Shown piece after piece: positions 1-64,000 of a DNA stretch of 64,000 nt. The notes under the pieces were generated by a model that had not been told where the DNA came from, did not search any database, and saw only the letters and a list, made by a program, of their open reading frames with translations. This stretch comes from Amycolatopsis sp. FBCC-B4732 (GTDB lineage: Bacteria; Actinomycetota; Actinomycetes; Mycobacteriales; Pseudonocardiaceae). The position numbers were made by a program, and so were the translations under genes. Position 1 is the stretch's first letter. Each line of letters opens with the position of its first letter. The DNA is taken from the NCBI RefSeq assembly GCF_023008405.1, contig NZ_CP095376.1, forward strand, positions 5,170,001 through 5,234,000. The letters are read 5' to 3'.

Positions 1-1
1 C

Positions 2-1573
2 GAACCGCTGCCCCTCGAGGCCGACGAGCGGCGCGGGCTGAACGTCGTGCGCCGGTTCGGCACGGTCGGGTCGCTCTTCCTCGCGCTCGGCTCGCTCGGC
101 GCCGGTGCCGCCCCGGTGATCAACCCGGTGCAGGAGATCCCGGTGCTGCGGCTGTTCACCCGGATCCCGACGGTGTCGCTGGCCATCGCCATCTCCGGGA
201 TGGGCATCCTGGTGCTCAGCTGGCTGATGCTCGGCCGCTTCGCCCGGCCCGACCGCGCGCGGCTCGCGTCGCAGGGCCAGCTCTCCCGCACCATCGCGCT
301 GTGGGTGCTGCCGCTGCTGGTGATCCCGCCGCTGTTCTCCCGCGACGTCTACAGCTACCTCGCGCAGAGCGAGATCGTGCACCGCGGCATGGACCCGTAC
401 GTGCTGGGTCCGGCGCAGGCCCTCGGCGTCGCCGACCCGTACACCGCGGGCGTGTCGAACATGTGGCGCGAGACGCCGGCGCCGTACGGGCCGCTGGTGC
501 TGCGCCTCGGCGGCTGGCTGGCGCCCTTGGCGGGCAACAGCATCGCGGTCGGCGTGCTGCTGCAGCGCGTGCTCGCGCTGGCCGGTGTGGTCCTCATCGT
601 CTGGGCGCTGCCGCGGCTGGCGCGCCGCTTCGGCGTGCAGCCCGCGACCGCGCTGTGGCTCGGCGCGCTGAACCCGCTGCTGATCTTCCACTTCGTCGCC
701 GGCGCCCACAACGACGCGCTCGCCGTCGGCCTGATGCTCGCCGGGCTGGAGGTGGGCATCCGGAAGCTGCCGATCCGGGTGAAGGGCGACACACCCCCGC
801 CACTGGCGCGAGGCGAACTGCTCTACATCGGGCTCGGCGTGGCCATCATCACGCTCGGGGTGGCGGTGAAGCTGCCCGCGGTGTTCGCGTTGCCGTTCTT
901 CGCCGTGATGGTGGCGCGGCGCTGGCACGGCCGGCTCAAGGACCTGTTCCTGGCGGGCGCGCCGATGGCGGCGTGGTTCGGCGTCGTGCTGGTCGCCGTC
1001 TGCTTCGGCACCGGGCTCGGCTTCGGCTGGTTCGGGGCGACGTTCAACACCCCCGGCCTGGTCCGCTCCTGGATCTCCCCCACCGCGGAGCTGGCCAACC
1101 TGTCCGGCGTCCTGGGCATCGCGCTCGGGCTCGGCAACCACACCGACGGCCTGGTGCCGATCCTCGGCGCCCTGGGCTACCTCGTCGCCGTGGCCATCAC
1201 CTTCAAGTTCCTGTGGGACAGCTTCAAGTGGCGCTACCGGCCGATCATCGGGCTGGGCGTGTCGCTGGGCGCGGTGATGATCCTGCAGATCAACCTGCAG
1301 CCCTGGTACGTGCTGTGGGCGGTGATCCCGCTGGCCGCCGCGGCCGGGACGTCCCGCTTCCGGGTGGCCGCGACGGTGCTGTCGGCGGCCCTGCCGTTCC
1401 TGCTCCCGCCGACCGGCAGCACGTTCGACGGCCGCCCGTACGTGCTGCCGTTCGCCTACGTCGCGGCGATCGTCGTCTGCGGCGGCGGGATGCTGATCGT
1501 CCGGCGGCTGGCGCCCGTGCTGCTGTCCAGGCCGTCCCCGCGGCTGCCCGCGCGGGCCGACGCCGTATCGTGA
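2..1573 (+). CDS. mptB: Polyprenol-phosphate-mannose alpha-1,6-mannosyltransferase, MptB-like (5' end outside window)
   Basis: Multi-spanning GT-C glycosyltransferase that adds alpha-1,6-mannose from polyprenyl-phosphomannose to the mannan core of lipomannan or lipoglycan outside the membrane. The reading frame is open to the window edge (a GTG at 47 is internal or an alternative start), giving at least 523 residues against roughly 550-590 for the family, so only a little is missing. Many hydrophobic segments are visible. The motif PLFSRDVYSYLAQ in the first third supplies the acidic residue typical of this family's first external loop. It lies directly upstream of an ABC exporter, the same arrangement as in mycobacteria. 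Family call is firm; MptB rather than MptA is inferred from that context. Confidence 0.82.
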   Translation, partial: EPLPLEADERRGLNVVRRFGTVGSLFLALGSLGAGAAPVINPVQEIPVLRLFTRIPTVSLAIAISGMGILVLSWLMLGRFARPDRARLASQGQLSRTIALWVLPLLVIPPLFSRDVYSYLAQSEIVHRGMDPYVLGPAQALGVADPYTAGVSNMWRETPAPYGPLVLRLGGWLAPLAGNSIAVGVLLQRVLALAGVVLIVWALPRLARRFGVQPATALWLGALNPLLIFHFVAGAHNDALAVGLMLAGLEVGIRKLPIRVKGDTPPPLARGELLYIGLGVAIITLGVAVKLPAVFALPFFAVMVARRWHGRLKDLFLAGAPMAAWFGVVLVAVCFGTGLGFGWFGATFNTPGLVRSWISPTAELANLSGVLGIALGLGNHTDGLVPILGALGYLVAVAITFKFLWDSFKWRYRPIIGLGVSLGAVMILQINLQPWYVLWAVIPLAAAAGTSRFRVAATVLSAALPFLLPPTGSTFDGRPYVLPFAYVAAIVVCGGGMLIVRRLAPVLLSRPSPRLPARADAVS

Positions 1574-1579
1574 CCCGAC

Positions 1580-2506
1580 GTGAGTGCCCCCGCCGTCGAG
1601 ATCACCGGGCTGGTCAAAAGCTACGGCTCCACCCGCGCGGTCGACGGTCTCGACCTGCGGATGGAGCGCGGCAGCCTGCTCGCCCTGCTCGGCCCGAACG
1701 GGGCCGGCAAGACCACCACCGTCGAGCTCTGCGAAGGCTTCCTCAAGCCTGACGCGGGCACTGTCCGGGTGCTGGGGCTCGACCCGGTCCGCGAATCGGC
1801 GGCCCTGCGCCCCCGCGTCGGGATCATGCCCCAGGGCGGCGGCGCGTACCCCGGCGTCCGCGCCGACGAGATGCTGCGGCTGGTGGCGTCCTGCGCGGCC
1901 TCGCCGCTGGACCCGGCCTGGCTCCTGGAGACCCTCGGGCTGACGTCGGTGCGCCGGACGCCGTTCAAGCGCCTCTCCGGCGGCCAGCAGCAGCGGCTGT
2001 CACTGGCGTGCGCGCTGATCGGCCGCCCCGAGCTGGTGTTCCTCGACGAGCCGACGGCGGGCATGGACCCCCAGGCCCGCCGCCTGGTGTGGGACCTGCT
2101 GGCGGCCCTGCGCCGCGACGGCGTCTCGGTGCTGCTGACCACGCACCTGATGGAGGAGGCGGAGGCGCTGGCCGACACGGTGGTGATCGTCGACCACGGC
2201 AAGGTCGTCGTCTCGGGAGCGCCCCAGTCGTTGACGATGGACGAGACGGGCGCGGCGGGCCTGCGCTTCAAGGCCCGCACCCGCCTCGACACGGAGCTGC
2301 TGGCGGCGGCGCTGCCGGAGGGTTACGCGGTCCGCGAGTCGGCTCCGGGCACGTACGTGGTGGCCGGTTCGATCGACCCGCAGGTGGTCTCGACGGTCAC
2401 GGCGTGGTGCGCTCAGCAGGGCGTGCTGCCCGACGACCTGCAGGTGGGCAGGCGGACGCTCGAAGAGGTCTTCCTGGAGCTGACCGGACGGGAGCTGCGG
2501 GCATGA
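1580..2506 (+). CDS. ABC transporter ATP-binding protein (DrrA/ABC-2 exporter type)
   Basis: Cytoplasmic ATPase of an exporter, 308 aa with GTG start 6 bases after mptB. Visible elements in order: Walker A GPNGAGKTTT (about residue 38), Q-loop region with MPQGGG, signature LSGGQQQRLS, Walker B LVFLDEPTAGMD, and switch His in TTHLMEEAE. The C-terminal ~80 residues form the extra domain common in DrrA-type ATPases. Its stop overlaps the start of the permease by 4 bases (ATGA), so the two are translationally coupled. The substrate is unknown; the location next to mptB in many actinobacteria suggests an envelope lipid or glycolipid, but that is inference. Confidence 0.93.
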   Translation: MSAPAVEITGLVKSYGSTRAVDGLDLRMERGSLLALLGPNGAGKTTTVELCEGFLKPDAGTVRVLGLDPVRESAALRPRVGIMPQGGGAYPGVRADEMLRLVASCAASPLDPAWLLETLGLTSVRRTPFKRLSGGQQQRLSLACALIGRPELVFLDEPTAGMDPQARRLVWDLLAALRRDGVSVLLTTHLMEEAEALADTVVIVDHGKVVVSGAPQSLTMDETGAAGLRFKARTRLDTELLAAALPEGYAVRESAPGTYVVAGSIDPQVVSTVTAWCAQQGVLPDDLQVGRRTLEEVFLELTGRELRA

Positions 2507-3285
2507 CTTTCGCCCCGGGAACCTTCACCCCCGCGCCGGGCCGCGGGTCGCTGGGCCGGATGCTGCGCACGCACGCGCGGGTCGAAGCCAGTCTGACCCT
2601 GCGCCACGGCGAGCAGGTGCTGCTGACGCTGCTCATCCCGCTGGCGCTGCTGATCGGGTTGTCGCTGCTGGACATCCTGCCCGCGTCGTCGCTGGGTTCG
2701 ACGTCCAAAGTGGACTGGATCACGCCCAGGATCCTGGCGCTGGCGGTGATGTCGTCGGCGTTCACGGGCCAGGCGATCGCTCTCGGCTTCGACCGGCGCT
2801 ACGGAGTGCTGAAGCGGCTTTCGGCGACGGCGTTGCCCCGGTGGCTGCTGGTGGCCGGGCGCCTCGCGGCCGCTCTTCTGGTGGTGGCGCTGCAGTCGGT
2901 GATCATCGGCGTGGTGGCGGCTTTCCTGGGGTGGGCGCCGTCGTTGTCGGGCCTGTTCTCGGCGGTGCTGCTGCTGGTGCTGGGGACGTTGGCGTTCGGG
3001 GCCCTCGGGGTTCTGCTGGGCGGCGCTTTGCGGGCGGAAGCCGTGCTGGCGCTGGCGAACGTGGTGTGGTTCGTGCTCCTGCTGGCGGGCGGCATCCTGC
3101 TGGCGCCTTCTTCGCTGCCTTCGGGGCTGGCTTTCGTCGTCCAGCTGCTGCCGTCGGGGGCGCTGGCGGAGGGCATGCGGGCCGCGCTGGTCGACGGGGC
3201 GTTCGCACCCGGCCCGATGGCGGTGCTGGCCGTGTGGGCGGTGCTTGCGGGCGGGCTGGCTTCGCGGACGACGAAACTCACCTGA
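2503..3285 (+). CDS. ABC-2 type transporter permease
   Basis: Membrane partner of the preceding ATPase, 260 aa. The start is set by the ATG at 2503 inside the overlapping ATGA; an upstream extension of the frame is only the shadow of the ATPase gene. A cytoplasmic N-terminus of ~40 residues (MTFAPGTFTPAPGRG...) is followed by about six hydrophobic segments, as in ABC-2/DrrB permeases. The conserved stretch before TM2 includes GFDRRYGVLKRLSATALPR, the usual cytoplasmic coupling region. The last segment ends close to the C-terminus with a short positively charged tail. Confidence 0.9.
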   Translation: MTFAPGTFTPAPGRGSLGRMLRTHARVEASLTLRHGEQVLLTLLIPLALLIGLSLLDILPASSLGSTSKVDWITPRILALAVMSSAFTGQAIALGFDRRYGVLKRLSATALPRWLLVAGRLAAALLVVALQSVIIGVVAAFLGWAPSLSGLFSAVLLLVLGTLAFGALGVLLGGALRAEAVLALANVVWFVLLLAGGILLAPSSLPSGLAFVVQLLPSGALAEGMRAALVDGAFAPGPMAVLAVWAVLAGGLASRTTKLT

Positions 3286-3376
3286 GTCCCGGGGCGCGGG
3301 TAGAACTGACGTCACGAATCTGCCGCCGCCGCGCCAAGGTCATCCGGATACATCCGGTACCGAGGGGGCACTTCAC

Positions 3377-3571
3377 ATGGTTTCGAAAACCCGCGTCTTC
3401 CTGATCCTGCTCCTCCTGCTCGTGGTGGCGATCGGCGTGCTCGTCCTCCTTCTCAAGCTGGACGCGGGCGCCTTCTGGATCAAGACCGCGCCGATCGCCG
3501 TCCTCGGGTTCGGCGCCGTCTTCGCGCAATCGATGGGCTTCTTCCAGAAGAAGGCCAAGAAGACCGAGTGA
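3377..3571 (+). CDS. Small two-helix membrane protein, unknown function
   Basis: 64 aa, starting at ATG 3377 behind a purine-rich GAGGGGGCA ribosome site. It has an N-terminal hydrophobic helix (about residues 8-26), a short loop KLDAGAFWIK, a second hydrophobic helix (about 36-52) and a lysine-rich tail QKKAKKTE. No domain is recognised. It sits between the exporter and heme A synthase genes on the same strand, but about 80-90 bases separate it from each neighbour, so it need not be co-transcribed. The clear ribosome site and amphiphilic organisation support a real gene; function cannot be assigned. Confidence 0.7.
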   Translation: MVSKTRVFLILLLLLVVAIGVLVLLLKLDAGAFWIKTAPIAVLGFGAVFAQSMGFFQKKAKKTE

Positions 3572-3654
3572 CCTTGGTCCCTTGTGGCCACGCCGCCGTT
3601 CTGGGCGCCGGGACCTGCCGAAAGCCGCGTTTTCGCGCGCTCTACCATCGATGG

Positions 3655-4620
3655 GTGCCGTTCACCAGCCTCGTCGCCCGCTTGCCGTTTCCGTCCGCCG
3701 CCGTGCAGCGGGCCGTCGGGATCGCCGCGGTCCTCGCGCAGGCGCTGATCGGCGTCACCGGCTCCATCGTGCGCGTCACCGGGTCCGGGCTCGGCTGCCC
3801 GACCTGGCCGCAGTGCGTCGCCGGCAGCCTCGTGCCGAAGCACGACTCCGGCATCGACGCGCTCAACCAGTGGATCGAGTTCGGCAACCGGCTGCTCACC
3901 GGCGTCGTCATCGCCGTGGCCGCGGTCGCCGTCATCACCGCGTGGCGCGTGCAGATCGACCACCCGGGCCGCAAGCGCCTGGTGAAGCTGGCCTGGACGA
4001 TGCCCGGCGGCGTCGTGCTGCAGGCCGTCGTCGGCGGCCTCACCGTGCTCGCGAAGCTGGAGTGGTGGACGGTCGCGATCCACTTCCTCGCCACGACCCC
4101 GCTCGTCTGGCTCGCCGTCCTGCTGCTGCGCGCGTTCCGCGAAGGCGACGAACCCGCGCGGTCGCTGGTCCCCGCGTCCGGCCGGGGCATCCTGGTCGCG
4201 CTGGCCGTCGTGATGTGGCTGGTCCTCGCGGCGGGCACCACGGTCACCGGCGCCGGCCCGCACAGCGGCGACATCAACACCCACCGCCTCGACGCCCCGG
4301 TGGAGGCGCTCGCTCAGGTCCACGGCGGGCTCCTGGTGCTCTACCTGCTGCTGCTCGCGGTGTTCGGCCTCCAGCTGATGCGCGTCGGCGCGCCGAAGAG
4401 CCTGTGGCAGCGCTACACGGCGGTCTGGGTGGTCGCGCTGGCGCAGGGCGGCCTCGGCTCGCTGCAGTACGCGCTGGGCGTGCCGGAGGCGATGGTGTCG
4501 TTCCACGTCCTCGGCGCGATGGCGGTCATCATCGCGACGGCGACCCTGTGGACCGGCAGCCGCGACCGCGGCCCGGCGGTCTCGCTGGCACCGGCCCCGC
4601 GCGAACTCGCGGCCGCCTGA
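3655..4620 (+). CDS. ctaA: Heme A synthase (COX15/CtaA family)
   Basis: Converts heme O to heme A for aa3-type cytochrome oxidase; polytopic membrane protein. GTG 3655 gives 321 aa beginning VPFTSLVARL; an upstream GTG would add 29 residues that look non-conserved. Visible features: the cysteine pair in GLGCPTWPQC (C48, C54), the motif TGAGPHSGD, and eight likely membrane helices. Histidines expected to ligate heme are visible in VAIHFLA, AQVHGGL and VSFHVLG, but the fourth position, usually an ExxHR motif, reads EFGNR (N78). I recall the same Asn in other actinobacterial CtaA proteins. The partner ctaB lies 8.4 kb downstream on the other strand. Confidence 0.93.
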   Translation: MPFTSLVARLPFPSAAVQRAVGIAAVLAQALIGVTGSIVRVTGSGLGCPTWPQCVAGSLVPKHDSGIDALNQWIEFGNRLLTGVVIAVAAVAVITAWRVQIDHPGRKRLVKLAWTMPGGVVLQAVVGGLTVLAKLEWWTVAIHFLATTPLVWLAVLLLRAFREGDEPARSLVPASGRGILVALAVVMWLVLAAGTTVTGAGPHSGDINTHRLDAPVEALAQVHGGLLVLYLLLLAVFGLQLMRVGAPKSLWQRYTAVWVVALAQGGLGSLQYALGVPEAMVSFHVLGAMAVIIATATLWTGSRDRGPAVSLAPAPRELAAA

Positions 4621-4684
4621 CGGCAACGCGGGCTTAACTCGGCATCGGCGTGCCCGTTCACGGCCGTGGGTTACTGTTCGCGCC

Positions 4685-5602
4685 ATGACCTCGCGCGCCG
4701 CCCCCAAGCCGCTGATCTCCCATCGCCGCGGCACGGGCGAGATGATCGTGCTCAAGTCGTTCCTGCTGGTGCCCTTCGCGGCGCTGCTCATCGCGGTCCC
4801 GCTGGTCTGGGGCTGGGGCATGACCTGGGTCGACCTGATCCTCGCGGCGGTGTTCTACGTCTTCGCGACGCTGGGCGTGACGGTCGGCTACCACCGCTAC
4901 TTCACGCACGGCGCGTTCAAGGCCTCGCGGCCCCTGCGGGTGGCGCTGGCCATCGCGGGCAGCATGGCGGTCCAGGGTTCGGTGATCTTCTGGGTGGCCA
5001 GCCACCGCCGCCACCACGCGTTCGCCGACCGCGAGGGCGACCCGCACTCCCCCTGGCTGTTCGGCACATCGCCGTCGGCGCTGCTGCGCGGCTTCTGGCA
5101 CGCGCACATGGGCTGGATGTTCGGCCGCGAGGTGACCAACGCGGACCGCTTCGCCCCGGACCTGGTGGCGGACAACGATCTTCGCTGGGTGAACCGCTAC
5201 TTCTGGCTGTGGATCACGCTGAGCCTGGCGTTGCCGGCGGTGCTCGGCGGGCTGATCACGTGGTCGTGGTGGGGTTTCGTGACGGCGTTCTTCTGGGCGG
5301 GTTTGGTGCGCATCGCGTTCCTGCACCACGTTTCGTGGTCGGTCAACTCGGTGTGCCACCTGATCGGCGAGCGCCCGTTCGCGAGCCGCGACAAGGCGGC
5401 GAACTTCTGGCCGCTGGCGGTGCTGTCGATGGGCGAGTCCTGGCACAACTCGCACCACGCGGACCCGACCTGCGCGCGGCACGGGGTGCTGCGGGGGCAG
5501 GTGGATATCTCGGCGCGGGTGATCCGGACGTTCGAGCAACTGGGCTGGGCGACGGATGTGCGCTGGCCGCGAGCGGATCGGCTGGCCGCCAAGCGAGCCT
5601 GA
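4685..5602 (+). CDS. Acyl-CoA / fatty acid desaturase (delta-9 type)
   Basis: Membrane-bound di-iron desaturase that introduces a double bond into acyl chains. 305 aa from ATG 4685. The three histidine boxes are present: HRYFTH (residues 70-75), HRRHH (107-111) and HNSHH (254-258), with four hydrophobic segments placed as in stearoyl-CoA desaturases. The length is that of short bacterial members without a fused cytochrome b5. Monocistronic: 64 bases after ctaA, and downstream genes are on the other strand. The exact substrate (acyl-CoA, acyl-ACP or phospholipid) cannot be read from sequence. Confidence 0.93.
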   Translation: MTSRAAPKPLISHRRGTGEMIVLKSFLLVPFAALLIAVPLVWGWGMTWVDLILAAVFYVFATLGVTVGYHRYFTHGAFKASRPLRVALAIAGSMAVQGSVIFWVASHRRHHAFADREGDPHSPWLFGTSPSALLRGFWHAHMGWMFGREVTNADRFAPDLVADNDLRWVNRYFWLWITLSLALPAVLGGLITWSWWGFVTAFFWAGLVRIAFLHHVSWSVNSVCHLIGERPFASRDKAANFWPLAVLSMGESWHNSHHADPTCARHGVLRGQVDISARVIRTFEQLGWATDVRWPRADRLAAKRA

Positions 5603-5671
5603 GTTCACCCACGGTAACCTTCTCTCGCGGACAGTGATCCGCGCATCGAACAAGTACACAGAGGAGAGCGC

Positions 5672-5728
5672 GTGGTGCACGACCACGCCGGTGGCGGCGG
5701 CGAAGGCGGCGGCAACACCGGCAACTGA
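5672..5728 (+). CDS. Possible 18-aa Gly/His-rich peptide ORF
   Basis: GTG-initiated frame of 18 codons reading MVHDHAGGGGEGGGNTGN and stopping at TGA 5726-5728. GAGGAGAG, an excellent ribosome site, lies just upstream, and an 18-bp inverted repeat (CGCGGA-N6-TCCGCG, 5626-5643) lies about 30 bases before it. The 217-bp stretch between the desaturase and the next gene otherwise holds nothing. The composition is not that of a typical attenuator leader. It may be a real small peptide or chance in high-GC DNA; only the ribosome site argues for it. Confidence 0.25.
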   Translation: MVHDHAGGGGEGGGNTGN

Positions 5729-5819
5729 TCTGGCCCGGTGCCAGCTCTCCTCGGCAGGGAAAGCCTTTTCGAAGATCGAGCGAAGCCACACATTGGCGCG
5801 AGTTGTGGCTTCGTTCCGA

Positions 5820-7007
5820 TCACCCTTGCGGCCACCTGAAGGCGATCCCGTACTCCTCCCGCGGCTGACATCCCCCGGCGAACGTGTGCTGCACGAACCC
5901 GTCGCCGACGTCGAGCAAGCGGGGATCACCCGCTGCCGGCCGCCGCAGTCTCTCCACCTCGAGCTGCTCCGCGAACCACCAGCACGCTTGCGGCAAGCAG
6001 GTTTCGTCGAAGTTCACCCGGATCGTCAGCCCGCCCGGCGCCACCCCGTGGTGATCGACCTTGACGCTGATCCAGCTGCGTTCCTCGTCGAGTTTCCCGT
6101 CCACCGCCTCGGAAACGAACCCGTAGGGCTCGTCGAGCCGCAGCTTCCGCCGGAAGCGCAGCCGGGCCAGCACGGGGTCGCCCGGGTCCTCGCCGGGCAC
6201 CGCGATCAGGCGGCAGTTCCACAGGGCTTTCACGGGCAGCTCGGCGAGGTTCCCGGTCCACCCCGTCTCCGCGTGGACGTCGTAGCCGTCGACACCGTCC
6301 TTCCGCGCGACGACGACCCGCTCGGTGATGCGGCGCAGCGCGGTCCGCCGGTGCATCAGGACGGTGACGAGCATCCGGTCCACGAACACCGGCTGCGCGC
6401 CCTCCGACGGAGCGCGGAACCCCTCCGGGCTCCGGTCGCCGGGCACTGTCCCCGCCGCGGCCGATCGCCCGATCTCCACGTACGGCAGCCAGTCCGCGCC
6501 TTCGAGGTGTCCGAGCCGGCCCGCGACGGCGACGGCGAGCATCTCGAGCGCACCGGCCCAGGCTTTGTTCATCGGGGTGTTCGACAGCGGTTTCCGGGCC
6601 CCGAAAAGGCCACGCACTTCGGCCAGCTGGCCGAACCGTTCACCGAGTGTCGACGCCCAGCCGCCGTCCGGAACCGGCGGGAGCCGAAATGCCGCCAGCA
6701 GGACGAAATGCTCCCGCGGTTCCACCACCGAGCCCAGCTTGCCGATTTCGTCGACGACGAGGCCCCAGAGCGCGCACGCGCGCGATTCCGGCGTGGCCGA
6801 CGGCAGTGAAGCGGTCGGGCCGACGAGACAGCCGAGTGCGGTCGCGGAACCGCTCGACGACGATTCGGCCGCCCGTTGGAGCGCCCCGAGCAGGTCTTCG
6901 TCCCGGCGCCGGGCCAGCGATCCCAGCGCGGCCTTTTCGGGAAGGTCCGGCAAAGATCGACAATCCGCAGAAAATTCCGGCAAGCAGAAACACCTCCGCA
7001 CCACCAA
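5820..7007 (-). CDS. Hypothetical protein, unrecognised family
   Basis: Frame of up to 395 codons beginning with TTG 7007; GTG codons at 7004 and 7001 and TTG 6983 (preceded by GCGGAGG) are alternative starts, so the N-terminus is uncertain. I recognise no domain. The N-terminal half is Ala/Ser-rich, predicted helical and contains a region MNKAWAGALEMLAVAVAGRLG; the C-terminal half alternates charged and hydrophobic residues like a beta-rich fold and ends DGFVQHTFAGG...YGIAFRWPQG. There is no signal peptide and no membrane helix. Codon third positions are GC-rich as expected for a real gene. It is divergent from the 61-aa membrane protein at 7086, and the 10-bp palindrome between them could serve both. 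Confidence 0.6.
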   Translation of the reverse strand: MVVRRCFCLPEFSADCRSLPDLPEKAALGSLARRRDEDLLGALQRAAESSSSGSATALGCLVGPTASLPSATPESRACALWGLVVDEIGKLGSVVEPREHFVLLAAFRLPPVPDGGWASTLGERFGQLAEVRGLFGARKPLSNTPMNKAWAGALEMLAVAVAGRLGHLEGADWLPYVEIGRSAAAGTVPGDRSPEGFRAPSEGAQPVFVDRMLVTVLMHRRTALRRITERVVVARKDGVDGYDVHAETGWTGNLAELPVKALWNCRLIAVPGEDPGDPVLARLRFRRKLRLDEPYGFVSEAVDGKLDEERSWISVKVDHHGVAPGGLTIRVNFDETCLPQACWWFAEQLEVERLRRPAAGDPRLLDVGDGFVQHTFAGGCQPREEYGIAFRWPQG

Positions 7008-7054
7008 AGATCATTTCCGATCGCAGCCCCCGAGCGGCACCCTGAAATCGAGGC

Positions 7055-7064
7055 GTACTAGTAC
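7055..7064. promoter_or_regulatory. Palindrome GTACTAGTAC, candidate operator
   Basis: Perfect 10-bp palindrome in the divergent gap between the 5820-7007 gene and the 7086 gene. A second half-site TAGTAC occurs 20 bases further at 7079-7084, partly overlapping the region between the ribosome site and GTG of the 7086 gene. Palindromes of this kind are common GntR-type or similar operators, but no candidate regulator is adjacent. Confidence 0.35.
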
Positions 7065-7085
7065 ACCATAGAGAGGGGTAGTACA

Positions 7086-7271
7086 GTGGGCAATGGTGAG
7101 CACGGCAAGCCTGCAGCCGGCCAAGACGATTCCCACGGCCTGCCGAAATTGATCAAAGCCGGGCTGACCGGAATCGGCGGGCTCTACGTCGTCACCGGCT
7201 CGATTGCCGTGACGACGATCGGGGCGGTCGTCGCCCTGGTGCTCGCCGCCGTGCAGCGAGCCGCCAGGTGA
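7086..7271 (+). CDS. Small single-helix membrane protein, unknown function
   Basis: 61 aa from GTG 7086, preceded by GAGAGGGG at good spacing. A hydrophilic His/Gly/Asp-rich N-terminus (about 24 residues) is followed by one long hydrophobic segment from about residue 28 to 57 ([19 protein letters not shown]...) ending in QRAAR. It is divergent from the unrecognised gene at 5820-7007 and its stop directly abuts the stop of the convergent ATP-grasp gene, so no room exists for a separate terminator. Function unknown. Confidence 0.6.
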
Positions 7272-8132
7272 CTACGCCAGCTGCTGCCGCACCGCCGATG
7301 CGAAGCGCATCGGCGCGGCCGGGTCGGTCTGGCGGAAGCCCAATGACGGCTCCGTCAGCTCCAGCTCCAGCAGCAGCGGCATCCCGTCCGCCCCGTTCAC
7401 CAGGTCCACCCGGGCGTACAGCAGCTCCGCGCGCAGGATCCCCAGCAACGCCGAAGCCGCGTCGAGGACGTCCTCGGCCAGGGCCACCGCTTCCGCCGGC
7501 GGTGAAGCCGGAGCCAGCTCCTCCGAGAGGTACAACCCCGAAGCGTCCAATGTGGACCCCAGCATCGCACCCTTCGAGAAGGCGTGCGAGTAGATGCCGC
7601 CCAGGTACACCAAGGCCAGTTCGCCCGAAGTGTCCACACTGGACTGATAAGGCTGGATCAGCGCCGTGTGCCCCTCGGAGTGCAGCGAAGCCACGTGTGA
7701 CGAGGCGTCGGCACCGCCGGCGAACCGGGCCGCGCCGCGTGAACCCGCTCCCACCGAAGGCTTCACCACGAAGTCCGACGCGGGGAACCGGGCCGGGTCA
7801 CCGGGCTGGACCAGCGCGGTGGGCACCACCGCCAAGCCCGCGTCGAGCAGCTCCGCCAGGTACGACTTGTCCGTGTTCCAGCGGACCACGTCCGCGGAAT
7901 TGAGCAGGGCCGGGACCGACTCGCACCAGGCGAGGAACTCCGGGCGCCGGGACGCGTAGTCCCAGGGCGCGCGCAGGATCACCGCGTCCGCCGAGGAAAA
8001 GTCGAACGACGAGTCCCACGGGGCCCAGGCCACCGAAAAGCCCAGCGCCGACAAAGCGGGCACCACGGCGTCGTCGTCGCCGTCACCCGTGGGGAGCTCC
8101 GAGCAGCTGACCAGGACCGCGGTGGGGCTCAC
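7272..8132 (-). CDS. ATP-grasp domain protein (glutathione synthetase/RimK-like fold)
   Basis: 286 aa from GTG 8132, chosen because it overlaps the upstream stop as GTGA; the 22 codons further upstream are Pro/Gly-rich shadow sequence. The N-terminal part (VLVSCSELPTGDGDDD...ALGFSVAWAPWDS) is a Rossmann-like preATP-grasp domain. DFVVKPSVGAGSRG is the ATP-grasp lysine and flexible glycine loop, and ELLYARVDLVNG followed by LLLELELTEPSLGF gives the Asp and Glu/Asn-type Mg-ATP residues. This fold forms acyl-phosphate intermediates to ligate a carboxylate to an amine or thiol. The substrate is unknown; it is co-transcribed with the 104-aa protein upstream. Confidence 0.85.
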   Translation of the reverse strand: MSPTAVLVSCSELPTGDGDDDAVVPALSALGFSVAWAPWDSSFDFSSADAVILRAPWDYASRRPEFLAWCESVPALLNSADVVRWNTDKSYLAELLDAGLAVVPTALVQPGDPARFPASDFVVKPSVGAGSRGAARFAGGADASSHVASLHSEGHTALIQPYQSSVDTSGELALVYLGGIYSHAFSKGAMLGSTLDASGLYLSEELAPASPPAEAVALAEDVLDAASALLGILRAELLYARVDLVNGADGMPLLLELELTEPSLGFRQTDPAAPMRFASAVRQQLA

Positions 8133-8443
8133 CGGCCCGCCATCTTGCGGCGGTGGGCCGGGCCGATCTTCGTCTGGTTGACCGTCTCCGCGTCCCACGT
8201 CGCCGGCGAGAGGTCCTCGACGGCCTCGACCAGCGCCTCACCCGTCGCCACCGAGGGGACCACGACGTCGCCGAGGGCACCGTCGGCGCCGACCAGCACG
8301 ACACGGGCGCCCGCCCGGCCGATGTTCTCCACCACCGCGCGGGACGGCTTGCCGTGCGCCTTCACGAACTTGCGCGCCGCGGCCAGCTGCGCGCTGGTCG
8401 GCGAAACGACTGTCTCAGATGATTCGGACACGTCCCGAACCAT
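8129..8443 (-). CDS. Small hypothetical protein coupled to ATP-grasp gene
   Basis: 104 aa from ATG 8443 (MVRDVSESSE...). Its stop overlaps the GTG of the ATP-grasp gene (GTGA), so the pair is a two-gene operon. The fold looks alpha/beta with a stretch ARVVLVGADGALGDVVVPS and ends in a basic tail HRRKMAGR. I do not recognise the family. It is divergent from the quinone oxidoreductase with 79 bases between. Function unknown; a role with the ATP-grasp enzyme is inferred from coupling only. Confidence 0.7.
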   Translation of the reverse strand: MVRDVSESSETVVSPTSAQLAAARKFVKAHGKPSRAVVENIGRAGARVVLVGADGALGDVVVPSVATGEALVEAVEDLSPATWDAETVNQTKIGPAHRRKMAGR

Positions 8444-8522
8444 AACCAACCCGGCGCCGGAACGCGGAACAGCGTGGCGTCGGCCATAGTTGCACCGGGA
8501 GAACCCGACCCGAGGAGGACCC

Positions 8523-9491
8523 ATGCCCACCGCAGTGCAGGTGACGAAGACCGGCGGCCCGGAAGTGCTCGAAGCGGCCGAAGTGGACGTCCGGGCCCCG
8601 CAGGCCGGCGAGCTGCTGGTCGACGTCGCCGCGGCCGGGGTGAACTACATCGACACCTACCAGCGCCAGGGCATCTACCCGATGGAGCTGCCGTTCGTCC
8701 TCGGGCTCGAGGGCGCCGGCACGGTCGTGGAGGCGGGCGCCGACACCGGCTTCGCGGCCGGTGACCGCGTCGCGTGGCAGGGCTCGATCGGCAGCTACGC
8801 GGCCCGCAAGATCGTGCCGGCTTCGGTGGCCGTGCGGGTGCCCGAGGGCGTCTCCCTCGAGACCGCCGCCGCGACGATGCTGCAGGGCATCACCGCGCAC
8901 TACCTGGTCGCCTCGACCTTCGAGGTCAAGGCGGGCCACGACGTGCTGGTGCACGCGGCCGCCGGCGGCGTCGGGCTGCTCCTGGTCCAGCTGGCGAAGG
9001 CGCGCGGCGCCCGCGTCATCGGCACGGTGTCGACCGAGGAGAAGGGGAAGCTCGCCCGGGAGGCCGGCGCCGACGAGGTGATCCGCTACGACCGCGACGA
9101 CTTCGCCAAGCTCACCCGCGAGCTGACCGGCGGCGACGGTGTCGACGTCGTCTACGACGGCGTGGGCAAGGACACCGTCGACGGCAGCCTCGCCAGCCTC
9201 AAGGTCCGCGGCCTGCTCGCGCTGTTCGGCGCCTCGAGCGGCCCGGTCCCGCCGCTCGACCCGCAGCGCCTCAACTCCGGCGGCTCGCTGTACCTGACCC
9301 GCCCGACGTCGGTGCACTACACGCGCACGCGCGAGGAGCTCGACTGGCGCTCGAAGGAGCTGTTCGACGCCATCCAGGCGGGCGACCTGACCATCCGCAT
9401 CGGCGGGAAGTACCCCCTGGCCGACGCGCGCAAGGCCCACGAAGACCTCCAGGGCCGCCGCACCACCGGCAAGCTCCTGCTCATCCCCTGA
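8523..9491 (+). CDS. qor: NADPH:quinone oxidoreductase, zinc-free MDR family
   Basis: Reduces quinones with NADPH in the cytoplasm. 322 aa from ATG 8523 with a GAGGAGGA site at 8511-8518. Visible: N-terminal GroES-like domain with VNYIDTYQRQGIYP (the quinone reductase signature without catalytic zinc cysteines), then the Rossmann domain with HAAAGGVGLLLVQLAK as the nucleotide-binding glycine motif. C-terminal PLADARKAHEDLQGR is standard for the family. The length equals the family norm. A qor at this place between the ABC/ctaA genes and ctaB is conserved in actinobacteria. A strong hairpin follows the stop. Confidence 0.94.
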   Translation: MPTAVQVTKTGGPEVLEAAEVDVRAPQAGELLVDVAAAGVNYIDTYQRQGIYPMELPFVLGLEGAGTVVEAGADTGFAAGDRVAWQGSIGSYAARKIVPASVAVRVPEGVSLETAAATMLQGITAHYLVASTFEVKAGHDVLVHAAAGGVGLLLVQLAKARGARVIGTVSTEEKGKLAREAGADEVIRYDRDDFAKLTRELTGGDGVDVVYDGVGKDTVDGSLASLKVRGLLALFGASSGPVPPLDPQRLNSGGSLYLTRPTSVHYTRTREELDWRSKELFDAIQAGDLTIRIGGKYPLADARKAHEDLQGRRTTGKLLLIP

Positions 9492-9498
9492 CCGTACC

Positions 9499-9543
9499 TT
9501 TCACGTGAAAGTGCCGCCCCGAGGTGGGCACTTTCACGTGAAA
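9499..9543. terminator. 17-bp perfect inverted repeat between convergent genes
   Basis: Arms TTTCACGTGAAAGTGCC (9499-9515) and its exact complement (9527-9543) with an 11-nt loop; each arm itself contains the 12-bp palindrome TTTCACGTGAAA. It starts 8 bases after the qor stop and ends 10 bases before the FKBP stop, so a bidirectional terminator is the simplest reading, although there is no U-tract. Self-palindromic arms are unusual and make this look like a member of an intergenic repeat family. Confidence 0.7.
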
Positions 9544-9553
9544 GTGCAGCCGG

Positions 9554-10123
9554 TCAGCCCTGGGTGCCGGGCACCGTGACGGCGTCGGTGACGAACACCA
9601 GCGTCTCGTTCGGCTTGATGCCCCGGCCGCCCTCGCCGTACGCGAGGTCCGGCGGGATGATCAGGAGGCGGCGGCCGCCCTGCTTGATGCCCGCCAGGCC
9701 CTGATCCCAGCCCGGGATGACCTCGCCCGCGCCCAGGTTCAGGTCGAACGTCTCGCCGCGGTCGTAGGAGTTGTCCAGCACCTTCTTGTCCGACCACGTC
9801 ACCAGCAGGTAGTTCATCTTCAGCTGCTGGCCCGTCTTGGCCGGGTTGCCGGTGCCCTCGGACAGGTCCTTCGTGATCAGCTTCTTCGGCGGGTCACAGT
9901 CGGCCGGGATGGTGATTTCGGGCTTCTCGCCGAACTTCCCCGTCGTCTTGATGTCGTCCGCCGTGCACTCGCGGCCCTTGCTCTGGGTCGCCGGGGCGGC
10001 GGCGTCCGACGTCGGCGCCGCGGTGGGGGGCGCCGAGGCCGGCTCGGTCTTGGCGTCCTGGCCGCATGCGGCCAGCGACAGCGCCGCCGCGGCGACGACC
10101 ACGATCTTCCCGATCTTCTGCAT
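9554..10123 (-). CDS. FKBP-type peptidyl-prolyl cis-trans isomerase, lipoprotein
   Basis: Extracytoplasmic foldase anchored by lipid. ATG 10123 gives 189 aa with a clean lipoprotein signal: MQKIGKIVVVAAAALSLAAC, lipobox LAAC with Cys20. A Ala/Thr/Pro linker (about 25-50) follows, then a region with two cysteines, then an FKBP domain with YDRGETFDLNLGAGEVIPGW and GGRRLLIIPPDLAYGEGG, which carry the conserved Asp, Val-Ile-Pro-Gly-Trp and Tyr of the active site. Longer upstream frames would destroy the signal peptide. Convergent with qor; downstream of the HelR-type gene on the same strand (10-base gap), so probably co-transcribed. Confidence 0.93.
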   Translation of the reverse strand: MQKIGKIVVVAAAALSLAACGQDAKTEPASAPPTAAPTSDAAAPATQSKGRECTADDIKTTGKFGEKPEITIPADCDPPKKLITKDLSEGTGNPAKTGQQLKMNYLLVTWSDKKVLDNSYDRGETFDLNLGAGEVIPGWDQGLAGIKQGGRRLLIIPPDLAYGEGGRGIKPNETLVFVTDAVTVPGTQG

Positions 10124-10133
10124 GCGAGGCACC

Positions 10134-12371
10134 CTAGCCAAGCACGGAGAGTGCCGGTACCTCGTCACCGGTCCGGACCACGCCGAGCCGCCGGGTCGCA
10201 CGCGTCAGGGCCACGTACAGGTCGTTGAGCCCGCGCGGCGAGCCCGCGACGACCTCGTCCGGCGCCACCAGCACCACCGAGTCGAACTCCAGGCCCTTGG
10301 ACCGCTCGACCGTCAGCACGCTCAGCCGTTCGTCCGACGCCCCGAGCAGCGCCGAAACCGCGTCGAGCCGGGCCGCGGGCACCAGCACCGCCACCGTCCC
10401 GCCGTCCACTTCGGACAGTTCGCGGGCCACCAGCTCCGGCAACGCCGACTCCAGCGACGCCGGGCGCTCCGACCACGGCGCGACCCCGGTCTCCCGCACC
10501 GAAGACGGCGCCGACAACGACGGGTCGACCTCGCGCAGCACCCGCGCGGCCACCGCCATGATCTCCGCGGGCGTGCGGTAGTTCACGGTCAGCTCCTCCA
10601 GCCGCCACCGGTCCGCGACGTACGGCGAGAGCACCTCGCCCCACGACCGCGCCCCGCCCGCCGCGCCGGTCTGGGCGACGTCGCCGACCAGCGTCATCGA
10701 GCGGTTGGGCGAGCGGCGCATGAGCAGCCGCCAGTCCATCGCCGAGAGCTCCTGGGCCTCGTCGACGATCACGTGCCCGAACGTCCAGGTCCGGTCCTGC
10801 GCCGCCCGCTGGGCCGCGGTCAGCTCGCTGCGCGCGACCTGGCGCTCGGCGAACAGCTCGGCGTCGAGGACGTCGGAGACGCGCAGCAGCTCCTCGTCGA
10901 TGATCTCCTCGTCCTGTTCGAGGATGTCGAGCACGCCCTCGGCGTACGCGCGGTCCTCGCGCTCACGGCGTTTGCGCTCGACGCGGGCCTCGGTGTCGTC
11001 GACGCCGATCAGCTCGGCCAGCTCGTCGAGCAGGGGCACGTCGGCCGGGGTCCAGCGCGCGTCGCGCCCGCTCTCCAGCAGGGCGCGCTCCTCGGGCGAC
11101 AGCAGCTTCCGGACCGCGCTCGAGAGCCGTTCGCGGTCGGCGAACAGGTCGTCGAGCACCCCTTCCGGGGTCAGCACCGGCCACAGCGAGTCCAACGCCG
11201 CCGCGACGTTCTCGTCCGCCGCCAGCTCGGCCCGGATGTCGGCCACGTCCTGCCCGTCGAGGAGGTCGTCCCCCAGCTTCCGCGCGGCCTGGCGGGTCAG
11301 CGCGTCGAGGACGTCGGAGACGAACAGGCGCCGCGCCGGGTTGTGCGGGCGCCGCGAGCGGCGGGCGCGGGTCCGGGCGTCGGTGCACGTCTTGCGGTCC
11401 AGCCGCAGCACGTCGTGCTCGTACTCGATCTCCAGCACCGGCTCGGGCACGCGCTGGCGGTCCCGGACGGCGTTGGCGAGCACGTCGGCCAGCACCAGCC
11501 GGCCCTTGACCTCGGCGGCTTCGCGGGATTCGACGCCGTCGGCGTCCAGGCCCGGGTAGAGCTGCCCGATGGTGGCCAGCAGCACGCCGGTCTCGCCGAG
11601 CGAGGGCAGCACCTGGCCGATGTAGCGCAGGAACGTGCTGTTCGGCCCGACGACCAGCACGCCGCGGGTCGTGAGCTGCTGGCGGTGCGTGTAGAGGAGG
11701 TAGGCCGCGCGGTGCAGGGCGACGGCGGTCTTGCCGGTGCCCGGCCCGCCCTGCACGACCATGACGCCGCCCAGCGGGGCGCGGATGATCCGGTCCTGCT
11801 CGGCCTGGATGGTCGCGACGATGTCGCTCATCTCACCCGTGCGCCGCTGCTCCAGCGCCGCCAGCAGCGCCGCCTCGCCGGCCAGCCCGAGGTCCTGGCC
11901 CTGGTCGGCGGCGGTGAGGTCGAGGACCTCGTCGTCGAAGCCGGTGACCTTGCGGGTCAGCGACCGCAGGTGCCGCCGCCGGCGCACCCCTTCGGGTGAC
12001 GCCGCGGTGGCGAGGTAGAACGGCCGCGCGACCGGCGCCCGCCAGTCGACGAGCAGCGGCTTGTAGTCGTCGTCTTCGTCGAACAGCCCGAGCCGGCCGA
12101 TGTAGGTGGTTTCCTCGGCGCTGTCGGGGACGAAGTCGAGCCGGCCGAAGGCCAGCCCCTGTTCGACGGAGCCGAGCTGGGCCAGCCGGTCGGTGTACAG
12201 CGTCGTGGCGACGTCGCGCTCGGTGCGGGCCTGCGGGGTCCCGCCGGTCTGGCGCAGCGTCTCGTCGAGGCGGCGCTGGGCTTCGACGCGTTCGGCGTCG
12301 AGCTTCGCGTAAAGGGTGGTGACGTACGCCTGCTCGCGGGCGAGCTCGGCGGAGAAGTCGTCCGAAGACAA
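10134..12371 (-). CDS. helR: HelD/HelR-type RNA polymerase-associated UvrD-like helicase
   Basis: 745-aa superfamily-1 ATPase that, in characterised actinobacterial relatives, binds RNA polymerase, frees stalled or rifamycin-bound enzyme and recycles it. An N-terminal charged coiled-coil (residues about 5-70, ARTERDVATTLYTDRLAQLG) is the secondary-channel arm type. Walker A GGPGTGKTAVALHRAA, motif II VDEAQELSAMDW, and late motifs NYRTPAEIM and YVALTRATRRLGV are all present. Length agrees with class II HelD (~730-750 aa). HelR in the strict sense (rifamycin resistance) versus ordinary HelD cannot be separated here; no rifamycin-associated element palindrome is visible in the 60-base upstream gap. 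Confidence 0.82.
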   Translation of the reverse strand: MSSDDFSAELAREQAYVTTLYAKLDAERVEAQRRLDETLRQTGGTPQARTERDVATTLYTDRLAQLGSVEQGLAFGRLDFVPDSAEETTYIGRLGLFDEDDDYKPLLVDWRAPVARPFYLATAASPEGVRRRRHLRSLTRKVTGFDDEVLDLTAADQGQDLGLAGEAALLAALEQRRTGEMSDIVATIQAEQDRIIRAPLGGVMVVQGGPGTGKTAVALHRAAYLLYTHRQQLTTRGVLVVGPNSTFLRYIGQVLPSLGETGVLLATIGQLYPGLDADGVESREAAEVKGRLVLADVLANAVRDRQRVPEPVLEIEYEHDVLRLDRKTCTDARTRARRSRRPHNPARRLFVSDVLDALTRQAARKLGDDLLDGQDVADIRAELAADENVAAALDSLWPVLTPEGVLDDLFADRERLSSAVRKLLSPEERALLESGRDARWTPADVPLLDELAELIGVDDTEARVERKRREREDRAYAEGVLDILEQDEEIIDEELLRVSDVLDAELFAERQVARSELTAAQRAAQDRTWTFGHVIVDEAQELSAMDWRLLMRRSPNRSMTLVGDVAQTGAAGGARSWGEVLSPYVADRWRLEELTVNYRTPAEIMAVAARVLREVDPSLSAPSSVRETGVAPWSERPASLESALPELVARELSEVDGGTVAVLVPAARLDAVSALLGASDERLSVLTVERSKGLEFDSVVLVAPDEVVAGSPRGLNDLYVALTRATRRLGVVRTGDEVPALSVLG

Positions 12372-12431
12372 AGATCCTGCTTTCGCCTCAAGGAAAAGAG
12401 CCGGTCAAGTCTAACGACCCCGGCTCCGCGA

Positions 12432-13019
12432 TCATTCCGGCCCGAGGCCGCAGCGGGGGAAGACCTCGCTGCCGGGCGCGAGCACGGCCGGCAGCACCTT
12501 CTCCCCCGGCGCGCACGACACGCTCGCGGCGGGCAGCTCCCCGCTCTCCACGATCCGGCCGGTCCCGGTGCGGCGCAGCACGACGGCGCCGCGGCTGGTC
12601 AGCGCACGGCAGTTCGACGACGTGTACCGGACCCCGCCCGGGACCGGGGTGGCGGTGACCGGGGTGTAGCCGCCGAGCGACTCCGGGGCCAGCCAGACGA
12701 CCGGGCCGAACGTCACCGGCCCGGCGCCCGCGACAGCGGTGCGCTGCCCGGGCGCGAGCAGCGGGACCTCGGCGCGCGTCGAGCCGGCCGCCACCGGGAT
12801 CCGGTACGCGAACTGGGTACTGGTGTTTTCGACCACGGTGCCGGCGCCCTGCTCGGCCACGCGGAGGCCGCCGCCACCGGGAGCGGCGCCGGGCGCTCCC
12901 GGGATCGCGGTGATCCGGGACGGGATGGCGCAGGCGGTGCCGAGCAGCTGGTTCGTGTCGAGCGGCACCTTGCCCCGGCCGAGCAGGACCAGCAGGCCCA
13001 GGACGACGACCGCGGCCAC
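12432..13019 (-). CDS. Membrane-anchored hypothetical extracytoplasmic protein
   Basis: 195 aa from GTG 13019; in-frame codons continue upstream as LRRAGIAV, so translation might start a few codons earlier inside the ctaB stop region. One N-terminal membrane helix (AAVVVLGLLVLLG) is followed by a ~170-residue exported domain. Three Cys (TACAIP, SNCRAL, SCAPGE) and a fourth near the C-terminus (FPRCGLGPE) could pair as two disulfides. No known domain recognised. It lies 17 bases after ctaB on the same strand, so it is probably co-transcribed with it, but a role in oxidase assembly is speculation. Confidence 0.72.
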   Translation of the reverse strand: MAAVVVLGLLVLLGRGKVPLDTNQLLGTACAIPSRITAIPGAPGAAPGGGGLRVAEQGAGTVVENTSTQFAYRIPVAAGSTRAEVPLLAPGQRTAVAGAGPVTFGPVVWLAPESLGGYTPVTATPVPGGVRYTSSNCRALTSRGAVVLRRTGTGRIVESGELPAASVSCAPGEKVLPAVLAPGSEVFPRCGLGPE

Positions 13020-13036
13020 CGCGATCCCGGCCCGTC

Positions 13037-14017
13037 TCAGAACGGCAGGCCGAGGGTGGGCAGGCCGATCGCCGAGTCGACGGCCAGCGCGACGAACACG
13101 ATCATCAGGTACGTGTTCGAGCGGTGGAACAGCGCCATCGGCTTGGTCTCTTCACCACGCCGCACCGCCGCCTGCAGGCTGTGCGCGTAGAAGAGGAACC
13201 AGCCGCCGGCGAGGATCGCGAAGGTGCCGTACAGCCACGAAGTCACCGGGAGCAGCAGCAGCGTCCACGCCACCATCACCCACGAGTAGATGACGATCTG
13301 GCGGGCGACGTGCTGGGCGGTGGCGACCACCGGCAGCATCGGGACGCCGGCGCGCTCGTAGTCGTCGCGGTACTTCATGCCCAGCGCCCAGGTGTGCGGC
13401 GGCGTCCAGAAGAAGATGACGCCGAACATCACGAACGCCGGCCACTGCACGGTGCCGGTGACCGCGGCCCAGCCGATGACGACCGGCATGCAGCCCGCCG
13501 CACCGCCCCAGACCACGTTCTGCGACGTGCGCCGCTTCAGGCCGAGCGTGTAGACGAAGATGTAGAAGAGGATCGTCGCGACCGCGAGGATCGCCGACAG
13601 CAGGTTGACCGTGAGGTAGAGCACCACGGCCGACGCGACGCCCATGACCAGGCCGAAGACCAGCGCGCCCCGGCGGGGCACCGAGTCCTTGACCAGCGGA
13701 CGGCGCTTCGTGCGGTTCATCACCTTGTCGATGTCCGCGTCGATCACGCAGTTGAGCGCGTTCGCGCTGCCCGCGGCCATCGTCCCGCCGACCAGCGTGG
13801 CCAGCACCAGCCACGGCGAGGGGATCTGACGGCCGGCGAGGAACATCGCCGGGATGGTGGTCACCAGAAGGAGCTCGATGACCCGCGGCTTCGCCAGCGC
13901 GGCGTAGGCGCCGACGACCCGGCGGATGCTTCGCCGGTCACCGTGCGGTCGCTCACCGGTCGGGTGCACGGCGCTGGTGTCTTCACTGCGTCCGTGCGCA
14001 GCGTTCACCAACGACAT
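13037..14017 (-). CDS. ctaB: Heme O synthase (protoheme IX farnesyltransferase)
   Basis: Attaches farnesyl to heme B to give heme O, the step before CtaA. 326 aa, UbiA-type prenyltransferase with about nine helices. The prenyl-diphosphate/Mg site is [20 protein letters not shown] near residue 95, and the second aspartate region is [16 protein letters not shown]. Typical family sequence begins near residue 28 ([19 protein letters not shown]); the earlier hydrophilic leader is common in actinobacteria. Divergent from tkt across a 283-bp gap that must contain both promoters. Confidence 0.96.
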
Positions 14018-14300
14018 TTCACTCCCTGCGTCAGGTTCGGGCGGGTCCGTGCCGAAGGCCGTGGTGGAACGCCGGTCTGAACCCTCGACCGATGTTAGAC
14101 GTGGTGAATCCCGTGGGTGATCGCGGGTCCTCGACGGGCCTAAGCACTAGGCTGACCGCGACGGGCCGCGATTGCCCCTGCGCAGGGTCGCGAGCAGGAA
14201 TATCGTCCCTTCGGGATCGATTGAGATAGATGACCCCGCGCACGGGTAACCGGAACGAGGAAGACCAGCCGCAACCATCATGACCGGGAGTTGGAGTTCA

Positions 14301-16403
14301 GTGTCCGAAACTGCCCCTACCAGCGAGAACAACCCACTCCTCCGGCGTAACGTCCCCGCCGACTGGACCGACACCGACACCCGCGCCGTGGACACCGTCC
14401 GGGTGCTCGCCGCGGACGCGGTCGAGAACTGTGGCAGTGGCCACCCCGGCACCGCGATGAGCCTGGCGCCGCTGGCCTACACGCTCTTCCAGCGCACGCT
14501 GCGTCACGACCCGAACGACCAGAACTGGCCGGGCCGCGACCGGTTCGTGCTTTCGGCGGGCCACTCGAGCCTGACCCTCTACATCCAGCTGTTCCTCGCC
14601 GGCTACGGCCTCGAGCTCGAGGACCTCAAGCAGCTGCGCAAGTGGGGCTCCAAGACCCCGGGGCACCCGGAGTACCGGCACACCGACGGCGTCGAGACCA
14701 CCACCGGGCCGCTCGGCCAGGGCCTGGCCAACGCCGTGGGCATGGCGATGGCCGCCCGCCGCGAGCGCGGCCTGCTGGACCCGGACGCCGCGCCCGGCGA
14801 GAGCATCTTCGACCACTACATCTACGCCATCGCGTCCGACGGTGACATCGAAGAGGGCGTCACCTCCGAGGCCTCGTCCATCGCGGGCCGCCAGGAGCTG
14901 GGCAACCTCATCGTCTTCTGGGACGACAACAAGATCTCGATCGAGGACGACACCAACATCGCGCTGTCCGAGGACACCGTCGCGCGCTACGAGGCCTACG
15001 GGTGGCACACCCAGGTCGTCGAGGGCGGCGAGGACGTCGTGGCGATCGAGGAGGCCATCAAGGCCGCCAAGGCCGAGACCGGCCGCCCGTCGTTCATCGC
15101 GCTGCGGACCGTCATCGGCTACCCGGCCCCGAAGAAGATGGGCACCGGCAAGGCGCACGGCGCCGCGCTGGGCGCCGAAGAGGTCGCCGCGGTCAAGGAG
15201 ATCCTCGGCTTCGACCCGGAGCAGTCCTTCCAGGTCGACGACGACGTGCTCAAGCACACCCGCCAGGCGCTCGAGCGCGGCAAGACCGCGCACGCCGAGT
15301 GGACGCAGAAGTTCGAGGCGTGGGGCCAGGCCAACCCGGAGCGCAAGAAGCTGGCGGACCGCATGTCCACCCGCACGCTGCCCGAGGGCTTCGCCGACAA
15401 CCTGCCGAAGTGGGAGCCGGACGCCAAGGGCATCGCGACCCGCAAGGCCTCCGGTGAGGTGCTCAACGCCCTCGCCGACCCGCTGCCGGAGCTGTGGGGC
15501 GGCTCGGCCGACCTGGCCGAGAGCAACAACACCACGATGAAGGGCGCCGACTCGTTCGGTCCCGAGAAGGCCGCCACCGACATGTGGCAGGCCAACCCGT
15601 ACGGCCGGACGCTGCACTTCGGCATCCGCGAGCACGCCATGGGCTCGATCCTCAACGGGATCGCGCTGCACGGCGGCACCCGCCCGTACGGCGCGACGTT
15701 CCTCATCTTCTCCGACTACATGCGCCCGCCGGTCCGGCTGGCCGCGCTGATGAAGGCGCCGGTCACCTACGTCTGGACGCACGACTCGATCGGCCTCGGC
15801 GAAGACGGGCCGACGCACCAGCCGATCGAGCAGCTCTCCGCGCTGCGCGCGATCCCGGGCCTCAACGTCGTCCGCCCGGCGGACGCCAACGAGACCGCGT
15901 ACGCGTGGAAGGCCGTGCTGGAGGACGTCCACCACCCGTCCGGCCTGGCGCTCACCCGCCAGAACGTGCCGGTGCTCGAAGGCACCAGCGCCGAGGGCGT
16001 CGCCAAGGGCGGGTACGTCCTGGCCGACTCCGACGGCACCCCGGACGTGGTGCTCATCGCCACCGGCTCCGAGGTCCAGCTCGCCGTCGAGGCGAAGAAG
16101 ACCCTCGAGGCCGACGGCGTCAAGGCGCGCGTCGTCTCGATGCCGTGCGTCGAGTGGTTCGACGCGCAGGACGCGGCCTACCGCGAATCCGTCATCCCGG
16201 CCGGTGTGAAGGCCCGCGTGTCCGTCGAGGCGGGCATCGCCCAGTCGTGGCACCGCTTCACCGGTGACGCCGGGGTGAACGTTTCGATCGAGCACTTCGG
16301 CGCCTCCGCCGATGCCGCCACACTGTTCCGTGAGTTCGGTTTCACCACGGAGGCAGTCGTCGACGCGGCCCGCCGCTCGATCGCCAACACCAAGAATTCC
16401 TGA
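14301..16403 (+). CDS. tkt: Transketolase
   Basis: Thiamine-diphosphate enzyme of the pentose-phosphate and Calvin-type interconversions, cytoplasmic. GTG 14301 behind TTGGAGT gives 700 aa; an ATG 21 bases upstream would add 7 residues and has a poorer site. N-terminal catalytic His region [16 protein letters not shown]/Mg motif around [14 protein letters not shown]...VFWDDNKIS, pyrimidine-binding domain [11 protein letters not shown], and [14 protein letters not shown] are visible. First gene of a six-gene pentose-phosphate run (tkt-tal-pgi-zwf-opcA-pgl). Confidence 0.97.
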
Positions 16404-16417
16404 AGGGGATGACAGTA

Positions 16418-17530
16418 ATGAGCAACGACAAGCTCGCGCAGCTGTCCGAGGCCGGTGTATCGATCTGGCTCGACGACCTCTCGCGTGAACGCCTCAACAC
16501 CGGCAACCTCGCGGACCTGATCCGCGACAAGCACGTCGTCGGCGTCACGACCAACCCGACGATCTTCGCCAACGCGATGTCGAAGGGTGACGCCTACGAC
16601 GAGCGCACGAAGGAGCTCGCCGCCCAGGGCGCCGACGTCGAGGCGACCATCCGGGACCTGACGACGACCGACGTGCGCAACGCCGCCGACCTGTTCCGCG
16701 ACGTCTACACCGCCACGAACGGCGTCGACGGCCGCGTTTCGATCGAGGTCGACCCGCGCCTGGCCAAGGACACCGACAAGACGGTGGCCGAGGCGAAGGA
16801 CCTGTGGAAGACCGTCGACCGGCCGAACGTGCTGATCAAGATCCCGGCCACCGAAGAGGGCCTGCCGGCGATCACCGCGACGCTGGCCGAGGGCATCAGC
16901 GTCAACGTCACGCTGATCTTCTCCGTCGAGCGCTACAAGAAGGTCATCGAGGCCTACTTCGCCGGTCTCGAGCAGGCGAAGGCCAACGGCCACGACCTGC
17001 GCGGCATCCACTCGGTCGCGTCGTTCTTCGTCTCCCGCGTGGACACCGAGATCGACAAGCGCCTGGACGCCATCGGCACCGACGAGGCCAAGGCCCTGCG
17101 CGGCAAGGCGGCCGTCGCCAACGCGCGGCTTGCCTACGCGGCCTTCGAGGAGCTCTTCGCGACCGACCGCTGGAAGGCCCTCGCGGCCGACGGCGCCCAC
17201 GCGCAGCGCCCGCTGTGGGCCTCGACCGGCGTGAAGAACCCGGACTACTCGCCGACGCTCTACGTCGACGACCTGGTCGTCAAGGACACCGTCAACACCA
17301 TGCCGGAGAAGACCCTTGACGCGGTCGCGGAGCATGCTGACCTCAAGGGCGACCGGGTCACCGGGCACGGCAAGGACGCGCAGCAGGTCTTCGACCAGCT
17401 CGAGGCCGTCGGCATCGACATCACCGACGTCTTCCTGGTGCTGGAGAACGAGGGCGTCGAGAAGTTCGAGAAGTCGTGGACCGAGCTTCTGGACACCGTG
17501 AACGGGCAGCTCGAGAAGGCGAAGGGCTGA
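16418..17530 (+). CDS. tal: Transaldolase
   Basis: Transfers dihydroxyacetone units in the pentose-phosphate pathway. ATG 16418 is preferred over ATG 16409, because GAAGGGG at 16403-16408 is then at normal spacing; this gives 370 aa, the size of the actinobacterial/plant-type transaldolases. The Schiff-base lysine lies in [11 protein letters not shown], followed by [15 protein letters not shown]. The stop is 8 bases before pgi, within the same operon. Confidence 0.97.
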
Positions 17531-17538
17531 AGCACGAC

Positions 17539-19161
17539 ATGACGACAGGTGAGAAGACCGGCGTCGAGATCGTGGACGCCGCACTGGCGGAGCGCGCCGC
17601 CCCGCTGGCCGACCGGCTGGTCGCCGACCAGGCCGCGTCGAAGCTGGCGGCGAAGGACGCGACGCTCTGGGGGCCGGAGGCCGAACCCGAGGCGTCGATC
17701 CGGCTGTCGTGGACGACGCTGCACAAGTCGTCGCGGCCGCTGATCGGCGAGATCGAGGCGCTGCGGACCGAGCTGCGCAGTGAGGGCGTCGACCGCGTCG
17801 TGCTGGCCGGCATGGGCGGCTCGTCGCTCGCGCCCGAAGTGATCACCGCGACCGACGGCGTCCCGCTGACCGTCCTCGACACGACCGACCCGGGCCAGGT
17901 CGCCGACGCGCTCGCCGGCGACCTCGACCGCACGGTCATCGTGGTGTCGTCGAAGTCGGGCGGCACCGTCGAGACCGACAGCCACCGGCGGATCTTCGCG
18001 AAGGCGTTCGCCGACGCGGGGATCGACGCGGCGCGGCGGATCGTGGTCGTCACCGACCCGGGCTCGCCGTTCCAGGAACTGTCCGAAAAGGAGGGCTACC
18101 GCAAGGTCTTCCTCGCCGACCCGCACGTCGGCGGCCGCTACTCGGCGCTGACCGCGTTCGGGCTCGTCCCGGCCGGCCTGGCCGGCGCGGACGTCGCCCG
18201 GCTGCTCGACCAGGCCGCTTCGGTGGCCGAAGAGCTCGCCGCGGACTCGGCCGACAACCCGGCGGTCAAGCTGGCCGCCGCCTGGGCCGCCGCGCACGAG
18301 GCCGGCGCCGAGAAGGTCGTGCTGGCCGACTCCGGCTCCGGCATCAAGGGCTTCCCGGACTGGGCCGAGCAGCTGATCGCGGAGTCCACCGGCAAGCAGG
18401 GCACCGGGCTGCTGCCCGTCGCGGTCGAAAGCCCGGCGGCGCCCGGCTTCGACGACGCGAAGGCCGACGCCACGGCGGTCGCGGTCGGGAGCCCGCAGGG
18501 GGCGGCGAAGATCGCCGTCACCGGCTCGCTCGGCGCGCAGTTCCTGCTGTGGGAGTTCGCCACGGCGCTGGCCGGCCGGCTGCTCGGGATCAACCCGTTC
18601 GACCAGCCCGACGTCGAAACCGCGAAGAAGGCGGCCCGTGCGCTGCTGGACGACCCGGAGAAGCTGAAGGGCGGCGAAACGGCGTCCACTGTGGACGGAC
18701 CGGTCGAGATCTTCGGCAGCGACGGGGTTTCCACCGAAGGCAGCCTCACCGACGTGCTGCGCGCGTTCTTCGCTTCGGCGCCGGACGCGGGCTACCTCGC
18801 CGTGCAGGCCTACCTCGACCGCCTCGACGACGCCTCGACCGAGCTGCTGCGCGGCGAGATCGCCAAGGCCACCGGGAAGCAGACGACGTTCGGCTGGGGA
18901 CCGCGGTTCCTGCACTCCACCGGGCAGTACCACAAGGGCGGGCACCAGAACGGCGTGTTCCTGCAGCTCACCGGCGTCGTCGAGCAGGACCTCGACGTGC
19001 CGGACCGGCCCTACACGCTGGGTCAGCTGCAGCACGCGCAGGCACTGGGCGACGGGCAGGTGCTCGCCGAGCACGGCCGCCCGGTGCTGCGCCTGCACCT
19101 GACCGACCGGGCCGCCGGGCTCGCGGCGGTCGTCCGCGCGGTACAGGAGGTCGGCGCATGA
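17539..19161 (+). CDS. pgi: Glucose-6-phosphate isomerase
   Basis: Interconverts glucose-6-phosphate and fructose-6-phosphate. ATG 17539 (MTTGEKTGVEIVDAALAERA) gives 540 aa. Sugar-isomerase domains are recognisable: VVLAGMGGSSLAPEVIT for the phosphate loop, VVSSKSGGTVETDS as the SIS-domain serine motif, and the C-terminal segment HSTGQYHKGGHQNGVFLQL, which carries the catalytic His/Lys region. This is the high-GC actinobacterial type that is sometimes annotated only by its SIS domain. Its stop overlaps the zwf start (ATGA). Confidence 0.93.
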   Translation: MTTGEKTGVEIVDAALAERAAPLADRLVADQAASKLAAKDATLWGPEAEPEASIRLSWTTLHKSSRPLIGEIEALRTELRSEGVDRVVLAGMGGSSLAPEVITATDGVPLTVLDTTDPGQVADALAGDLDRTVIVVSSKSGGTVETDSHRRIFAKAFADAGIDAARRIVVVTDPGSPFQELSEKEGYRKVFLADPHVGGRYSALTAFGLVPAGLAGADVARLLDQAASVAEELAADSADNPAVKLAAAWAAAHEAGAEKVVLADSGSGIKGFPDWAEQLIAESTGKQGTGLLPVAVESPAAPGFDDAKADATAVAVGSPQGAAKIAVTGSLGAQFLLWEFATALAGRLLGINPFDQPDVETAKKAARALLDDPEKLKGGETASTVDGPVEIFGSDGVSTEGSLTDVLRAFFASAPDAGYLAVQAYLDRLDDASTELLRGEIAKATGKQTTFGWGPRFLHSTGQYHKGGHQNGVFLQLTGVVEQDLDVPDRPYTLGQLQHAQALGDGQVLAEHGRPVLRLHLTDRAAGLAAVVRAVQEVGA

Positions 19162-20681
19162 CCTGGAGCAATCCCCTTCGCGATGAGCGGGACAAGCGGC
19201 TCCCGCGCATCGCCGGGCCGTCCAGCCTGGTGATCTTCGGGGTCACCGGCGACCTGGCCCGCAAGAAGCTGATGCCCGCCATCTACGACCTGGCCAACCG
19301 CGGGCTGCTGCCCGCCGGCTTCTCGCTCGTCGGGTTCGCCCGGCGCGACTGGGAGCACCAGGACTTCGGCGAGCTCGTGCACGACTCGGTCAAGGAGCAC
19401 GCGCGGACGCCGTTCAAGGAGTCGGTGTGGAACCGGCTCGCCGAAGGCATCCGGTTCGTGCAGGGCACCTTCGACGACGACGACGCCTTCGACCGGCTCG
19501 CGCAGACGGTCAAGGACCTCGACAAGGAACGCGGCACGGGCGGCAACACCGCGTTCTACCTGTCGATCCCGCCCGGCGCCTTCCCGGTGGTGACCAAGCA
19601 GCTGGCCCGCTCCGGGCTGGCGAACGCCGACGAGAAGACGTGGCGGCGCGTGGTCATCGAGAAGCCCTTCGGGCACGACCTGAAGAGCGCCGAAGAGCTG
19701 AACGCGATCGTCAACGACGTCTTCCCCGAGGAGTCGGTGTTCCGCATCGACCACTACCTCGGCAAGGAGACGGTGCAGAACATCCTGGCGCTGCGCTTCG
19801 CCAACCAGCTGTTCGAGCCGATCTGGAACGCCAACTACGTCGACCACGTGCAGATCACCATGGCCGAGGACATCGGCCTCGGCGGCCGCGCGGGGTACTA
19901 CGACGGCATCGGCGCCGCCCGGGACGTCATCCAGAACCACCTGCTGCAGCTGCTGGCCTTCACCGCGATGGAGGAGCCGCTGTCGTTCGACCCGCGGGCC
20001 CTGCGCGCGGAGAAGATCAAGGTGCTCTCGGGCACCAAGCCGCTGGGGCCGCTGAACAAGACCACCGCGCGCGGCCAGTACGCGGGCGGCTGGCAGGGTG
20101 GCACGAAGGTGCCCGGCCTGCTGCAGGAAGAGGGCTTCGCGAAGGACTCGAAGACCGAGACCTACGCCGCGGTGACCCTCGAGGTGCAGAGCCGCCGCTG
20201 GGCCGGGGTGCCGTTCTACCTGCGCACCGGCAAGCGGCTCGGCCGCCGCGTCACCGAGATCGCCGTGGTGTTCAAGCGGGCGCCGCACCTGCCGTTCGAC
20301 TCGACGTCGACCGAGGAGCTGGGGCAGAACGCCCTGGTCATCCGGGTCCAGCCGGACGAGGGCATCACGCTGCGGTTCGGCTCGAAGGTGCCGGGGACCA
20401 CGATGGAGGTCCGCGACGTCACGATGGACTTCGGTTACGGGCACGCGTTCACCGAGTCCTCCCCCGAGGCCTACGAGCGCCTGATCCTCGACGTCCTGCT
20501 GGGCGAGCCGTCGCTGTTCCCGGTGAACGAAGAGGTCGAGCTGTCCTGGAAGATCCTGGACCCGATCCTCGAGCACTGGGCCAAGGAAGGGTCGCCGGAG
20601 CAGTACCCGCCGGGTACCTGGGGCCCGCCGTCCGCCGACGAAATGCTGGAGCGCACCGGCCGGAAATGGAGGCGCCCGTGA
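19158..20681 (+). CDS. zwf: Glucose-6-phosphate 1-dehydrogenase
   Basis: First oxidative step of the pentose-phosphate pathway, producing NADPH. 507 aa from ATG 19158, coupled to pgi. The coenzyme fingerprint is FGVTGDLARKKLMPAIYDL (near residue 28), and the substrate/catalytic motif RIDHYLGKETVQN contains the active His and Lys. The C-terminal tail (STEELGQNALVIRVQPDEG...) is normal. Its stop overlaps the GTG of opcA, matching the need for the OpcA activator protein. Confidence 0.97.
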   Translation: MTWSNPLRDERDKRLPRIAGPSSLVIFGVTGDLARKKLMPAIYDLANRGLLPAGFSLVGFARRDWEHQDFGELVHDSVKEHARTPFKESVWNRLAEGIRFVQGTFDDDDAFDRLAQTVKDLDKERGTGGNTAFYLSIPPGAFPVVTKQLARSGLANADEKTWRRVVIEKPFGHDLKSAEELNAIVNDVFPEESVFRIDHYLGKETVQNILALRFANQLFEPIWNANYVDHVQITMAEDIGLGGRAGYYDGIGAARDVIQNHLLQLLAFTAMEEPLSFDPRALRAEKIKVLSGTKPLGPLNKTTARGQYAGGWQGGTKVPGLLQEEGFAKDSKTETYAAVTLEVQSRRWAGVPFYLRTGKRLGRRVTEIAVVFKRAPHLPFDSTSTEELGQNALVIRVQPDEGITLRFGSKVPGTTMEVRDVTMDFGYGHAFTESSPEAYERLILDVLLGEPSLFPVNEEVELSWKILDPILEHWAKEGSPEQYPPGTWGPPSADEMLERTGRKWRRP

Positions 20682-21673
20682 TCATCGACCTGCCGTCCAC
20701 CACGACTTCGGCGTTGAACAAGAAGCTGGTGGAGATCCGCGAACAGGGCGGGCAAGTCGCGCTCGGGCGGGTGCTGACGCTGGTCATCGTGGCCGACGAC
20801 GACGCCAGGCTCGAAGAGGCCATCGAGGCGGCCAACGGCGCGAGCCGCGAACACCCGTCGCGGGTGATCGTGGTGGCCAAGGGCGCCCGCACGGCGGCTC
20901 CGCGCATCGACGGCCAGATCCGCGTCGGCGGCGACGCCGGCGCGAGCGAGGTCATCGTGCTGCGGCTCTACGGGCCGCTGGCCGCGCAGGGCCAGAGCGC
21001 GGTGGTGCCGCTGCTGCTGCCGGACGCGCCGATCGTCTGCTGGTGGCCGGGTGCCGGCCCGAAGGACCCGGCGAACGACCCGCTGGGCCAGCTGGCGCAG
21101 CGCCGGATCACCGACTCCGCCGCGGAGAAGAGCCCGGTCCGGGCCCTGCTGACGCGCGCCAAGGCGTACACCGCGGGCGACACCGATCTGGCGTGGACCA
21201 GGCTGACCCGCTGGCGGGCGCAGCTGGTGTCGGCGCTGGACCTGCCGCCGTTCGAGAAGATCACCGGCGCGACGGTGACCGGCGAGGCCGACTCGCCGTC
21301 CACCGAGCTGCTCGCCGGCTGGCTGGCGGAGTACCTGAAGGCGCCGGTGAAGCGGGTGAAGAGCGCGGGTGCCGCCGGGATCATCTCGGTGACGCTGGAC
21401 CGCCGGTCCGGCCCGGTGGAGCTGCACCGCCCGGACGGCCGCGTCGGCACGCTGACCCAGCCCGGCCAGCCGACCCGCCGCATCGCGCTGCAGCGCCGCA
21501 ACAACCAGGACTGCCTGATCGAGGAGCTCCGCCGGCTCGACCCGGACGAGATCTACGAGGCCGCCCTGCACGGCCTCGGCAAGATCGCGCCGGGCACGAA
21601 CGGCAAGACGGGGGCCCCGCCGAAGGCCGACGTCACCTCGCCCGCCGCCGCGGCGGCCGGTGCCAAGAAATGA
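20678..21673 (+). CDS. opcA: Glucose-6-phosphate dehydrogenase assembly protein OpcA
   Basis: Allosteric/assembly partner that activates Zwf in cyanobacteria and actinobacteria. GTG 20678 overlaps the zwf stop; 331 aa. Family landmarks include MIIDLPSTTTSALNKKLVEI at the N-terminus, VIVLRLYGPLAAQGQSAVVP and LPDAPIVCWWPGAGP in the middle. The C-terminal 20 residues are an Ala/Lys/Pro-rich tail that is not conserved. Its stop overlaps the pgl start, so stoichiometric expression is likely. Confidence 0.96.
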   Translation: MIIDLPSTTTSALNKKLVEIREQGGQVALGRVLTLVIVADDDARLEEAIEAANGASREHPSRVIVVAKGARTAAPRIDGQIRVGGDAGASEVIVLRLYGPLAAQGQSAVVPLLLPDAPIVCWWPGAGPKDPANDPLGQLAQRRITDSAAEKSPVRALLTRAKAYTAGDTDLAWTRLTRWRAQLVSALDLPPFEKITGATVTGEADSPSTELLAGWLAEYLKAPVKRVKSAGAAGIISVTLDRRSGPVELHRPDGRVGTLTQPGQPTRRIALQRRNNQDCLIEELRRLDPDEIYEAALHGLGKIAPGTNGKTGAPPKADVTSPAAAAAGAKK

Positions 21674-22449
21674 GCAAGACGGAAGTAGTCGTCTACGCGA
21701 ACCAGGACATCCTGGCGGCCGCCGCGGCCGCCAGGCTGGTCACGCGGCTGGTCGACGTCCAGGCGGCCAAGGGCACGGCGTCGCTCGTGCTGACCGGCGG
21801 CGGCACGGGCATCGCGGTGCTCTCGGAGCTGCAGGCTTCCTCGGCCCGCGACGCGATCGACTGGTCCCGCCTGGACATCTACTGGGGCGACGAGCGGTTC
21901 GTCCCGGCGGATTCGGACGAGCGGAACGAGAAGCAGGCCCGCGAGGCCCTGCTGGACCACGTCCCGCTGGACCCGAAGCGCGTCCACGCGATCGCCCCGT
22001 CGGACGGCGAGTTCGGCGACGACCCGGACGCGGCGGCGGCGTCCTACGCGTCGGTGCTGGCGGACAACGCGGGCCCGGAGGACCACGGCGACGTCCCGAC
22101 GTTCGACATCATGCTCCTGGGCCTCGGCGGCGAGGGCCACACGGCATCGGTGTTCCCGGAGTCGCCGGCGGTGTACGAGACCGAGCGTTCGGTGGTGGCG
22201 GTGCGTAACTGCCCGAAGCCGCCGCCCACGCGGGTTTCGCTGACCCTGCCGGCCATCCGCCGGGCCCGCGACGTGTGGCTGCTGACGGCGGGCGAGGCGA
22301 AGGCGGACGCGGTGGCGTTGGCGCTGTCGGGGGCCGGCGAGGTCCAGCTGCCGGTGGCGGGGGCCCGAGGGCACCGGCGCACACTGTGGCTGCTGGACCG
22401 CGCCGCGGCGGGCAAGCTGACGAAGGTCTACCAACCGCCCACGGCTTAG
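21670..22449 (+). CDS. pgl: 6-phosphogluconolactonase
   Basis: Hydrolyses 6-phosphogluconolactone after Zwf (DevB-type, NagB fold). ATG 21670 gives 259 aa. Motifs: LVLTGGGTGIAVLSEL as phosphate-binding loop, DIYWGDERFVPADSDERN as the signature, and MLLGLGGEGHTASVFPES. Last gene of the operon; a 15+6-bp nested hairpin follows 14 bases after the stop. Confidence 0.96.
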   Translation: MSKTEVVVYANQDILAAAAAARLVTRLVDVQAAKGTASLVLTGGGTGIAVLSELQASSARDAIDWSRLDIYWGDERFVPADSDERNEKQAREALLDHVPLDPKRVHAIAPSDGEFGDDPDAAAASYASVLADNAGPEDHGDVPTFDIMLLGLGGEGHTASVFPESPAVYETERSVVAVRNCPKPPPTRVSLTLPAIRRARDVWLLTAGEAKADAVALALSGAGEVQLPVAGARGHRRTLWLLDRAAAGKLTKVYQPPTA

Positions 22450-22462
22450 CTTCCGGTGGTTC

Positions 22463-22509
22463 GTGAAGGCCGCCTTGGGGAACTTCGAGTTCCTCAAGGC
22501 GGCCTTCAC
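22463..22509. repeat. Nested inverted repeat (terminator-like), family copy 1
   Basis: Outer arms GTGAAGGCCGCCTTG (22463-22477) and CAAGGCGGCCTTCAC (22495-22509) match over 15 bp; inside, GGAACT-TCG-AGTTCC pairs over 6 bp. It follows pgl and probably terminates the pentose-phosphate operon. The sequence after it (CGTTTTC) and the right half recur at 22721-22757, which marks it as a repeated element rather than a simple terminator. The ~210 bases between the two copies hold no recognisable gene. Confidence 0.7.
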
Positions 22510-22720
22510 CGTTTTCGGCGCACGGAACCCAGGCCGCGGCGGTCGGCGCCTGCTCGGCGGCGGTCCGAGCCGTCCGATCCGGCCCTCGGCCGCGACCACA
22601 CAAGACTCGGCCACCGCACGCGGCTGAGCCAGCCACCCGAGACGGCCGCGCCCGACCAAGCCTTGCGCGGGCGTCGCCGAACCAGTGCCCAACGGTCCGG
22701 AGCCGCCAGGAAGACCGCGG

Positions 22721-22757
22721 CCGACTTCGCGTTCCTCAAGGTGGCCTTCACCGTTTT
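22721..22757. repeat. Second, half copy of the 22463-22509 repeat
   Basis: The stretch from ACTTCG through GTTCCTCAAGGTGGCCTTCA and CCGTTTTC repeats the right half of the 22463 element and the seven bases that follow it, with a few changes. It runs into the 3' end of the TetR gene and supplies its final codons (GKR and stop), so the reading frame now ends inside the repeat. Confidence 0.6.
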
Positions 22758-23326
22758 CCGGGCTCTTCCGTGGGCCAGCCGCGCGCCAGGCAGCCGAAGA
22801 TCTCCTCCGCCGCCGCGCGCGGGTCCTCGTGGGCCGTGATCAAGTCGCGGGACGCCAGTGCGAACCTCGCCAGCGCCGCCGCCCGTACGTCGCCCGGTGG
22901 GGCGCCCGACTCCTGCGCGATCGCCCGTGCCAGTGCCGTCTCGTGGCGCATCCACATGCGCCTGCCGTACTCGCGCAGGGCCGGGGTGCTCTCGATCAGG
23001 CGCAGGAACTCCTCGTCCGGGCCGCCGTCGGAGACGTCGCGGAGGATGTGCGCGTGCAGGGCTTCCACGATCGGGCTGCCCGGCGGGCGGTCGTGGACCG
23101 CGGCGACCAGGGCCGCCTCGATGTCGTCGTCCTGGTCGAACAGCAGGGCTTCCTTGCTGGGGAAGTACTTGAACAACGTCGTCACCGAGACGTCGGCGGC
23201 GTCCGCCACCTCCTTCACCCCGACCTCGTCGTAGCCGCGTTCGAGGAACAGCTTCAGCGCGGCGTCGGCCAGGGCCTGCCGCGTCTGCGCCTTCTTGCGC
23301 TCGCGGCGCCCGATCACTTCGGTCAT
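22748..23326 (-). CDS. TetR-family transcriptional regulator
   Basis: 192-aa dimeric repressor. ATG 23326 begins MTEVIGRRERKKAQTRQALADAAL..., the standard basic lead-in to the N-terminal HTH; the helix-turn-helix is VGVKEVADAADVSVTTLFKYFPSKEALLF (residues about 33-60). The C-terminal ligand domain is unclassified. It is divergent from the FAD monooxygenase, 125 bases away, and most likely represses it. The last codons come from an intergenic repeat copy (22721-22757), suggesting the original stop was lost or moved. Confidence 0.93.
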   Translation of the reverse strand: MTEVIGRRERKKAQTRQALADAALKLFLERGYDEVGVKEVADAADVSVTTLFKYFPSKEALLFDQDDDIEAALVAAVHDRPPGSPIVEALHAHILRDVSDGGPDEEFLRLIESTPALREYGRRMWMRHETALARAIAQESGAPPGDVRAAALARFALASRDLITAHEDPRAAAEEIFGCLARGWPTEEPGKR

Positions 23327-23350
23327 GCACCCCAGCCTACGTGATGGTGA

Positions 23351-23388
23351 ACTCACTTCAAAAGTTGAGTCGTTGCACTTTTTGAGTC
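23351..23388. promoter_or_regulatory. Candidate TetR operator between regulator and monooxygenase
   Basis: Within the divergent gap, ACTCA (23351-23355) faces TTGAGT (23365-23370) as an inverted repeat, and TTGAGTC recurs at 23365-23371 and 23382-23388, a 17-bp direct spacing. Such half-site clusters between a TetR gene and its target are typical operator arrangements. The AT-rich tract CACTTTTTGAG stands out from the surrounding GC-rich DNA. Confidence 0.45.
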
Positions 23389-23451
23389 ACTGTGCTTTTC
23401 TGGGTTCAGGCCACCGGATCAGCCGGGGCCCCGAACTCCCAGGGGGAAGTC

Positions 23452-24522
23452 ATGAACTCCATCGCGATCGTCGGCGCCGGCCTCGGCGGCCTGGCCTGTG
23501 CCCGCGTCCTGCAGCAGCACGGCGTCGACGTCACCGTCTTCGAACAAGAAGCCTCCGCCGAGGCCCGCCCCCAGGGCGGCACGCTCGACATGCACGGCGA
23601 CACCGGCCAGGTCGCCCTCCGCACCGCCGGCCTGTACGACCGGTTCCGCGAACTGGCCCGGCCCGAGGGCCAGCAGATGCGCGCCCTCGACCCGTACACC
23701 GCCGAAGTCGTCATCGACGAAACCCCCGACGACGACTTCCGCCCCGAAATCGACCGCGGCCAGCTCCGCGGCATCCTCCTGGACTCGCTCGCGCCGGGCA
23801 CCGTCCGGTGGGGGCGGGCGATCACCGGCGTCGCCGGCGCCCGGCTGACCTTCGCCGACGGCGAGACCCGCGACTTCGACCTCGTCGTCGGCGCGGACGG
23901 TGCCTGGTCCCGCGTCCGCCGGACCCTCACCGGCGTCCGGCCGGTGTACAGCGGGGTCACGTTCGTCGAGTTCGACCACGGCGGCGCCTCGGACCTCGCG
24001 GCCATGGCCGGCCAGGGCACCATGATGACCAAGGCCGGCGGGCGCGCCCTCTTCGCGCAGCGCACGAGCAACGGCGACGTCCGCTGCTACGCCGTGTTCT
24101 ACGCCCCCGAGGACTGGCACACCGGCCTCGACTTCGCCGACACCGCCGCGGTGCGCACGCACCTGCTCGAGCGCTACGCCGGCTGGCACCCCGGCGTGCT
24201 GCGGTTCCTCTCCGACGCCGACGGCGGGTTCACCCACCGGCCGCTGCACGTCCTGCCGGTCCCCCACGCGTGGACCCACACGCCGGGCCTCACCCTGCTC
24301 GGCGACGCGGCCCACCTGATGCCGCCACTGGGGGTCGGCGCGAACCTCGCGCTCCTCGACGGCACCGAGCTCGCCACCGCGCTGGCGACGGCGCCGAGCG
24401 TCGACGAGGCGGTCATGGCGTACGAGGCCGGGATGCTGCCGCGGTCGATCGAAACCGCGAAGGCGTGCGCGAGCGGCCTCGACGACCTGCTCAGCGACGA
24501 CCTCCACTCGATGGCCGCCTGA
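23452..24522 (+). CDS. FAD-dependent monooxygenase (PHBH/TetX class A type)
   Basis: 356 aa from ATG 23452 behind AGGGGGAAG. Flavoprotein hydroxylase of the p-hydroxybenzoate hydroxylase fold: GAGLGGLACARVLQQ is the N-terminal dinucleotide motif, VVGADGAWSRVR the GD/DG motif, and LLGDAAHLMPPLGVGANLAL the second FAD motif. The overall pattern (EQEASAEARPQGGTLDMH; MPPLGVGANLALLDG) is closest to TetX-like enzymes that oxidise tetracyclines or other aromatics. The substrate is unknown. Control by the divergent TetR gene suggests induction by its substrate. Confidence 0.9.
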   Translation: MNSIAIVGAGLGGLACARVLQQHGVDVTVFEQEASAEARPQGGTLDMHGDTGQVALRTAGLYDRFRELARPEGQQMRALDPYTAEVVIDETPDDDFRPEIDRGQLRGILLDSLAPGTVRWGRAITGVAGARLTFADGETRDFDLVVGADGAWSRVRRTLTGVRPVYSGVTFVEFDHGGASDLAAMAGQGTMMTKAGGRALFAQRTSNGDVRCYAVFYAPEDWHTGLDFADTAAVRTHLLERYAGWHPGVLRFLSDADGGFTHRPLHVLPVPHAWTHTPGLTLLGDAAHLMPPLGVGANLALLDGTELATALATAPSVDEAVMAYEAGMLPRSIETAKACASGLDDLLSDDLHSMAA

Positions 24523-24813
24523 AGAACTACCGCCGGACGCCCACACGTGGGTAACATGATTCCCACGATGTGGTCGTCCGGATGCACACAGGGAAGCAGA
24601 GCTCCCACTCTGAGTAGCACCCTACCGCGACTATCCCCCATTTGGATCAAGCCGTTGCGAAATCCGGACGCCGGAGCACCGACGGCGGGTGAAACTTACC
24701 GTCTTCGTACGTGACCTCGTTAGCATCCGCACATTTGTCCGTTGCTGCGCGTCCCGATCGGGCCCTGAGCACCTCTCACCATCAAGTCCACAAGACGAAT
24801 GGGGTCGCCAGCG

Positions 24814-26013
24814 ATGAGTACAGAGGGACTCTCGATTCCAGGCATCTCGATCGCGAGCTCGGGGCCGTCGGCCGCCGAGCGGGTGCGGAAGCGGGGGCTG
24901 AGCGTGTTCGGCTCGGTCCCCCGGCCCGCCGTGGTCACGTTCGCCATCGAGGCGGCCGCGGTCATCCTGGCGGTGCTCGACGTCTGGCTGGTGATCCCCG
25001 AGAAGGCCCAGCCCTATTCGATCTGGCTCTCCGGCGCGGCCTGCCTCGCGGTGGTGTTCCGGCGGAAGTTCCCGTTCCTCGCCGTGCTCGTCGCCGTCCC
25101 CGGCTTCCTGGCCGGGTGGGCGCAGCTGGCATCGATGATCACGCTCGGCATGCTCGCCACCCGCCGCCAGCTGCACTGGCAGGTCTGGGTCGGCGCCGCG
25201 CTGGTGTGGATCTGCCGGTTCGTGCAGTGGCCGCTGGAGGACTTCGCCGAGCTCAGCTGGCGCGAGCACATCCTCGACGGCATCTACGGCGTGCTCGTCG
25301 CGGGCATGCCGATCGCGATCGGCCTCCTCATCGGGGCGCGGGCCGAGGTCGCGAACAAGCTCGCCGAGCTGGCCACGAGCCGCGACCGTGAGCGCCGCTT
25401 CCACGCCGACGCCGTCCGCGCCGAAGAGCGCGCCCGGCTGGCCCGGGAGATGCACGACGTCGTGTCCCACCAGATCACGCTGATCGCGATGCAGGCCGGC
25501 GCGCTGCAGGCCCAGACCACCGACGACCGGGCGCAGGAGACCGCGCAGGTCATCCGGACGCTGTCGAAGCGGACGCTGGAGGAGCTGCGGTCCCTGCTGA
25601 GCGTGCTGCGCGCGGGCGCCGACGACGACGGCCCGCGTCCGGGGATCAACGACCTCGACCGGCTGATCCGGACGTCGGAGGTCCCGGTGCACCTGTCCGT
25701 GGAGCACCTGCCGGAAGCCCTGCCGAACCAGGTCTCGGCGGCGGCCTACCGGACCGTCCAGGAGTGCTTGACGAACGTCCACAAGCACGCCCCGGGCGCG
25801 ACGGCGACCATCCGCATCCAAGGTGAGCACGGCGCGCTCAAGATCGAGGTCCGCAACGAGCGGGCGAGCCGCCCCGGCGAATCACTCCCCTCGGGCGGCC
25901 ACGGCCTGACCGGGCTCGCCGAGCGGGCCCGCCTGCTGGGCGGGAGCTTCGAGACGTCGAAGTCGAAGGACGGCGGCTTCCGGGTGCGGGCCCGGTACCC
26001 GCTGGACCGCTGA
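24814..26013 (+). CDS. Sensor histidine kinase, HisKA_3 (NarL-partner) type
   Basis: 399 aa from ATG 24814 with a weak GGGGT site. About five to six membrane segments lie between residues 40 and 175 without a large external domain, then a coiled linker. Phospho-acceptor His214 is in ARLAREMHDVVSHQITLIAMQ, followed by AYRTVQECLTNVHKHAPGA as the N box and SGGHGLTGLAERARLLGG as the G box. Such kinases normally sit beside a LuxR-type response regulator, but none is adjacent: upstream is the monooxygenase, downstream a long inverted repeat and rbpA on the other strand. Confidence 0.92.
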   Translation: MSTEGLSIPGISIASSGPSAAERVRKRGLSVFGSVPRPAVVTFAIEAAAVILAVLDVWLVIPEKAQPYSIWLSGAACLAVVFRRKFPFLAVLVAVPGFLAGWAQLASMITLGMLATRRQLHWQVWVGAALVWICRFVQWPLEDFAELSWREHILDGIYGVLVAGMPIAIGLLIGARAEVANKLAELATSRDRERRFHADAVRAEERARLAREMHDVVSHQITLIAMQAGALQAQTTDDRAQETAQVIRTLSKRTLEELRSLLSVLRAGADDDGPRPGINDLDRLIRTSEVPVHLSVEHLPEALPNQVSAAAYRTVQECLTNVHKHAPGATATIRIQGEHGALKIEVRNERASRPGESLPSGGHGLTGLAERARLLGGSFETSKSKDGGFRVRARYPLDR

Positions 26014-26020
26014 CACCGCG

Positions 26021-26137
26021 CTGAGCAGCCCCCGATTTCCAGGCTATCCCTGGGGGGCCGGCAGTTCCGGTCGCGTACGAATCGGCGCCCGGAACTGTCG
26101 GATCTCCCCGGTAGCGTGGAAATCGGGGGCTGCTCAG
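26021..26137. repeat. 117-bp nested inverted repeat between convergent genes
   Basis: Perfect 21-bp outer arms (26021-26041 and 26117-26137; left arm begins CTGAGCAGCCCCCG) enclose imperfectly paired middle segments and an inner perfect 9-bp stem CAGTTCCGG (26062-26070) / CCGGAACTG (26089-26097) with an 18-nt loop. It starts 7 bases after the histidine kinase stop and ends 59 bases before the rbpA stop. It is much longer than a usual terminator; it could be a palindromic mobile remnant, a structured RNA or a bidirectional terminator. Confidence 0.65.
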
Positions 26138-26196
26138 GTGCGGGCGCGCGAAAAACCACCCCGAGGAGTCCCGGGGTGGTCTTGAGCCCGAACCGC

Positions 26197-26541
26197 TTAG
26201 AGGATTTCCCGGCGCTTGCGCAGACGCTCGAGCGCCTCCGCCAGGATGGCCTCGCCGTCGGAGTCGCTGCGGCGCTCCTTGACGTAGGCCAGGTGCGTCT
26301 TGTAGGGCTCGGTCCGTGGGGCGGCCGGTGGGTTCTTTTCGTCCTGCCCGCCCGGAAGCCCGCAGCGCGGGCAGTCCCACTCGTCCGGGATCTCCGCGTC
26401 GAGCGCGAACGACGGCCGGGCCTCGTGGCCGTTGGCGCACCAATAACCTACCCGGCGCCGTGGCGCCGATTCACCCCGTTCCGATTCGCCCGTAGGACCG
26501 GCACCCACCCTGGTGCCCCGAATCGCGTTACCGCCAACCAT
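26197..26541 (-). CDS. rbpA: RNA polymerase-binding protein RbpA
   Basis: 114 aa, essential actinobacterial transcription factor that binds RNA polymerase and the principal sigma factor and stabilises open complexes. Visible: N-terminal basic tail MVGGNAIRGTRVGAGP, zinc ribbon WCANGHEARPSF...WDCPRCG, a basic linker, and the C-terminal sigma-interaction domain ending LAEALERLRKRREIL. Length and every landmark agree with the family. Monocistronic, convergent with the kinase gene. Confidence 0.97.
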   Translation of the reverse strand: MVGGNAIRGTRVGAGPTGESERGESAPRRRVGYWCANGHEARPSFALDAEIPDEWDCPRCGLPGGQDEKNPPAAPRTEPYKTHLAYVKERRSDSDGEAILAEALERLRKRREIL

Positions 26542-26648
26542 GAATCCTCACACCTAGGAATCGGCGGCGCGCCCCCCTATAGGCACGCCGAATCGCGCGT
26601 TCCGCCGTCGGATCCGGTCGCGATCGCGGCGGCGAGACGCCGGACGCG

Positions 26649-26879
26649 TCACACCTTGAGCAGCAGACCCAAGCCCACGATGCTGATCAGCCAGACCGCG
26701 CCCAGCAGCAGGGTGATCCGGTCGAGGTTCTTCTCGGCCACGCTCGACCCGGCCAGGCTCGACTGCATCCCGCCGCCGAACAGCGACGACAGGCCACCGC
26801 CCCGGCCGCGGTGCAGCAGCACGGCGACCACCAGCAGGACGCTGGAGACGATCAACAGGATTTGCAGGAACAGCTTCAT
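26649..26879 (-). CDS. secG: Preprotein translocase subunit SecG
   Basis: 76-aa component of the SecYEG channel, with two membrane helices (KLFLQILLIVSSVLLVVAVLL and DRITLLLGAVWLISIVGLG) flanking the glycine-rich cytoplasmic loop GRGGGLSSLFGGGMQ. Its position downstream of tpiA is conserved in actinobacteria, although here about 127 bases separate them, so it probably has its own promoter. Confidence 0.96.
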   Translation of the reverse strand: MKLFLQILLIVSSVLLVVAVLLHRGRGGGLSSLFGGGMQSSLAGSSVAEKNLDRITLLLGAVWLISIVGLGLLLKV

Positions 26880-27006
26880 GTCATCCTCTGGGCTCTAGGA
26901 GAATGCAGGGGTACGGCATGGTCGTTTCCGACCTCCACCGTACCCCTGGACTCGTCCACTGCTGTGTGACGGACCGGATACACAGGTTACCCGGTCGTGG
27001 CCTCGA

Positions 27007-27792
27007 TCAGGGCAGCGGCCCGCCCGCGGCGAGTGCGCAGAGTTTCGTGAACTCCTCACCGTCGAGGCTCGCTCCGCCGACCAGGGCACCGTCGATGTTC
27101 TCGCAGCCCACCAGCTCGCTGATGTTGCCCGACTTCACCGATCCCCCGTAGAGCACCCGGACGGACGAAGCGACGTCGTCGCCGTACTTCTCCTGGAGGG
27201 TCCCCCGGATGGCTTTGCAGACCTCTTCGGCGTCGGCCGACGACGCGACCTTGCCGGTGCCGATCGCCCAGACCGGCTCGTACGCGACGACCACGCCGGA
27301 GACCTGCTCGGCCTTGAGGCCCTTCAGGCCCTCGATCAGCTGCGTCGTGGTGTGGTGGATGTGCTCGCCGGCCTCGCGGACCTCGAGCTTCTCCCCGATG
27401 CAGAGGATCGGCGTGATGCCGTGCTTGAGCGCGGCCTTGACCTTCTTGTTGACCAGCTCGTCGGTCTCGGCGTGGTATTCGCGCCGCTCCGAGTGCCCGA
27501 CCGCGACGAACTTGCAGCCCAGCTTCGCCAGCATCAGGCCCGAGATGTCACCGGTGTAGGCGCCCGCGTCCTGCGGCGCGATGTCCTGCGCGCCGTAGGT
27601 CAGCGAGAGCTTGTCGCCGTCGACCAGGGTCTGCACGCTGCGGATGTCGGTGAACGGCGGCAGCACCGCCACGTCGACCTTCGCGTAGTACTTCTCCGGC
27701 AGCGCGAAGGCGATCTTCTGGACGAGCGCGATCGCCTCGAGGTGGTTCTGGTTCATCTTCCAGTTGCCGGCGATGAACGGCTTGCGTGCCAC
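27007..27792 (-). CDS. tpiA: Triosephosphate isomerase
   Basis: Interconverts DHAP and glyceraldehyde-3-phosphate. 261 aa from GTG 27792, whose first base is the last base of the pgk [11 protein letters not shown] carries the catalytic Lys, GHSERREYH the electrophilic His, [14 protein letters not shown] the catalytic Glu, and [10 protein letters not shown] the phosphate loop. Last gene of the gap-pgk-tpiA operon. Confidence 0.97.
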
Positions 27793-29006
27793 TAGTTCTT
27801 CTCCTCCAGGGCCACGACGCCCGGCAGTTCCTTGCCCTCGAGGTACTCCAGCGAGGCACCGCCGCCGGTGGAGATGTGCGAGAAGCCGTCTTCGGGCAGG
27901 CCCAGCTGCCGCACCGCGGCGGCCGAGTCGCCGCCGCCGACCACGGTGAACGCGTCGCTCTTCACGAGGGCTTCCGCGACGGCGCGGGTGCCGCCCGAGA
28001 ACGCCTCGAACTCGAACACGCCCATCGGGCCGTTCCAGAACACGGTCTTGGCGTCGGCCAGCTTGCCGGCGAACAGCTCCCGGCTCGCCGGGCCGATGTC
28101 CAGGCCCTGGCGGTCGGCCGGGATGGCGGTGGCCGCGACGACCTCGTGCTCGGCGTCGGCCGAGAACTCCGTCGCGGCGAGCACGTCGACCGGCAGGACC
28201 AGTTCGACGCCGCGCTTCTCGGCCTCGGCGAGGAAGCCCTTCACCTGGTCGAGCTGGTCGGCCTGCAGCAGCGACTGGCCGACCTCGTGGCCCTGGGCCT
28301 TGAGGAAGGTGTACGCCATGCCGCCGCCGATGAGCAGCCGGTCGACCTTGGTCAGCAGGTTCGCGATGACGCCGAGCTTGTCGGACACCTTCGCGCCGCC
28401 GAGCACGACCACGTAGGGCCGCTGCACGTCGTCGGTCAGCTTCTTCAGCACGTCCAGCTCGGCCAGCACGAGGCCGCCCGCGTACGCCGGGAGCACCGAG
28501 GCGACCTCGTAGACCGAGGCCTGCTTGCGGTGCACGACGCCGAAGCCGTCGGAGACGAACGCGCCGCCGGGCACCAGCGCGCCCAGCTCGGCGGCCAGCT
28601 CGGAGCGGTCCACGGCGTCCTTGCTGGTCTCGCGCGCGTCGAAGCGCACGTTCTCCAGCAGGACGACGCCGCCGTCGGCCAAGCCGCCGGTCAGCGCCTT
28701 CGCGGACTCGCCGACCAGGTCACCGGCCAGTGCGACCTCGGCGCCGAGCAGCTCGGAAAGCCGCTGGGCGACGGGCGCGAGGGTGTACTTCGCGTCCGGC
28801 TCGCCCTTGGGGCGGCCGAGGTGCGCGGTGACGACGACCTTCGCGCCCGCGTCGGCGAGCTTCTTGATCGTCGGCAGCGCGGCGCGGACCCGGCCGTCGT
28901 CGGTGATACGGGACCCGTCGAGCGGGACGTTCAGGTCGGACCGCACGAGTACGTACCGGCCCTGAACGCCCTCACCCAGCAGGTCGTCGAGGTTCTTGAC
29001 GGTCAT
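27792..29006 (-). CDS. pgk: Phosphoglycerate kinase
   Basis: Substrate-level ATP synthesis from 1,3-bisphosphoglycerate. ATG 29006 ([20 protein letters not shown]) gives 404 aa. [18 protein letters not shown] is the N-terminal substrate signature, [18 protein letters not shown] and the nucleotide loop [12 protein letters not shown] near the C-terminus are all present. The start is 5 bases after the gap stop; co-transcribed and translationally coupled to tpiA. Confidence 0.97.
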
Positions 29007-29011
29007 CCGGC

Positions 29012-30668
<1,657 letters not shown>

Positions 30669-31265
30669 GCGCCGGCACCAGCCCCAACGGCCGCTCGGCG
30701 TGGTGGCTAGCAGGAGCCGACCAGGCCGCGAGCGCGGGCACCGACCCCAGCGCGCGCACGGGGTGGCGGGCCCCGGGTGGCGAGCGCGGACACCAGCCCC
30801 AACGGGCGCACGGCATGGTGGCCAGCAGAGGCCAACCAAGCCGGAAGCGCAGACACCAACCCCAGCGGGCGCACGAAGTGATGGCGGGCCCCGGGTGGCG
30901 AGCGCGGACACCAGCCCCAACGACCGCTCGGCATGGTGGCCAGCAGAAGCCAACCAAGCCGGAAGCGCAGACACCAACCCCAACAGCCGCTCGGCGTGGT
31001 GGCCAGCAGGAGCCGACCAATCCGGAAGCGCAGACACCAGCCCAAACGGCCGCACGAGGTGGCGGCAACCGGAGCCGATCAAGTCGCGAGCGCGGGCACC
31101 AACCCCAACGGCCGCTCCGCGTGGTTGTCAGCAGGAGCCGACCGCAAGCGCAGGCACCAGCCCAACAGCCGCAAAAGGCGCCGAAGCAGAAGCCGACCAG
31201 ACCGCAAGCGCAGACACCAGCCCCAGCGGGCGCAACGGGGTGGTGGCGGGCCCCAGGTGGCGAGA
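30669..31265. repeat. Degenerate minisatellite, 10 units of 52-63 bp
   Basis: Units begin with a core like GCGCAGACACCAACCCCA. Starts are at 30669, 30732, 30784, 30847, 30902, 30965, 31028, 31090, 31148 and 31208, giving periods 63, 52, 63, 55, 63, 63, 62, 58 and 60. Two unit types are seen: a 63-bp form containing TGGTGGCCAGCAGGAGCC and a shorter form containing GGCGGGCCCCGGGTGGCGA. The mix of periods that are and are not multiples of three breaks any reading frame, so the array is probably non-coding. It lies at the edge of the region that separates gap from whiA. Confidence 0.85.
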
Positions 31266-31285
31266 GCGGGCGCGAGCCCGCCGCG

Positions 31286-32464
31286 CTATGCCGATAGCTC
31301 CCGTTCCAGCGGTGTCCGGAACCGGGGCACCGTCCGGACCTCGCCGAACCATCCCTCACAGCGCGCCGCCTCCGCCTTGACCGCCGCCGTCACTTCCGTT
31401 CCCACGTCCTCCAGCAACCGGTACGCGATCTCCCCCGACGGGCGCTGGGCCCATCCGCCCACGACCCGGCCCGAGGACCAGATCGTCGGGCCGATGTTGC
31501 CGCTGCGGTCGAACAGTGCCGCTCGGTGCGGGCCCAGGAACCAGTCCCGGTCCTGCCAGCCCATCGGCGTCGGGTCCAGGGCCGGCAAGAACGCCACCCA
31601 CGGTGGCGGCGAAGGCACCGGCTCCAGGTCGTCCGGCAGCGCGATCCCCGTGACTCCCTCGAGGTCCACCTCCACCGGCGACAACCCGGCCAGTGCCTTC
31701 TTCGTCTGCCCCGCCGTCCAGCCCGTCCACCACCTCAGGTCGGTGATCGGGGCCGGGCCGTACGCCTGCAGCCAGCGGCGGGCCAGCTCGGTGCGCGCCT
31801 CCTCCGCGTCCCACGCGCGCAGCCCGGGCGCCCAGGAATCCATCGGGTGCCAGACGTACTGCGTGCTGATCCAGCTCCCCCGCGGCCGCCCGCGCACGAT
31901 GCGGCCGGCCGCTGCCAGGAGGAACAACACGCGGCTCGTCACGTTGCCGATCGCTTCGTACGGCTTGCCCGCCGCCATCAGCAGCTGCTGGCGCAGCCGG
32001 GGCTCGTCCTCGCTCAGCTGCTGCGCCGTCGCCGAGCCACGCGCGCGCAGTGCCTCCTCCACCGAAGCCTCGACCGAAGCCAGCCACTTCCCCGGCTCCG
32101 GCACGTTTTCCGGGTGGCCCTGCTGCCCGAGGTGCTGCTCCAACAATTTCCGCTGCTTGACCTCGATGTCCGCGGTGCACGCGGCCTGCACGAGCGCCGC
32201 CGCCTCGAGATCCGTCACGAACACCGTGCGGCGCATGCCGAGCAGCCGCAGCAGCGTCCGGTCGGTGTACAACGCTTGCTCCACCAGGGAAATCGCCGGG
32301 GACGCGAGCCGCGCGCACGCCGACAGGTGGACGGTCGCCGGGTCGGTCGCGTGCAGGGCGACGATCCCCGTCACCGCCTCCGCCACCGTGGGGGCGGGCG
32401 TGGCGAGGTGGTGGCGGGTCCCCAGGCGGGCCCGGCGCTGTTCGGTGCTGATCTTCGGAGGCAC
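31286..32464 (-). CDS. Winged-helix DNA-binding protein, AlkZ/YcaQ (HTH_42) superfamily
   Basis: 392 aa. The superfamily contains DNA glycosylases that unhook interstrand crosslinks or remove bulky alkyl adducts. Tandem winged-helix architecture is supported by the C-terminal landmark PALDPTPMGWQDRDWFLG and GNIGPTIWSSGRVVGGW. The glycosylase loop in characterised members has a Gln-x-Gln or Gln-x-Asp motif; at the matching place here I read ALHATDPATVHLSA, so the glutamines are absent and His/Asp or Thr/Asp would have to act. Similar HATDP sequences are common in actinobacterial homologues, so it may be a distinct subgroup or a non-enzymatic member. Monocistronic, next to the minisatellite. 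Confidence 0.8.
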   Translation of the reverse strand: MPPKISTEQRRARLGTRHHLATPAPTVAEAVTGIVALHATDPATVHLSACARLASPAISLVEQALYTDRTLLRLLGMRRTVFVTDLEAAALVQAACTADIEVKQRKLLEQHLGQQGHPENVPEPGKWLASVEASVEEALRARGSATAQQLSEDEPRLRQQLLMAAGKPYEAIGNVTSRVLFLLAAAGRIVRGRPRGSWISTQYVWHPMDSWAPGLRAWDAEEARTELARRWLQAYGPAPITDLRWWTGWTAGQTKKALAGLSPVEVDLEGVTGIALPDDLEPVPSPPPWVAFLPALDPTPMGWQDRDWFLGPHRAALFDRSGNIGPTIWSSGRVVGGWAQRPSGEIAYRLLEDVGTEVTAAVKAEAARCEGWFGEVRTVPRFRTPLERELSA

Positions 32465-32536
32465 CCGCTCTTCCTACCAGCGCGCACCGACAAAAACGTC
32501 TGGTCACCCCCACGACCAGGGGGATAGCCTCGCGCC

Positions 32537-33181
32537 ATGGTCTCCGGTCCGCACTTGGCGGCGTTCGCCGCGCTGACGTTCCTCATGGTCGTGGTCCCCG
32601 GGCCGAGCGTGCTGTTCACCATCAGCCGCGCGCTCACCGTCGGGCGCCGCGACGCGCTGCTGACCGTCCTGGGCAATTCCGTGGGCGTGTACACGCAGGT
32701 CGTGGCCGTCGCCTTCGGGCTCGGCGCGCTCGTGACGACGTCGGCGGCGGTCTTCACCGGGATCAAGATCGCCGGTGCGGTCTACCTCGTCTACCTGGGG
32801 ATCCAGGCCGTCCGGCACCGCCGGAAGCTGTCCGACGCGATGGCCGCGAAGGTGCGCGCCACCCCCGGGCGCGTCCTCACCGTCCTGCGCGACGGCTTCG
32901 TCGTCGGCTTCGCAAACCCGAAGTCGATCGTGTTCCTGGCGGCGCTGCTCCCCCAGTTCGTCGACCCCGCGGCCGGGTCCGTGCCCGCGCAGATGCTGGT
33001 CCTCGGGCTCTGCCTGCCGGCGATCGCGCTGGCCACCGACAGCGCGTGGGCGCTGGTCGCCGGCACCGCGCGCGCCTGGTTCGCCCGCTCGCCGCGGCGG
33101 CTGGAGGCCGTCGGCGGCACCGGCGGCCTCGTCATGATCGGCCTCGGCACCGGGCTGGCGTTCACCGGCCGGGGTGACTGA
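32537..33181 (+). CDS. LysE-family amino-acid exporter
   Basis: 214 aa from ATG 32537, inner-membrane exporter of the LysE/RhtB superfamily. The N-terminal signature is FLMVVVPGPSVLFTISRALT with helices following; VGFANPKSIVFLAALLPQFVD is the central conserved segment. About six membrane helices, typical length. Divergent from the AlkZ-like gene (72-base gap); its last 20 bases overlap convergently with the regulator gene behind it. Substrate unknown. Confidence 0.92.
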   Translation: MVSGPHLAAFAALTFLMVVVPGPSVLFTISRALTVGRRDALLTVLGNSVGVYTQVVAVAFGLGALVTTSAAVFTGIKIAGAVYLVYLGIQAVRHRRKLSDAMAAKVRATPGRVLTVLRDGFVVGFANPKSIVFLAALLPQFVDPAAGSVPAQMLVLGLCLPAIALATDSAWALVAGTARAWFARSPRRLEAVGGTGGLVMIGLGTGLAFTGRGD

Positions 33182-33488
33182 GCACCAGGTCCAGCAACCC
33201 CGGGAAAGCCGCGTCGAATTCGGGACGCCGCAAGCGGTTCAGCCGCCGCGGCCCGTCGTCGCGCTGCTCGATCAGGCCCGCCGCGCGCAGCACCGCGAAG
33301 TGGTGGCTGCGGGTCGCCTTCGCCACCGGCAGGTCGAACGTGCCGCACGCCTTCGTCCAGTCCGGCACGGCCGCCAGCTCGCGCAGGATGCTGCGGCGCA
33401 CCGGATCGGCGACCGCGGCCAGCGCCTCCTGCAGCGAAACCTCCGCCGGGGGCGCGTGCGAGAGCCCCCGGGCCCGGGCCGTGCTCAC
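33162..33488 (-). CDS. ArsR-like winged-helix transcriptional regulator
   Basis: 108 aa from GTG 33488 (VSTARARGLSHAPPAEV...). The HTH is EALAAVADPVRRSILRELA...FDLPVAKATRSHHFAVLRAAGLIEQRDDG, a standard ArsR/SmtB-type fold with recognition helix ATRSHHFAVL. Metal-site cysteines are not in the recognition helix; one Cys (TKACGTF) is present, so metal sensing is unlikely. Its GTG overlaps the LLM oxidoreductase stop (GTGA), so the pair is co-translated and the regulator probably controls its own operon. Confidence 0.88.
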   Translation of the reverse strand: MSTARARGLSHAPPAEVSLQEALAAVADPVRRSILRELAAVPDWTKACGTFDLPVAKATRSHHFAVLRAAGLIEQRDDGPRRLNRLRRPEFDAAFPGLLDLVLSHPGR

Positions 33489-34276
33489 CGGATCGCCTCC
33501 GCCAGGCCCGGCCACCACTCCCGCGGCAGGCCGTCGAGCGGGACGACGACCTGGTCCGCCCCCGCGGCCCGGAACTCCCGCAGCCGCGCCACCACGGCGT
33601 CGAAGTCGCCCCACACGGTGACGCCGTCGACCAGCCGGTCCGACAGCTCCGAGATATCGGTGTCGGAGAACCCCATCCGCCGGAGGTTGGCCGCGTAGCC
33701 CGGCATCCCGGCCAGGAACTTCAGCGACCCGCCCCGGACGGTCTCGCGGACGGCGGCGACGTCGGTCTCCGCCACCACGTTCAGCAGCACCGACAGCTGC
33801 GGGCCCGCGCCGAGGATCTCCCGCGCCGAAGCGACGTAGTCCGTCGTCACCAGGTACGGGTACGCGCCCGAAGCGCGGTCTCGCGCCAGGCCGAGCATCC
33901 GCGGCCCGAGCGCCGAAAGGATCCGCGCGGACGGCGGCACGACGTCCTCGATCTCGTCGAGGTAGTCGTTCAGCGCCGCCAGCGGACGCGCCCCGTGCGC
34001 CCCGCCGAGGCCGACGACGAACCGGCCGGCGGGCAGGTCCGCGTACGCCGAGGCCACCGCGGCGGCCGGGACGCGGTCGACCGACAGGATCCCGCTCGCC
34101 ACCTGGACCCGCGAAGTCCCGCGGACGACCTCGGCGATGCGCGGCAGGTTGTTGCCCTGCCCGCCGGCCAGCCACAGCGTGGCGTAGCCCAGTTCCTCCA
34201 GCTCGGCCGCGGTCGCCACGGCGGCGTCGGTGTCCAGTGCGGTGTGGGTGGCCCCCAGCGGCCCCAGCTTCGTCAT
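33485..34276 (-). CDS. LLM-class, probably F420-dependent oxidoreductase
   Basis: 263 aa from ATG 34276 (MTKLGPLGATHTALDTD...). Luciferase-like TIM barrel; RVQVASGILSVDRVPAAAVA, GRFVVGLGGAHGARPLAALNDYLDEI and the C-terminal VDGVTVWGDFDAVVARLREFRAAGADQVVV are characteristic of actinobacterial F420-type LLM enzymes (the TIGR03620-like group). Substrate not readable. First gene of a two-gene operon with the ArsR-like regulator; it begins 38 bases after the SMC gene stop on the same strand. Confidence 0.88.
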   Translation of the reverse strand: MTKLGPLGATHTALDTDAAVATAAELEELGYATLWLAGGQGNNLPRIAEVVRGTSRVQVASGILSVDRVPAAAVASAYADLPAGRFVVGLGGAHGARPLAALNDYLDEIEDVVPPSARILSALGPRMLGLARDRASGAYPYLVTTDYVASAREILGAGPQLSVLLNVVAETDVAAVRETVRGGSLKFLAGMPGYAANLRRMGFSDTDISELSDRLVDGVTVWGDFDAVVARLREFRAAGADQVVVPLDGLPREWWPGLAEAIR

Positions 34277-34313
34277 GCGCGGGGGAACCACGGGGCGCCG
34301 CGGGATGTTCCCG

Positions 34314-37300
34314 TCACGCGCTCTGTTCGTCGTCGGCGGAATCCTCGGCGGCCTCGGCCGGCCGCGTGAACATCCGCGTCGCCGAGAGCCGCGCGACGCC
34401 GTCCGGGTCGCCCAGGTCGTCCAGGGAAGTCCGGACCGTCGAGTCCACCGACAGGTACTTCCGGCCCGCGCGCAGGTCGGCGTCGTTGCGCAGCCGCACG
34501 ATCAGCGGGAACTCCGACAGCGCGCCCGCGTCGAACAGGCCCGTCGTGTAGATCAGCTGGACGCCCAGCGCTTCGGCCACCGCCCGCTGCAGCTCCAGGA
34601 GGTACCCGGCGGACGCGCGGCCGATCGGGTTGTCCAGGAACAGCACGCCCGAGTGGCGGTTGCGGGCCTTGCCGCGGTTGTTCGCGCGCAACGCCGCCAG
34701 GGTGCAGTACAGAATGATCGCCGCGGTCAGCTGCTGGCCGCCGGAGAAGACGTCTCGGATCTCCGAGACGCGCTGGCGTTCGGTCCGCAGCACCGAGTCC
34801 GGCTTGAGCATGTCGACGCGGAAGCCCTTGGGCGCCGCGGCCCGGACCCCGCGCAGCACCAGCGAAAGCCCGTCGCGCTTGACGTCGCGGCCGTCCGCGG
34901 TCTTGCCGACGGCGGCCTCGTCGACGACCTCGCCGAGCTTCTCGGTGAGCGCGTTGTCCTCCAGTTCGGTGAACCGGATGCGCAGGAACTCCTGCCCGGA
35001 CCAGTCGCCGAGGCCGTCGGGCAGCCGCGAGACGCGCTGGGCCGAGCGCAACGTCCGGAGCGCGCCGTCGACCATGCCCTGCATGCGCGTGATGATGCCG
35101 CCGCGGTGCCGGTCGATCTGCGCGAGGTCGTCGGTGAGCGACCGCAGCCGCGGCCGCAGCGCCTCGGCCCACTCGGCCGCGTGCGCCGGGAGCTGGTCGC
35201 GCTTGACCGAGATGACCTGCTGGCGCACCGGCGTGCTCAGCTTCTCGAACCGCTTCTCGGTCGCGTACTGCGCGAGCTGGTCGGCGGCCGCGCGCACCCG
35301 CCGGTCGCCCGCGTCGGCGGCTTCCTGCGCGTCGGTGAACGTGGCGTTCAGCCGGGTGTGCTGGGCGCGCGCGGTCTCGACGTCGCCGTCGTAGGCGGCC
35401 GCGTCGGTGTCGGTGACCAGGTGCGCCATCGACTCCGCGAGCAGCGAGAAGCCGGACGCCGAGTTCTTCGCCGATTCCAGCGTCGCTTCCGCCGCGGCCC
35501 GGCGTTCCTGCAGCTCCTCCCACTTGCGGGCCGCCGCGGACGCCTCCAGCCCGGCCGCGTCGATCAGCTCCAGGCCGTGCTCGATGTCGCGGGGCTTCTC
35601 CCCCGTGGCGCCGGTCTGCGCCGGCAGCGAGTCCAGCTCCGCGCGCCGCGTCGAGACGAGCCCGATCGCTTCGGTGCGCTCGTCCTCGCACCCGTCGACG
35701 ACGCGGCGGGCGCGTGCCAAGGCGGCCGCGCGGGCCGAGGCGTCGGAGCCGTCGGGCGTCTCCAGCAGTTCCGCCGCGCGTGCCCGGACGGCCGCGTCGA
35801 GCGACTCGACCGCCGAGCCCGCGGCCGCTTCCGCGGATTCGGCCTGCTCCAGCTCGGCCCGCAGGTCGCTGCCGACCTCGACCTTCGCGTACGACTCGGA
35901 CGCCGACAGGTAGGTCCGGCGCAGCGCGTCGACCGGCTCGGACGGCACCGGGCCGTCCGCCGCTTCGGCCGCGCCCGGTACTTCGGCCAGCTCCGCCCGC
36001 GCGGTGGTCGCGGTGCGGCGGTGCCCGTCGGCGGTGCGCTGCTCCTCCCCCGCCTGCTCGCGCAGCCGCGCGGCCTTGCCCGCCGCGTCGGAGGCCTGGA
36101 GGTCGGCGCGCTCGGCGATCTCGGTCGCGCGCTCGACGTCTTCGGTCCACTCCGCGATGCGTGCGCTGCGGGCGCCCAGCTCGCCCAGCCGCCGGGCCCG
36201 TTCCTCCGCCTCGGCCGCGGCCGCCCGCCGCTCGGGGACGCGTTCCCGCAGCGACGCCGCTTTTTCGCTCAGCCGCGCGAATTCCGCGTCGGCCTGCTCC
36301 AGCGCGGTGCGCGCGGTCTCCCGAGCGGACCGGGCCGCCTGCGCCTGCTCGGCCAGCGTCGCGACGGCGCCGGGCGGGTAGTCCTCGCGCCAGGTGGTGA
36401 GCTTCCAGGTCAGCGCGCCGTCCGCGGACAGCTTGGCGGACAGCGCTTCCAGCCGCCGCTGCCGTTCGGTGTGCCGGCGCGCCACGGCTTCGCGCTCGGC
36501 ATCGGCGGCTTCTTCGTCGTACATCGCGGGGTTCGGCGGCACGAGGAACTCGACGCCGGGCGCGACGGGCGCGTCGGCTTGCAACGCGTCCGTGGTGCCG
36601 ACGGCGATCGTCGCGGACGGCAGCAGCCGCCGCTTCGTGAGCACCTCGCGAGCGCGGTCCACGTGCGCGGCGTCGTTGAGCAGGACACCCGAAACCAGCT
36701 GCGGCAGGGTCTCCAGCACCTCGGCGCGGCGCCCGGCGTCCAGTTTGGACAGGTAGCGCCAGCCGGACCACGCCGTGATCCCCGCTTCTTCCAAGGCGTC
36801 GAGGGCGGCCTGGACGTCTTCCGGCGGCGGCAGCAGCCCGCCCGACCCCAGCGCGGACAGCGCGCGCTCGTCGGCGGACTCCTCCATCCGCAGCGCGGTC
36901 TGCTCCTTCTCGACGGCCGCGCTCGCCTCGCGCAGCCGCTCCAGCAGCACCGGCAGGTCGCTTTCGAGGGCGACGTCGTCCGCGCCGAGCAGCTCGACCA
37001 GGCGGCCCTCGGCAGCCAGAGCGTCCGTGCGGCGGTGCGCCCGGTCGAGGTCCTCGGTGGCCCGCTCGAAGCGGTCCTGGGTGGTGCCCGCGAGCTGGTG
37101 GGCCTCGTTGACGGCCCGTTGCGCCGCCTGGAGGTCGGCCGCGACGCGGTCGAGTTCCTGTTCGCGCCGGGTCAGCTCCGCAGTGGCCTGCTCGGCCGCC
37201 GAACGAGCGGTCCGGGAAGCCTCGGCGACGTCGGCGCCCGAGGGCAGCAGCCCGGCGCGGACGGCGTTCTGGACCTCTTCGCGCAGCTCCGTGATCCGCG

Positions 37301-38774
37301 TGGTCAGCCCGCGTGCCTCGGCCCGGCGGGCGGCCGCGAGGTTGGCGGCTTCGTCGCGTTCGGTCTGGGCCTTCTCGGCTTCGGCGCGCAACGCGCCCGC
37401 GTGCGCCTCGGCCTTGTCCGCCTGGCGCTGGGCGTCCTGCGCCAGCGCGTGCAAGCCGCGCGCGAGCGCCGAAGCGGCGTCGTTGCGCGCCCGCAGCGCC
37501 GGGCGCGCCTTCTCTTCCCGGTTGCCGACGAGCTCGCGCAGGTCCTTCGCCTTGCGGGCCGCGTTCAGCTGGTTGAGCACGGTCGCGGTCTCGCGCCAGG
37601 CCTCCGCCTCGGTCTTCGCCGCGGCCAGCTCGGCGTCGGCGCGCTTGCGGACCTCCTGGGCCTCGTCCAGGCGCAGCACGGCGACCAGGCGGCGCAGTTC
37701 CGTGACAGCCGCGGCGAGCCGCCGGTGGTCGCCCTCGGCGAGCTTCTCCGCGGACTTGACCTCGGTGACGTGGTCCTCGAGCCCGGACAGCCGCGCGTTC
37801 TCGAGTTCGTTGCGCGCGACGACGCGCCCGGCCAGCTCGGCCATGGCCGCCTTCGCCGAAGCGGCGATCTTCCGCGACTCCGCGGCGACGCCCTCTTCGG
37901 CGGCCAGCGGGCCCAGCAGCTCCAGCGCGCCCGCGACGAAATCGCGCTCGGACAGCAGATCCCCGCGTTGCGCCAGGTTGTGCGAGTAGGTGGCGACGAC
38001 CTCGGCGAGGTCCTTCGGCTCGTCCTCGGAAACGACCGCGCGCAACAGGAACTCGACGAACGCGTCGTCGGTGCCGAAGGCGAACGCGTCCGCCGCTTCG
38101 CCTTCGCCGGCGTTCATCGCGCGCTGGTAGCGGAACAGCTCGGTGTCGAGGCCGAGGCCGTCCAGGCGGCCGGTCCACTCGTGGTGGCGGCGGGTCCAGG
38201 ACAGTTCCAGCTCGGGCTCGGCCAGCTGCGCGGCGGTGAGCTTGTCGTGGAAGCCGGACATGGTGAGCAGCCGGCCCTCCTGCGTCATCGGCAGGGAATC
38301 GAGCCCCAGCGCCGGCGTCGGGCGGAAGCAGTACCAGGAGTCGACGAGGTTCTCGGAGTCGGCGGACACGACGTGCCCGCGCCATTCGGAGACCTTGCCG
38401 GTGATGATCCGGTGCCCGCTCTCGACGTGCAGCCACTCCAGCACGACGTGCGAAACGTCCTTGGCGGCGACGAACTTCTCGAGCACCTTCGTGCTCGTGG
38501 TGCCGACGACCTGGCGGCGCCCGGGCAGCATCACCGAGAAGATCAGCTTGATGAGGACGGACTTGCCGCCGCCGTTCTCCAGGAACAGCACGCTCGCCGG
38601 CGACGGGCGGCGCAGCTCGGCCGGCCCGGTCGCGTGGATGCCCGCGCTGAACAGCGCGTCCTGCTGCGGCGCGGTGATCTTGGCGCCGACGCCGCTGAAG
38701 TCGAGCACGACGTCCTGGTAGCGGGCACCCGCCGGGCCCACCGAATGCAGGCGGACCCGCGAAAGCTCGTACAT
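34314..38774 (-). CDS. SMC-like ATPase of a JetC/MksB-type condensin complex
   Basis: 1486 aa. N-terminal P-loop NGGGKSVLIKL (residues 67-77; K71, S72) preceded by LFLE, so the first glycine of the usual GxNGxGKS is Leu. Roughly residues 270-1250 are Ala/Glu/Arg/Leu-rich coiled coil with a hinge-like break in the middle. The C-terminal head has signature FSGGQQLTAA (1343-1352) and Walker B GVLFLDNPIG, where Asp1381 is present but the following catalytic Glu is Asn1382. It is the last gene of a three-gene operon with a KITE-like (38785-39585) and a kleisin-like (39585-41060) gene, the order jetA-B-C / mksF-E-B. No jetD/mksG-type TOPRIM nuclease is found within 8 kb on either side. Characterised relatives load on DNA and restrict plasmids; whether this one does is inference. 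Confidence 0.75.
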   Translation of the reverse strand: MYELSRVRLHSVGPAGARYQDVVLDFSGVGAKITAPQQDALFSAGIHATGPAELRRPSPASVLFLENGGGKSVLIKLIFSVMLPGRRQVVGTTSTKVLEKFVAAKDVSHVVLEWLHVESGHRIITGKVSEWRGHVVSADSENLVDSWYCFRPTPALGLDSLPMTQEGRLLTMSGFHDKLTAAQLAEPELELSWTRRHHEWTGRLDGLGLDTELFRYQRAMNAGEGEAADAFAFGTDDAFVEFLLRAVVSEDEPKDLAEVVATYSHNLAQRGDLLSERDFVAGALELLGPLAAEEGVAAESRKIAASAKAAMAELAGRVVARNELENARLSGLEDHVTEVKSAEKLAEGDHRRLAAAVTELRRLVAVLRLDEAQEVRKRADAELAAAKTEAEAWRETATVLNQLNAARKAKDLRELVGNREEKARPALRARNDAASALARGLHALAQDAQRQADKAEAHAGALRAEAEKAQTERDEAANLAAARRAEARGLTTRITELREEVQNAVRAGLLPSGADVAEASRTARSAAEQATAELTRREQELDRVAADLQAAQRAVNEAHQLAGTTQDRFERATEDLDRAHRRTDALAAEGRLVELLGADDVALESDLPVLLERLREASAAVEKEQTALRMEESADERALSALGSGGLLPPPEDVQAALDALEEAGITAWSGWRYLSKLDAGRRAEVLETLPQLVSGVLLNDAAHVDRAREVLTKRRLLPSATIAVGTTDALQADAPVAPGVEFLVPPNPAMYDEEAADAEREAVARRHTERQRRLEALSAKLSADGALTWKLTTWREDYPPGAVATLAEQAQAARSARETARTALEQADAEFARLSEKAASLRERVPERRAAAAEAEERARRLGELGARSARIAEWTEDVERATEIAERADLQASDAAGKAARLREQAGEEQRTADGHRRTATTARAELAEVPGAAEAADGPVPSEPVDALRRTYLSASESYAKVEVGSDLRAELEQAESAEAAAGSAVESLDAAVRARAAELLETPDGSDASARAAALARARRVVDGCEDERTEAIGLVSTRRAELDSLPAQTGATGEKPRDIEHGLELIDAAGLEASAAARKWEELQERRAAAEATLESAKNSASGFSLLAESMAHLVTDTDAAAYDGDVETARAQHTRLNATFTDAQEAADAGDRRVRAAADQLAQYATEKRFEKLSTPVRQQVISVKRDQLPAHAAEWAEALRPRLRSLTDDLAQIDRHRGGIITRMQGMVDGALRTLRSAQRVSRLPDGLGDWSGQEFLRIRFTELEDNALTEKLGEVVDEAAVGKTADGRDVKRDGLSLVLRGVRAAAPKGFRVDMLKPDSVLRTERQRVSEIRDVFSGGQQLTAAIILYCTLAALRANNRGKARNRHSGVLFLDNPIGRASAGYLLELQRAVAEALGVQLIYTTGLFDAGALSEFPLIVRLRNDADLRAGRKYLSVDSTVRTSLDDLGDPDGVARLSATRMFTRPAEAAEDSADDEQSA

Positions 38775-38784
38775 CGATTCCCCT

Positions 38785-39585
38785 CTACAGCGTGTCCGAA
38801 GACGCCGCGCGCAGCGTGCCCCCGGAGTTCGCGACCGCGACGACGTCGAGCGCGAGCAAGTCGTCGAAGGCGGCGTCCGCGGCGAGCTCGCGGACCTGGA
38901 TCTGGTAGCGCGGCGTGGTCCGGTAGGTGCCGCCCTGCTCGTCGCTCACCGGGACCAGGAAGCCCTGGTCGGCGAGGAAGCGCAGGGCGCGGCTGACCAT
39001 GCCGCGGGTGGTGTCGGCGGCCAGGCGCCCGTCCTTGGTGGCGGCCGCGGCCGGGCGGCGGGCGTAGGCGCGCCACGCCTGTTCCAGCTCGGGCGCGTCG
39101 GCCAGCGGGTCGTTGTTGGCCTCGGCCGCCGCGGCGCGTTCGTCGAGCATGCGGGCGGCTTCGCGGACCATCGCGTCGACCTGCTCGACGCTCACGCGGC
39201 CGATGTAGGTGTCGTTGGCGAGGTCGTCGGGACGCGGGTAGCCCAGCGCCGCGGTGGCGAGGTGGATCAGGCCGTGCAGCACCTTCTCGGTCTCGCGGCG
39301 CTCGCGGATCTTGGCCTGGCGGGCGTAGGAGTCCATCTTGATCTCGAAGACGGACTCGTCGGTGGCCGCGAGGACCGCGCCCGCCTGCTGGTTGACCTCC
39401 AGCACCATCAGGCCGAGCCCGGCGGCGACGGCGTGGGTGAGCGCCTTGAACGCGTTGTCCTCGCCGTAGCGCCGCACGAGGTCGCCGTAGACGACGTCAC
39501 GCGCGGGCAGCTGCTTCGGCCGCATGCCGAAGGCGACCAGCCGGGCCGCGGCTTCGGCGTCCACGCTGCTGTGGGACAGCGCCAT
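38785..39585 (-). CDS. KITE-like subunit (JetB/MksE type) of the SMC operon
   Basis: 266 aa from ATG 39585; the first base of the ATG is the last base of the upstream TAA, so coupling is tight. It begins MALSHSSVDAEAAARLVAFG. An acidic middle region with MDSYARQAKIRERRETEKVLHGLIHLA is followed by a winged-helix-like C-terminus RGMVSRALRFLADQGFLVPV...YRTTPRYQIQVREL, as expected for MksE/JetB proteins that bridge kleisin and SMC heads. The assignment rests on size, gene order and the winged helix, not on strong sequence identity. Its stop is 10 bases before the SMC gene. Confidence 0.65.
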   Translation of the reverse strand: MALSHSSVDAEAAARLVAFGMRPKQLPARDVVYGDLVRRYGEDNAFKALTHAVAAGLGLMVLEVNQQAGAVLAATDESVFEIKMDSYARQAKIRERRETEKVLHGLIHLATAALGYPRPDDLANDTYIGRVSVEQVDAMVREAARMLDERAAAAEANNDPLADAPELEQAWRAYARRPAAAATKDGRLAADTTRGMVSRALRFLADQGFLVPVSDEQGGTYRTTPRYQIQVRELAADAAFDDLLALDVVAVANSGGTLRAASSDTL

Positions 39586-41060
39586 TACGCGACTTCCTCT
39601 TCTTCGTCGGCCCGCTCTACGGCGGCGGTGGACAGGAGCAGGTCGGCGCCGCCGAAGTCCGGGTCGTCGAGCAGGGTGCCGTCGTCGATGGCGAGCAGCA
39701 CCGTGCGGTCCCCCTGGCGGCGGGCCGCGCCGACCCCGGGACTGTATGCGTGCACGGCGCGCAGCGCGACCAGGGCGGCGAGCCCGGGCTGGCGGCGACG
39801 GCGGGCCTCTTCGAGCAGCCCGGACAGCCGGCGCGGCACTTCGGGCAGGTCGAGGAGCTCGTCGGCGGCGCGCCAGACGTCGTCGCCGAACTTGTCGGTG
39901 AGGTCGGCGGGCATGAGCTCGGGCTCGGGGACCTCGCCGATCAGCTGATCGCGCTCGGGCGCGGGCCGCAGCAGCAGCGAGACCAGCGACGACAGCGACG
40001 GCACGACCGGCGGGGTGATCCCGGCGACAGCGTGGAAGAAGTGCTCGGCGGGCGCGACGGCGTCGGCCAGCGGCAGGCCGAGGGTGGGCACCAGGAGCTG
40101 GCCGAAGAGGTCGAGGGTGGCGCGCTGCGGCGGGCCGGAGAACTGCTGGCGGTCCTGTTCGGCGCGGAACACCGCGCCCGCGTCGGCGAGGCGGGACTGC
40201 AGGCGCGTGTGCCGGCGGATGCAGTCGCCGACGATGTCGACGAGCTCGGCGGCGCGGCGCTTGCGGTCGAGGTCCTCGGTCTCGTCGCGGGCGGTGGTGA
40301 TGTTCTTGAGGATGGCGTTCTCGGCGCGGAACCGGGCTTCGATGTGGCTCAGCGCGCTGTCGAGCAGCTCCGGGACCTCGCGCTCCCAGTCGACCGACCG
40401 GACGTCGCGGCGGGTCGCGTCGAGCTTCGAGCGCAGGGTCTCGCCGTACTGGACGGTCCGGTAGCGGGCCTGCTCGGCGGCCAGCTTCGCGTCGGCCAGC
40501 CGGCCGCGGTTGATGAGGTTCTCGAGCTTGACCTCGGCGGCGATCTGCGCGGACTCGACGTCGGTGTCGAGGGCGCCGACGAGGACGTTGATGGCCTCGT
40601 CGGTGGCGCGCAGGTAGACCTCGCCGTCGCGGGCGGCCAGCTCGACGAGCAGCTTGAAGTCGAACTGGCGGCGCTGGTAGCCGCCCGGGCCCATCGAGCC
40701 GTAGACGCGCCGGAAGCCGCGCTCGGTGGTGCCGACGTTGATCAGGTTGTCGAGCACCCACTTGGCCACCCGGACGTGCTCCTCGGGCATCCGCGACGGC
40801 GCCTGCTGCGCGATGAAGGGCAGCAGCCGGTCGATGACCTCGTCGTGGCCGGCGCCGGTGTCGAAGTCCATCGCGATGGTGACCTGGTCGATCGTGTGCA
40901 GCGCGATCTCCGCCATCTGGTAGATCGTGGCGTCGGCCCAGTCGAGCTTCGCCTTGCGCGCGTCCAGGTCGTGCAGCGGCGCGGTGCAGGCCAGCGCTTT
41001 GAGCCGACGGGTCAGCCCCTCGTCGGCCAGTCCCATCGCCGCCCGGTCGTCGTCTCGCAC
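39585..41060 (-). CDS. Kleisin-like subunit (JetA/MksF type) of the SMC operon
   Basis: 491 aa if started at GTG 41060 (ATG 41036 would remove 8 residues; no clear ribosome site for either). The N-terminal ~130 residues are a helical domain around IYQMAEIALHTIDQVTIAMD and look like a winged-helix/kleisin N-domain. Then comes a long charged helical part (about 160-290) that can form the neck-binding coiled coil, and a C-terminal domain with PVVPSLSSLVSLLLRPAPE and an acidic end DEEEEVA. No catalytic motif is present. First gene of the operon, divergent from an F420-type oxidoreductase across 61 bases. Confidence 0.62.
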   Translation of the reverse strand: MRDDDRAAMGLADEGLTRRLKALACTAPLHDLDARKAKLDWADATIYQMAEIALHTIDQVTIAMDFDTGAGHDEVIDRLLPFIAQQAPSRMPEEHVRVAKWVLDNLINVGTTERGFRRVYGSMGPGGYQRRQFDFKLLVELAARDGEVYLRATDEAINVLVGALDTDVESAQIAAEVKLENLINRGRLADAKLAAEQARYRTVQYGETLRSKLDATRRDVRSVDWEREVPELLDSALSHIEARFRAENAILKNITTARDETEDLDRKRRAAELVDIVGDCIRRHTRLQSRLADAGAVFRAEQDRQQFSGPPQRATLDLFGQLLVPTLGLPLADAVAPAEHFFHAVAGITPPVVPSLSSLVSLLLRPAPERDQLIGEVPEPELMPADLTDKFGDDVWRAADELLDLPEVPRRLSGLLEEARRRRQPGLAALVALRAVHAYSPGVGAARRQGDRTVLLAIDDGTLLDDPDFGGADLLLSTAAVERADEEEEVA

Positions 41061-41121
41061 AGCAGGCCAGGCTAGTCGGCCACCCTCTGCGCACGCGCGG
41101 GTGACAGGTTAACGTCCCCCC

Positions 41122-41559
41122 ATGCGTGAGATGAGCCGTTCAGAGTGGTGGCAGTTCGCTTCCGAGGGGACCCGCACCGGCATGCTCGGCCTGGTCCGTG
41201 CCAGTGGCGCCCCGATCGTGACGCCGATCTGGTTCTTGCTGAACGAGGGCCCCGACGGCGACGAGCTGATCTTCACCACCGGCACCGAGACGCTGAAAGG
41301 CAAGGCCATCGCCCGCGACGGGCGGATTTCCCTCGCCGTCGACGACCAGAAGCCGCCGTATTCGTACGTCCAGATCACCGCCGAGGCGCGGCTCACCCAC
41401 GACTTCGACGACATGCTGACGTGGGCGACGAAGCTGGGTGCCCGGTACATGGGCGCCGAGCGCGCGCAGGAGTACGGCAAGCGCAACGCCGTGCCCGAAG
41501 AATCCCTCGTCCGGGCGAAGATCACCAAGGTGATCGCGCGGGCCGAGATCGCCGGTTGA
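41122..41559 (+). CDS. PPOX-class, probably F420-dependent oxidoreductase
   Basis: 145 aa from ATG 41122. Split beta-barrel flavin/deazaflavin-binding fold: FASEGTRTGMLGLVRASGAPIVTPIWFLLNEG, ELIFTTGTETLKGKAIARDGRISLAVDD and YVQITAEARLTHD are the usual strands, and the C-terminal EESLVRAKITKVIARAEIAG is typical of the TIGR03618-type group. Substrate unknown. It is divergent from the SMC operon, so the two share a 61-base promoter region. Confidence 0.88.
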   Translation: MREMSRSEWWQFASEGTRTGMLGLVRASGAPIVTPIWFLLNEGPDGDELIFTTGTETLKGKAIARDGRISLAVDDQKPPYSYVQITAEARLTHDFDDMLTWATKLGARYMGAERAQEYGKRNAVPEESLVRAKITKVIARAEIAG

Positions 41560-41597
41560 ACGCCGTTCGCTGGTAATCTGCTCCCGGGGGTGGGGGC

Positions 41598-42416
41598 ATG
41601 CCTTCAGGGGACAGACGCGACGCCGTCAGGGCGATGGTGCGGGCCGGGCAGCGGGAGCTGGTCGCCGAGCTCGAACGCCTGGACGGCGGTGCGCGCTTCG
41701 GCCGGTCGGACGGGGCGCGGCTGCTGGAGAACGGCGCGGTGTTCGAGCGGGCCTGCGTCGTCGCGGCCGACCGCGGCGAGACCCTCGGGCTGACCGTCGT
41801 GCTCCACCCGCGCAACCCGTACGTCCCGGCGTTCCACGCGCGGTTCCGGTACTGCGAGTACGCGGGCTCGTGGTGGTTCGGCGGCGCGGTCGACCTCATG
41901 CCCTGCTACGGCTTCGCCGAGGACGCGGCGCACTTCCACCGGACGCTCAAGAACTACTGCGACACGCTCGACCCGGCGTTCCACGCGCAGGCGAAACGCA
42001 CCTGCGACGACCTCTTCCGGCTGCCCCACCACGACGAGCCCCGCGGGATCGGCGGCATCGCGTTCGACCACCTGCGGCCCCCAGGCCCGGACGGCTGGCG
42101 CCGCGCGGCCGCGTTCACCGCGGCGGGCATCGCCACCCTCGTCCCGGCCTACCTCCCGATCGTGCGGCGCCGCAAGGACCGCCCGCACGGCGACCGCGAA
42201 CGCCAGTGGCAGCTGCACCGCCGCGGCCGCTACGTGGAGTTCGCCCTGATCCACGACGCGACGGCGGCGGACGCCGAGGCCGTCCTGATGGCGCTGCCCC
42301 CGCTGGCGCGGTGGGAGACGGGCTGCACGCCGGAACCGGGCAGCGCGGAGGCGGAGCTGGCGGCGTTCCTGGTGCCGCGGGACTGGGCGGCCGAGACCAC
42401 GGTCGCCGCGAGCTGA
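41598..42416 (+). CDS. hemF: Oxygen-dependent coproporphyrinogen III oxidase-like protein (HemF)
   Basis: 272 aa from ATG 41598 with a G-rich ribosome site. HemF decarboxylates coproporphyrinogen III to protoporphyrinogen IX using O2. Landmarks: ARLLENGAVFERACV, LHPRNPYVPAFHARFRY (His70, His80), WWFGGAVDLMPCYGF, HFHRTLKNYCD, EPRGIGGIAFD, VPAYLPIVRRRKDRPHGDRE, HRRGRYVEFALIHD, and the tail PPLARWETGCTPEPGSAEAEL. The segment between ERACV and HPRNP is about 20 residues shorter than in E. coli (299 aa) and the usual glycine-rich GGGxSRV is FGRSDGARL. Actinobacteria usually make heme by the coproporphyrin route without HemF, so this gene is atypical. Confidence 0.82.
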   Translation: MPSGDRRDAVRAMVRAGQRELVAELERLDGGARFGRSDGARLLENGAVFERACVVAADRGETLGLTVVLHPRNPYVPAFHARFRYCEYAGSWWFGGAVDLMPCYGFAEDAAHFHRTLKNYCDTLDPAFHAQAKRTCDDLFRLPHHDEPRGIGGIAFDHLRPPGPDGWRRAAAFTAAGIATLVPAYLPIVRRRKDRPHGDRERQWQLHRRGRYVEFALIHDATAADAEAVLMALPPLARWETGCTPEPGSAEAELAAFLVPRDWAAETTVAAS

Positions 42417-42422
42417 CCCGGC

Positions 42423-42487
42423 CCGGACGTCATGAACGACTCTTTCATGACGCCGGCCGCGGTGAACGACTCTTTCATGACGTCCGG
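42423..42487. repeat. Inverted repeat with two internal direct repeats (terminator-like)
   Basis: Outer arms CCGGACGTCATGAA (42423-42436) and its complement (42474-42487) pair over 14 bp. Inside, GAACGACTCTTTCATGACG occurs twice (from 42434 and 42464, a 30-bp period), and GTCATGAA/TTCATGAC can form a smaller alternative hairpin. It lies just after the HemF-like stop. A second small hairpin, ACCCTTG-N5-CAAGGGT, is at 42524-42542. Confidence 0.7.
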
Positions 42488-42560
42488 TCCCGATGCGGGG
42501 GAAAGCGCCCCGGTGAGCGGGAAACCCTTGTTCACCAAGGGTGAGCGCCCGCGTCGAGTA

Positions 42561-42590
42561 TTGACACGGCCCGCTCGGAGGGTGTGAGAT
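42561..42590 (+). promoter_or_regulatory. Candidate promoter for the sugar dehydrogenase gene
   Basis: TTGACA at 42561-42566 is an exact -35 consensus; TGAGAT at 42585-42590, after an 18-base spacer, is a possible -10. A transcript would start close to the palindromic operator that follows and have a leader of about 100 bases. Confidence 0.5.
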
Positions 42591-42603
42591 CTGTCCCCAT
42601 AGA

Positions 42604-42618
42604 TAGGAAACTTTCCTA
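42604..42618. promoter_or_regulatory. Palindromic operator TAGGAAACTTTCCTA
   Basis: Perfect palindrome with 7-bp arms around a central C, in AT-rich surroundings, 14 bases after the putative -10. Its position over the transcription start suggests repressor control. I recall closely similar TTAGGAAA/TTTCCTAA palindromes before secreted carbohydrate-active genes in other actinobacteria, which fits the downstream gene; the binding protein is not identified here. Confidence 0.6.
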
Positions 42619-42696
42619 ACTATTTACCGCCGGTGGTCCGCCGAACCACTCCGCCCCGGTCACCCCCTGTCCCCCGACCCACGCAGGAGGCTCCCA

Positions 42697-45261
42697 GTGG
42701 CACCCCGTCCCCCGTGGCGCGTGGTACTGGCCGGTACCGCAGCCGCGGCGCTCGGCCTCACCGCGCTCAGCCCGGTAAGCGCTTTCGCCGCGGACACCGG
42801 CTACGAGTCCGAATCCGCCGTGATCTCCCAGGGCGCCGTCGAGTCGAACCACGCCGGGTACTCCGGCACCGGGTTCGTCAACTTCGACAACGTCGTCGGC
42901 AGCTACGTCGAATACTCCGTGAACGCCGCCCAGGCGGGCACGCACACCCTGACCTTCCGCTACGCCAACGGAACCGCCGACAACCGGCCGGTGAAGCTCA
43001 CCGTCGACGGCGGCGACAAGGGCACCGTCGACTTCCCCGGCACCGGCGCGTGGACGACGTGGCAGACCGTCACCGCGAACGTGCAGCTGACCGCCGGCGT
43101 CAACAAGATCCGCACCACCGCGACCACCGCCAACGGCGGCCCGAACGCGGACAAGCTCACCGACACCTTCGTCGCGCCGGCCGACGGCGAACCGCCGGCG
43201 CCGCCGTCGAACCTCAAGGCGAGCGACATCCTCCCCACCGCCGCGACGTTCTCCTGGACCGCCGCGACCGACAACGTCGGCGTCGTGCGCTACGAGATCA
43301 ACCGCGGTGGCAACATCCTCAAGACCGTCGACGGGAACACGACGTCGGCGACGGTGACCAACCTGACCCCGAACACCGCCTACGACATCTCGGTCGGCGC
43401 GTTCGACGCGGCGGGCAACCCATCGCAGCAGAGCAACGTGGTCACCTTCACCACGCCGCCGAGCGACGACACCACCCCGCCGACCGTGCCGGGCAACCTG
43501 CGCTCCACCGGCGTCACCGCGAACAGCGTTTCCCTGGCGTGGAACGCTTCCACCGACAACGGCGGCACGGTCGCCGGGTACGACGTCTTCCAGGGCGCCA
43601 CGAAGGTCGCGACCACGACGTCGCTCGGCACGACCGTGACGAACCTGAACCCGAGCACCTCCTACACCTTCACGGTCAAGGCGCGCGACCCCGACGGCAA
43701 CAGCTCCGCGGCGAGCAACGCGGTCACCGCCAAGACGTCCGCTCCGGGCGGCGCAGGGGGCATCCCGGAGTACGACAAGGACATCGCGAAGGTCGACCTC
43801 GGCTGGTCGGTGGGCTTCCTGCCGAACGGCAACGCGCTGGTGACCGAGCGGGACCGCTTCGAGCTCCTGCTGGTGACGCCGTCCGGCCAGAAGACCACGC
43901 TGGGCAAGGTGCCGGGCGCGGTCGGCACCAACGGCGAAGGCGGCCTGCTCGGCCTGGCGGTCTCGCCGAACTGGGCGAGCGACCACGCGATCTACCTGTA
44001 CCACACGGCATCCGGGGACAACCGGATCGTCAAGATGACCTACGACGGCACCACGCTGTCCTCGACGTCGACGCCGGTGCTGACCGGGATCGCGAAGAAC
44101 CGCTACCACAACGGCGGCCGGATCAAGTTCGGCCCGGACGGCAAGCTGTACGCCACCGTCGGCGACGCGAAGAACAGCGACAACGCGCAGAACAAGAGCT
44201 CGCTCAACGGGAAGATCCTCCGGCTGAACCCGGACGGCTCGGCACCGAGCGACAACCCGTTCTACGCCACCGGCGGCAACGCCCGGTACGTCTGGAGCTA
44301 CGGCCACCGCAACCCGCAGGGCCTGGCCTGGGACTCCCGCGGCCAGCTGTGGGCGGCGGAGTTCGGTGAAAGCAGCCAGGACGAGCTCAACCTGATCCAG
44401 AAGGGCGGCAACTTCGGCTGGCCGAGCTGCGAAGGCACGCAGGGCAGTTGCGGCGGCTTCATCGCCCCGAAGAAGACGTGGCCGACTTCGCAGGCCGGGC
44501 CGAGCGGGCTGGAGATCGTCAACGACTGGATCTACATCGCCGGCGTCACCGGTGAGCAGATGTTCGCGACGCAGATCAACGCGGCGGGCACGGGCATCGG
44601 CACGGTGTCCACGCTGTTCTCCGGCCGCTGGGGCCGCCTCCGCTCGGTCACGAAGACCCCGGACGGCGGGCTGTGGCTGACCTCGACGAACAACGACAAG
44701 AACGGCGGCACGCCGTCGGTGCTGGACAACGTCATCGTGCGGCTGAAGTTCCCGGGCGGCACCACTCCGGGCGCCTTCAAGCTGACGAGCTCCGCGTTCG
44801 CCGACAACGCCACCATCCCGGACAAGTACACCTGCGCCGGGGACGGCACGGCGGGCCAGGACCCGTCGCCGCCGCTGACGTGGGGTGCCGCCGAGGGCGC
44901 CAAGGGCTACGCGGTCGTCTTCGCCGACACCGCGAACAGCGGGAACAAGCTGCACTGGGCGATCTGGGACGTGCCGGCGTCGGCCCGGTCGCTGCCGGAG
45001 GGGCTCGGGGCGGGCTACACCGTCCCGGACCAGGGTGGCGCGAAGCAGAAGGCGATGGGCAGCGGCGCGAACGCGCAGAAGTACTTCGGCCCCTGCCCGG
45101 GCGGCTCCAGCCACCCGTACGCGTTCACGCTCTACGCCCTGAACACCGCGACGGTCCCGGGACTGACGTCGTCCTCGACGATGGCCCAGATCGAGACGGC
45201 GATCAAGGGCGCGTCGACGGCGAACGTGGCGCTGCGCGGCAAGTCCAGCGCGGCCGCCTAG
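42697..45261 (+). CDS. Secreted PQQ-type sugar dehydrogenase with CBM, FN3 and PEBP domains
   Basis: 854 aa from GTG 42697 behind CAGGAGG. In order: signal peptide (about 1-31, cleavage near SAFA-ADT); carbohydrate-binding module CBM6/35-like (about 33-165, with YSVNAAQAGTHTLTFRYA); two fibronectin III domains (about 167-255 and 260-348, ending SNAVTAKTS); a glucose/sorbosone dehydrogenase-type beta-propeller (about 350-680; GEGGLLGLAVSPNW, NRYHNGGRIKFGPDGKLY, YGHRNPQGLAWD); and a C-terminal PEBP/YbhB-like domain (about 690-845; PDKYTCAGDGTAGQDPSPPL, LHWAIWDVP). Secreted oxidase of this class acts on polymeric or aldose sugars with PQQ. The PEBP fusion is the uncommon part. A strong terminator follows directly. 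Confidence 0.93.
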   Translation: MAPRPPWRVVLAGTAAAALGLTALSPVSAFAADTGYESESAVISQGAVESNHAGYSGTGFVNFDNVVGSYVEYSVNAAQAGTHTLTFRYANGTADNRPVKLTVDGGDKGTVDFPGTGAWTTWQTVTANVQLTAGVNKIRTTATTANGGPNADKLTDTFVAPADGEPPAPPSNLKASDILPTAATFSWTAATDNVGVVRYEINRGGNILKTVDGNTTSATVTNLTPNTAYDISVGAFDAAGNPSQQSNVVTFTTPPSDDTTPPTVPGNLRSTGVTANSVSLAWNASTDNGGTVAGYDVFQGATKVATTTSLGTTVTNLNPSTSYTFTVKARDPDGNSSAASNAVTAKTSAPGGAGGIPEYDKDIAKVDLGWSVGFLPNGNALVTERDRFELLLVTPSGQKTTLGKVPGAVGTNGEGGLLGLAVSPNWASDHAIYLYHTASGDNRIVKMTYDGTTLSSTSTPVLTGIAKNRYHNGGRIKFGPDGKLYATVGDAKNSDNAQNKSSLNGKILRLNPDGSAPSDNPFYATGGNARYVWSYGHRNPQGLAWDSRGQLWAAEFGESSQDELNLIQKGGNFGWPSCEGTQGSCGGFIAPKKTWPTSQAGPSGLEIVNDWIYIAGVTGEQMFATQINAAGTGIGTVSTLFSGRWGRLRSVTKTPDGGLWLTSTNNDKNGGTPSVLDNVIVRLKFPGGTTPGAFKLTSSAFADNATIPDKYTCAGDGTAGQDPSPPLTWGAAEGAKGYAVVFADTANSGNKLHWAIWDVPASARSLPEGLGAGYTVPDQGGAKQKAMGSGANAQKYFGPCPGGSSHPYAFTLYALNTATVPGLTSSSTMAQIETAIKGASTANVALRGKSSAAA

Positions 45262-45266
45262 AGGCC

Positions 45267-45307
45267 GCGGCAGGGGTGACCGGAGCGGCGCCGGTCACCC
45301 CTGCCGC
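45267..45307. terminator. 17-bp perfect hairpin, bidirectional terminator
   Basis: Arms GCGGCAGGGGTGACCGG (45267-45283) and the exact complement (45291-45307) with a 7-nt loop AGCGGCG. It fills the gap between the sugar dehydrogenase stop (45261) and the convergent stop at 45310, so it can end both transcripts. Confidence 0.85.
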
Positions 45308-45309
45308 GC

Positions 45310-45678
45310 TCACCCCTGTTCGGCGAGGCTGCGCAGGTGGGCGTCGACGTCGAAGCCGTGTTCCTCGAGCCGCCGCCGGGCGAGCAGGAGCTCGTCCGAG
45401 GTGAAGAGCTCCGAATATTCGGCGCGGAGCATGGTCGCCTCGGAGCTGCGGCCGAGCTGGTTCTTCTCCCAGAGCACGGTGAACCCGCCGGCGGTGCCGG
45501 CGCCGCGCAGCAGCAGGCGGGCCGCTTCGACGCCGCCGTGCTCGATCACCATCCGCTCGAACTGGGCGGGCCGGTAGCCGTAGTCCTTGGCCAGGACCCG
45601 GCAGCCGTCGAGCAGGTCCTCGGTGAACCGCGCGGCGAGGCGGGGATCGGCCGGGACGGGAGTGGCGGGTTCGGGCAT
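45310..45678 (-). CDS. Conserved hypothetical protein
   Basis: 122 aa from ATG 45678 with GAGAGG 7 bases upstream. Helical, soluble, with the pattern ARFTEDLLDGCRVLAKDYGYRPAQFERMVIEHGGVEAARLLL followed by FTVLWEKNQLGRSSEATML and LFTSDELLLARRRLEEHGFD. I recall this pattern as a small stand-alone domain of actinobacterial and other proteins whose function is not known. No signal peptide or membrane segment. Stops against the terminator at 45267-45307. Confidence 0.8.
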   Translation of the reverse strand: MPEPATPVPADPRLAARFTEDLLDGCRVLAKDYGYRPAQFERMVIEHGGVEAARLLLRGAGTAGGFTVLWEKNQLGRSSEATMLRAEYSELFTSDELLLARRRLEEHGFDVDAHLRSLAEQG

Positions 45679-45828
45679 CGGGCACCTCTCGACGGGACGG
45701 CTTCCCTGATTAATCGCGAACAGCACCCGTTTCGCTACGCCGTTCGGGAAGGCAATCTGGAAACACCACTCTCCGTGGCGAGAATAACGGACAAAAGGCG
45801 TAAACGGGAACTGTCGGTGTCCCCCGCC

Positions 45829-46010
45829 ATGATGACCGGCACGCGAACCGTGGTCCACGGCGAGGTTTCCGTCCACTATGGACAGATCTACGTCCACAGC
45901 GCCTGTGCGGTGCCGCCGTGGCGGGAACGTTGTTCCTGCTCACCGGGCTGCACACCGCGAGGCCGGGTTCACCGCCGAGGTGCACGAGAGCGAGCCGCCG
46001 GTCCCGCTCC
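45829..46010 (+). pseudogene. Remnant of a small conserved actinobacterial protein gene
   Basis: Three pieces in three frames, in the right order, resemble one ~130-150-aa family I know from other actinomycetes. Frame 1 from ATG 45829 or 45832 reads TRTVVHGEVSVHYGQIYVHS; a shifted frame continues LCGAAVAGTLFLLTGLHTARPG; a third frame gives GFTAEVHESEPPV. Between piece one and two about 20 residues are missing; a one-base shift separates two and three; the C-terminal half is gone, cut off where the TetR gene ends (46019). The remaining ~150 bases up to 45678 show nothing else. Not functional as protein. Confidence 0.65.
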
Positions 46011-46018
46011 GAACCGGG

Positions 46019-46627
46019 TCACCAGCCGAACAAACCGCCCATGATGCGGGCGCAGCGCACCGTCATCGCCGCCGCGTCCTCGTCCGGGCGATCGATCCAC
46101 CAGCTGATCAGGGAGTCGACCACGCCGGTCCAGACCTGGGCGATCGCTTCGATGTCCGCCGGGTCGGCCAGGCCGCGTGAGGTCATCAGCTCGGTCGCGC
46201 CCACGAGCGCGAAGGCGTCCAGGCGGCGCCGGTAGTCCGCCGCCGCGGTGGCGATGTCGCCCGTCGCCGGGACCGTCGCGTCGCGCAGCAGGCGCCACGC
46301 GTAGCGGTCGTGGTCGAACGTCGTGAAGATCGCGGCCAGCACCTTCAGCGGCATCTTCTCGGGCTCGCCGCCGCCCGCCATGGTCGTCGCGACGCCCTCG
46401 GTGAGCCGGTCGCCGGCGCGATGCAGGCAGGCGAGGTAGAGGCCGTCCTTCGAGCCGAAGTACTGGTACAGCAACGGCTTCGTGACCCCGACGCGGCGCG
46501 CGATCTCGACCATCGACGCGCCCGCGTACCCGGCCCGGCCGAACTCCTCCGTGCCGGCCACGACGAGCTGGGCCTCGCGCTCTTCGCGCGGCATGCCCTT
46601 GGTCCCGACCGCCCTTGACTCCGTCAC
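46019..46627 (-). CDS. TetR-family transcriptional regulator
   Basis: 202 aa from GTG 46627 (VTESRAVGTKGMPREERE...). The HTH is GYAGASMVEIARRVGVTKPLLYQYFGSKDGLYL (about residues 33-64). The C-terminal domain contains DATVPATGDIATAAADYRRRLDAFALVG, typical of AcrR-like members. Divergent from the sterol-desaturase-family gene with a 70-bp gap carrying a near-palindromic element, so it likely represses that gene. Confidence 0.93.
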   Translation of the reverse strand: MTESRAVGTKGMPREEREAQLVVAGTEEFGRAGYAGASMVEIARRVGVTKPLLYQYFGSKDGLYLACLHRAGDRLTEGVATTMAGGGEPEKMPLKVLAAIFTTFDHDRYAWRLLRDATVPATGDIATAAADYRRRLDAFALVGATELMTSRGLADPADIEAIAQVWTGVVDSLISWWIDRPDEDAAAMTVRCARIMGGLFGW

Positions 46628-46646
46628 GCCCGAGAGCCTACCGTGC

Positions 46647-46671
46647 GTAAAGTGACCCTTGGGTAAGTTAC
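46647..46671. promoter_or_regulatory. Imperfect 25-bp palindrome, candidate TetR operator
   Basis: Starts GTAAAGTGACC and ends GGGTAAGTTAC; the GTAA...TTAC ends and the ACCC-TT-GGGT core are symmetric. It sits in the middle of the 70-bp divergent gap between the TetR gene and the sterol-desaturase-family gene, the usual site of an autoregulating TetR repressor. Confidence 0.55.
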
Positions 46672-46697
46672 CGCATGGTCAGCTACTAGGAGGCGAC

Positions 46698-47558
46698 GTG
46701 GCCGAGTTCCTGGCGCACCTGCGCGACCCCGTGCTGTTCGCGACCCCGGTGTTCCTGCTGTTCGTGGCGATCGAGGTCGTCGCGGTGCACGTGCTCGGGC
46801 ACGACGACAACGTGGTCGGCTACAGCGTCGCCGACACCCGCACGAGCATGCTGATGGGCACCGTCGCGGTCGGCGTCAACGCGCTGTTCCGGCTCGTGAT
46901 GCTCTTCGTCTTCGCGGCGCTCTTCGAGCTGGCGCCGGTGCGGCTGGACCCGCGCGACTGGTGGACGTGGGTGCTCATGCTGCTCGGCCAGGAACTGGTC
47001 TTCTACGCCTACCACCGCGCCAGCCACCGCGTGCGGCTGCTGTGGGCCGGGCACCAGGTGCACCACTCCAGCGAGCACTACAACTTCTCGACGGCGCTGC
47101 GCCAGAAGTGGACCCCGTACTTCCAGCTGCCGTTCTGGTCGGTGCTGGCGCTGTGCGGGATCCCGCCGTGGATGATCCTGACCGGCCTCTCGATCGACCT
47201 CGTCTACCAGTTCTTCGTGCACACCGAGAAGGTCGGCAAGCTGCCGCGCTGGTTCGAGTACGTCTTCAACACGCCGTCGCACCACCGCGTCCACCACGGC
47301 AGCGACGCCGAATACCTCGACGCCAACTACGGCGGCATCCTGATCATCTGGGATCGGCTCTTCGGCAGCTTCGTGCCCGAAGGGAAGCGGCCGACGTACG
47401 GGCTGACGACGAACATCGGCACGTACCACCTGTTCAAGGTCGGCTTCCACGAGTACGGCTCGATCCTGCGCGACCTGCGCGCCGCCCGGACCTGGCGCGA
47501 GCGCGCGGGGTACGTGTTCGGGCCGCCCGGGTGGCAGCCCGCCCACGTACCCGGCTGA
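46698..47558 (+). CDS. Sterol desaturase / fatty acid hydroxylase family protein
   Basis: 286 aa from GTG 46698 behind a perfect AGGAGG (46688-46693). Integral-membrane di-iron enzyme: histidine motifs HRASHR, HQVHHSSEHYN and HHRVHHG are all present, within about four membrane helices. Bacterial members hydroxylate or desaturate lipids, sterols or carotenoids; the substrate here is unknown. The divergent TetR gene suggests induction by a lipid or drug. 3 bases separate it from the convergent gpgS stop. Confidence 0.93.
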   Translation: MAEFLAHLRDPVLFATPVFLLFVAIEVVAVHVLGHDDNVVGYSVADTRTSMLMGTVAVGVNALFRLVMLFVFAALFELAPVRLDPRDWWTWVLMLLGQELVFYAYHRASHRVRLLWAGHQVHHSSEHYNFSTALRQKWTPYFQLPFWSVLALCGIPPWMILTGLSIDLVYQFFVHTEKVGKLPRWFEYVFNTPSHHRVHHGSDAEYLDANYGGILIIWDRLFGSFVPEGKRPTYGLTTNIGTYHLFKVGFHEYGSILRDLRAARTWRERAGYVFGPPGWQPAHVPG

Positions 47559-47561
47559 GGC

Positions 47562-48536
47562 CTACGCCGTGTGCCGCAGCGCGAGGCTGTTCAGCGGCGG
47601 CCGCTGCGGCGAGGTCACGTCGGTCAGGACGAGTTCGCGCTCGACCCCGCTGTCCGACGAGCCCCGCTGGAACTGGGCGAGGATCGCCGCGGGCGGGACC
47701 GCGGTGACCAGGCGGTCGTAGCGCTGCAAGCGGTCGAACAGCGTCTGCATGATCTGCCCGGACATCCGGCCCAGCGCCTGCGTGCTCTGGTGCCGGTGGA
47801 CGCGGTGGCCGAGGTCGACCTGGGCGAGCGCGTCGAGGCCACGCAGCTCCAGCAGGTCGATGAGGTGCCCGATCTCGACGCCGTAGTTCACGACGAACGG
47901 GATGCTCTCCAGCACCTCGCGGCGGCCGGCGTACTCGCCCGCGAGGGGCTGCACGAAGCCGGCCAGCTCCGGCCAGAACATGTTGAGCAGCGGCCGCGCG
48001 ACGAGCTCGGTGACGCGGCCGCCGCCGTCGGCTTCGGCACCGAGCGGGCGGTGGTAGAAGCCCTTGACGTAGGCGACCGACGGGTCGGTGAGCAGCGGGC
48101 CGAGCAAACCGGTGACGTAGTCGGTCGTGAAGTCGTGCAGGTCGCCGTCGACGAAGACGACGAGGTCGCCGGTGGTCGCCGCGACCCCCTTCCAGAGCGC
48201 CTCGCCCTTGCCCGGCAGGCCGCCGAGCCCGGGGAAGACGGCGTCCTGCGCGACGACGTCGGCCCCCGCGGCGGCGGCGACTTCGGCGGTGGCGTCGGTC
48301 GAATGGCTGTCGACGACGAGGATCTCGTCGACCAGCGTGCCCGCGAGCTCGGCGCGGATGGCGCCGACGATCGCGCCGACGGTGGCTTCTTCGTTCCGCG
48401 CCGGGATGACGACGGAGACGGTGGTGCCGCGTTTCGCCGCGACCAGCTCCGCGAACGTCCGGTCCCCGGCCTTGCTGCTGCGGCGGTCGAGCCAGGTGCC
48501 GACCTCAGGCGACACCTGCAGGCGTGCGTTGCGCAT
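47562..48536 (-). CDS. gpgS: Glucosyl-3-phosphoglycerate synthase
   Basis: Makes glucosyl-3-phosphoglycerate, the first step toward methylglucose lipopolysaccharides/glucosylglycerate. ATG 48536 (MRNARLQVSPEVGTWLDRRS) after GGGAAGGGG gives 324 aa, the family length. GT-A fold: VSVVIPARNEEATVGAIV, VDSHSTDATAEVA, the metal motif VVFVDGDLHDF (DGD where many have DSD), and GLGGLPGKGEALWKGV for donor binding. FVVNYGVEIGHLIDLL and DLGHRVHRHQS are acceptor-side landmarks. Monocistronic. Confidence 0.94.
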   Translation of the reverse strand: MRNARLQVSPEVGTWLDRRSSKAGDRTFAELVAAKRGTTVSVVIPARNEEATVGAIVGAIRAELAGTLVDEILVVDSHSTDATAEVAAAAGADVVAQDAVFPGLGGLPGKGEALWKGVAATTGDLVVFVDGDLHDFTTDYVTGLLGPLLTDPSVAYVKGFYHRPLGAEADGGGRVTELVARPLLNMFWPELAGFVQPLAGEYAGRREVLESIPFVVNYGVEIGHLIDLLELRGLDALAQVDLGHRVHRHQSTQALGRMSGQIMQTLFDRLQRYDRLVTAVPPAAILAQFQRGSSDSGVERELVLTDVTSPQRPPLNSLALRHTA

Positions 48537-48673
48537 GCTTTCCCCTTCCCTCGGTCGCTTCCGAGGTTCGGGGCGCCGCGTTTCGGGCACCGCTCCCCGG
48601 CGCTACCGCGGTGTTACGAGATCGCGGTTCTCGTTAACCGCGTACGCTGCCGCCGTTCGCAAAGGGGAGGACC

Positions 48674-49192
48674 ATGACCGAAGAATCCATCGGGCACGAC
48701 CCGGAACGGCGCTACCGGCTCGACGCGCTCATGGGGATCGTCCAGGCGGAACTGGCCGCGGCCGGGTTGCCGGTCGGTCCCGGCGAGCGCCCGGTCGGCG
48801 TGGCCGGCGCCCTGGTGTCGGTCGACGTGCCGGACCTGCGCGGCGTGCTGGTCGGCTGGCGGCCGCACACCGTGCTCGTGGACCTGGGCCGGCAGTCCTG
48901 GGGCGACGACCCGAACCGCGAAGGCACCGAAGTCGCCGCGTTCTCGCGGCTGTTCCACGAGATCGACACGGCGATGAGCGAGGCGATGCGGAAGATCCTG
49001 ACCGCGGCCGGCCTCGAGGTCGGCAGCAGCGACAACGACTACGCGCCCGGCGAACTGCTGGTGACCCGCCGCCTGACCCCGTCGGTCTGGCAGGCCCGCC
49101 GCGACGCGCAGAACAGCGCCCGCCACGAGTCGATGCGGCAGGCCTGGAACGCACGGCACGAGGCCGACCGCCACCCCACCGACGACAGCTGA
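48674..49192 (+). CDS. Hypothetical cytoplasmic protein
   Basis: 172 aa from ATG 48674 with AAAGGGGAGG upstream. Soluble alpha/beta protein; RPVGVAGALVSVDVPDLRGVLVGWRPHTVLVDLGRQ looks like strands of a small domain, followed by helices (TAMSEAMRKILTAAGLEV) and a basic/acidic C-terminus ending PTDDS. No known domain recognised. Monocistronic, divergent from gpgS, followed by a strong hairpin. Confidence 0.75.
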   Translation: MTEESIGHDPERRYRLDALMGIVQAELAAAGLPVGPGERPVGVAGALVSVDVPDLRGVLVGWRPHTVLVDLGRQSWGDDPNREGTEVAAFSRLFHEIDTAMSEAMRKILTAAGLEVGSSDNDYAPGELLVTRRLTPSVWQARRDAQNSARHESMRQAWNARHEADRHPTDDS

Positions 49193-49200
49193 CCCGCGTC

Positions 49201-49245
49201 CCGATGTGGCGTTGGTTGCGTCCAGCGCACCCAACGCCACATCGG
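49201..49245. terminator. 15-bp perfect hairpin with nested inner stem
   Basis: CCGATGTGGCGTTGG (49201-49215) pairs exactly with 49231-49245; inside the 15-nt loop TGCG can pair with CGCA. It starts 9 bases after one stop and ends 18 bases before the whiA stop, so it is a plausible bidirectional terminator and belongs to the same style of elements as those at 9499 and 22463. Confidence 0.8.
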
Positions 49246-49262
49246 GGCGCTCGAAGCCCGGG

Positions 49263-50255
49263 TCAGGCGTCTTCTTCTTCGAGCATCTCCGGGGTGACCG
49301 CGGACTCGGTGTCCGGGATGCTCAGGTCCTTCGCCCGCTTGTCCGCCATCGCCAGCAGGCGGCGGATGCGGCCGGCGACCGCGTCCTTCGTCATCTGCGG
49401 CTCCGACAGCTGGCCCAGCTCCTCCAGCGACGCCTGCCGGTTCGACAGGCGCAGCCGGCCCGCCGCCAGCAGGTGGTCCGGGGCCGTCTCGCCGAGGATC
49501 TCCAGCGCGCGCTCCACGCGGGCCGCCGCCGCCACGGCCGCGCGGGCCGAACGGCGCAGGTTCGCGTCGTCGAAGTTGGCCAGGCGGTTCGCCGTCGCGC
49601 GGACCTCGCGGCGCATCCGCCGCTCTTCCCACTGCAGGACGCTCGTGTGCGCGCCCAGGCGGGTCAGCAGCGCGCCGATCGCGTCGCCGTCGCGGACGAC
49701 CACCCGGTCCGCGCCTCGGACCTCGCGCGACTTCGCCTGGATGCCCATCCGGCGCGCCGCGCCCACCAGGGCCAGCGCCGCCTCCGGACCCGGGCACGTC
49801 ACCTCGAGCGAGGACGAGCGGCCCGGTTCGGTCAGCGAACCGTGCGCGAGGAACGCGCCCCGCCACGCCGCTTCCGCGTCCGCCACTCCCCCGGACACCA
49901 CGGCCGCGGGCAGCCCGCGCACCGGGCGGCCCCGCTGGTCGATCAGCCCGGTCTGGCGAGCCAGTCCCTCGCCGTCCTTCACCACGCGCACGACGTACCG
50001 CGTGCCCTTGCGCAGCCCCCCGCTGGCGGTGATCACGTGGACGTCCGAATGGTGCCCGTACAGCTCGTGGATCTCCTTGCGCAGCCGTCGCGCCACCGAA
50101 CCGGTGTCCAGCTCCGCCTCCACGACCACCCGGCCGGCCACGATGTGCAGCCCGCCGGCGAAGCGAAGCAGCGACGCGACCTCCGCCCGGCGCGGCCCGA
50201 TCTTCGTGATCTCCAGCCGGCTCAGTTCGTCCTTCACCGCGGCGGTCATCGCCAT
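49263..50255 (-). CDS. whiA: DNA-binding sporulation regulator WhiA
   Basis: 330 aa from ATG 50255 ([13 protein letters not shown]...), whose first base is shared with the yvcK stop (TAATG). A LAGLIDADG-like N-terminal domain ([32 protein letters not shown]) is followed by a C-terminal HTH ([30 protein letters not shown]). With WhiB it activates sporulation-septation genes in streptomycetes. Last gene of the uvrC-rapZ-yvcK-whiA run; gap, normally next, lies 19 kb away. Confidence 0.96.
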
Positions 50256-51256
50256 TACTGCCCCTCCCTGCCTTTCGCTCCTCCCCCGTGCTCCCCGCCC
50301 CTGCCGAGACCGAGAGCCTCCCGCATGCACCGCGCGAGCGCATCAGGATCATGCCGTCCCGCCACTTCCGGGTCGGCCACCGCCCCCAGGTGGGCCCGCG
50401 CGCCCAGCCGGGTCGCCGCGCGCCGGAGATTCGCCGGGTCGGGCACGGAATCGCGGTCCGCGATCACCGCGTCGACCCGCAGCAGGGGCGCGTGCTCGGA
50501 GAGTACGTCCAGGTGCCGCTCGGGAGAGAATCCCGCGGTTTCCCCCGGCTGGGGGACAAGGTTGAGGACGATCGCCTTCGTGGCGGTCGTGCGCACCAGC
50601 GCGTCGTGCAGTCCCGGCACGAGCAGGTGCGGTAGAACGCTCGTGAACCACGAGCCCGGCCCGAGGAAGACGACGTCGGCGGCGAGCACCGCTTCGACCG
50701 CTTCCTCGCACGCCACCGGCGGCCGCGCGGAGGTGCCCGGGGTGCGCAGGCTGACCCGCCGCACCTGCCCCGGGGTCGAAGCCACCGCGACCTGGCCGCG
50801 GATCCGGCGCAGCGCCGACGGGTCTTCGCTGTCGAGGCCGCTGACCTCGCCCTCGATCTCCAGCGGCTCGGGCGACATCGGCAGCACCCGGCCCGAGACG
50901 CCCATCAGGCGCCGGGCTTCGTCGAGCGCGGCGACCGGGTCGCCGAGCACCTCGAACAGCCCGGCGAGCAGCAGGTTCCCCACCGCGTGCCCGGCCAGTG
51001 CGCCGTCGCCGCCGAAGCGGTGCTGGAAGACCTCCGCCCACAGCGTGCCGCCGTCCTCCGCGGCGAAGGCCGCGAAGGCCTGCCGGAGGTCGCCCGGCGG
51101 CAGCAGCCCGAGTTCGCGCCGCAGCCGGCCGGACGATCCGCCGTCGTCGGCCACGGTCACGATCGCGGTGACGTCGGGGGTCACCCGGCGCACCGCGGAC
51201 AGCGTGGCGTGCAGCCCGTGGCCGCCCCCGAGGGCGACCGCGCGCACGTTATTCAC
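50255..51256 (-). CDS. yvcK: YvcK/CofD-like gluconeogenesis factor
   Basis: 333 aa if begun at GTG 51256; GTG 51247 and TTG 51262 are alternatives and none has a clear ribosome site, because the start lies inside the rapZ 3' end. [19 protein letters not shown] and [25 protein letters not shown] are the UDP-sugar-binding signatures; [23 protein letters not shown] is the central motif. Binds UDP-sugars and adjusts cell-wall metabolism in other Gram-positives. Coupled by overlap to rapZ and whiA. Confidence 0.95.
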
Positions 51257-52139
51257 GACCAAGGTCGCGGTGCACCACCTTCACGGCCATTCCGTCCTCT
51301 TTGGACAGACGCTGGGCGAGCTCCACGGACAGCGCCACGCTGCGGTGCTTGCCGCCGGTGCAGCCGACGGCGAGCGTCAGGTACCGCTTGCCCTCGCGCT
51401 TGTAGCCGGCGCCGATCAGCCGCAGCAGCTGGTGGTAGCGGTCGAGGAACTCCTCGGCGCCCTCCTGCGAGAGGACGTAGTTGCGGACCTCGCCGTCGAG
51501 GCCCGTGTGCTCGCGCAGCTCCGGGATCCAGAACGGGTTCGGCAGGAACCGGACGTCCATCACCAGATCGGCGTCCATCGGCAGGCCGTACTTGTAGCCG
51601 AAGGACAGCACGGTGACCCGAGTCTGGGTGCTCGCTTCCGAGCCGAACGCGTCCTCGATCTTGGCGCGCAGGTCGTGCACCGACAGCGACGACGTGTCGA
51701 GCACCAGGTCGGCTTCCTCGCGCAGCGGCTCCAGCAGCGTCCGCTCCGCCGTGATGCCGTCGGCGAGCCGGCCGTCACCCTGCATCGGGTGGCCGCGGCG
51801 GACGGCCTCGAACCGCCGCACCAGCACGGCGTCGGTCGCCTCCAGGAACAGCACGCGCGGCTTGTAGCCCCGGGCGTCCAGGTCCTTGATGACCGAGGCG
51901 AGGTCGTCGGTGAACGCGCGCGAGCGCACGTCCATGACGACGGCCACCTTCGTGATCGCGCCGCGCGCCTGCGCGCCCAGCTCGACCATGGTGGCGATCA
52001 GTTCCGGGGGCAGGTTGTCGACGACGAACCAGCCCAGGTCCTCCAGGCACTTGGCCGCGGTGCTGCGGCCCGCCCCGGACAACCCGGACACGACCGCGAC
52101 CTCCATGCCGGACCCGCGGATCTCCTCTTGCGCACTCAC
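51249..52139 (-). CDS. rapZ: RNase adapter protein RapZ (YvcJ)
   Basis: 296 aa from GTG 52139. N-terminal nucleotide-binding domain with VVSGLSGAGRSTAAKCLEDLG; the Walker A lysine is Arg (GAGRS), a change I recall as common in actinobacterial RapZ proteins. VVDNLPPELIATMVEL and FLEATDAVLVRRFEAVRRGHP follow; the C-terminal domain has VLSFGYKYGLPMDADLVMDVRFLPNP and VGCTGGKHRSVALSVELA. Acts in small-RNA or nucleotide signalling; the exact role in actinobacteria is not settled. Confidence 0.95.
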   Translation of the reverse strand: MSAQEEIRGSGMEVAVVSGLSGAGRSTAAKCLEDLGWFVVDNLPPELIATMVELGAQARGAITKVAVVMDVRSRAFTDDLASVIKDLDARGYKPRVLFLEATDAVLVRRFEAVRRGHPMQGDGRLADGITAERTLLEPLREEADLVLDTSSLSVHDLRAKIEDAFGSEASTQTRVTVLSFGYKYGLPMDADLVMDVRFLPNPFWIPELREHTGLDGEVRNYVLSQEGAEEFLDRYHQLLRLIGAGYKREGKRYLTLAVGCTGGKHRSVALSVELAQRLSKEDGMAVKVVHRDLGRE

Positions 52140-52148
52140 TGTGTTTCC

Positions 52149-54104
52149 CTACTCCCCTGCTTTCGTGCCGTTGCTCGCGCCGGACTCCCCGGCCAGCGCG
52201 GCGACCACGGCCTCCGCGGTGCGCCTGCCGAAGCCGGGCACCGCCTCGATCTCTTCGATCCTGGCCTGCTTGAGCTTCTTCACCGAGCCGAAGTGCTTGA
52301 TCAGCGCGGTCCGGCGAGCCTGCCCCAACCCCGGCACACTGTCCAATTCGGACGTCTGCAGGCGCTTGGAGCGCTTCTCGCGGTGGTAGGCGATGGCGAA
52401 CCGGTGGGCCTCGTCGCGCAGCCGCTGCAGCAGGTACAGCCCCTCCGACGTGCGCGGCAGGATCACCGGGTCCGGGTCCGCCGGCAGCCACACCTCTTCG
52501 AGCCGCTTCGCCAGCCCCACCACGGCGATGTCGGTGATCCCCAGCTCGGCCAGCACGTCGGCGGCCGCGGTCGCCTGCGGGCCCGCGCCGTCGACGACCA
52601 GCAGGTTCGGCGGGTAGGCGAACTTCTTCGGCCGCCCGGTCTCCGGGTCGAGGCCGGGCTTGCTCGTCTCCTCCGCCGTTTCCTTGAGGTAGCGGGAGAA
52701 GCGGCGGCGCACGACCTCGGCGATCGAAGCGACGTCACCCTCTTCGGCCGCCTCGCGCAGCGCGAAGCGGCGGTACTCGGACTTGCGCGCCAGCCCGTCC
52801 TCGAACACGACCAGCGACGCCACGACGTCGCTGCCCTGGATGTGGCTGATGTCGATGCATTCGATGCGCAACGGCGCGGTGTCCAGCGCCAGGAACTCCT
52901 GCAGCTCGGTCAACGCCGCCGAGCGGGCCGTCAGGTCGCCCGCGCGGCGCAGCTTGTGCTGGGTGAACGCCTCCCCCGCGTTGCGCTGCACGGTCTCCGC
53001 CAGCGCCTTCTTGTCGCCGCGCTGAGGCACCCGCAGCTGGACCCGCGAGCCGCGCAGCCCGCTCAGCCACTCCGCGACCGCCTCGGCGTCCGCGGGCAGC
53101 TCCGGGACCAGCACCTCGCGCGGGACCACCGGGCCGGCGTCGACGTCGTCGCGGGCGTCCAGCTCGGCTTCGTCGCCGTAGAACTGGGTGAGGAAGTGAT
53201 CGACCAGCGCCGGGACGTCCATCTCCTCGGCCTTGTCGATCACCCAGCCGCGCTGGCCGCGGACCCGGCCGCCGCGCACGTGGAAGACCTGGACCGCGGC
53301 TTCGAGGTCGTCGTGGGCGAACGCGACGACGTCGGCGTCCGTGCCGTCGCCGAGCACCACGGCCTGCTTCTCCATGGCCCGGCGCAGCGCGCCCAGGTCG
53401 TCGCGCAGGCGCGCGGCGCGCTCGAACTCGAGCTCCTCCGACGCGGCGGCCATCTCGGTTTCGAGCCGCTTGATCATGACGTCGGTCTTGCCTGCCAGGA
53501 AGTCGCAGAAGTCCTCGACGATGTCGCGGTGCTCGACGGCCGAGACGCGCCCGACGCACGGCGCCGAGCACTTGTCGATGTAGCCGAGCAGGCACGGGCG
53601 GCCGATCTGGCCGTGGCGCCGGAACACCCCGGCCGAGCAGGTGCGGGCCGGGAACACGCGCAGCAGCAAGTCGAGCGTCTCGCGGATGGCCCACGCGTGC
53701 GCGTACGGGCCGAAGTACCGGACGCCCTTCTTGCGCGCACCGCGGTAGACGTGCAGGCGGGGGAACTCCTCGCTCAGCGTCACCGCGAGCATCGGGTAGC
53801 TCTTGTCGTCGCGGTAGCGGACGTTGAACCGGGGGTCGAACTCCTTGATCCAGTTGTACTCGAGCTGGAGCGCCTCGACCTCGGTGGTGACCACGGTCCA
53901 CTCGACGCTCGCGGCCGTGGTGACCATCTGGCGCGTGCGCGGGTGCAGGCCGGAGAGGTCGGCGAAGTAGGAGTTCAGCCTGCTGCGGAGGCTTTTCGCC
54001 TTGCCGACGTAGATGACCCGCCTGGTCGCGTCGCGGAATTTGTACACGCCAGGGGCATCCGGGATGCTCCCCGGCGAGGGACGGTAGGTGGTCGGGTCAG
54101 CCAC
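52149..54104 (-). CDS. uvrC: Excinuclease ABC subunit C
   Basis: Dual-incision nuclease of nucleotide-excision repair, 651 aa from GTG 54104. GIY-YIG domain at the N-terminus ([26 protein letters not shown]), UVR motif [26 protein letters not shown], RNase H-like domain with [23 protein letters not shown], and tandem HhH at the C-terminus ([33 protein letters not shown]). Complete. Likely first gene of uvrC-rapZ-yvcK-whiA. Confidence 0.97.
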
Positions 54105-54159
54105 GGGTCAAGACTATGGGGCGGCACCGACAGTTTCCGCACGCCCCCGGTCGTCGTGA

Positions 54160-54191
54160 GTGTTCGGGGCGGTCAGAACCGCCCTGAACAC
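54160..54191. terminator. 14-bp near-perfect hairpin upstream of uvrC
   Basis: GTGTTCGGGGCGGT (54160-54173) pairs with ACCGCCCTGAACAC (54178-54191), one G-T mismatch, 4-nt loop. It lies in the 215-bp divergent gap between uvrC and the protease gene rather than after a stop, so it may be a transcription barrier, a leader structure or another intergenic repeat. Confidence 0.55.
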
Positions 54192-54319
54192 CCAGGAGGA
54201 CCCGCACCGCCGGAAGTAGGGTGATCGCCGGCTTCCGACTTTGGGAGGTGTCCCCCCGGGTGACGCGGTGGTTACTTTCCGACCAGCCTGTTCCGGGCTC
54301 TTCCGAAAGGATCACCACC

Positions 54320-55042
54320 GTGAGCTCTCTCCGTGTTCTGGGCGCCGCTTCGGCGGCCGCCGTCGCGCTGACCCTCGCGGGTGGCGCCGTCGCCACCGCC
54401 GGCGTCCAGCCGAACATCGTCGGCGGCACGACCGCCCCCACCGTCTCGTGGGGCGCCCAGGTCTACGTCAACACCCCGGGCCGCGACTTCGAGGGCTTCA
54501 ACTGCTCCGGCACGGTCATCGCCGCGCGCTGGGTGATGACCGCCGTGCACTGCCTCGACCAGGACGGCTCGGGCATGCACGTCAAGGTCGGCAGCAACAC
54601 GCTGTTCTCGGGCACGCAGATCGCCGTCGACGGGAAGTACGAGTCCCCGAACGGCGACATCGCGCTGCTGCACCTGGCGTCGGCGACGAGCGCGGCGCCG
54701 ATCAAGCTGGGCGGCGCGGACCCGTCCACGGGCAGCACCAACCAGCTCTACGGCTGGGGCCGCACCACCCCGACCGGCCCGCCGGCCTCGGCCCTCAAGA
54801 CGGCGAACGTCCAGGTGACCGGCCGTTCGACGGACGCCTACGGCGGCCGCGCGATCCAGAGCGTCGGCATCAACGGCTCGGCGTGGAAGGGCGACTCGGG
54901 CGGCCCCGAGGTGTCGGGCGGCGTGCAGGTCGGCGTCGCGTCGACGGTCCAGAACCAGAGCGGCACCAACACGCGCGGCACGAACAACTACGCCAGCGTG
55001 GCTTCGAGCCGCTCCTGGATCCGGACGACCGCGGGCGTGTGA
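54320..55042 (+). CDS. Secreted trypsin-like serine protease (S1 family)
   Basis: 240 aa from GTG 54320 after GAAAGGA; the upstream extension is not coding-like. A signal peptide (SSLRVLGAASAAAVALTLAGGAVATAG) is followed at once by the mature-like start NIVGGTTAP, so a pro-region is nearly absent. Catalytic His in VMTAVHCLD, Asp in NGDIALLHL, Ser in KGDSGGPEV; the Cys beside His pairs with CSGTVIAARW. Specificity pocket residue is not certain. Short for S1 proteases but complete. Divergent from uvrC. Confidence 0.93.
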   Translation: MSSLRVLGAASAAAVALTLAGGAVATAGVQPNIVGGTTAPTVSWGAQVYVNTPGRDFEGFNCSGTVIAARWVMTAVHCLDQDGSGMHVKVGSNTLFSGTQIAVDGKYESPNGDIALLHLASATSAAPIKLGGADPSTGSTNQLYGWGRTTPTGPPASALKTANVQVTGRSTDAYGGRAIQSVGINGSAWKGDSGGPEVSGGVQVGVASTVQNQSGTNTRGTNNYASVASSRSWIRTTAGV

Positions 55043-55109
55043 GTTCGGCGGGGCGGCGCGGTCTCGCGCCGCCCCGGTTTCGTCGGTGGCGTGTGGGATG
55101 CTCGCGGGC

Positions 55110-55886
55110 ATGCGGATCGCCACGTGGAACGTGAACTCCATCGTCCCCCGCCTGCCGCGCGTGCTGGAGTTCCTGGAGCGGACGGCACCGGACGTGCTGT
55201 GCCTGCAAGAACTGAAGAACACGACGGAGAAGTTCCCCGCCGCCGAGGTCGAGGCGCTGGGGTACGAGGTCGCCGCGTACGGGCTGGGGCGCTGGAACGG
55301 CGTCGGGATCGTGTCGCGCGTGGGGTTGTCGGACGTCGTGCGCGGGCTGCCCGGTGAGCCTTCGTTCGACGGGGCCACGGAGGCGCGGGCCGTGGGCGCC
55401 ACGTGCGGTGGGGTGCGGGTGTGGTCGGTGTACGTGCCCAACGGACGGGAGCCGGACAACCCGCACTACGCGTACAAGCTGGAGTGGCTGGAGGCGTTGC
55501 GGTCTCTCGTTTCTTCGGAGCTTTCTTCCGAGCCCTTCGCGGTTCTGGGTGATTTCAATGTCGCGCCGACGGATGCGGACGTGTGGGACATCGCGGTGTT
55601 CGCCGAGTCGACGCACGTGACACCGCCGGAGCGCGAGGCCCTGGCGCGGCTGCGGAAGCTGGGGTTGTCGGATGTGTTCCCGCGGCCGTTGAAGTACGAC
55701 CACCCGTTCACGTACTGGGACTACCGGGCGGGGAACTTCCCGAACAACAAGGGCATGCGGATCGACCTGGTGTACGGGAACGCGGCGTTCACCGACGCGG
55801 TGACGGATTCCTACGTGGACCGGGACATGCGGAAGGGGAAGGGGCCGTCCGACCACGCGCCGATCGTGGTGGACCTGGACCTCTGA
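55110..55886 (+). CDS. xthA: Exodeoxyribonuclease III / AP endonuclease
   Basis: 258 aa from ATG 55110 (MRIATWNVNSIVPRLPRVLEF). Base-excision repair nuclease of the exonuclease III family: metal-ligand motifs CLQELKNT, VLGDFNVAPTDADVWD, YWDYRAGNFPNNKGMRIDLVYG and the catalytic pair SDHAPIVVDLDL are all present. Complete. It follows the protease gene but has a 67-base gap, so probably its own promoter. Confidence 0.95.
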   Translation: MRIATWNVNSIVPRLPRVLEFLERTAPDVLCLQELKNTTEKFPAAEVEALGYEVAAYGLGRWNGVGIVSRVGLSDVVRGLPGEPSFDGATEARAVGATCGGVRVWSVYVPNGREPDNPHYAYKLEWLEALRSLVSSELSSEPFAVLGDFNVAPTDADVWDIAVFAESTHVTPPEREALARLRKLGLSDVFPRPLKYDHPFTYWDYRAGNFPNNKGMRIDLVYGNAAFTDAVTDSYVDRDMRKGKGPSDHAPIVVDLDL

Positions 55887-55928
55887 GCCGGGCGTAACAG
55901 GCGAGGCCGCGCCGCCGACTTGGGGCTC

Positions 55929-56566
55929 ATGCGCTTCGCGGTTTTCCTTTCGGCCTTCGCTCTGCTGACCTCGGCCGGGTGCGGCGCCGTTATCGCCGGC
56001 CAGGCCGTGCCCGCCCCGGCGGCGCCGTCATCGGCCGCGCCGGTCAGCGGTCCGAAGCCGGCGGGGTTCCGCAAGGTCGTGGCCTACGCTTCGCGGATCG
56101 GCGGCACAGGAACCGCCGCGCCGCTCTCGCAGGCGGACCGGCAAAGCTGGGACGCGGCCCAGCAGACCGCCGCCGTGCAGGCGATCGACTGCACGCCCGG
56201 CAGGCCCGACCCGCTGGCGGGCCACGACGATCGTTCCCTGCCGCTGGTCACCTGCGGGCAGACCGACGACACGGCCTACGTCCTCGAGCCCGAGTTCCTC
56301 CCCGGGAGCGAAGTGGCCGACGCGACGGCCGGCTACGACCAGCAGCGCGGGCAATGGGTCGTGACCCTCACGTTCAAGGCGGCGGGCACGAAGACCTGGG
56401 CCGACTTCACGAGCAAGAACCTCAACCAGCAGGTCGCGTTCGTCTTGGACAGCCAGGTGCTGTCGGCGCCGAACATCCAGGTCGCGATCCTCGACGGCAC
56501 CACCCAGATCACCGGCAATTTCACCGAGCAGCGCGCTCGCGAACTGGCCCGTCAGATCAGGGGCGG

Positions 56567-56570
<4 letters not shown>
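55929..56570 (+). CDS. Lipoprotein with SecD P1-head-like domain
   Basis: 213 aa from ATG 55929 (MRFAVFLSAFALLTSAGCGA); a lipobox TSAGC gives a lipidated Cys at position 18. After a Pro/Ala linker (about 25-45) comes a ~150-aa domain with a disulfide-capable pair (AIDCTPG...LVTCGQTD) and the sequence WADFTSKNLNQQVAFVLDSQVLSAPNIQVAI...GNFTEQRARELARQIRGG, which matches the periplasmic P1 head of SecD. It has no transmembrane export domain, so it is a stand-alone head. The role is unknown. Its stop shares CTAG with the convergent PH-like gene stop. Confidence 0.85.
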
Positions 56571-58834
<2,264 letters not shown>

Positions 58835-58838
<4 letters not shown>

Positions 58839-59467
58839 GACCGCTGCTCCTCCGTGCCGCCGTCCCGATTGTGCACCTGGTCGCGGATGTGCGCCTCGGC
58901 CAGCTTCTCCACGTACTTCGCGACCACGTCGACTTCGAGGTTGACCAGGTCGCCCGCTTCGCGCCCGCCGAGCGTGGTCGCCTCGAGGGTGGTCGGGATC
59001 AGGGCCACCGCGAACTGGTCGGCGCTGATCGCCGCGACCGTCAGCGAGATGCCGTCGACCGCGATCGAACCCTTCTCGACCACGTACCGGGACAGGTGCC
59101 CCGGCAGCGCGAACGTCGTGACGCCGTTGCCGTCGCGGCCCAGGAAGACCCCGGTCCCGTCGACGTGGCCCTGCATGATGTGCCCGCCGAGCCGCCCGCC
59201 CGCCGGGGTAGCGCGCTCCAGGTTGACCCGGTCACCGACCGCGACCTTGGCCAGGCTCGAGCGCTGCAGCGTCTCGTTGACGACGTCGACGGTGAACTCG
59301 CCGTCCCCCACCTCGACGACGGTCAGGCAGACGCCGCTGACCGCGATGGAGTCGCCGTGCGCGGCGTCGCTGGTCACCAGCGGGCCGCGGACCCGCAGCC
59401 GCGCCGCGTTGGTCAGCTGCTCGACCGAGGTGACCTCGCCGATCTCCTCGACAATGCCGGTGAACAC
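58835..59467 (-). CDS. ribE: Riboflavin synthase alpha chain
   Basis: Dismutates two lumazines to riboflavin. 210 aa from GTG 59467, preceded by AAGGAGG. Two lumazine-binding repeats: [17 protein letters not shown]... with [16 protein letters not shown], and [14 protein letters not shown]... with [16 protein letters not shown]. Starts the ribE-ribBA-ribH-PH run. No FMN riboswitch is visible in the 80 bases to rpe. The deaminase/reductase gene ribD, often between rpe and ribE, is absent here. Confidence 0.96.
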
Positions 59468-59547
59468 GTCCTGCCTCCTTGTGCGCCGCTGCTCCCCATC
59501 CAACACCCGCCGCGGCCCGGTGGCTTCTCCGGTGCCGCCCGGGTGGG

Positions 59548-60234
59548 TCAGCCCGCCCGGCCCCGGGCCGCCTGCTCGCGCAGCGCGGCGACCGCTTTGC
59601 CCGGGTCGCCGGCGCCGTAGACGGCGGACCCGGCGACGAAGCAGTCGACGCCCGCCTCCGCGGCCTGCTCGATCGTGTCCGCGTTGATGCCGCCGTCGAT
59701 CTCGACGACCAGCTTCAGGTGCCCGGTGTCGACCAGCCGCCGCGCGGTGCGGACCTTCTCCAGGACGTCGGCGATGAACGACTGCCCGCCGAAGCCCGGC
59801 TCGACCGACATCACGAGCAGCGTGTCGTAGTGCTTGAGCGCGTCGAGCCACGGTTCGAGCGCGGTGCCCGGCTTGAGCGACAGGCCGGCCTTCGCCCCGG
59901 CGGCGCGCAGGTTCTTCGCGAGCGCGATCGGGTCCTTCGCGGCTTCGGCGTGCACGGTGACGTTGTAGGCGCCGGCCTCGGCGTAGCCGATCGCCCAGCG
60001 GTCCGGGTCCTCGATCATCAGGTGGCAGTCGATCGGCACGTCGGTGCTCTTCAGCAGCGCCTTGACGACGGGGAGGCCGAGGGTCAGGTTGGGCACGAAG
60101 TGCGCGTCCATCACGTCGACGTGGACCCAGTCGGCACGGGTCTCCCCGCCGCTCGCGACGGCGGCGATCTCCTCGCCGAGCCGGGCGAAGTCCGCGGACA
60201 GGATGCTGGGTGCGATCAGGGGTCGGTCTGCCAC
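59548..60234 (-). CDS. rpe: Ribulose-phosphate 3-epimerase
   Basis: Pentose-phosphate epimerase, 228 aa from GTG 60234 ([20 protein letters not shown]). TIM barrel with metal residues in [41 protein letters not shown] and [16 protein letters not shown]. Complete. Eighty bases separate it from ribE. Confidence 0.96.
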
Positions 60235-60341
60235 GTCCCGAGTGTAGGAGGCCGCTGCTAACGGTCGCTAACCGGTTGTGACCAGGATCTGGCTCCGCGG
60301 AGGGAGGTGTGCGCCACTCCGGCCGCCCTGGGCTCGCCGCC

Positions 60342-61540
60342 ATGTCCGATTTCTCGAGGTCCCTGCTGCGTCCCGGCGGCTACCGCAGCCTCCCGTACGC
60401 CGTGCTGGGCGCGGCGCTGACCGTCCCGGTGGCGCCCTTCGCCGTGCCGTGGGCCCTGCTGAGCCCGGCGGGACGGCCGCGCGTCCTGCTCGCGCTCGTC
60501 TCGCTCGCGGTCCTGCTGGGTCTGCTGGGGCTGCTGAGACCGGTGCGGCGCTTCGGCATCGCCGCGGCGAACGGGCTGCTGGGCACGTCGCTGCCGTCGC
60601 CGGGCCGGGCGCGGCCCGCCTGGCCGGACCGCCTGCGGTCCGGGGCGTGGCTGGTCCTGCACGCCGGGTTCGGCGGCCTCCTCGTGGTCGTCGACTGCCT
60701 CCTCCTCTTCGGTGTCTTCTCCGTCGCGATGTGGTTGCGCGGCGACCAGGACGAGTTCTCGTTCTTCGGCGCGAAGGCCGTCGCCGGGGCCTGGACACTA
60801 CCCGCCTCGCTGGTCATGCCGGCGGCCGCGCTGCTGGTCACCGCGGCGGCCACGCGTGCTTTCCGGGCCGGTGCCACGGCGCTGCTGGGCCCCTCCGCGG
60901 CCGAACGCGCGGCGCTGGCCGAACGCCGCGCGGCCGTGCTCGCCCAGCGCAACCGGCTGGCCCGCGAGCTGCACGACTCGATCGGGCACACGCTCACGAC
61001 GTCGACGATCCAGGCGGCCGCCGCGGCCGGGCTGGCCGAGACCGGCCCGGCGCAGGCGCGGGGCGCACTCGGCACGATCGAAGAAGCCTCCCGCAGCGCG
61101 CTGGAGGACCTCGACCACGTGCTGGGCCTGCTCCGCGACGAGCCCGCGGCGAAGGAGCCGCAGCGCACGCTGGCCGAGGTCGACGTCCTCGCCGTGCGCG
61201 CCCGCGAAGCCGGGCTCGACGTCCGGCCGGCGGTCGCCGGGCGGTCACCGCGCTGCCGGCCGCGGTGTCGCGGGAGGGCTACCGGATCGTCCAGGAGGGC
61301 CTGACGAACGCCCTGCGCCACGCCGGTCCGGGCGCGGTCGACGTCCGGGTCGAGGCCGGGCCGGAGCAGCTCGCCATCGCCGTGGTGAACGCGCTGGCCG
61401 TCGATCGGCCGCGGACCGGGCGGCACGGGCTGACCGGTCCGGCCGAGTGCGTCGAAGCCCTGCGCGGCGAGCTGGCCGCGGGCCCGGACGGCGAGCGGTG
61501 GCGGCTGCGCGCGACCATCCCGCTGCGGGCCGGCGCATGA
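60342..61540 (+). pseudogene. Frameshifted sensor histidine kinase
   Basis: Starts at ATG 60342 (MSDFSRSLLRPGG...; an earlier GTG at 60309 is possible). Frame 1 encodes about four membrane helices, then the phospho-acceptor box NRLARELHDSIGHTLTTSTI and the DHp helices up to EAGLDVRPAVAG. Near 61,242 the reading frame must change by one base: after that point another frame gives VTALPAAVSREGYRIVQEG and the N box LTNALRHAGPGA through the C-terminus RATIPLRAGA at 61540. Restoring one base (VAG-P-VTALP) yields a complete HisKA_3-type kinase. As it stands the product ends after a few missense residues. Confidence 0.85.
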
Positions 61541-62057
61541 CGCCGACGGTGCTGCTCGCCGACAGCGCTGCTGGAGCAGCGGGCCTGCCCGTCGTCGGCG
61601 AAGCGGCCGACGGCGCCGAAGTGCTGCCCGCGGTGCGCCGGAGCCGCCCGGACGTCGTGCTGATGGACGTCCGGATGCCCGGCACCGACGGCATCGAAGC
61701 CACCCGGCAGGTGCTCGCCGCGCTCGACGACCCGCTGCTGGCCGGGGCCAGCGGGTTCCTGCTGAAGCGGGCGCGCAGGGAGGAGATCGCGCACGCCGTC
61801 GGTGACCGTCGCCGCCGGGCGGGAAGCACGCGCGGGCGGCGAAAACGCTCACCCGGCGCGAAGCCGAGGTGCTCCGGCTGATCGCCGGCGGACTGTCCAA
61901 CCAGGACATCGCGGCGGCGCTGGTGATCAGCCTGGAGACGGTGAAGACCCACGTGGGCAACATCTTCGGCAAGCTCGGCGCCGGCAACCGCAGCCAAGCG
62001 GTGGTCATAGCGTACGAATCGGGCGTCGTGCGGCCGGGACACCTCGCCGGTCAATAA
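61537..62057 (+). pseudogene. Decayed LuxR/NarL-type response regulator
   Basis: The ATG at 61537 overlaps the kinase stop (ATGA). The receiver begins MTPTVLLADSAAGAAGLPVVGEAADG, where an intact receiver has ADDHALVR plus about 15 more residues: an in-frame deletion that removes acidic-pocket residues. SRPDVVLMDVRMPGTDGIEATRQ keeps the phospho-Asp, but after LAALDD the segment with the conserved Thr (about 25 residues) is missing before AGASGFLLKRA. The DNA-binding part lies in another frame: LRLIAGGLSNQDIAAALVIS and LETVKTHVGNIFGKLGA to 62057, so at least one or two frameshifts are also present. Confidence 0.82.
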
Positions 62058-62071
62058 CCGACGTGCTCCCG

Positions 62072-62122
62072 GTCACCCGCGGGAAGTCAGGAGTTCGGCC
62101 AGCGGACACCCGGGCGTCACTC
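62072..62122 (+). promoter_or_regulatory. Weak PHO-box-like repeats upstream of alkaline phosphatase
   Basis: Elements resembling the GTTCACC PhoP half-site occur as GTCACCC (62072), GTTCGGC (62093), GACACCC (62105) and GTCACTC (62116); the last two are 11 bases apart as in PHO boxes, the first two are not. Regulation by phosphate starvation is plausible for the gene, but the match is weak. Confidence 0.3.
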
Positions 62123-62214
62123 CCAGTCCCTGCGCACCACACATGCAGAAGGACTAATAGCACGTGTCCGGAATCCGGGCGCTTACCTCCCGAAGTCCCC
62201 CAATGAGGAGAAAC

Positions 62215-63609
62215 ATGGCTTCGCTGTTCGCCGGCCGCCGCCGGTGGCTGGTCGCGGGCGCACTCGGCGCCGCGCTGGTCGCCGCCGCCCCCGTCGCCCT
62301 GGCCACCAACGGCTCCGACAACGCCGACGCGCGCTCATCCGCCGGCACCGGTGACCGCACGAACGACGTCCGTTCGGCGATCCAGGGCGGGCACGCCCGC
62401 AACGTGATCCTGTTCATCGGCGACGGCATGGGTCAGTCGGAGATCACCGCCGCCCGCAACTACGAGCGCGGCGCCGCCGGCCGGCTCGCGATGGACGAGC
62501 TGCCGCTCACCGGCGACTACACGACGTACGCCGTGGAGCAGAACAACCCGGCCAAGCCGAACTACGTGACCGACTCGGCCGCGTCCGGCACCGGCTGGGC
62601 CACCGGCACCAAGACCTACAACGGCGCGATCTCCGTCGACGCGTACGGCAACGACGTCCCGACGATCCTCGAGATCGCCAAGCGCAACGGCCTGCGCACC
62701 GGCGACGTCACCACCGCCGAGGTCCAGGACGCGACCCCGGCCGTGCTCGGCTCGCACGTCGTCAACCGCGACTGCAAGGGCCCGGTCGAGACGACCGCGA
62801 AGTGCGCGAAGAACGCCAAGGAGAACGGCGGCCTCGGCTCGATCTCCGAGCAGCTGGTGCAGACCCGCCCCGACGTCCTGCTGGGCGGCGGCGCGAAGTA
62901 CTTCAACCAGCCGGTGACGGCGGGCAAGTTCAAGGGCAAGACCGTGCTGGAGCAGGCCAAGGCGGCCGGCTACAACGTCGTGAACACCGCGGCCGACCTG
63001 GCGAAGGCGCCGAAGGGCAAGCCGGTCCTCGGCCTGTTCGCCGAGGGCAACATGCCGGTCAACTGGACCGGCCCGGCGGCCGTCCACGGCGGCACCGCGC
63101 CGACCCGCTGCGCCACGAACGCGAACCTGCCCAAGACCCAGCCGAAGCTGGCCGACCAGACCCGCAAGGCGCTCGAGCTGCTCGACGACCGCCGTGCGGA
63201 CAAGGGCTTCTTCCTCCAGGTCGAGGGCGCGAGCATCGACAAGCAGGACCACGCGGCCGACCCGTGCGGCCAGATCGGCGAGACGGTCGACTTCGACGCG
63301 GCGATCGCGGCGGGTACGGCGTTCGCCCGCAGCCACCCCGACACCCTGGTGCTGGTGACCGCCGACCACGGCCACAGCAGCCAGATCGTCGAGCCGACGG
63401 CCACCCCGGGCCTGACCGCGACGCTCGTCACCAACGAGGGCGCGAACATGACGCTGGCCTACGGCACCGCGGAGACCGGCGGCTCGCAGTCGCACACCGG
63501 TACCCAGGTGCGCATCGCGGGTCTCGGCCCGCAGGCGGCCAACATCGTCGGGCTGACCAACCAGACCGACCTCTTCGGGACCCTGAAGCGGGCCCTGAAG
63601 CTGCGCTGA
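62215..63609 (+). CDS. phoA: Secreted alkaline phosphatase
   Basis: 464 aa from ATG 62215 with GAGGAG upstream (ATG 62203 would add four residues). A twin-Arg-like/basic start AGRRRWLVAGALGAALVAAAPVALA is a signal peptide. Metal and nucleophile motifs: FIGDGMGQSEITAARNY, the nucleophile Ser in VTDSAASGTGWATG, DKQDHAADPCGQI and the C-terminal metal site TADHGHSSQIV. Family length about 450-480. Hydrolyses phosphomonoesters outside the cell. It lies after the dead two-component pair and is followed by a strong terminator. Confidence 0.95.
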   Translation: MASLFAGRRRWLVAGALGAALVAAAPVALATNGSDNADARSSAGTGDRTNDVRSAIQGGHARNVILFIGDGMGQSEITAARNYERGAAGRLAMDELPLTGDYTTYAVEQNNPAKPNYVTDSAASGTGWATGTKTYNGAISVDAYGNDVPTILEIAKRNGLRTGDVTTAEVQDATPAVLGSHVVNRDCKGPVETTAKCAKNAKENGGLGSISEQLVQTRPDVLLGGGAKYFNQPVTAGKFKGKTVLEQAKAAGYNVVNTAADLAKAPKGKPVLGLFAEGNMPVNWTGPAAVHGGTAPTRCATNANLPKTQPKLADQTRKALELLDDRRADKGFFLQVEGASIDKQDHAADPCGQIGETVDFDAAIAAGTAFARSHPDTLVLVTADHGHSSQIVEPTATPGLTATLVTNEGANMTLAYGTAETGGSQSHTGTQVRIAGLGPQAANIVGLTNQTDLFGTLKRALKLR

Positions 63610-63616
63610 GCGTGGT

Positions 63617-63652
63617 GGGGCAGGCCCCCGGTCCGTTCCGGCGGCCTGCCCC
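63617..63652. terminator. 10-bp hairpin after alkaline phosphatase
   Basis: GGGGCAGGCC (63617-63626) pairs perfectly with GGCCTGCCCC (63643-63652), with a 16-base loop that can itself fold. It starts 7 bases after the stop; typical actinobacterial terminator without U-tract. Confidence 0.75.
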
Positions 63653-63713
63653 ATGCCCCCTGGCGTCCCGGCTCCCTAGCGTGGGGAACACCGAGACACC
63701 AGGGGGTTTTCTC

Positions 63714-64000
63714 ATGCGGAAGTCTTTGCGGATCATCACGGCCGGCACGCTCGCCGCCCTGCTCGCGGCCACGACGGCGGCACCGGCGCTGGCGGCCGGG
63801 TCACCGGTGGCCGGGTCACCGGTGACCGGCTCGCCGGTGCAGGCGAGCCTGGACGTCCTGACCGGCCAGGACGGCGTCCCGGGCGCGGCGGCGGTGGTCC
63901 AGGACGGCGCCCGGACGCGGGTCACGCGCAGCGGCGCCGGCGACGTCACCACCGGGAAACTGTTCCCGCGCAACGGTTCCTTCCGCGCGGGCAGCGTCAC
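63714..64000 (+). CDS. Secreted serine hydrolase, D-Ala-D-Ala carboxypeptidase/beta-lactamase-like (3' end outside window)
   Basis: ATG 63714 behind AGGGG; about 95 codons are in the window. Signal peptide MRKSLRIITAGTLAALLAAT ending near PALAAG, then a threefold tandem GSPV (GSPVAGSPVTGSPV), then LDVLTGQDGVPGAAAVVQDGARTRVTRSGAGDV and NGSFRAGSV, the start of the class C/beta-lactamase-like fold just ahead of the SxxK motif. The catalytic part is beyond the window, so activity cannot be judged. Confidence 0.8.
   Translation, partial: MRKSLRIITAGTLAALLAATTAAPALAAGSPVAGSPVTGSPVQASLDVLTGQDGVPGAAAVVQDGARTRVTRSGAGDVTTGKLFPRNGSFRAGSV

Follow-up and report, generated by a model that had tools for sequence, protein, structure and literature searches.

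What directs an SMC complex, organisation of the host chromosome or destruction of plasmids, is a question on which the operon described here bears; its protein family forms a fixed, nuclease-free core in some lineages and a JetD-bearing accessory or plasmid-borne system in others. The operon lies in a window of 64 000 nucleotides from Amycolatopsis sp. FBCC-B4732 (the whole stretch of DNA that was analysed; all coordinates refer to it) and had been described from the sequence alone as a JetABC/MksFEB-like SMC operon without a nuclease gene.

The operon and its protein family

Open reading frames were read again, giving three tightly packed minus-strand genes in one operon, with the lengths and junctions originally described: jetA (39585..41060), the first gene, has a GTG start and encodes a putative kleisin of 491 amino acids, jetB (38785..39585) encodes a putative KITE protein of 266 amino acids and jetC (34314..38774) an SMC-type ATPase of 1486 amino acids with a long central region. 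jetA and jetB are joined by a TAATG overlap (sequence ...GCGTAATGGCG), and jetB and jetC are separated by a 10-base gap with GAGGGGAAT, which is followed by ATG. PADLOC models of Wadjet type III matched JetA (JetA3, PDLC00567, 700.5 bits) and JetC (JetC3, PDLC00588, a DUF3584-type SMC model, 2040.4 bits, residues 1–1483), and by these two matches the operon belongs to the Wadjet type III family. JetB reached only 12.5 bits (E 0.018) with the JetB3 model PDLC00571; with the JetB of L034, an operon that has JetD, it shares 32% identity, and that JetB matches the JetB3 model PDLC00577 at E 1.1e-4. The kleisin and KITE roles were assigned by family and operon order, and the corresponding folds are putative. 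Searches with the three proteins gave no match in Pfam (E up to 1), three matches of 12–15 bits in NCBIfam, far under the cut-off, and no significant match to the sequences of solved structures.

The motifs of the SMC head mentioned in the original prediction were located in JetC (all on the minus strand): Walker A GGGKS (residues 68–72; 38559..38573), which is the same or closely similar across the aligned loci, the ABC signature FSGGQ (residues 1343–1347; 34734..34748), seen in the translation and in the alignment, and Walker B LDNPIG (residues 1380–1385; 34620..34637). JetC thus has the ABC ATPase head motifs including the Walker B aspartate, which is directly followed by Asn at the position of the catalytic Glu usual in SMC ATPases, so that ATP hydrolysis is not to be assumed. 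This Asn was considered as a mark of nuclease loss and rejected, because JetD-bearing copies have it too.

The operon was compared with known SMC systems. It shares with Wadjet type III (JetABCD) the JetA and JetC models at near full length, the JetABC order and the tight packing, both seen also in JetD-bearing relatives; it differs from it in having no JetD and in being genus-core and syntenic rather than accessory. JetABC was retained from the original description and the likeness to Mks/Ept (type I) was dropped: PADLOC type I models (JetA1 and JetB1; DUF3375 and DUF4194) did not match JetA or JetB, and profile comparison with actinomycete type I proteins by hhalign, with two sequences each on the type I side, gave probabilities of 2.4% for JetA and 0.3% for JetB. 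When the Lamassu proteins LmuA, LmuB and LmuC were tried, only LmuC gave a match, to JetB (13.2 bits, E 0.017). Smc-ScpAB also consists of an SMC ATPase with a kleisin and a KITE protein; JetC scored 15 bits with SMC_prok_B (cut-off 567), the three genes here form one operon and the ScpA gene is encoded elsewhere in the genome. P. aeruginosa MksBEF has three subunits like jetABC and is found beside Smc-ScpAB, and is taken here to be another sequence family than JetABC of the window.

The roles reported for such complexes differ. MksBEF of P. aeruginosa acts on the chromosome, and the term MksG is absent from the available part of the text (PMC7485682); in strain PA14 an mksFEBG operon, which includes the nuclease, is present as well (PMC10123090). 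C. glutamicum MksBEFG and M. smegmatis EptABCD (Wadjet type I), likewise SMC–kleisin–KITE operons of actinomycetes, include the nuclease (MksG/JetD) and have an effect on plasmids (PMC10123090, PMC7083940, PMC12287153). The role need not follow from having the nuclease, since the C. glutamicum complex acts on plasmids with no chromosome role (PMC7083940), whereas M. smegmatis MksB is claimed as a replisome-positioning condensin (title cited in PMC13121528).

Neighbouring genes and the search for JetD

Downstream of jetC lies an LLM-class (luciferase-like) protein (33485..34291, minus strand), which the original prediction had named as flanking and which was recovered as a PF00296 match; its family (F9) is found in only part of the loci of the genus. 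A PNPOx-family protein (41122..41559, plus strand; PF01243, family F6) is divergent and upstream. Neither was counted in the system, and both were rejected as a replacement partner because neither is a constant neighbour. An AlkZ-like DNA glycosylase (31286..32464, minus strand; PF06224, 214 bits; family F3) is found in many loci as a frequent marker between jetC and the downstream landmark gap (glyceraldehyde-3-phosphate dehydrogenase, named from the translation; 29012..30022, minus strand), which in most loci listed is followed by pgk and tpi.

No JetD gene was found adjoining jetABC in the window, and a whole-genome search (10.19 Mb) with PF09983 gave no match, with matches in C. glutamicum as control. 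Since PF09983 is weak for type III JetD (mostly 22–31 bits), a JetD-III profile was built from 12 sequences; its best E value in the genome was 0.86 among the 150 of 179 candidates scored. As positive control, JetD3 models matched all three JetD proteins of relatives that were tried. An oversight of JetD through weak models was rejected, because JetD-III profiles found the partner at 17 of 18 divergent loci (some of whose JetD sequences are themselves in the profile) and none in the genome of the window. Decay of JetD in place was rejected as well: six-frame open reading frames of at least 60 amino acids at JetD-free loci gave nothing below E 0.4. The nuclease gene, as originally claimed, is thus missing from the locus, and the genome-wide searches by PF09983 and JetD-III profile found none elsewhere.

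Conservation, selection and the preferred reading

An orthologue of jetABC was found in 71/71 same-genus genomes searched, with JetA identities of 78–98%. Comparison of 80 same-genus loci (window included), which the original prediction had proposed, gave 78 with JetD absent, one with JetD present and one that was cut; at 72 of 79 loci of the genus, gap lay downstream of jetC on its strand, and at the remaining 7 the stretch or contig ended too early to show it. jetABC is a core, syntenic complex of Amycolatopsis. Median dN/dS (Nei–Gojobori on GC-rich genes; 23 pairs each, 10 of which share the window) was 0.097 for JetA, 0.034 for JetB and 0.088 for JetC, compared with 0.146 for gap, 0.128 for pgk and 0.216 for AlkZ; jetABC is under strong purifying selection, with values below those of gap and pgk. 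JetC dN/dS was 0.102 for nuclease-free copies (12 pairs) versus 0.221 for JetD-bearing ones (7 pairs, 4 of which share one locus; pairs are not independent), so that nuclease-free copies look more constrained.

Genus universality, synteny and constraint favour the chromosome-organising option among the three functions originally offered. The preferred reading, given a probability of about 0.55, is that jetABC encodes a Wadjet III-family SMC complex which has no nuclease and would organise mainly the chromosome. JetABC would have become, or would always have been, a vertically inherited, nuclease-free core complex in Amycolatopsis and some sister genera, and is probably such a core in Streptomyces too. 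By analogy with Wadjet, it would load on DNA and extrude loops by ATP hydrolysis; in the absence of a cutter the outcome would be folding or segregation of DNA, mainly of the chromosome and alongside Smc-ScpAB, and not plasmid cleavage.

Residue conservation was compared between 15 JetD-bearing complexes (excluding A. rifamycinica and the four distant complexes) and 23 nuclease-free ones. Columns at least 90% conserved in the JetD-bearing set kept their residue, at this threshold, in the nuclease-free set at 164/168 positions for JetA, 75/78 for JetB and 299/311 for JetC. Loss of a JetD-docking surface was rejected, as the conserved positions give no such signal; what JetD requires of the complex seems to be preserved, which would also fit some other partner in the place of JetD. 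Such retention is what a defence sensor with an unlinked effector other than JetD (for example another nuclease elsewhere in the genome) would lead one to expect; this explanation is nevertheless quite improbable: the searches above gave no JetD match in the genome, JetD-III was found in only 1 of 30 named genomes with nuclease-free relatives (between 44 and 70 candidates scored in each), and ten marker families of the Amycolatopsis neighbourhood were sought in Streptomyces stretches and none was found, so that no shared neighbour suggests itself.

JetD in relatives and its apparent gain in A. rifamycinica

JetA-III was found in 179/390 genomes and 21/46 genera of the family and in 60/394 genomes of the class (the JetD searches at these two levels scored 5 candidates per genome); not being universal above the genus, it is dispensable for many actinomycetes. 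All four plasmid operons examined carry JetD. In Streptomyces/Actinacidiphila, 25/25 judgeable named loci have none. The whole named set comprises the 80 loci that match the window best and hence leans towards loci of the window's kind; L181, L226, L251, L254 and L258 of this set were left out as unjudgeable, as were L054 and L152 outside it. Presence of JetD in mobile and most divergent relatives and its absence from fixed core copies support a chromosome organiser. A mixture of closely related complexes with and without JetD in one genus group (g58, by inference Pseudonocardia) looks more like defence turnover and counts against the housekeeping reading.

The patchy presence above the genus would also suit defence without cutting, in which the complex would extrude and compact small circles of foreign DNA and so prevent them from being replicated or expressed, much as eukaryotic Smc5/6 acts on extrachromosomal DNA; PMC10586767 discusses Smc5/6 together with Wadjet. 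The same complex is the shape sensor of Wadjet, with the residues conserved in JetD-bearing complexes kept; however, genus-wide presence, fixed position and low dN/dS are unlike patchy defence genes, and plasmid-borne and most divergent copies keep JetD as if defence needed cutting, which makes this explanation unlikely.

A. rifamycinica is the sole same-genus locus with JetD (1 of 79 judgeable). A jetD gene within the operon in a close relative, which the original prediction had named as evidence against itself, does therefore occur; it was not counted as refuting, because a relic of the end of jetC sits downstream of jetD and, together with the position in the tree, makes this jetD appear a secondary gain. 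GC3 is 0.80 for its jetD versus 0.93 for its jetC; five other JetD genes have GC3 of 0.75–0.89, and a low value, being usual for JetD genes, argues only weakly for a recent transfer. A. rifamycinica and Tamaricihabitans share 78% identity in JetAB and only 37% in JetD. This incongruence, the A. rifamycinica locus itself and the mixture in Pseudonocardia would be expected of a latent scaffold, a retained half of Wadjet kept mainly through occasional re-arming by horizontally acquired jetD. With JetD at a single judgeable locus of the genus, and rare future use unlikely to hold dN/dS at 0.03–0.10, a latent scaffold is highly improbable.

If the complex organises the chromosome, acquiring a jetD gene, as A. 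rifamycinica appears to have done, could make it a plasmid cutter again. A wider proposal, judged a little short of an even chance, is that many actinomycetes including Streptomyces have a second, unrecognised housekeeping condensin of the Wadjet III family without nuclease, which loss or capture of jetD would switch between organiser and plasmid cutter, A. rifamycinica being seen just after capture. Among the matches listed from open-licence literature, in the parts of the texts available, no paper describing a nuclease-free Wadjet III complex was found. Models of chromosome folding in Streptomyces now rest on SMC (PMC13121528); if a second condensin is present in Streptomyces and Amycolatopsis, these models would have to be revised, and work on plasmid stability in these antibiotic producers would have one more gene to take into account. 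As a nuclease seems to have been captured between complexes that are closely related, what decides between chromosome organisation and plasmid destruction can be tested directly through addition or removal of one gene.

Changes in JetD presence (loss or gain) were counted on two trees, giving at least 6 over 150 loci (FastTree) and 9 over 73 chosen loci (quick search). A 1828-amino acid open reading frame in one genome (G427, locus L139) was considered as a natural JetC–JetD fusion and rejected; it results from a frameshift in jetC, the head of which continues in another frame.

Operon architecture and family assignment

Three tightly packed genes on the minus strand, jetA (39585-41060, 491 aa), jetB (38785-39585, 266 aa) and jetC (34314-38774, 1486 aa), occupied positions 34314-41060, the junctions being a TAATG overlap (jetA/jetB) and a gap of 10 bases (jetB/jetC), as the original prediction had it; the SMC head and signature motifs it described were likewise present in JetC, in which Walker A and the signature motif were intact and the Walker B aspartate was kept. 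Searches of the three proteins against Pfam gave no matches, and NCBIfam gave three of 12–15 bits and no more. With PADLOC models, JetA (JetA3, 700 bits) and JetC (JetC3, 2040 bits) were assigned to type III and JetB matched JetB3 weakly, at only 12.5 bits; JetA is a putative kleisin and JetB a putative KITE protein, the folds being assigned by family and operon order. The proposed likeness to JetABC/MksFEB thus held for type III but did not extend to type I, since type III JetA and JetB gave no similarity in profile comparison with their type I counterparts from two actinomycetes; of these counterparts, one pair was compared with solved JetA and JetB and matched them. The JetD nuclease required of Wadjet III was looked for and not found; the operon is better described as belonging, without a nuclease, to the Wadjet III JetABC protein family than as a Wadjet system.

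Walker B of type III JetC reads LDNP (34620-34637 in the window, and in related loci). LDNP was present in the jetC ORF at 145 of 150 loci, JetD-bearing and JetD-free alike; the other five ORFs were incomplete or split (four) or frameshifted (one). SMC ATPases usually carry the catalytic glutamate where type III JetC has asparagine, so JetC may hydrolyse ATP slowly or by means of another residue. At 41598-42416 on the plus strand, a 272-aa coproporphyrinogen III oxidase-like protein, an operon neighbour in part of the genus, matches its Pfam model (295 positions) at positions 84-295 only.

Lack of JetD in the genome and at nearly all core loci of the genus

The genome searched for JetD was a single contig of 10.19 Mb containing the window (5170001-5234000). 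JetD_C (PF09983) had no match in it and, among the control genomes, did match in C. glutamicum. As PF09983 recognises type III JetD poorly, a JetD-III profile was made from the JetD proteins (12 sequences) of related operons; its best E value in the whole genome was 0.86 (150 of 179 candidates scored), so the nuclease claimed to be lacking was found neither at the locus nor elsewhere in the genome. A ScpA gene was found elsewhere, and Smc-ScpAB is therefore separately present.

A search with JetA across 120 related genomes found an orthologue in all 71 of the same genus (78–98% identity); the further, scattered copies of 30–68% identity included some in the same genus and four in other families of the order. 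Comparison of 80 core loci (79 same-genus loci and the window) agreed with the predicted lack of a nuclease gene, JetD being absent from 78, present in one (A. rifamycinica) and not judged in one, where the contig ended inside jetC. The gene gap lay downstream on the same strand, 0.9–5.8 kb away, at 72 of the 79, the stretch or contig ending before gap could appear at the remaining seven; pgk, tpi and secG followed in most loci. By presence and synteny, jetABC belongs to the core genome of Amycolatopsis and keeps a vertically inherited place in it. One genome (G065; loci L031 and L036) adds to its nuclease-free core copy two JetABCD type III operons of 33–35% JetA identity.

JetD was present at 17 of 18 divergent loci read (all but G110) as a gene of about 350 aa that abuts or overlaps jetC and matches the JetD profile; PADLOC JetD3 models matched all three JetD proteins tested, two from divergent loci and one from A. 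rifamycinica. Above the genus, jetABC type III is not universal: family-wide, JetA-III (E≤1e-10) occurred in 179 of 390 genomes, spread over 21 of 46 genera, and JetD-III in 65 of 390. In a biased sample of 52 loci of other genera, JetD was present in five, absent in 46 and cut off in one; of 16 further loci left out of it, at least nine place JetD no more than 8 kb from JetA, eight in genus group g58 (by inference Pseudonocardia) plus G234. Set against the JetD-free loci read, these positions show g58 to hold a mixture of complexes that have JetD and complexes that lack it. Among the best 80 of 543 confirmed loci in a species-genome scan, JetD was present in seven, absent in 68 (including Prauserella, Haloechinothrix, Sciscionella, Actinophytocola, four Pseudonocardia and Cellulomonas timonensis) and cut before the jetC end in five; all 25 judgeable Streptomyces/Actinacidiphila loci (28 among the 80, three cut) were JetD-free. 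The JetD profile found JetD anywhere in one of 30 genomes with JetD-free loci (44–70 candidates scored each). An even class-wide sample of 394 genomes, with three JetA and five JetD candidates scored per genome and counts that are lower bounds, had JetA-III in at least 60 genomes (66 places) and JetD-III in at least 10, with JetD on the same contig and no more than 8 kb away at no fewer than four of the 66 places; 39 of the 60 belonged to one genus group, by inference Streptomyces. Two Streptomyces loci carry the nuclease-free operon in a chromosomal setting other than that of Amycolatopsis, with LamB/YcsF genes (L231) or carboxyltransferase and GntR-type genes (L241) upstream; both have a NIT histidine kinase downstream, and L231 also has a roadblock gene. 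At L139 (G427, 7307-12793), jetC is frameshifted before the C-terminal head and one frame continues into jetD, through either an assembly error or a broken gene.

The A. rifamycinica operon and the direction of change

In A. rifamycinica, jetC is followed by a JetD of 360 aa (5682-6764 of L072, the same record as L187) that has the acidic motifs common to other JetDs. The original prediction had named a JetD in a close relative's operon as evidence against it; such a gene exists, but a jetC relic and the trees point to gain. The 28 bases past the jetD stop are identical to the native jetC 3' end of the nearest, JetD-free tree relative, A. rifamycinica's own jetC has diverged in its last stretch (85% over 110 bases and no alignment beyond), and the species is nested among nuclease-free Amycolatopsis. 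The GC3 of jetD (0.80, against 0.93 for jetC) is weak evidence because five other JetD genes have 0.75–0.89. The simplest reading of these sequences is that recombination brought jetD, together with a jetC end, into an operon that had no nuclease; the opposite course, in which all the others lost it, needs many losses. With scoring restricted to the 8000 candidates that shared most words, no other relative of this JetD exceeded 46% identity among the 40 matches listed. The Tamaricihabitans halophyticus operon (L138/L245) lies in the same glycolytic neighbourhood, and its JetD shares only 37% identity with A. rifamycinica JetD (JetAB 78%), against 58–71% in five other pairs with JetAB 71–79% identical, so separate acquisition or replacement probably accounts for these two JetDs. 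Over the whole family, JetD state changed at least six times on 150 loci and at least nine on 73, by loss or by repeated gain. Close complexes also differ in JetD (absent in L158, G344; present in L179, G343, and in L228, Pseudonocardia ammonioxydans); L179 and L228 are 92% identical in JetAB and only 67% in JetD.

Constraint and predicted role

Median dN/dS of close nuclease-free pairs (23 each, 10 including the window) was 0.097 for JetA, 0.034 for JetB and 0.088 for JetC, compared with 0.146 for gap (22 pairs), 0.128 for pgk (22) and 0.216 for the AlkZ-like gene (20). By direct pairwise alignment, JetA/JetB/JetC values were 0.147/0.101/0.221 in seven JetD-bearing pairs, four sharing one locus, and 0.091/0.050/0.102 in 12 nuclease-free pairs. 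Between 15 JetD-bearing complexes (leaving out four distant rows and A. rifamycinica) and 23 nuclease-free ones of the Amycolatopsis clade, columns at least 90% conserved with JetD kept the same residue at 90% or more without it at 164/168 positions in JetA, 75/78 in JetB and 299/311 in JetC. Low dN/dS and retained columns thus show no decay of the nuclease-free complex and no visible stripping of a docking surface; a latent scaffold, kept mainly for occasional re-arming by acquired jetD genes, is very improbable.

According to PMC10586767, the sensor of Wadjet is JetABC, an ATP-driven complex believed to extrude DNA, and the cutter is JetD. The same motor without JetD would fold or move DNA, and a role in chromosome organisation or segregation is predicted as likeliest (probability about 0.55), because of the separate Smc-ScpAB, genus-wide presence, fixed position and constraint. 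Action on the chromosome and action on plasmids each have precedent: in P. aeruginosa, MksBEF has a chromosomal role (PMC7485682), and C. glutamicum MksBEFG acts on plasmids only (PMC7083940), a contrast that the authors of the C. glutamicum work note. A simple link between nuclease and role is called into question by M. smegmatis MksB, which a title cited in PMC13121528 presents as a condensin positioning the replication machinery. Non-cutting control of extrachromosomal DNA is a less likely second to the chromosomal role, and a sensor acting with an unlinked effector is unlikely. An actinobacterial defence survey (PMC10482375) reports Wadjet as enriched in Actinobacteria and, in Streptomyces, towards the ends of the chromosome; the survey nowhere names Amycolatopsis, and its passages on Wadjet are silent on nuclease-free operons.

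JetA-III was found in none of 50,697 phage records and in five of 72,556 plasmid records, the fifth match being partial (23%). The four strongest plasmid operons all had JetD by profile, and all four plasmids (L263-L266, Rhodococcus and Streptomyces) are recorded as linear. Since Wadjet does not cut linear DNA (passages of PMC10586767), a linear plasmid would be safe from its own JetABCD and could, by analogy, be a safe carrier of a weapon against circular rivals.
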